A stretch of 14,609 nt of DNA from Janthinobacterium lividum (GTDB lineage: Bacteria > Pseudomonadota > Gammaproteobacteria > Steroidobacterales > Steroidobacteraceae), in contig CALPVO020000019.1 of assembly GCA_943327025.2 (NCBI GenBank), positions 1 through 14,609 on the forward strand. The letters are read 5' to 3'. Shown piece by piece: positions 1-14,609 of this stretch. The notes under the pieces are model-generated. The model was not told where the DNA came from. It made no database searches and saw nothing but the letters and a program-made list of their open reading frames with translations. The position numbers and the translations under genes were made by a program. Every line of letters begins with the position of its first letter. Position 1 is the stretch's first letter.

Positions 1-1302
1 CAGTACACCACGGTTCAACAAATACAGGCGCAGCGTATCGCCCAGCAGCGCCGAGTGCGCCGCTTCGCTCTCGGCACCGTTGCGCGGTGCCTGCGGTGCA
101 AAGCCCACTTCCAGCCGCATGCCCACACGAGAAACGTGCCAAGGCAAGTTGCAGTCGGCAATCAGGGCCACGAAGCCGGCTTCAAGGCGCCGCGCGAGCC
201 GTTCCATATGCGCATAAGCGTCGGCTGTCATTACTTCGGCCAGATTCGCGCGCAGCGCCGCCAAGGCCAACGGGTTCGCCGAAAGCGTGGTGCCCATGCC
301 GGAGTGACCAGGCGCCTTGGTGGCCTGAACGCCCTCGATGCCCTGCCGCACCGCGTCGGTGAAGCCATAAACCGCGCAGGGAAACCCACCAGCCACGGCC
401 TTGCCCGCGATGAAGAAATCCGGCTCCAAACGGTGGCTGCACGTGTACCCGCCCAGAGCACTGCTCAGCGTATGCGTCTCGTCGATGGCGAGCAGCGTAC
501 CGTGGCGGCGCGTCAGTTCACGCAAGGCTTGGTGGAAGCCCGGCGCTGGCAACACCATGCCGCAGTTGGTCATCACCGGTTCGGCCAATACACAGGCATA
601 TTCGCCGGTGGCCAAGGCCGCTTCCAGCGCGGCGAAGTCGTTGAAGGCGACGCAAGCACTGTGCAAAGCAAGATCTGCTGCCTGGCCCACGAGCCCGGGA
701 CGATTGGCCACTTGGCCGTCTGCTTCGAGACGCACCATCGCGTCCTCGACCTGCCCGTGGTAGCAGTGGTCGAACACCAGCACGCGTTGACGCCCGGTGA
801 TGGCGCGCGCCCAACGAAGCACGCAACGGTTGGCGTCGCTGGCCGTCATGGTGACCTGCCACCACGGCAAGCCGAAGCGGGCAGCAAGCAGCGCGCCCAC
901 TTCCGGGGCGACTGCACTGGGCAGCATGGTAGTCAGCCCTTGGGCCACTTGCGCCTGCAAGGCAGCCACCACCGGTGGCGGCGAATGCCCGAACATGGCG
1001 CCGGTGTCGCCGAGGCAGAAGTCGACATACGTATACCCGTCCACGTCGGTGAGCGTGGCGCCGGCAGCACTGGCCATATGCAGGGGTTCGGGCGTGCCCC
1101 AGTCCTGCATCCAGTGCAGCGGCACGCCGCCCAGCCAGTGGTCACGGGCTTGTTTCGCCAACGCCAGACTGCGCGGATGCAGTTCGCGAAAACGCTCACG
1201 CTCGATGCTGAGGAGTTGCTGCAGGGCGGCTACCGGCAAACCGGCGGCGAGCCCGGCCTGCCCGGCCAGCCCGGGCAGTAGCGGGTGCGGGGTCAGCGAC
1301 AT
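1..1302 (-). CDS. Class III PLP-dependent aminotransferase, glutamate-1-semialdehyde aminotransferase-like (3' end outside window)
   Basis: The reading frame is open from an ATG at 1302 to the left edge (434 codons visible), so only a short C-terminal piece can be missing. Class III fold landmarks are in order: the WMQDWGTP and DVDGYTYVDF N-terminal segments, HCYHG near residue 181, AEPVMTNCG with E241, AIDETHT with the PLP-nitrogen Asp at D274, and FIAGKAVAGGFP with the Schiff-base lysine at K301. The phosphate-binding segment reads TASDANRC where most relatives have a SGTEA-type motif, suggesting a GSAM-like side branch; HemL itself is unlikely. The family moves amino groups between an amine and a keto acid or aldehyde in the cytoplasm, or isomerises amino aldehydes. 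The substrate cannot be told here. It starts 45 bp after the mtaD stop on the same strand and is probably co-transcribed. No good Shine-Dalgarno precedes the ATG. Confidence 0.88.
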   Translation of the reverse strand, partial: MSLTPHPLLPGLAGQAGLAAGLPVAALQQLLSIERERFRELHPRSLALAKQARDHWLGGVPLHWMQDWGTPEPLHMASAAGATLTDVDGYTYVDFCLGDTGAMFGHSPPPVVAALQAQVAQGLTTMLPSAVAPEVGALLAARFGLPWWQVTMTASDANRCVLRWARAITGRQRVLVFDHCYHGQVEDAMVRLEADGQVANRPGLVGQAADLALHSACVAFNDFAALEAALATGEYACVLAEPVMTNCGMVLPAPGFHQALRELTRRHGTLLAIDETHTLSSALGGYTCSHRLEPDFFIAGKAVAGGFPCAVYGFTDAVRQGIEGVQATKAPGHSGMGTTLSANPLALAALRANLAEVMTADAYAHMERLARRLEAGFVALIADCNLPWHVSRVGMRLEVGFAPQAPRNGAESEAAHSALLGDTLRLYLLNRGVL

Positions 1303-1347
1303 GATGGGGCAAGGTTACCGAAGCGCGCCGCCGCGGTCATCGAGAAT

Positions 1348-2679
1348 TCAGCCGCGCAAGCGGGCAACCCAGTCTGCCGCGGTTTCACGCAGGGCGGCGG
1401 ACGTCAGCGGCCCACCCGCCATACCCGCCACCAACTCACCTTCACGAACCCGCTGCTCGCCGCGCACCCAGACGTGGCGCACTTGCTCACGCCCCGCCAC
1501 GTACACCAGATGCGACACCGGGTCGAACACCGGCTGTAACGCCGGGGCATTCAAGTCGACCGCGATGAAATCCGCGCTCTTGCCCGGCATCAGTGAGCCC
1601 GTCTCCGCGCCCAGCCCCAGCGCTTCAGCGCCCCCCAAGGTCGCCGCGCGCAACGCCGCTTGGGCCGGCCAAACCGCGGCGTCACCGGCGACTGCCTTGG
1701 CCAGCAAAGCCGCCAAGCGCAGTTCGGCGAACAAATCGAGACGGTTGTTACTCGCCGCGCCATCGGTACCTAGGCCAACGTTAATGCCCGCACGCGAGAG
1801 CACGCCGACTGGAGCGAAGCCCGACGCCAGTTTCAAGTTCGAGGTCGGGCAATGCGCCACGTGCACCTTGCGCCGCGCCAGTAGTTCAGTATCTGCCGCG
1901 TCGAGATGGACCGCATGCACAGCAATGAAGTTCGGACCCAAAACACCGAGGCGCTCGAGGCGAGCCAGCGGCCGCTCACCCGTAGCAGATACAGCGGTAC
2001 TCACTTCCTCCGCGGTCTCATGCACGTGGCAATGCACCGGCAAGCCTTCGCGCTGCGCCACGGCGGCCACTTGCGTGAACAAGGCGTCGCTCACCGTATA
2101 CGGCGCGTGCGGCGCCAGCGCAAAGTGCGCCAGCGGCTCGCCGACGAATGCGGCGCGCGTGGCCAAGCCGCGGCTCAGTGCCGTAGCGGCGTCTGGGGCA
2201 TAGGGCGTGGGAAAGTCCACCGCCACGATGCCCGCCACCACGCGCATTCCGGATTCCACGGCCGCCTGACAAACCGCTTCCGGGAAGAAGTACATGTCGT
2301 TGAAGGTGGTGATGCCCCCGAGCAACATCTCGGCGCAGGCGAGCCGCGTGCCATCCAGCACGAACGCCGCCGACAAGTGCCGCGCTTCAGCCGGCCAGAT
2401 ATGGCCCTTCAGCCATTCCATGAGCGGCAGGTCGTCCGCATAGCCACGCAGCAAGGCCATGGCCGCATGCGTATGCAGGTTCACCAGGCCCGGCAGCAAC
2501 ACCTGCCCAGGAAGTTCCACCACACGTAACCCGGCGTACTGGCGCCGTGCCTCGGCGGCTGGCAACAGCGTCTGAATACGCCCATCCCGCACCACCACCG
2601 CGTGGTCTGCCAAGGCGCCTGCTGGCTCGATGGGGACCACCCAGGACGCGATCACGACGAAATCGGCAGCAACAGACAT
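1348..2679 (-). CDS. mtaD: 5-methylthioadenosine/S-adenosylhomocysteine deaminase (TRZ/ATZ-type amidohydrolase)
   Basis: The 443-residue product is a full-length metal-dependent amidohydrolase. Visible landmarks are the LLPGLVNLHTHAAM strand with metal ligands H69 and H71, the HCHVHET segment (residues 216-222), AVHAVHL (254-259), HCPTSNLKLASG (276-287) and GLGTDGAASNN with the catalytic metal-binding Asp D306. The C-terminal strand GSLMPGKSADFIAVDL is typical of the cytosine-deaminase/TRZ-ATZ group. Family members deaminate methylthioadenosine and S-adenosylhomocysteine to the inosine forms, part of methyl-cycle salvage in the cytoplasm. Related deaminases act on other purines or triazines, so the substrate is family inference. 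The frame stays open upstream to 3225, but that stretch lies antisense to ompW; MSVAADF at 2679 matches the usual family N-terminus. An in-frame GTG directly before it is an alternative start. It is divergent from ompW and followed by the aminotransferase. Confidence 0.85.
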   Translation of the reverse strand: MSVAADFVVIASWVVPIEPAGALADHAVVVRDGRIQTLLPAAEARRQYAGLRVVELPGQVLLPGLVNLHTHAAMALLRGYADDLPLMEWLKGHIWPAEARHLSAAFVLDGTRLACAEMLLGGITTFNDMYFFPEAVCQAAVESGMRVVAGIVAVDFPTPYAPDAATALSRGLATRAAFVGEPLAHFALAPHAPYTVSDALFTQVAAVAQREGLPVHCHVHETAEEVSTAVSATGERPLARLERLGVLGPNFIAVHAVHLDAADTELLARRKVHVAHCPTSNLKLASGFAPVGVLSRAGINVGLGTDGAASNNRLDLFAELRLAALLAKAVAGDAAVWPAQAALRAATLGGAEALGLGAETGSLMPGKSADFIAVDLNAPALQPVFDPVSHLVYVAGREQVRHVWVRGEQRVREGELVAGMAGGPLTSAALRETAADWVARLRG

Positions 2680-2749
2680 CACGAATTTCCACGGGCCAGG
2701 GTCGCTGCGATTCTGCGGCTTCCTGCGGCGAACGCCAACCCGCGTCGCG

Positions 2750-2791
2750 CCAAGCGAAACACGCAGGGGGAAGCTGCGGATATTCGCTTGG
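2750..2791. promoter_or_regulatory. Nested inverted repeat / two-tier stem-loop between mtaD and ompW
   Basis: CCAAGCGAA at 2750-2758 is the exact reverse complement of TTCGCTTGG at 2783-2791. Inside it a second perfect pair, CGCAG (2762-2766) and CTGCG (2774-2778), encloses the 7-nt loop GGGGAAG. The two stems are separated by small internal loops (3 and 4 nt). The element lies in non-coding DNA between divergent genes, so coding constraint does not explain it. It could be a regulator-binding site, part of a structured ompW leader, or (reverse strand) part of the mtaD leader. No T-run follows, so a simple intrinsic terminator is unlikely. Confidence 0.5.
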
Positions 2792-2808
2792 TGGTGTACG
2801 GCACACCA
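2792..2808. promoter_or_regulatory. 17-bp dyad TGGTGT-N5-ACACCA, possible operator
   Basis: Perfect 6-bp arms TGGTGT (2792-2797) and ACACCA (2803-2808) flank the spacer ACGGC. The dyad directly abuts the nested repeat to its left and sits 46-62 bp before the ompW ATG, and 113-129 bp before the mtaD start on the other strand. Size and position suit a dimeric HTH repressor or activator site controlling one or both divergent genes. The regulator is unknown, and a role as an RNA hairpin is equally possible. Confidence 0.4.
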
Positions 2809-2816
2809 TGGAACTG

Positions 2817-2832
2817 CCCGCGAACTGGCGGG
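2817..2832 (+). promoter_or_regulatory. Small hairpin in the ompW leader
   Basis: CCCGC (2817-2821) pairs with GCGGG (2828-2832) around the loop GAACTG. It ends 10 bp before the AGGA ribosome-binding sequence of ompW (2843-2846). It may be a leader or mRNA-stability hairpin. With a 5-bp stem in GC-rich DNA, chance is possible. Confidence 0.25.
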
Positions 2833-2853
2833 TGAAGTAGACAGGATTCCCCC

Positions 2854-3546
2854 ATGACCCTTTCCAGCGCCGTAAAGCGTTCCCTGAAAATTCGACTGGC
2901 ACCGGCCGTGCTGGCCCCCCTGTTGGGCGCGCTGCTCACTCTGGCCATGCAGCCCGCGGTGGCCAGTGATGGAGCCTCCCCTTGGACCGTGCGCGTTCGC
3001 GCCTTGCACATCCACCCGGCCAGCAAGTCCGATGCCATCCCCTCGCTGGCAGTTCCCACTGACAGCATCAGCGCCTCCAAGAAGTGGGCGCCGGATATCG
3101 ATATCGAATATGCGTTCAACGAGAAGGTATCCGCCGAGTTGCTCCTGACCGTACCGCAGCAGCACACCGTGACCGTGCGCGAAAGTGTGCTCGGTGGCCC
3201 GGTGAATATCGGCACCTTCCGGCATCTGCCGCCAACGCTCACCGTGAAGTACCGCCCGCTGGGCAGTGCCACCCTTTCACCCTACGTCGGTGTAGGCCTG
3301 AACTACACGCGTATCTGGGATGCCCGACTGGCCGTCCCCACGGTAGGCAGCCTGCGTCTGGACCAGAGCAGTTTCGGCTTGGCGTGGCAAGTCGGTGCGG
3401 ATTACCAGCTCGACGACCACTGGTCGGCGTCCGTGGATCTGAAGTACGTGAAGATTGGCTCAGACGTCAAACTCGGCGCCACGCGCGTCTCGCACGTCAA
3501 CGTGGATCCGGTGCTGGTGGCCTTCGGTGCAGGCTATAGGTTCTGA
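2854..3546 (+). CDS. ompW: OmpW family outer-membrane beta-barrel protein
   Basis: The 230-residue product has a basic, hydrophobic signal peptide ending in AVA, with predicted cleavage after A37. The mature protein of about 193 residues fits the 8-stranded OmpW barrel. Features include a WTVRVRALHIHP first strand, PDIDIEYAFNEKVSAELLL, PPTLTVKYRPLG, LSPYVGVGLNYT, an amphipathic WSASVDLKYVKI strand, and a C-terminal VAFGAGYRF ending in phenylalanine, the usual outer-membrane assembly signal. OmpW proteins form narrow hydrophobic channels for small, often nonpolar, molecules. The start is supported by AGGA at 2843-2846. It is divergent from mtaD and lies about 100 bp before the catabolic operon. 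It could supply outer-membrane passage for that operon's substrate, but nothing in the sequence proves the link, and it may be transcribed separately. Confidence 0.85.
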   Translation: MTLSSAVKRSLKIRLAPAVLAPLLGALLTLAMQPAVASDGASPWTVRVRALHIHPASKSDAIPSLAVPTDSISASKKWAPDIDIEYAFNEKVSAELLLTVPQQHTVTVRESVLGGPVNIGTFRHLPPTLTVKYRPLGSATLSPYVGVGLNYTRIWDARLAVPTVGSLRLDQSSFGLAWQVGADYQLDDHWSASVDLKYVKIGSDVKLGATRVSHVNVDPVLVAFGAGYRF

Positions 3547-3613
3547 ATCCAGTCGTACTCATACAACTAAATGTCGCTCTAAGGCTATTTTAGTGACCGC
3601 CTGACGTGCAATC
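3547..3613 (+). promoter_or_regulatory. Gap between ompW and the MFS gene; likely holds the operon promoter
   Basis: This is the AT-richest stretch near the start of the eight-gene operon, with TACAACT and CTATTTTAG-like segments that could serve as -10 elements. No convincing -35/-10 pair was found. An imperfect dyad occurs at 3573-3597 (GTCG plus CTAA against TTAGTGAC, with a 2-nt bulge and a G-T pair), which could be a weak operator or the end of the ompW transcript. The promoter assignment rests mainly on position. Confidence 0.3.
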
Positions 3614-3647
3614 ATCCCCCGACGGGCCGTTCCGGCCTGCGGGGGAT
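3614..3647 (+). promoter_or_regulatory. Strong stem-loop covering the ribosome-binding site of the MFS gene
   Basis: ATCCCCC (3614-3620) is the exact reverse complement of GGGGGAT (3641-3647), and inside it GGCCG (3625-3629) pairs with CGGCC (3633-3637) around the loop TTC. The right arm contains the only Shine-Dalgarno-like sequence (GGGGGA) before the ATG at 3651, so folding would hide the ribosome-binding site of the first operon gene. This suggests translational control (protein binding, temperature, a ligand or a small RNA), though the purpose is not shown. No T-run follows, so it is not a typical terminator. Confidence 0.5.
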
Positions 3648-3650
3648 GGC

Positions 3651-4982
3651 ATGAACGAACGAGCTTCTTTTCCCTACGAGGAAGCGCCCCTCCGGCCCTT
3701 CCATATGCGCGTGACGGTCGCCAGTTTCGGCGGCGTCTTCTGCGACGGCGCTGAACTCGGCATCGTCGGCATGGCGCTCGGCGCGGCCACGCCGGCCCTC
3801 GGCCTCACCCCTGTTTGGGTAGGACTACTAGGCGGAGCCTCGCTGCTCGGCTTGTTCCTCGGCGCTCTCCTGACCGGTCCCGTGGCGGACCGGCATGGGC
3901 GCCGTCCCCTGTTCGCTTGGAACATGCTTCTGCTCGGCTTGGTCTCGATGGCACAGTTCTTCGTGCAGTCGCCGACACAGCTCCTGGTAGCGAGGCTGCT
4001 GATCGGCGTGCTGCTCGGCACGGACTACGTGGTCAGCAAAGCGCTGTTGACGGAGTTCATCCCCGGACGCCACCGCGCGGGCATCATGAGTTCCCTCGCC
4101 GTGGCTTGGGCTAGCGGCTATGCCGCCGCCTATGCGGCAGGCTATGGCATCACCCACATCGACTCTTTCGCGGGCAGCGATCTGTGGCGCTTCATGCTGC
4201 TTGCCAGCGCGATTCCCTGCCTGCTCATCTTCCCGTTGCGTGTGACGCTGCCCGAGTCGCCGATGTGGCTAGCGGCGCAGGGACGAAACCAAGAGGCCCA
4301 CGACATCGTCCGCCGGCATATCGGCGAGGATGTGCAACCGCCACCGCCGCTCGTCAAGCCGCCGCGTGACCGCCGGCATCTCGCGGAGCTGATGTCCGCG
4401 CCTTGGGGCCGGCGCACGCTGGTAGCCTGCACCTATTTCACCACCAGCGTCATTCCATACTTCGCTATCGGTACATTCGTCAACCAAGTCCTGCAGGACC
4501 TCAAGGTAGAGGGTGCGGCCGCAGCGGGCTTGGTCTACAACCTCGCTATCGTGCTCGGCGCCATCGGCGGCTTGCTAACGATCGACCGCATGCCAAGGCG
4601 CACCTTCCTGAATGGCACTTACTTGCTGTCGGGTGGTGCCATGCTGGCGCTGGTGGTACTCGATCATCCACCCACCTTTGTCTCGGTGGCTTTGTTCGCG
4701 GTATTCGCCAGCGTGCTTTCGGCGTCGTCGAATCTCGTCTACGTCTATCTGCCGGAACTGTTCCCGACTTCACTGCGCGCTTCCGGTCTCGGGCTGGCCA
4801 TCGCTTCGAGTCGCGTCGGTTCGGCGGTCAGCACCTTCCTGCTGCCCATCCTGGTCGGCAGCTTCGGCATTCACGTGGCCTTGGGCGCTTGCGTCGCGGT
4901 GCTCGCGTTAGGTGGCATCACCTGCTACCTGCTCGCTCCGGAAACGCGTGGCCTCGGGCTGGCGGGTGACGCTTCCGCATGA
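3651..4982 (+). CDS. MFS transporter, metabolite/sugar porter-like (12 predicted TM)
   Basis: The product is 443 residues from ATG 3651, the usual size for a 12-TM major facilitator. Key motifs are GPVADRHGRR between TM2 and TM3 (residues 76-85), LPESPMWL after TM6 (200-207), and YLPELFPTSLRA in the second half (366-377), all typical of the sugar-porter and metabolite:H+ symporter branches. An acidic pair (D32, E35) lies in the predicted first membrane segment and may take part in proton coupling or cation binding. An earlier in-frame GTG (3606) is less likely: it would place the hairpin inside the coding region and add a non-conserved leader, whereas GGGGGA fits the ATG. The stop overlaps the next start by 4 bp. 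As first gene of an amine-catabolism operon it probably imports an N-methylated compound or its product; the substrate is unknown. Confidence 0.85.
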   Translation: MNERASFPYEEAPLRPFHMRVTVASFGGVFCDGAELGIVGMALGAATPALGLTPVWVGLLGGASLLGLFLGALLTGPVADRHGRRPLFAWNMLLLGLVSMAQFFVQSPTQLLVARLLIGVLLGTDYVVSKALLTEFIPGRHRAGIMSSLAVAWASGYAAAYAAGYGITHIDSFAGSDLWRFMLLASAIPCLLIFPLRVTLPESPMWLAAQGRNQEAHDIVRRHIGEDVQPPPPLVKPPRDRRHLAELMSAPWGRRTLVACTYFTTSVIPYFAIGTFVNQVLQDLKVEGAAAAGLVYNLAIVLGAIGGLLTIDRMPRRTFLNGTYLLSGGAMLALVVLDHPPTFVSVALFAVFASVLSASSNLVYVYLPELFPTSLRASGLGLAIASSRVGSAVSTFLLPILVGSFGIHVALGACVAVLALGGITCYLLAPETRGLGLAGDASA

Positions 4983-6010
4983 AGCCAGACCGGCCCATTC
5001 GGCTGGCTTTCCTGCTGCTGCCGCAGTTCTCGATGATGGCTTTTTCGGCAGCTCTAGAGCCATTGCGCGCCGCGAACCGCCTAGGCGGACGCCAACTCTA
5101 CGACTGGCGCTTGGTCTCGAATGACGGTCAAGCCGTGACTGCCAGCAATGGCATCGCCATCGCCGTGAACGACAGTCGCGACACACTCAAGCAACCGGAC
5201 CTGCTGGTGGCTTGCGTCGGGCTGGAGCCGCTCGATGCCTCGGCCAACACGTCGCTACGCGGGTGGTTGCGACGACTGGCGGGCCATGGCTGCCAAGTGG
5301 GCGGCATCAGCGGTGGCGCCTTTCTGCTGGCCGAAGCCGGTCTACTCGAAGGCAAGCGCTGCACGGTGCACTGGGAGTTCGCCGAACTGTTCGCAGCCCG
5401 CTATCCGCGTGCGCGCCTCGTACCCGATCTCTTCGTCGCCGATGAAGGGGTATTCACCTGCTCAGGCGGCACAGCAGCGTTGGACCTCATGCTCCACTTC
5501 ATTCGGGAGCACCATGGCGTGGAAATGGCTGTGGCTGTGGCGGAGCAATTCATCCACCCCCGCATACGCGAGCACGGCGACCGGCAACGCATGACACCGG
5601 ACCGCCGGTACGGACTGCAACACCCGAAGTTGTCAGCCATCGTGGAACGCATGGAAGCCACTTTGGCCGAACCGCTGGAACTGGCAGAAATCGCGGCCGC
5701 CGCCGACCTGTCGACGCGCCAAGTAGAGCGACTATTCCGCAAGTACCTCGGCAGTGCACCGGCGACGTTCTATCTGGACCTGCGACTCGTCCACGCCCGG
5801 CACTTGCTTCGGGAAACGGCCAAGCCGGTCCGCGCCATCGCTCTCGACTGCGGGTTCGGATCGACCTCGCATTTCTGCCACGCGTATCGCCGCCACTATG
5901 GCTACAAGCCCACGGACGAACGCAAGTCGCTCCGCGCCACTACCGCCCGCCATTCTCTGTCGCCCGCCGTCAGCCACAAGTCGGTGGCAGGCAAACCCGC
6001 CTACGCCTGA
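4979..6010 (+). CDS. GlxA-family transcriptional regulator (DJ-1/PfpI domain plus AraC HTH), GbdR/SouR/CdhR-like
   Basis: The 343-residue product has a DJ-1/PfpI-like sensor domain (about residues 7-190) and two AraC-type helix-turn-helix units (about 231-256 and 283-308: LAEIAAAADLSTRQVERLF and IALDCGFGSTSHFCHAYRR). The segment GGISGGAFLLAEAGLL (108-123) followed by CTVHWE matches the regulators GbdR, SouR and CdhR, which sense glycine betaine/dimethylglycine, sarcosine and carnitine in Pseudomonas. The position of the DJ-1 nucleophilic cysteine is Ser/Gly, so the domain should bind a ligand rather than catalyse. CSGGTAALDLML (161-172) is another group signature. It overlaps the MFS stop by ATGA, implying translational coupling, and lies upstream of methylamine genes. 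It is probably the cytoplasmic activator of this operon, induced by the substrate or by dimethylglycine/sarcosine. The exact effector cannot be read from sequence. Confidence 0.88.
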   Translation: MKPDRPIRLAFLLLPQFSMMAFSAALEPLRAANRLGGRQLYDWRLVSNDGQAVTASNGIAIAVNDSRDTLKQPDLLVACVGLEPLDASANTSLRGWLRRLAGHGCQVGGISGGAFLLAEAGLLEGKRCTVHWEFAELFAARYPRARLVPDLFVADEGVFTCSGGTAALDLMLHFIREHHGVEMAVAVAEQFIHPRIREHGDRQRMTPDRRYGLQHPKLSAIVERMEATLAEPLELAEIAAAADLSTRQVERLFRKYLGSAPATFYLDLRLVHARHLLRETAKPVRAIALDCGFGSTSHFCHAYRRHYGYKPTDERKSLRATTARHSLSPAVSHKSVAGKPAYA

Positions 6011-6040
6011 AAGCGCAGCATTCACTACTGGAAACCCAAC

Positions 6041-7885
6041 ATGAACCAGTCGCCCACCACTGTTCTCGCTCGTCTCTACGGTCTGCTGCTAGGCGGCATC
6101 CTTGTGGCGAGCCCGTTTCCCGCGGGCAACGCCTTGGCAGCGAACCTCTCCGCTGCGACCGTCTTGCCGTCAAGCAACTTGCTGCGGGAAGACGTACCCG
6201 CAGCACCCGTCGACAATGGTGCCTTTGCGCCTGGCAAGGGCGCACGCTCTGCTCCAGCATTCGCCGGCGTACTGCAGTTGTCAGCAGCAACGCTACAAGC
6301 GAAGCCCACGCTCAAAAATCAGGTCATCGATGGTCGCGATGCGCTGCGCTTCCCCGAGTTGTCCCTGGAGTTCGTAACGCTTGGCGACACATTGGTGCCG
6401 GTGCAACGCGGCAAGATGGTGCGCGAAACGCGGGCTGGTGCTCGGGCCAGTTACTGGCGGCTCATCCCGCAGTTCGGGCGTGTCTGGCAAGAAAAGGCAG
6501 ATGGCAGTTGGTCCCGCGCTGCTTTTCCACTCATGCTCGTGAACGACACGGAAAACCACGCCCATCAGGGCCTGGCTACTTTCCTCTACCGCGGCAAGCA
6601 GGTCAGCGGACTGCGGGTGCAGTTCGTGCAGCAAACCGCGCCTTGGCTACTCAGCCCGCACACCGTGCTGTGGGCACAAGTGCCAGCCACTTTCGCCGCT
6701 GGCGATGCCGCACAACTCGCAGCACGGCGGGAAGAGGCGCGCGCCGAGTTGGCAGCGCGACTGCCGACGAAACCCTTGGACGACCTGCGCGCGCAATTTC
6801 CCGCAGGTACGCTCGATGGTTTCGGCGGCCCGGTGCTGCCAAAGTGGCAAGTATCGCGCGCCATCTTCAAGGAAGGCACGCTCTATTACGAGGCGGAGAA
6901 CACGGCTTACGGCCCTTACCCTTATCCGCTCGAAATGCGTTACGGCGTCCGCTCCGTCACGAAGACCGTTACCGCCGCACTCTCGTTACTGCATCTCGCG
7001 GAAATCTACGGCCCTTACGTCCTTGATTTGAAAATCGGCGACTACGTGCCCGGCGCGGACCCGCACTGGAAGAAGGTGCGGTTCATCGATGCGGCGAATA
7101 TGTCGAGCGCCTATGGCGGTGTGGGCTCGCTCATTACGCACCCCAACGACAATGGCAGCGGCTATCTGGAAAACGACTACAACGGCTGGTACACGGCACC
7201 GTCTGTAGCCGACAAGCTCGAGCACATGCGCACCCACCTGAAGCCCTATCCTTGGGAGCCGGGCCGCGTGATGCGCTATCGCGACCACGATTTCTTCATG
7301 CTCGGCCTGGCCGTCGATGGCTTCGTCAAAGCCATGCGCGGGCCGCAGGCCGATGCGTGGAACATGGTCGCGGAAGAAGTACTACGCCCTATCGGCATCT
7401 TCCATGCACCACTGGTGCGCACTCGCGAGCTCGGCGGGCAGGATGGCCCAGCGTGGTTCAGCGCGGGCTATTACCCGACGCTGGACGACCTCGCGAAAAT
7501 TGCCCTGTTGTTTCAGGACCATGGTGCTCACGCAGGCAAGCAGTTGCTGCATCGCCGCCTGACCGAGGCCGTGCTCGCAGCGCGTGACGCCTTGGACAAG
7601 GACGGCGACGGCTCGGATGGCTTGCCCGTGGTACGCGACGGCGAGAAGCCCGCCAACCTTTACCGCATGGCTTTCCACTTCACGCCCCTCACAGGTTCCG
7701 CTTCGGGCAAGCGTCATTATCTGCCCACGCTGTCCGGCTACGGCGAGAACATCGTGACGCTCTTTCCCGGCCGCATCGTCTCTATCCGTACCGCAAAGGT
7801 CGGCGAGATACCGCAAGGCGAGCAAGCAGAGGCAGGGCCCGATGACATGAGCGACCGCGCTGTCGAGCGCCTGGCACCCTTCTAA
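6041..7885 (+). CDS. Exported beta-lactamase-related serine hydrolase
   Basis: The 614-residue product has a signal peptide with basic and hydrophobic regions and an ALA cleavage motif (after A33), so it is probably periplasmic. The C-terminal two thirds looks like the class C beta-lactamase/esterase fold (PF00144 type): SVTK (S305 nucleophile, K308) in RYGVRSVTKTVTAALSLLH, a YRDHDFFMLG segment with Y413 and D415 where YxN is usual, and a late SGYGENIVTLFPG segment where the KTG-like strand is expected. The N-terminal 270 residues are unassigned. DKDGDGSDG (519-527) resembles a DxDxDG calcium loop. The family includes esterases, D-amino-acid amidases and peptidases; few are true beta-lactamases. 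Gaps of 30 bp before and 28 bp after place it inside the operon, suggesting it frees an N-methylated amine from an ester or amide before import. The substrate is unknown. Confidence 0.8.
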   Translation: MNQSPTTVLARLYGLLLGGILVASPFPAGNALAANLSAATVLPSSNLLREDVPAAPVDNGAFAPGKGARSAPAFAGVLQLSAATLQAKPTLKNQVIDGRDALRFPELSLEFVTLGDTLVPVQRGKMVRETRAGARASYWRLIPQFGRVWQEKADGSWSRAAFPLMLVNDTENHAHQGLATFLYRGKQVSGLRVQFVQQTAPWLLSPHTVLWAQVPATFAAGDAAQLAARREEARAELAARLPTKPLDDLRAQFPAGTLDGFGGPVLPKWQVSRAIFKEGTLYYEAENTAYGPYPYPLEMRYGVRSVTKTVTAALSLLHLAEIYGPYVLDLKIGDYVPGADPHWKKVRFIDAANMSSAYGGVGSLITHPNDNGSGYLENDYNGWYTAPSVADKLEHMRTHLKPYPWEPGRVMRYRDHDFFMLGLAVDGFVKAMRGPQADAWNMVAEEVLRPIGIFHAPLVRTRELGGQDGPAWFSAGYYPTLDDLAKIALLFQDHGAHAGKQLLHRRLTEAVLAARDALDKDGDGSDGLPVVRDGEKPANLYRMAFHFTPLTGSASGKRHYLPTLSGYGENIVTLFPGRIVSIRTAKVGEIPQGEQAEAGPDDMSDRAVERLAPF

Positions 7886-7913
7886 AGCTAACGAGCAAGG
7901 TCAACGAGTAACC

Positions 7914-9455
7914 ATGGCTATTTCCTCCCCACGGAAGCGCGAAGGATCGCGTCCTCGTCGCGCTACCGGCGGCGCCCTGCCCCAGTTGCCGTGGACCGAC
8001 GTGCAGAACCCATACCCACCGATGGAGCTGCTTTCCGCAGCACAAGTGGAGGCCATCCATCAAGCCTCTCTGCGCATCCTTGGCGAGCTCGGTATCGAAC
8101 TGATGTCACCGGCAGCACGCGACGCTATGCGTATTTATGGAGCCGAAGTCGATGAGATCACCGGGACGGTGCGTTTCGGTGCCGACGTATTGGCAAAGGC
8201 GCTCGAGACAGTACCTTCAGCGTTCACGTTGACACCACGAAACCCAGCGCATCGCGTGACTTTGGGCGGCAGCCATCTCGTCTTTGGTCTCGTAGCCGGG
8301 CCACCGAATGTACATGACTGCCTGCGCGGTCGCCGCCCGGGTAACCATGAGGACTACTGCAATTTCATCAAGCTGGCTCAGCACTTCAATGCCATCCACG
8401 TCATTGGCAATCAGGTCTGCGCGCCAGTAGAGCTGCCGGCCGGGACGCGTCATCTCGATACTTACCTCGCGAATCTCGTGTATTCGGACCGTGCCTACCA
8501 CTGCACTGCCATCGGCGCGGGCCGCGCTCTGGACGGCATCCGCATGATGGCCATTGCCCGTGGCCACACGCTCGAACAAATGGCGGCAGAGCCCGGCGTC
8601 ATCACCATCATCTCGGTGAATAGTCCACGTCGCTTCGACGACGCCATGGCGGATGGCCTCATGGCCATGGCGCAACATGGTCAGCCCGTGGTCATTACCC
8701 CGTTCACGCTCATGGGTGCCATGGCGCCGGTGACCCTTGCCGCGGCATTGGCGCAGCAAAACGCCGAAGCGCTGTTCGGCATGGTGTTGGCGCAAGCGGT
8801 GCGCCCCGGTGCCCCGGTCATGTATGGCGCCTTCACCTCAAACGTGGATTTACGTTCGGGTGCCCCAGCCTTCGGTACCCCCGAAAACGCCAAGGCCAAT
8901 GTGGCCAGTGGCCAGCTCGCGCGCTACTACGGCCTGCCTTACCGCACTTCCAATGCCAGCGCCTCGAACGTTGCAGACGCACAAGGTGCCTACGAAACCC
9001 AGATGTCGCTCTGGGGAGCAGTGCTCGGTGGCGCCAATCTGGTTTACCACGCAGCGGGTTGGCAGGAAGGTGGTCTCACCGCGTCCTACGAAAAGCTGGT
9101 GCTCGACGTAGAGATGCTGCAGCTGATGATGGAGTTCCTGAAACCCATTCAGGTGGACGACGAGGAACTGGGACTCGACGCCATTGCCCGTGTGCCCACC
9201 GGCGGACACTTCTTCGGCGACGCCCACACGCTACAGCGCTACGAGCACGCCTTCTACCAGCCGCTAGTATCCGACTGGCAAAGCCATGGCAACTGGGAAC
9301 TCGCTGGCGCCAAAGATGCCACGCAACGCGCTACCGACGTCTGGCAACGCGCCTTGAACGAATACGAACAGCCACCCATGCCGGCGGAGATTCGCGCGGA
9401 GCTTGAGGCTTACGCAACACAACGCCGCGCCGCCATCGGCGCCGGCGAACCCTGA
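7914..9455 (+). CDS. MttB-family (COG5598) trimethylamine/quaternary-amine methyltransferase without pyrrolysine
   Basis: The 513-residue product covers the whole MttB-type TIM barrel. A basic N-terminus and LPWTDVQNPYPP lead into QVEAIHQASLRILGELGIEL. Strongly typical segments are RGRRPGNHEDY, NSPRRFDDAMADGLMAMA, GQPVVITPFTLMGAMAPVTL, MYGAFTSNVDLRSGAPAFG (303-321) and YETQMSLWGAVLGGANLVYHAAGW. Archaeal MttB has an in-frame UAG for pyrrolysine; this frame has no in-frame stop, so it belongs to the non-Pyl group. Characterised members (for example MtgB of Desulfitobacterium) move a methyl from glycine betaine or similar quaternary amines to a corrinoid. No corrinoid protein is encoded in this window. 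With a dimethylglycine-type oxidase and sarcosine oxidase directly downstream, glycine betaine or a related betaine is the likeliest substrate (inference). The ATG follows the hydrolase stop by 28 bp. Confidence 0.9.
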   Translation: MAISSPRKREGSRPRRATGGALPQLPWTDVQNPYPPMELLSAAQVEAIHQASLRILGELGIELMSPAARDAMRIYGAEVDEITGTVRFGADVLAKALETVPSAFTLTPRNPAHRVTLGGSHLVFGLVAGPPNVHDCLRGRRPGNHEDYCNFIKLAQHFNAIHVIGNQVCAPVELPAGTRHLDTYLANLVYSDRAYHCTAIGAGRALDGIRMMAIARGHTLEQMAAEPGVITIISVNSPRRFDDAMADGLMAMAQHGQPVVITPFTLMGAMAPVTLAAALAQQNAEALFGMVLAQAVRPGAPVMYGAFTSNVDLRSGAPAFGTPENAKANVASGQLARYYGLPYRTSNASASNVADAQGAYETQMSLWGAVLGGANLVYHAAGWQEGGLTASYEKLVLDVEMLQLMMEFLKPIQVDDEELGLDAIARVPTGGHFFGDAHTLQRYEHAFYQPLVSDWQSHGNWELAGAKDATQRATDVWQRALNEYEQPPMPAEIRAELEAYATQRRAAIGAGEP

Positions 9456-9461
9456 ACCTCT

Positions 9462-9466
9462 AAGGA
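9462..9466 (+). promoter_or_regulatory. Ribosome-binding site AAGGA fixing a GTG start
   Basis: AAGGA ends 7 nt before GTG 9474. The nearby ATG at 9484 is out of frame, and translation from GTG gives KTHARVVVIGGGVVG, placing the FAD-binding glycine loop at the usual distance from the N-terminus. This decides the start of the following gene. Confidence 0.7.
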
Positions 9467-9473
9467 ATTACGC

Positions 9474-11900
9474 GTGAAGACACATGCACGAGTCGTAGTC
9501 ATTGGCGGCGGCGTCGTTGGTTGCTCGGTCCTCTACCACCTGGCCAAGTTCGGCTGCACCGACGCCGTGCTGCTCGAGCGCGACGAACTGACTTCCGGCT
9601 CCACCTGGCACGCTGCGGGCGGCATGCACACTATTAACGGTGATCCGAATGTCGCGAAGCTGCAGAAATACACCATTGATCTCTACCAAGAGATTGAAGA
9701 CCTTTCCGGTCAAGCCACAGGACTACACCTGACGGGCGGCGTCATGCTGGCAGCCACCGAAGCCCGCTTCGAGTGGCTCAAAGGTCTCGCCGCCAAGGGC
9801 AGTTATCTCGGTATCGAAGCGCGCATCATCACGCCAGAGCGCGCCCATGAGCTGATGCCGCTGCTGGACCCTTCCTGCTTCGTGGGCGCACTGGAAACCG
9901 TAGTGGATGGCCACCTCGATCCTTCCGGCACCACACATGCCTATGCGAAGGCGGCCCGCAAGCTTGGCGCCGAAATCGAACGCTTCACCAAAGTGGAAGA
10001 GTTGGTGCAGTGCGCCGACAAAACCTGGCGCGTCATCACCAACAAGGGCGAGATTCGTGCCGAGCATGTGGTGAACGCCGGCGGCTTGTGGGCCCGCGAG
10101 GTGGGGCACATGGTGGGCCGGGAACACCCAGTGCTGGCTATGGAGCACATGTACCTCATCACGGAAGACATGCCGGAAGTCGCAGCCATCAATGCCGCTA
10201 CCGGCAAGGAGGTCTACCACGCCGTGGACTTCGACGGCGAACTCTACTTACGCCAAGAGCGCGGCGGCATGCTGATGGGCACTTACGAAAAGGCCGGCAA
10301 GCCCTGGTCCGAGCACAGCACGCCCTGGAGCTTCGGCCACGAACTGCTAACCCCCGACATCGAACGCATCGCCCCCAGCCTGGAAGTAGGCTTCCGGCAT
10401 TTCCCAGCGTTCCAGAATGCCGGTATCCGCAAGATCGTGAACGGCCCCTTCACCTTTGCTCCGGACGGTAACCCGTTGGTGGGCCCCGTACGCGGCCTGC
10501 AAGGCTATTGGTGTGCTTGTGGCGTCATGGCAGGCTTCAGCCAAGGCGGCGGTGTCGGCCTCGCGCTGGCGCAATGGATTTTGAATGGCGACCCGGGCTT
10601 CGATGTCTGGGCCATGGACGTGGCACGCTTCGGCGACTGGGCCAGCAAGGCCTACACCAATGCCAAAGTCCGCGAGAACTACTCCCGGCGTTTCTCCATT
10701 CGTTTCCCCAACGAGGAACTGCCTGCGGGCCGACCGCTGCGCACCTCGCCTATTTACGACCGCTTGCGCTCGCGTGGTGCCCAGTTTGGTGCGGCCGCGG
10801 GCCTCGAAGTGCCGCTTTGGCTGGCACCGGAAGGCGTGCGTGACGAATTCAGCTGGCACCGCTCGACCGACTTCGACACAGTGGGCGAAGAAGTTCGCGC
10901 GGCGCGCTGCAGCGTCGGCCTTTCGGAAACTACCGGCTTCGCGAAGTACCGAGTAACGGGCCCCGGCGCTGCCGCGTGGTTGGACCAAATGCTCGCATGC
11001 CGTCTGCCAGCACCAGGACGCATGGTGCTCGCGCCCATGCTGAAGGAAGACGGCAAACTCATCGGCGACTTCACCCTCGCCAATCTAGGTGCCGAAGGCT
11101 GGTTCATCATCGGCTCAGGTCTCGCAGAGGAATACCACCTGCGCTGGTTCACTCAGCATTTGCCGGAAGACGGCTCAGTGCAGGTCACCAGTGAAACCGC
11201 CACCATGGCGGGGCTTGCCATCGCCGGGCCGCGATCACGCGAGTTGCTGGCCCGCATAACGCACGAACCCGTCGACAACGCCTCGTTCCGCTTTATGGAT
11301 ATCCGCCGCATGGCGGTCGGCATGGCGACGGCATTGGTGGGCCGCGTCAGCTACACCGGCGACCTCGGGTACGAGCTTTGGTGCAGTCCCGGGCATCAGT
11401 TGCACCTGTTCGAGGCCATCGAAGCGGCTGGCGCCGACCTCGGTCTACGCTTCTTCGGTTCGCGCGCCTTGAATTCCCTGCGCGTGGAAAAGGCCTACGG
11501 CTCGTGGGCCCGCGAGTACCGCCCCGTCTACGGCCCTCTCGAAGCGGGTCTCGACCGGTTCGTCGCCTACGACAAGCCAGCCGCTTTCATCGGGCAGGCC
11601 GCCGCCCGGGAAGAGCTCGTTACCGGCGGCAAGCGCCGGCTGCGCACGTTCATCGTCGATACGCAGCGGACCGATGTCATTGGTGACGAGCCAGTGTGGC
11701 ACGGCGAAAAAGTCTGTGGCTGGATCACTTCAGGCGGCTATGCACACGCGAGTGGCGTTTCCGTGGCGCTGGGCTATGTAGAGAAGGAATTGGCTGACAG
11801 TGAAGGTCCGTGGTCCATTGAAATTCTCGGACAACGTTTCCCAGCACGGCTGCAACGCGTACCCTTGTTCGACGCCGACGGCAAGCGTCAGCGCGGTTGA
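9474..11900 (+). CDS. FAD-dependent oxidoreductase fused to GcvT domain (dimethylglycine/sarcosine dehydrogenase-like)
   Basis: The 808-residue product has the two-part layout of dimethylglycine and sarcosine dehydrogenases. Residues 5 to about 370 form a DAO-type FAD domain starting VVVIGGGVVGCS. A linker (about 375-430) carries ENYSRRFSIRFPNEELPAGRPLRTSPIYDR. The GcvT folate-binding domain and its C-terminal barrel fill the rest (about 437-800), including GRVSYTGDLGYE (623-634). STWHAAGG (43-50) holds H46, equivalent to the histidine that carries covalent FAD in mammalian dimethylglycine dehydrogenase. The family oxidises an N-methyl group and passes the carbon to tetrahydrofolate as methylene-THF. 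It starts with GTG 18 bp after the methyltransferase and precedes soxBDA, so dimethylglycine to sarcosine is the most natural step. Sarcosine or another secondary or tertiary methylamine remains possible. Electron acceptor (oxygen or ETF) is not evident. Confidence 0.9.
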   Translation: MKTHARVVVIGGGVVGCSVLYHLAKFGCTDAVLLERDELTSGSTWHAAGGMHTINGDPNVAKLQKYTIDLYQEIEDLSGQATGLHLTGGVMLAATEARFEWLKGLAAKGSYLGIEARIITPERAHELMPLLDPSCFVGALETVVDGHLDPSGTTHAYAKAARKLGAEIERFTKVEELVQCADKTWRVITNKGEIRAEHVVNAGGLWAREVGHMVGREHPVLAMEHMYLITEDMPEVAAINAATGKEVYHAVDFDGELYLRQERGGMLMGTYEKAGKPWSEHSTPWSFGHELLTPDIERIAPSLEVGFRHFPAFQNAGIRKIVNGPFTFAPDGNPLVGPVRGLQGYWCACGVMAGFSQGGGVGLALAQWILNGDPGFDVWAMDVARFGDWASKAYTNAKVRENYSRRFSIRFPNEELPAGRPLRTSPIYDRLRSRGAQFGAAAGLEVPLWLAPEGVRDEFSWHRSTDFDTVGEEVRAARCSVGLSETTGFAKYRVTGPGAAAWLDQMLACRLPAPGRMVLAPMLKEDGKLIGDFTLANLGAEGWFIIGSGLAEEYHLRWFTQHLPEDGSVQVTSETATMAGLAIAGPRSRELLARITHEPVDNASFRFMDIRRMAVGMATALVGRVSYTGDLGYELWCSPGHQLHLFEAIEAAGADLGLRFFGSRALNSLRVEKAYGSWAREYRPVYGPLEAGLDRFVAYDKPAAFIGQAAAREELVTGGKRRLRTFIVDTQRTDVIGDEPVWHGEKVCGWITSGGYAHASGVSVALGYVEKELADSEGPWSIEILGQRFPARLQRVPLFDADGKRQRG

Positions 11901-11926
11901 CCCAAGGCACGCAGGTACCTCCTTTC

Positions 11927-13183
11927 ATGGCGCGACGCTATTCCCTTCTGTCATTGCTGGCGGGCGCACTCCGTGGCCGCAGCTATTGGCAGCCGGCATG
12001 GCGCGACGCGGAGCCGAAAGCAGGTTACGACCTCGTCATCGTGGGCGGTGGTGGGCACGGCTTGGCCACGGCTTACTATCTGGCGCGCGTCCACGGCCTG
12101 CGCAATATTGCGGTGGTGGAGAAAGGCTGGATAGGCGGCGGCAACGTTGGCCGCAATACCACCATCGTCCGTTCGAATTACCTGCTGCCGGGCAATGTGC
12201 CGTTCTACGAACAGTCCATGCAACTATGGGAAAGCCTTGAGCAGGAACTGAACTACAACGCCATGGTGAGCCAACGCGGCGTGCTGAACCTGTTCCATAG
12301 CGATGCGCAACGAGATGCGGCGGTACGCCGCGGCAACGCCATGCGCTTGCACGGCGTGGATGCTGAACTGCTCGACGCCCGCGACGTACGGCGTCTCTAC
12401 CCGTCATTCGATTTCGACAACGCGCGGTTCCCCATCAAAGGTGGCCTGCTACAGCCACGCGGTGGCACCGTGCGCCATGACGCCGTGGCCTGGGGCTACG
12501 CACGCGCCGCCAGTGCACTGGGCGTCGATGTCATCCAAAACTGTGAAGTGACTGGCATAAGCCATGACGATGCGGGCGTGCAGGGTCTCGAAACCACCCG
12601 TGGCTTCATCGCCGCGCAGCGCGTTGGCCTGGCCTGCGCCGGCAACACCTCGCGGGTGGCCGCGCTGGCCGGCCTGCGCTTGCCGCTGGAAAGCCATGTG
12701 CTGCAGGCCTTCGTCTCCGAAGCCTTGAAGCCACTCATTCCCGGCGTGGTCACCTTCGGCGCCGGCCATTTCTATCTCAGCCAGTCGGACAAGGGCGGGC
12801 TGGTTTTCGGCGGAGATATCGACGGCTACAACTCCTACGCGCAGCGCGGCAATCTGCCAACGCTCGAAGATGTCTGCGAAGGCGGCATGGCCCTGCTGCC
12901 GGCCTTGGGGCGCGTACGCTTATTGCGCAGTTGGGGCGGCGTGATGGACATGTCCATGGATGGGTCGCCCATCATCGACAGCACGCCCATTGAGGGGCTC
13001 TACCTGAACGCCGGTTGGTGCTATGGCGGCTTCAAAGCCACGCCGGCCTCGGGGTGGTGCTTTGCGCATTTGCTGGCCACGGGGCGCTCGCACGAGAACG
13101 CTGCGGCATACCGCCTCGACCGGTTCGCCGCGGGGCGCATGGTAGACGAAAAGGGCCAAGGGCCCTTTCCCAACCGGCACTGA
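11927..13183 (+). CDS. soxB: Sarcosine oxidase subunit beta (heterotetrameric)
   Basis: The 418-residue product closely follows the beta subunit of heterotetrameric sarcosine oxidase: MARRYSLLSLLAGAL at the N-terminus, YDLVIVGGGGHGLATAYYLA (FAD loop, residues 34-53), EKGWIGGGNVGRNTTIVRSNY, NYNAMVSQRGVLNLFHS, and NAGWCYGGFKATPASGW near the C-terminus. H184 in GGTVRHDAVAW lies where the family carries the covalent FMN histidine (alignment inferred). The complex oxidises sarcosine to glycine with oxygen, giving H2O2 and, with THF, methylene-THF; beta holds FAD and shares FMN. The frame opens at a TTG (11897) overlapping the previous stop, but MARRYS is the usual family start, so ATG 11927 was chosen, 26 bp after the previous gene. 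An AGG lies 11 nt upstream, inside the palindrome AGGTACCT (11913-11920). Confidence 0.93.
   Translation: MARRYSLLSLLAGALRGRSYWQPAWRDAEPKAGYDLVIVGGGGHGLATAYYLARVHGLRNIAVVEKGWIGGGNVGRNTTIVRSNYLLPGNVPFYEQSMQLWESLEQELNYNAMVSQRGVLNLFHSDAQRDAAVRRGNAMRLHGVDAELLDARDVRRLYPSFDFDNARFPIKGGLLQPRGGTVRHDAVAWGYARAASALGVDVIQNCEVTGISHDDAGVQGLETTRGFIAAQRVGLACAGNTSRVAALAGLRLPLESHVLQAFVSEALKPLIPGVVTFGAGHFYLSQSDKGGLVFGGDIDGYNSYAQRGNLPTLEDVCEGGMALLPALGRVRLLRSWGGVMDMSMDGSPIIDSTPIEGLYLNAGWCYGGFKATPASGWCFAHLLATGRSHENAAAYRLDRFAAGRMVDEKGQGPFPNRH
13150..13168 (+). repeat. Perfect 8-bp hairpin at the soxB-soxD junction
   Basis: AAAGGGCC (13150-13157) and GGCCCTTT (13161-13168) are exact reverse complements around AAG. 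The element encodes EKGQGPFP at the tail of soxB and ends 23 bp before the soxD ATG. Only three T residues follow the stem before CC, so it is a poor terminator. It could be an mRNA-processing or stability hairpin that tunes expression of subunits, or coincidence. Confidence 0.4.
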
Positions 13184-13191
13184 ACCCAAGC

Positions 13192-13452
13192 ATGCTCATT
13201 CCTTGCCCCTACTGCGGTCTGCGGAGCCACGAGGAGTTCACCACGCTCGGTGAAGCCGGCCGCGTACGCCCGTCCGGTGAAGACGTTCAAGCTTTTGCCG
13301 ACCATGTGTACTTGCGCAACAACGTCGCCGGATGCCATCGCGAGCTGTGGTTCCATGCGGCGGGCTGCCATGCTTGGTTGACCGTGGAACGTGACACCTT
13401 GACGCACGCGATTCATGGCGCGTGGCCAGTCAACGAAGCGCCGGCGCCATGA
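13192..13452 (+). CDS. soxD: Sarcosine oxidase subunit delta (zinc-binding)
   Basis: The 86-residue protein has the normal size of the delta subunit. It begins MLIPCPYCGLRSHEEFT and contains GCHRELWFHAAGCHAWLTVERDT. Zinc ligands are visible as C5, C8, H55 and C59, matching the Cys-x2-Cys and His-x3-Cys pattern of the crystallised heterotetrameric enzyme. The subunit is structural and helps pack the complex in the cytoplasm. It starts 8 bp after the soxB stop and its own stop overlaps the soxA start (ATGA). The frame remains open further upstream inside soxB, but the CPYCG motif needs to lie at the N-terminus, so ATG 13192 is the start. The Shine-Dalgarno is weak, suggesting coupling to soxB translation. 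Confidence 0.93.
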   Translation: MLIPCPYCGLRSHEEFTTLGEAGRVRPSGEDVQAFADHVYLRNNVAGCHRELWFHAAGCHAWLTVERDTLTHAIHGAWPVNEAPAP

Positions 13453-14609
13453 ACCTCAAGCCACAGCCCTTCCGCCATGTTGCTGGCGGTCTCATTGATC
13501 GCAGCACCACCGTGCCGTTTCAATTTGATGGGCATACCTATTACGGGCATGCCGGTGACACCTTGGCCTCGGCACTGCTGGCCAACGGCGTGCGCTTGCT
13601 CGGTCGGTCCTTCAAATACCATCGTCCGCGCGGACTGCTGGCTGCCGGTTCGGAAGAACCCAACGCCCTCGTTGAATTGCGCACCGGTGCGCGACGCGAA
13701 CCCAATACTCGCGCCACCGTCGTCGAACTCTTCGAGGGGCTGGAAGCACGGAGCCAAAATCGTTGGCCGTCGCTGCAGTTCGACCTTGGCTCCGTCAATG
13801 GCTTGCTCGCGCCGCTCTTTGGCGCGGGCTTTTACTATAAGACTTTCATGTGGCCAGCCGCGTTCTGGGAACGCGTCTACGAGCCTCTCATTCGCCGCGC
13901 TGCGGGTCTCGGCCGTGCCGCGACGGAAGAAGACCCGGACAGCTATGAAAAGGCCTGGGCGTTCTGCGACCTGCTGGTGGTCGGTGGCGGCGAGACGGGC
14001 TTGCGTGCAGCGCTCGAAGCAGGCCGTCGTGGCGAACGCGTCATCGTCGCCGACGAAGACTTTCGCTTCGGTGGGCGGTGCTTAGCGGAAAGCGTGCCAG
14101 TCGAGGGATTGTCAGGCGCGCAGTGGGTAAACCAAATACTCCAGGCCTTGGCAGGCCTACCTGAAGTCGTGCTGATGCCACGAACTACCGTATTCGGCGC
14201 CTACGATAGCGGCGTCTATGGCGCACTGGAACGCGTCAGCGACCACTTACCGAAGCCACTTCCCGGTCAGCCGCGGCAAAGACTGTGGCGCATCATCGCG
14301 AAACGAACCGTACTCGCTACCGGCAGCATTGAACGGCCCTTGGTCTTTGGCGACAACGACCGCCCCGGCGTCATGCTCGCTGGCGCCGTACGCACATATC
14401 TCAATCGTTACGCCGTCTTGCCGGGCGAATGCGCGGTGGTCTACGCCGACAACGACAGCGGCGAAGCAACAGCGGCGGATCTGCGCGCGGCCGGCATCAA
14501 AGTCGCTGCCGTGGTGGATACCCGGCGCGGTGCCAGCGTGGTACGCGCCCTGGGTGGCAACGCACTGCGCGCTGTGGAGATACGCGAGGGAAGCCGCACG
14601 CGGCGCATC
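13449..14609 (+). CDS. soxA: Sarcosine oxidase subunit alpha (5' part; truncated by window edge)
   Basis: 387 codons are visible; family members are close to 1000 residues, so over half lies outside the window. The N-terminus has the ferredoxin-like domain of this family (FQFDGHTYYGHAGDTLASALL, then GRSFKYHRPRGLLAAGSEEPNA), which lacks the iron-sulfur cysteines here as expected. The region ASVNGLL-type onward leads to FGAGFYYKTFMWPA and the NAD-binding Rossmann loop VVGGGETGLRAALEAG (G179-G184); E-T replaces the commoner P-A in this loop. AKRTVLATGSIERPLVFGDNDRPGVMLAG (around residues 283-311) is the second nucleotide-fold signature. The missing part should carry the GcvT-like folate domain. 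Its ATG overlaps the soxD stop by 4 bp. Together with soxB and soxD it identifies the sarcosine oxidase operon; soxG is expected downstream. Confidence 0.93.
   Translation, partial: MNLKPQPFRHVAGGLIDRSTTVPFQFDGHTYYGHAGDTLASALLANGVRLLGRSFKYHRPRGLLAAGSEEPNALVELRTGARREPNTRATVVELFEGLEARSQNRWPSLQFDLGSVNGLLAPLFGAGFYYKTFMWPAAFWERVYEPLIRRAAGLGRAATEEDPDSYEKAWAFCDLLVVGGGETGLRAALEAGRRGERVIVADEDFRFGGRCLAESVPVEGLSGAQWVNQILQALAGLPEVVLMPRTTVFGAYDSGVYGALERVSDHLPKPLPGQPRQRLWRIIAKRTVLATGSIERPLVFGDNDRPGVMLAGAVRTYLNRYAVLPGECAVVYADNDSGEATAADLRAAGIKVAAVVDTRRGASVVRALGGNALRAVEIREGSRTRRI

Follow-up and report, generated by a model that had tools for sequence, protein, structure and literature searches.

An MttB subfamily with an altered substrate pocket in a candidate operon for aerobic corrinoid-dependent N-demethylation

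Aerobic demethylation of glycine betaine by an MtgBCD(E) system, also described as a split methionine synthase, was reported in 2025 for Ruegeria pomeroyi DSS-3, and the reported evidence comes from mutants affected in MtgC and MtgD, the subunits that are shared (PMC12478193). Therefore, the presence of a corrinoid MttB in an aerobe already has a precedent, and a sequence-only reading of the present locus, which placed the characterized non-pyrrolysine MttBs in anaerobes, is outdated on this point. The MttB set of Eubacterium limosum (MtpB, MtcB, MtyB, and MthB) comprises several enzymes with separate substrates, of which MtpB, MtcB, and MtyB have one corrinoid protein, MtqC, in common; however, this organism is an anaerobe, unlike the host of the system described here (PMC12155760). 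According to the same source, the known quaternary-amine substrates of the superfamily carry a carboxylate; in the case of MthB, a phosphate takes its place (PMC12155760). For the glycine betaine methyltransferase of Desulfitobacterium hafniense (DhMtgB; 2qne, 9yce), the pocket residues Tyr94, Asn199, Arg309, and His345 were proposed from docking (PMC6855144). The literature matches listed, from a search that left subscription papers mostly outside, include no paper on the 9yce structure and none on the subfamily described below.

The window, that is, the whole stretch of DNA analyzed, comprises 14,609 nucleotides of a MAG that is 75% complete, and all of the window genes described below are on the + strand. 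A non-pyrrolysine methyltransferase of the MttB superfamily (PF06253; 513 aa), which we assign to a subfamily termed S1, is encoded at 7914..9455. It is followed by a DMGDH-type flavoprotein with a GTG start (9474..11900), which has the complete DMGDH-family architecture of the Pfam domains DAO, FAO_M, GCV_T, and GCV_T_C and matches dimethylglycine dehydrogenase (4p9s) at 571 bits. Next are a SoxB-type flavoprotein of the heterotetrameric sarcosine oxidase beta subunit family (11897..13183; TIGR01373, 683 bits, above the cut-off of 529) and a SoxD-type delta subunit (13192..13452), which passes PF04267 (97 bits, cut-off 27) but falls below the NCBIfam cut-off of TIGR01374 (96 bits against 116.5). 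A SoxA-type alpha subunit with a Fer2_4 domain (13422..14609) is cut by the contig end, and its N-terminal part matches positions 5-359 of the 996-position model TIGR01372 with 547 bits. The ORF, Pfam, and NCBIfam scores agree with the earlier description of a non-pyrrolysine MttB gene directly before a GcvT-fused flavoenzyme gene and soxBDA. Because the gaps from mttB to soxA are 18, −4, 8, and −31 bp, the order mttB-DMGDH-soxB-soxD-soxA is consistent with one operon. The contig stops within soxA and no SoxG was found in the window; among the MAG contigs searched, SoxG occurs on C295 (51.5 bits), with a weaker piece on C80. A promoter scan found 0 against 2.2 expected, and a terminator scan found 8 against 9.4 expected. 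The flavoprotein was considered as a pointer to the substrate and rejected, since the bit scores to 4p9s do not separate the window DMGDH (571) from DMGDH2 on C131 (605) and the cut DMGDH3 (508).

The operon may start upstream of 7914, at an MFS transporter gene, a regulator gene, and a hydrolase gene that precede mttB with gaps of −4, 30, and 28 bp. The transporter (3606..4982; Pfam MFS_1/Sugar_tr) is of the organic-cation or metabolite:H+ symporter type, with 169 bits to TIGR00895 and 166 bits to TIGR00898, each below the cut-off. The AraC-family regulator (4979..6010; DJ-1/PfpI and HTH_18 in Pfam) is GbdR-like, although its 324 bits to NF052371 lie below the GbdR equivalog cut-off of 480. 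The first gene upstream of mttB (6041..7885) encodes a serine hydrolase of the beta-lactamase/PBP type (PF00144, E 4e-6, 26.5 bits, slightly below the cut-off of 27). By eye, it looks secreted and shows an SxxK motif and a signal-like start; its predicted structure has a pLDDT of 47.

The MttB reading frame is uninterrupted, and the protein matches PF06253 over its full length (residues 12-509; 654 bits, cut-off 25), which places it in the superfamily; no Pfam family other than MTTB was found in it. Its identity as a pyrrolysine trimethylamine methyltransferase was rejected, because it scores 310 bits to TIGR02369 (cut-off 525), has no internal stop, and shows a one-residue gap at the Pyl334 column of the alignment. 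In structural alignment, it shares 22% identity with the pyrrolysine enzyme 7xcl and 30% with DhMtgB. The structure model (pLDDT 68, pTM 0.75) was used for the fold only.

The sequence-only reading had noted that the window lacks a corrinoid protein and had suggested, as one option, that this protein and a second methyltransferase are encoded elsewhere. Four B12-binding places were found in the MAG, none of them on the window contig, and both missing partners are located on contig C109. An MtgC-type corrinoid protein (C109:5013-5723) has B12-binding and B12-binding_2 domains over the cut-off, and its best NCBIfam model is NF047996 MtgC, at 214 of 370 bits. The same contig encodes an MtgD-type pterin methyltransferase, MetF2-type proteins, DUF1638, and a RamA/RACo-type activator; besides DUF1638, the domains recognized are Pterin_bind, MTHFR, DUF5981, and those of RACo, whose gene is cut by the contig end. 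The MAG thus contains an MtgC-type corrinoid protein together with the MtgD, MetF2, RamA, and DUF1638 partners of an aerobic MtgBCD system, and haem-copper oxidase genes are present in the genome. This set, with a PF06253 MttB, resembles that described for R. pomeroyi, and several MttB paralogues per genome and a missing MetH in many carriers are also reported there (PMC12478193). The MAG encodes one PF02574 protein (298 aa), which may be MtgE or a stand-alone betaine-homocysteine methyltransferase; Bmt of P. inhibens is reported to use betaine directly in vitro (PMC12366255). The MetH domain PF02965 was found neither in the MAG (75% complete) nor in the same-genus genome G010, and the MetE model gave two pieces of 19-20 bits in this MAG and none in G010.

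Across 97 genomes of the order, an MtgC orthologue occurs in 34 of the 38 MttB-bearing genomes and in 1 of the 59 others. MetH is absent from 6 of 7 MttB genomes in the window's family but from none of the 6 without MttB (13 genomes), and the same pattern was reported for marine genomes (PMC12478193). The Fisher p-values are 1.5e-20 and 7e-6, and 0.005 within the family, with shared ancestry ignored. S1 is missing from G010, although MtgC and five MttB matches are present there, which counts against the reading favored below. The co-occurrence of MttB and MtgC bears on the proposal, also raised in the sequence-only reading, that the enzyme dispenses with a corrinoid protein and uses free cobalamin or tetrahydrofolate as the direct methyl acceptor. 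MtgB of Methanolobus vulcani is reported to methylate free cob(I)alamin in vitro (PMC6855144), and four MttB genomes have no intact MtgC match; however, G075 among them has MtgC in pieces, two of which are at contig starts, and G039, G043, and G092 are draft genomes with a stated completeness of 88-90%. We have set this direct-acceptor mechanism aside because MtgC co-occurs with MttB, and the single Pfam family in the protein also argues against it; we regard it as highly improbable.

A glycine betaine operon would equally be expected to contain DMGDH, SoxBDA, and a GbdR-like regulator, which weighs against our reading, and the window MttB may be the MtgB of this cell, with glycine betaine converted to dimethylglycine by MttB/MtgC and then to sarcosine and glycine via DMGDH and SoxBDAG. 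The pocket Arg and His are retained, the MAG has no detected MttB of the hub-linked type described below, and two R. pomeroyi proteins of the PF06253 family are reported to rise on glycine betaine (PMC12478193). However, the two other pocket residues are replaced. The equivalent of DhMtgB Tyr94 is Ala in 89/89 S1 locus proteins and 120/120 database proteins, and that of Asn199 is Ser in 89/89 and 119/120, respectively (the two sets overlap), while Arg309 and His345 have retained equivalents in all of the S1 locus and database proteins aligned. The pocket of the window protein therefore reads Ala, Ser, Arg, and His and departs from the four-residue MtgB pattern, which is itself a prediction. 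Leu344 to Tyr and Lys318 to Asn are further changes from DhMtgB, whereas the fifth docking-named residue, Phe/Tyr353, is Gly in S1 and in the hub-linked clade alike. Relatives of DhMtgB retain Tyr in 120/120, Asn in 119/120, Arg in 120/120, and His in 120/120 proteins.

S1 forms its own clade with an SH-aLRT of 100 in a quick tree, which has long branches and SH-aLRT support only and includes two mutually non-overlapping, half-length proteins of this MAG. A different clade, which includes PDB 4yyc, adjoins mtgC, and all four pocket residues are retained in its 10/10 members, from ten loci of which five (L138-L142) were chosen because MttB lay near MtgC. Four MttBs were found in the MAG, none of them in this hub-linked clade, and its own hub-linked mttB is presumably located past the point where C109 ends. 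C109 breaks off within ramA, at the position where G010 carries its hub-linked mttB. In several relatives, another DMGDH (DMGDH3) is found close to the hub. Because Tyr and Asn are lost and another MttB subfamily occupies the hub-linked place, the S1 substrate is probably not ordinary glycine betaine, as judged from the sequences, and the earlier assignment of a glycine betaine to dimethylglycine to sarcosine route is not supported for S1, since these features point to another paralogue. A role of the window protein as MtgB thus appears unlikely, but it deserves serious consideration.

The Rieske route was also searched for. With GbcAB of Pseudomonas, the same downstream enzymes and a GbdR-like regulator would be expected. 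The curated GbcA score was reached in 0 of 97 genomes, that is, neither in the MAG, where the best value was 131 of 670, nor in its 96 relatives. For the MAG, this absence is limited by the 75% completeness; the test lacks a positive control because 0 of 14 control genomes reach the cut-off either. G010, given as 100% complete, peaks at 124, and nearly full-length GbcA-like proteins below the cut-off occur in G075 (417 bits) and G090 (400).

Of 583 S1 loci found, the 80 most similar are the named ones, which therefore lean to close relatives. Across these best 80 of 583, S1 keeps at least 65% identity in Alpha- and Gammaproteobacteria, and it occurs on rhizobial and Roseobacter plasmids. Among 86 distinct S1 loci (named loci being the best 80 of 583), DMGDH or SoxB lies within 6 kb in 61, a hydrolase lies within 6 kb in 14 and is directly upstream and co-directional in 9, no DMGDH/SoxB homologue lies within 6 kb in 25, and a contig end lies within 3 kb in 20. 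The 25 loci are what one would expect if MttB were a bystander or a non-catalytic homologue and the flavoenzymes alone used imported tertiary amines. This is very unlikely in our view, given the conservation across two classes, the invariance of Arg344 and His379 in the aligned S1 proteins, and the 18-bp gap between mttB and the flavoprotein gene. The alphaproteobacterial S1 genes have MmgE/PrpD, hydantoinase A/B, racemase-like, and aminotransferase genes as neighbors, which also argues against an MtgB role. No mtgC was found within 6 kb in any of the 86 loci (again with the best 80 of 583 as named loci), as an enzyme independent of a corrinoid protein would also have it, and the use of the C109 MtgC by S1 therefore rests on co-occurrence and precedent. 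Within 15 kb, MtgC accompanies 0 of 5 S1 genes and 18 of 38 MttBs of 36-42% identity, counted from 60 genome-search matches of at least 36% identity with weaker matches and the G077 fragments left out.

We consider it reasonably probable that the operon and a shared hub carry out aerobic corrinoid-dependent N-demethylation of an acidic quaternary amine, with a substrate that is probably not glycine betaine. S1 would transfer the first methyl to cob(I)alamin on MtgC, encoded on the other contig, and MtgD would pass it to tetrahydrofolate. MetF2-type proteins would oxidize the methyl-tetrahydrofolate, and the RamA-type protein and DUF1638 would re-reduce the corrinoid. The remaining N-methyls would be removed oxidatively, in a folate-linked manner, by the DMGDH-type flavoprotein and SoxBDA(G). 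Compared with the R. pomeroyi system, the window MttB falls into a subfamily of its own, in which the pocket is altered, lies away from the hub, and has its own DMGDH, SoxBDA, and hydrolase.

More tentatively, and at slightly less than an even chance, S1 could be an uncharacterized subfamily whose substrate is an acidic N-methyl compound distinct from glycine betaine, served by a secreted hydrolase, a cation importer, the shared hub, and private flavoenzymes. In the form seen in the window, the serine hydrolase would cleave an ester or amide to release the acid, and the transporter would import it. S1 would then pass one methyl to the shared hub, and the private DMGDH/SoxBDA would take the rest. 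S1 is a defined target for matching MttB paralogues with compounds in aerobic corrinoid demethylation, because the subfamily is conserved, differs in its pocket, and is often encoded close to flavoenzyme genes of its own. If the proposal is true, aerobes would have an array of MttB heads that plug into a single B12 hub, which would also make methionine.

The window is contig C19, a single complete contig of 14,609 bp in a 2.38-Mb MAG (75% complete). One co-directional block runs from the MFS transporter gene at 3606 to the contig end and comprises genes for the transporter, a GbdR-like AraC regulator, a serine hydrolase, MttB (7914–9455, forward strand), a dimethylglycine dehydrogenase (DMGDH)-type flavoprotein, SoxB, SoxD and SoxA, with intergenic gaps of −4, 30, 28, 18, −4, 8 and −31 bp, in that order. 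Domain and family scores bear out the gene calls of the sequence-only reading; the regulator scores 324 bits against a GbdR cut-off of 480 bits, and SoxD lies below its NCBIfam cut-off. No soxG was found in the window, which ends inside soxA. The nearest named record to the window MttB is 100% identical and belongs to the uncultured proteobacterium bin ErkenSummer_bin-2631. Upstream of the block, a class III aminotransferase (PRK07046) and a TRZ/ATZ-type hydrolase are encoded at 1–2754 (reverse strand) and a small protein, of outer-membrane type by eye, at 2854–3546 (forward strand). Haem-copper oxidase genes are carried by both the MAG and G010, a genome of the same genus.

The sequence-only reading had noted that the window holds no corrinoid protein and that the partners might be encoded elsewhere, which proved correct. 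A B12-binding domain search of the MAG gave four places, the best of which, on contig C109, encodes a 237-aa protein carrying both corrinoid-protein domains. A candidate for the second methyltransferase sought lies on the same contig. The operon (3–5723; mtgC-DUF1638-metV-metF-mtgD-ramA) continues after the corrinoid gene with DUF1638, a methylene-THF-reductase C-terminal-domain protein (called MetV here), MetF, a methyltransferase with a pterin-binding domain and, truncated by the contig end, a gene for a protein of RACo/RamA type. The set matches that reported from R. pomeroyi (PMC12478193), which demethylates glycine betaine aerobically; its mtgC and mtgD mutants lost growth on this compound and were methionine auxotrophs. 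The observation is real, and the question of the missing corrinoid protein is largely answered: the corrinoid system is present in trans.

The MAG has four PF06253 places, in the window and on C131, C194 and C252. A tree of 79 proteins separates the window subfamily (S1), the C131 type (S2), the C252 type, the C194 type and a clade that holds PDB 4yyc of Sinorhizobium meliloti, which we take to be the MtgB of the mtgBCDE set. The S. meliloti mtgBCDE genes are placed together in PMC12478193, whose authors state that carriers often have several pfam06253 genes and suggest further substrates. The C131 gene (C-terminal half, at a contig end) precedes two DMGDH-type genes, which are separated by an AraC-like ORF. 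The fourth type, full length on C194 (locus 873–5361), is flanked on one side by a DMGDH-type gene and on the other by a gene that, by eye, resembles an aldehyde dehydrogenase. The C252 gene (N-terminal half) is oriented divergently to neighbouring soxB- and soxA-like genes, which were assigned by eye and by comparison with G010. The 75% complete MAG yielded no MttB of the 4yyc clade; in G010, such a gene lies convergently just beyond ramA, and C109 stops at the matching point, inside ramA.

The 4yyc clade is the one adjoining the corrinoid genes in relatives, where mttB, mtgC, DUF1638, mtgD and ramA are grouped, several loci also having metV/metF, another DMGDH and sox genes. Because five of the ten linked loci were picked for mttB–mtgC closeness, the unselected count is the fair measure of linkage: 0/5 S1 genes, 3/17 S2-like genes and 18/38 genes of the 36–42% identity class, which takes in the 4yyc and C252 types, have an MtgC orthologue within 15 kb. 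MtgC was found within 6 kb of S1 at none of 86 distinct loci (counted after removal of three duplicate records; 20 of the loci lie within 3 kb of a contig end), and DMGDH or SoxB at 61.

The order was sampled with 97 genomes, the MAG and 96 others of ≥80% completeness. MttB matches occur in 38 of them, MtgC orthologues (≥280 bits, ≥56% identity) in 35 and both in 34, counts that ignore shared ancestry. MtgC occurs without MttB in G062 only, and MttB without MtgC in G039, G043, G075 and G092. G075 has mtgC pieces on its contigs C19, C33, C43, C46 and C66, some near MttB genes. Since those on C46 and C66 are at contig starts, the absence may be an assembly effect, perhaps with several mtgC copies fragmented. 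The MetH activation domain is absent from 18/38 MttB genomes versus 4/59 others (ancestry ignored) and, among 13 genomes of the window's family, from six of seven with MttB and none of six without. For the six MttB-bearing family genomes that lack the domain, the MetE model gave no match in four and short 19–24-bit pieces in the MAG and G090. All six encode one or more PF02574 proteins in a frame much shorter than MetH, candidates for either MtgE or a stand-alone betaine-homocysteine methyltransferase. P. inhibens Bmt transfers a betaine methyl group to homocysteine in vitro, as described in PMC12366255, counter to the PMC12478193 model. GbcA at its curated score was found in 0/97 genomes of the order, but also in 0/14 control genomes.

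From docking in the Desulfitobacterium hafniense glycine betaine methyltransferase MtgB, Tyr94, Asn199, Arg309 and His345 were proposed to contact glycine betaine, with Phe/Tyr353 as a further aromatic (PMC6855144). We compared these positions via a common alignment. Of 120 relatives of that enzyme, all have the Tyr, Arg and His and 119 the Asn, and the hub-linked clade, the one found beside the corrinoid gene set, retains all four in 10/10, yet has Gly at 353. In S1, Tyr94 is replaced by Ala (89/89 locus and 120/120 database proteins, overlapping sets) and Asn199 by Ser (89/89 and 119/120, likewise overlapping); Arg and His are kept in all, Gly is at 353, and Leu344 and Lys318 of MtgB become Tyr and Asn. 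Tyr94 is also missing in the C252 (Gly) and C131 (Ser) types. The C194 type lacks all four residues and probably acts on another substrate class. The acid group of known substrates was suggested as a key binding determinant by the authors of a choline study (PMC12155760). Since S1 keeps Arg and His and has lost Tyr and Asn, its predicted pocket reads as one in which the acid anchor would be retained and the ammonium cage remade. Glycine betaine, demethylated with a matching corrinoid gene set in R. pomeroyi, is the less likely substrate of the window MttB. We favour, with a little more than even confidence, S1 as a demethylase that uses the corrinoid hub and acts on an acidic N-methyl substrate, probably not plain glycine betaine.

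The named S1 loci are the best 80 of 583 by similarity and so lean to close relatives. The window serine hydrolase (6041–7885, 614 aa) has an SxxK motif and a signal-like start, both by eye, and no Pfam match in its N-terminal half; it could liberate acidic betaines from their esters or amides. In loci resembling that of the window this hydrolase often directly precedes S1 mttB: its gene lies immediately 5' in 9/86 loci and within 6 kb in 14/86. Roseobacter and rhizobial S1 neighbours include MmgE/PrpD, 2-hydroxyacid-dehydrogenase-type, hydantoinase A/B, racemase-like, aminotransferase, oligopeptide transport or M24 peptidase genes. These loci look unlike plain glycine betaine operons, and their genes name no substrate. 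At L104, L105 and other Roseobacter loci, S1 mttB is part of a putative catabolic cluster that also encodes hydantoinase A/B, MmgE/PrpD, an aminotransferase and an arylmalonate-decarboxylase/racemase-like protein. An S1 protein with 67% identity is encoded on the megaplasmid pSymA (812258–813733) of the well-studied strain S. meliloti 1021, a place at which the collection shows no annotated gene. What remains new here is an MttB subfamily with an altered predicted pocket and its own putative finishing enzymes.
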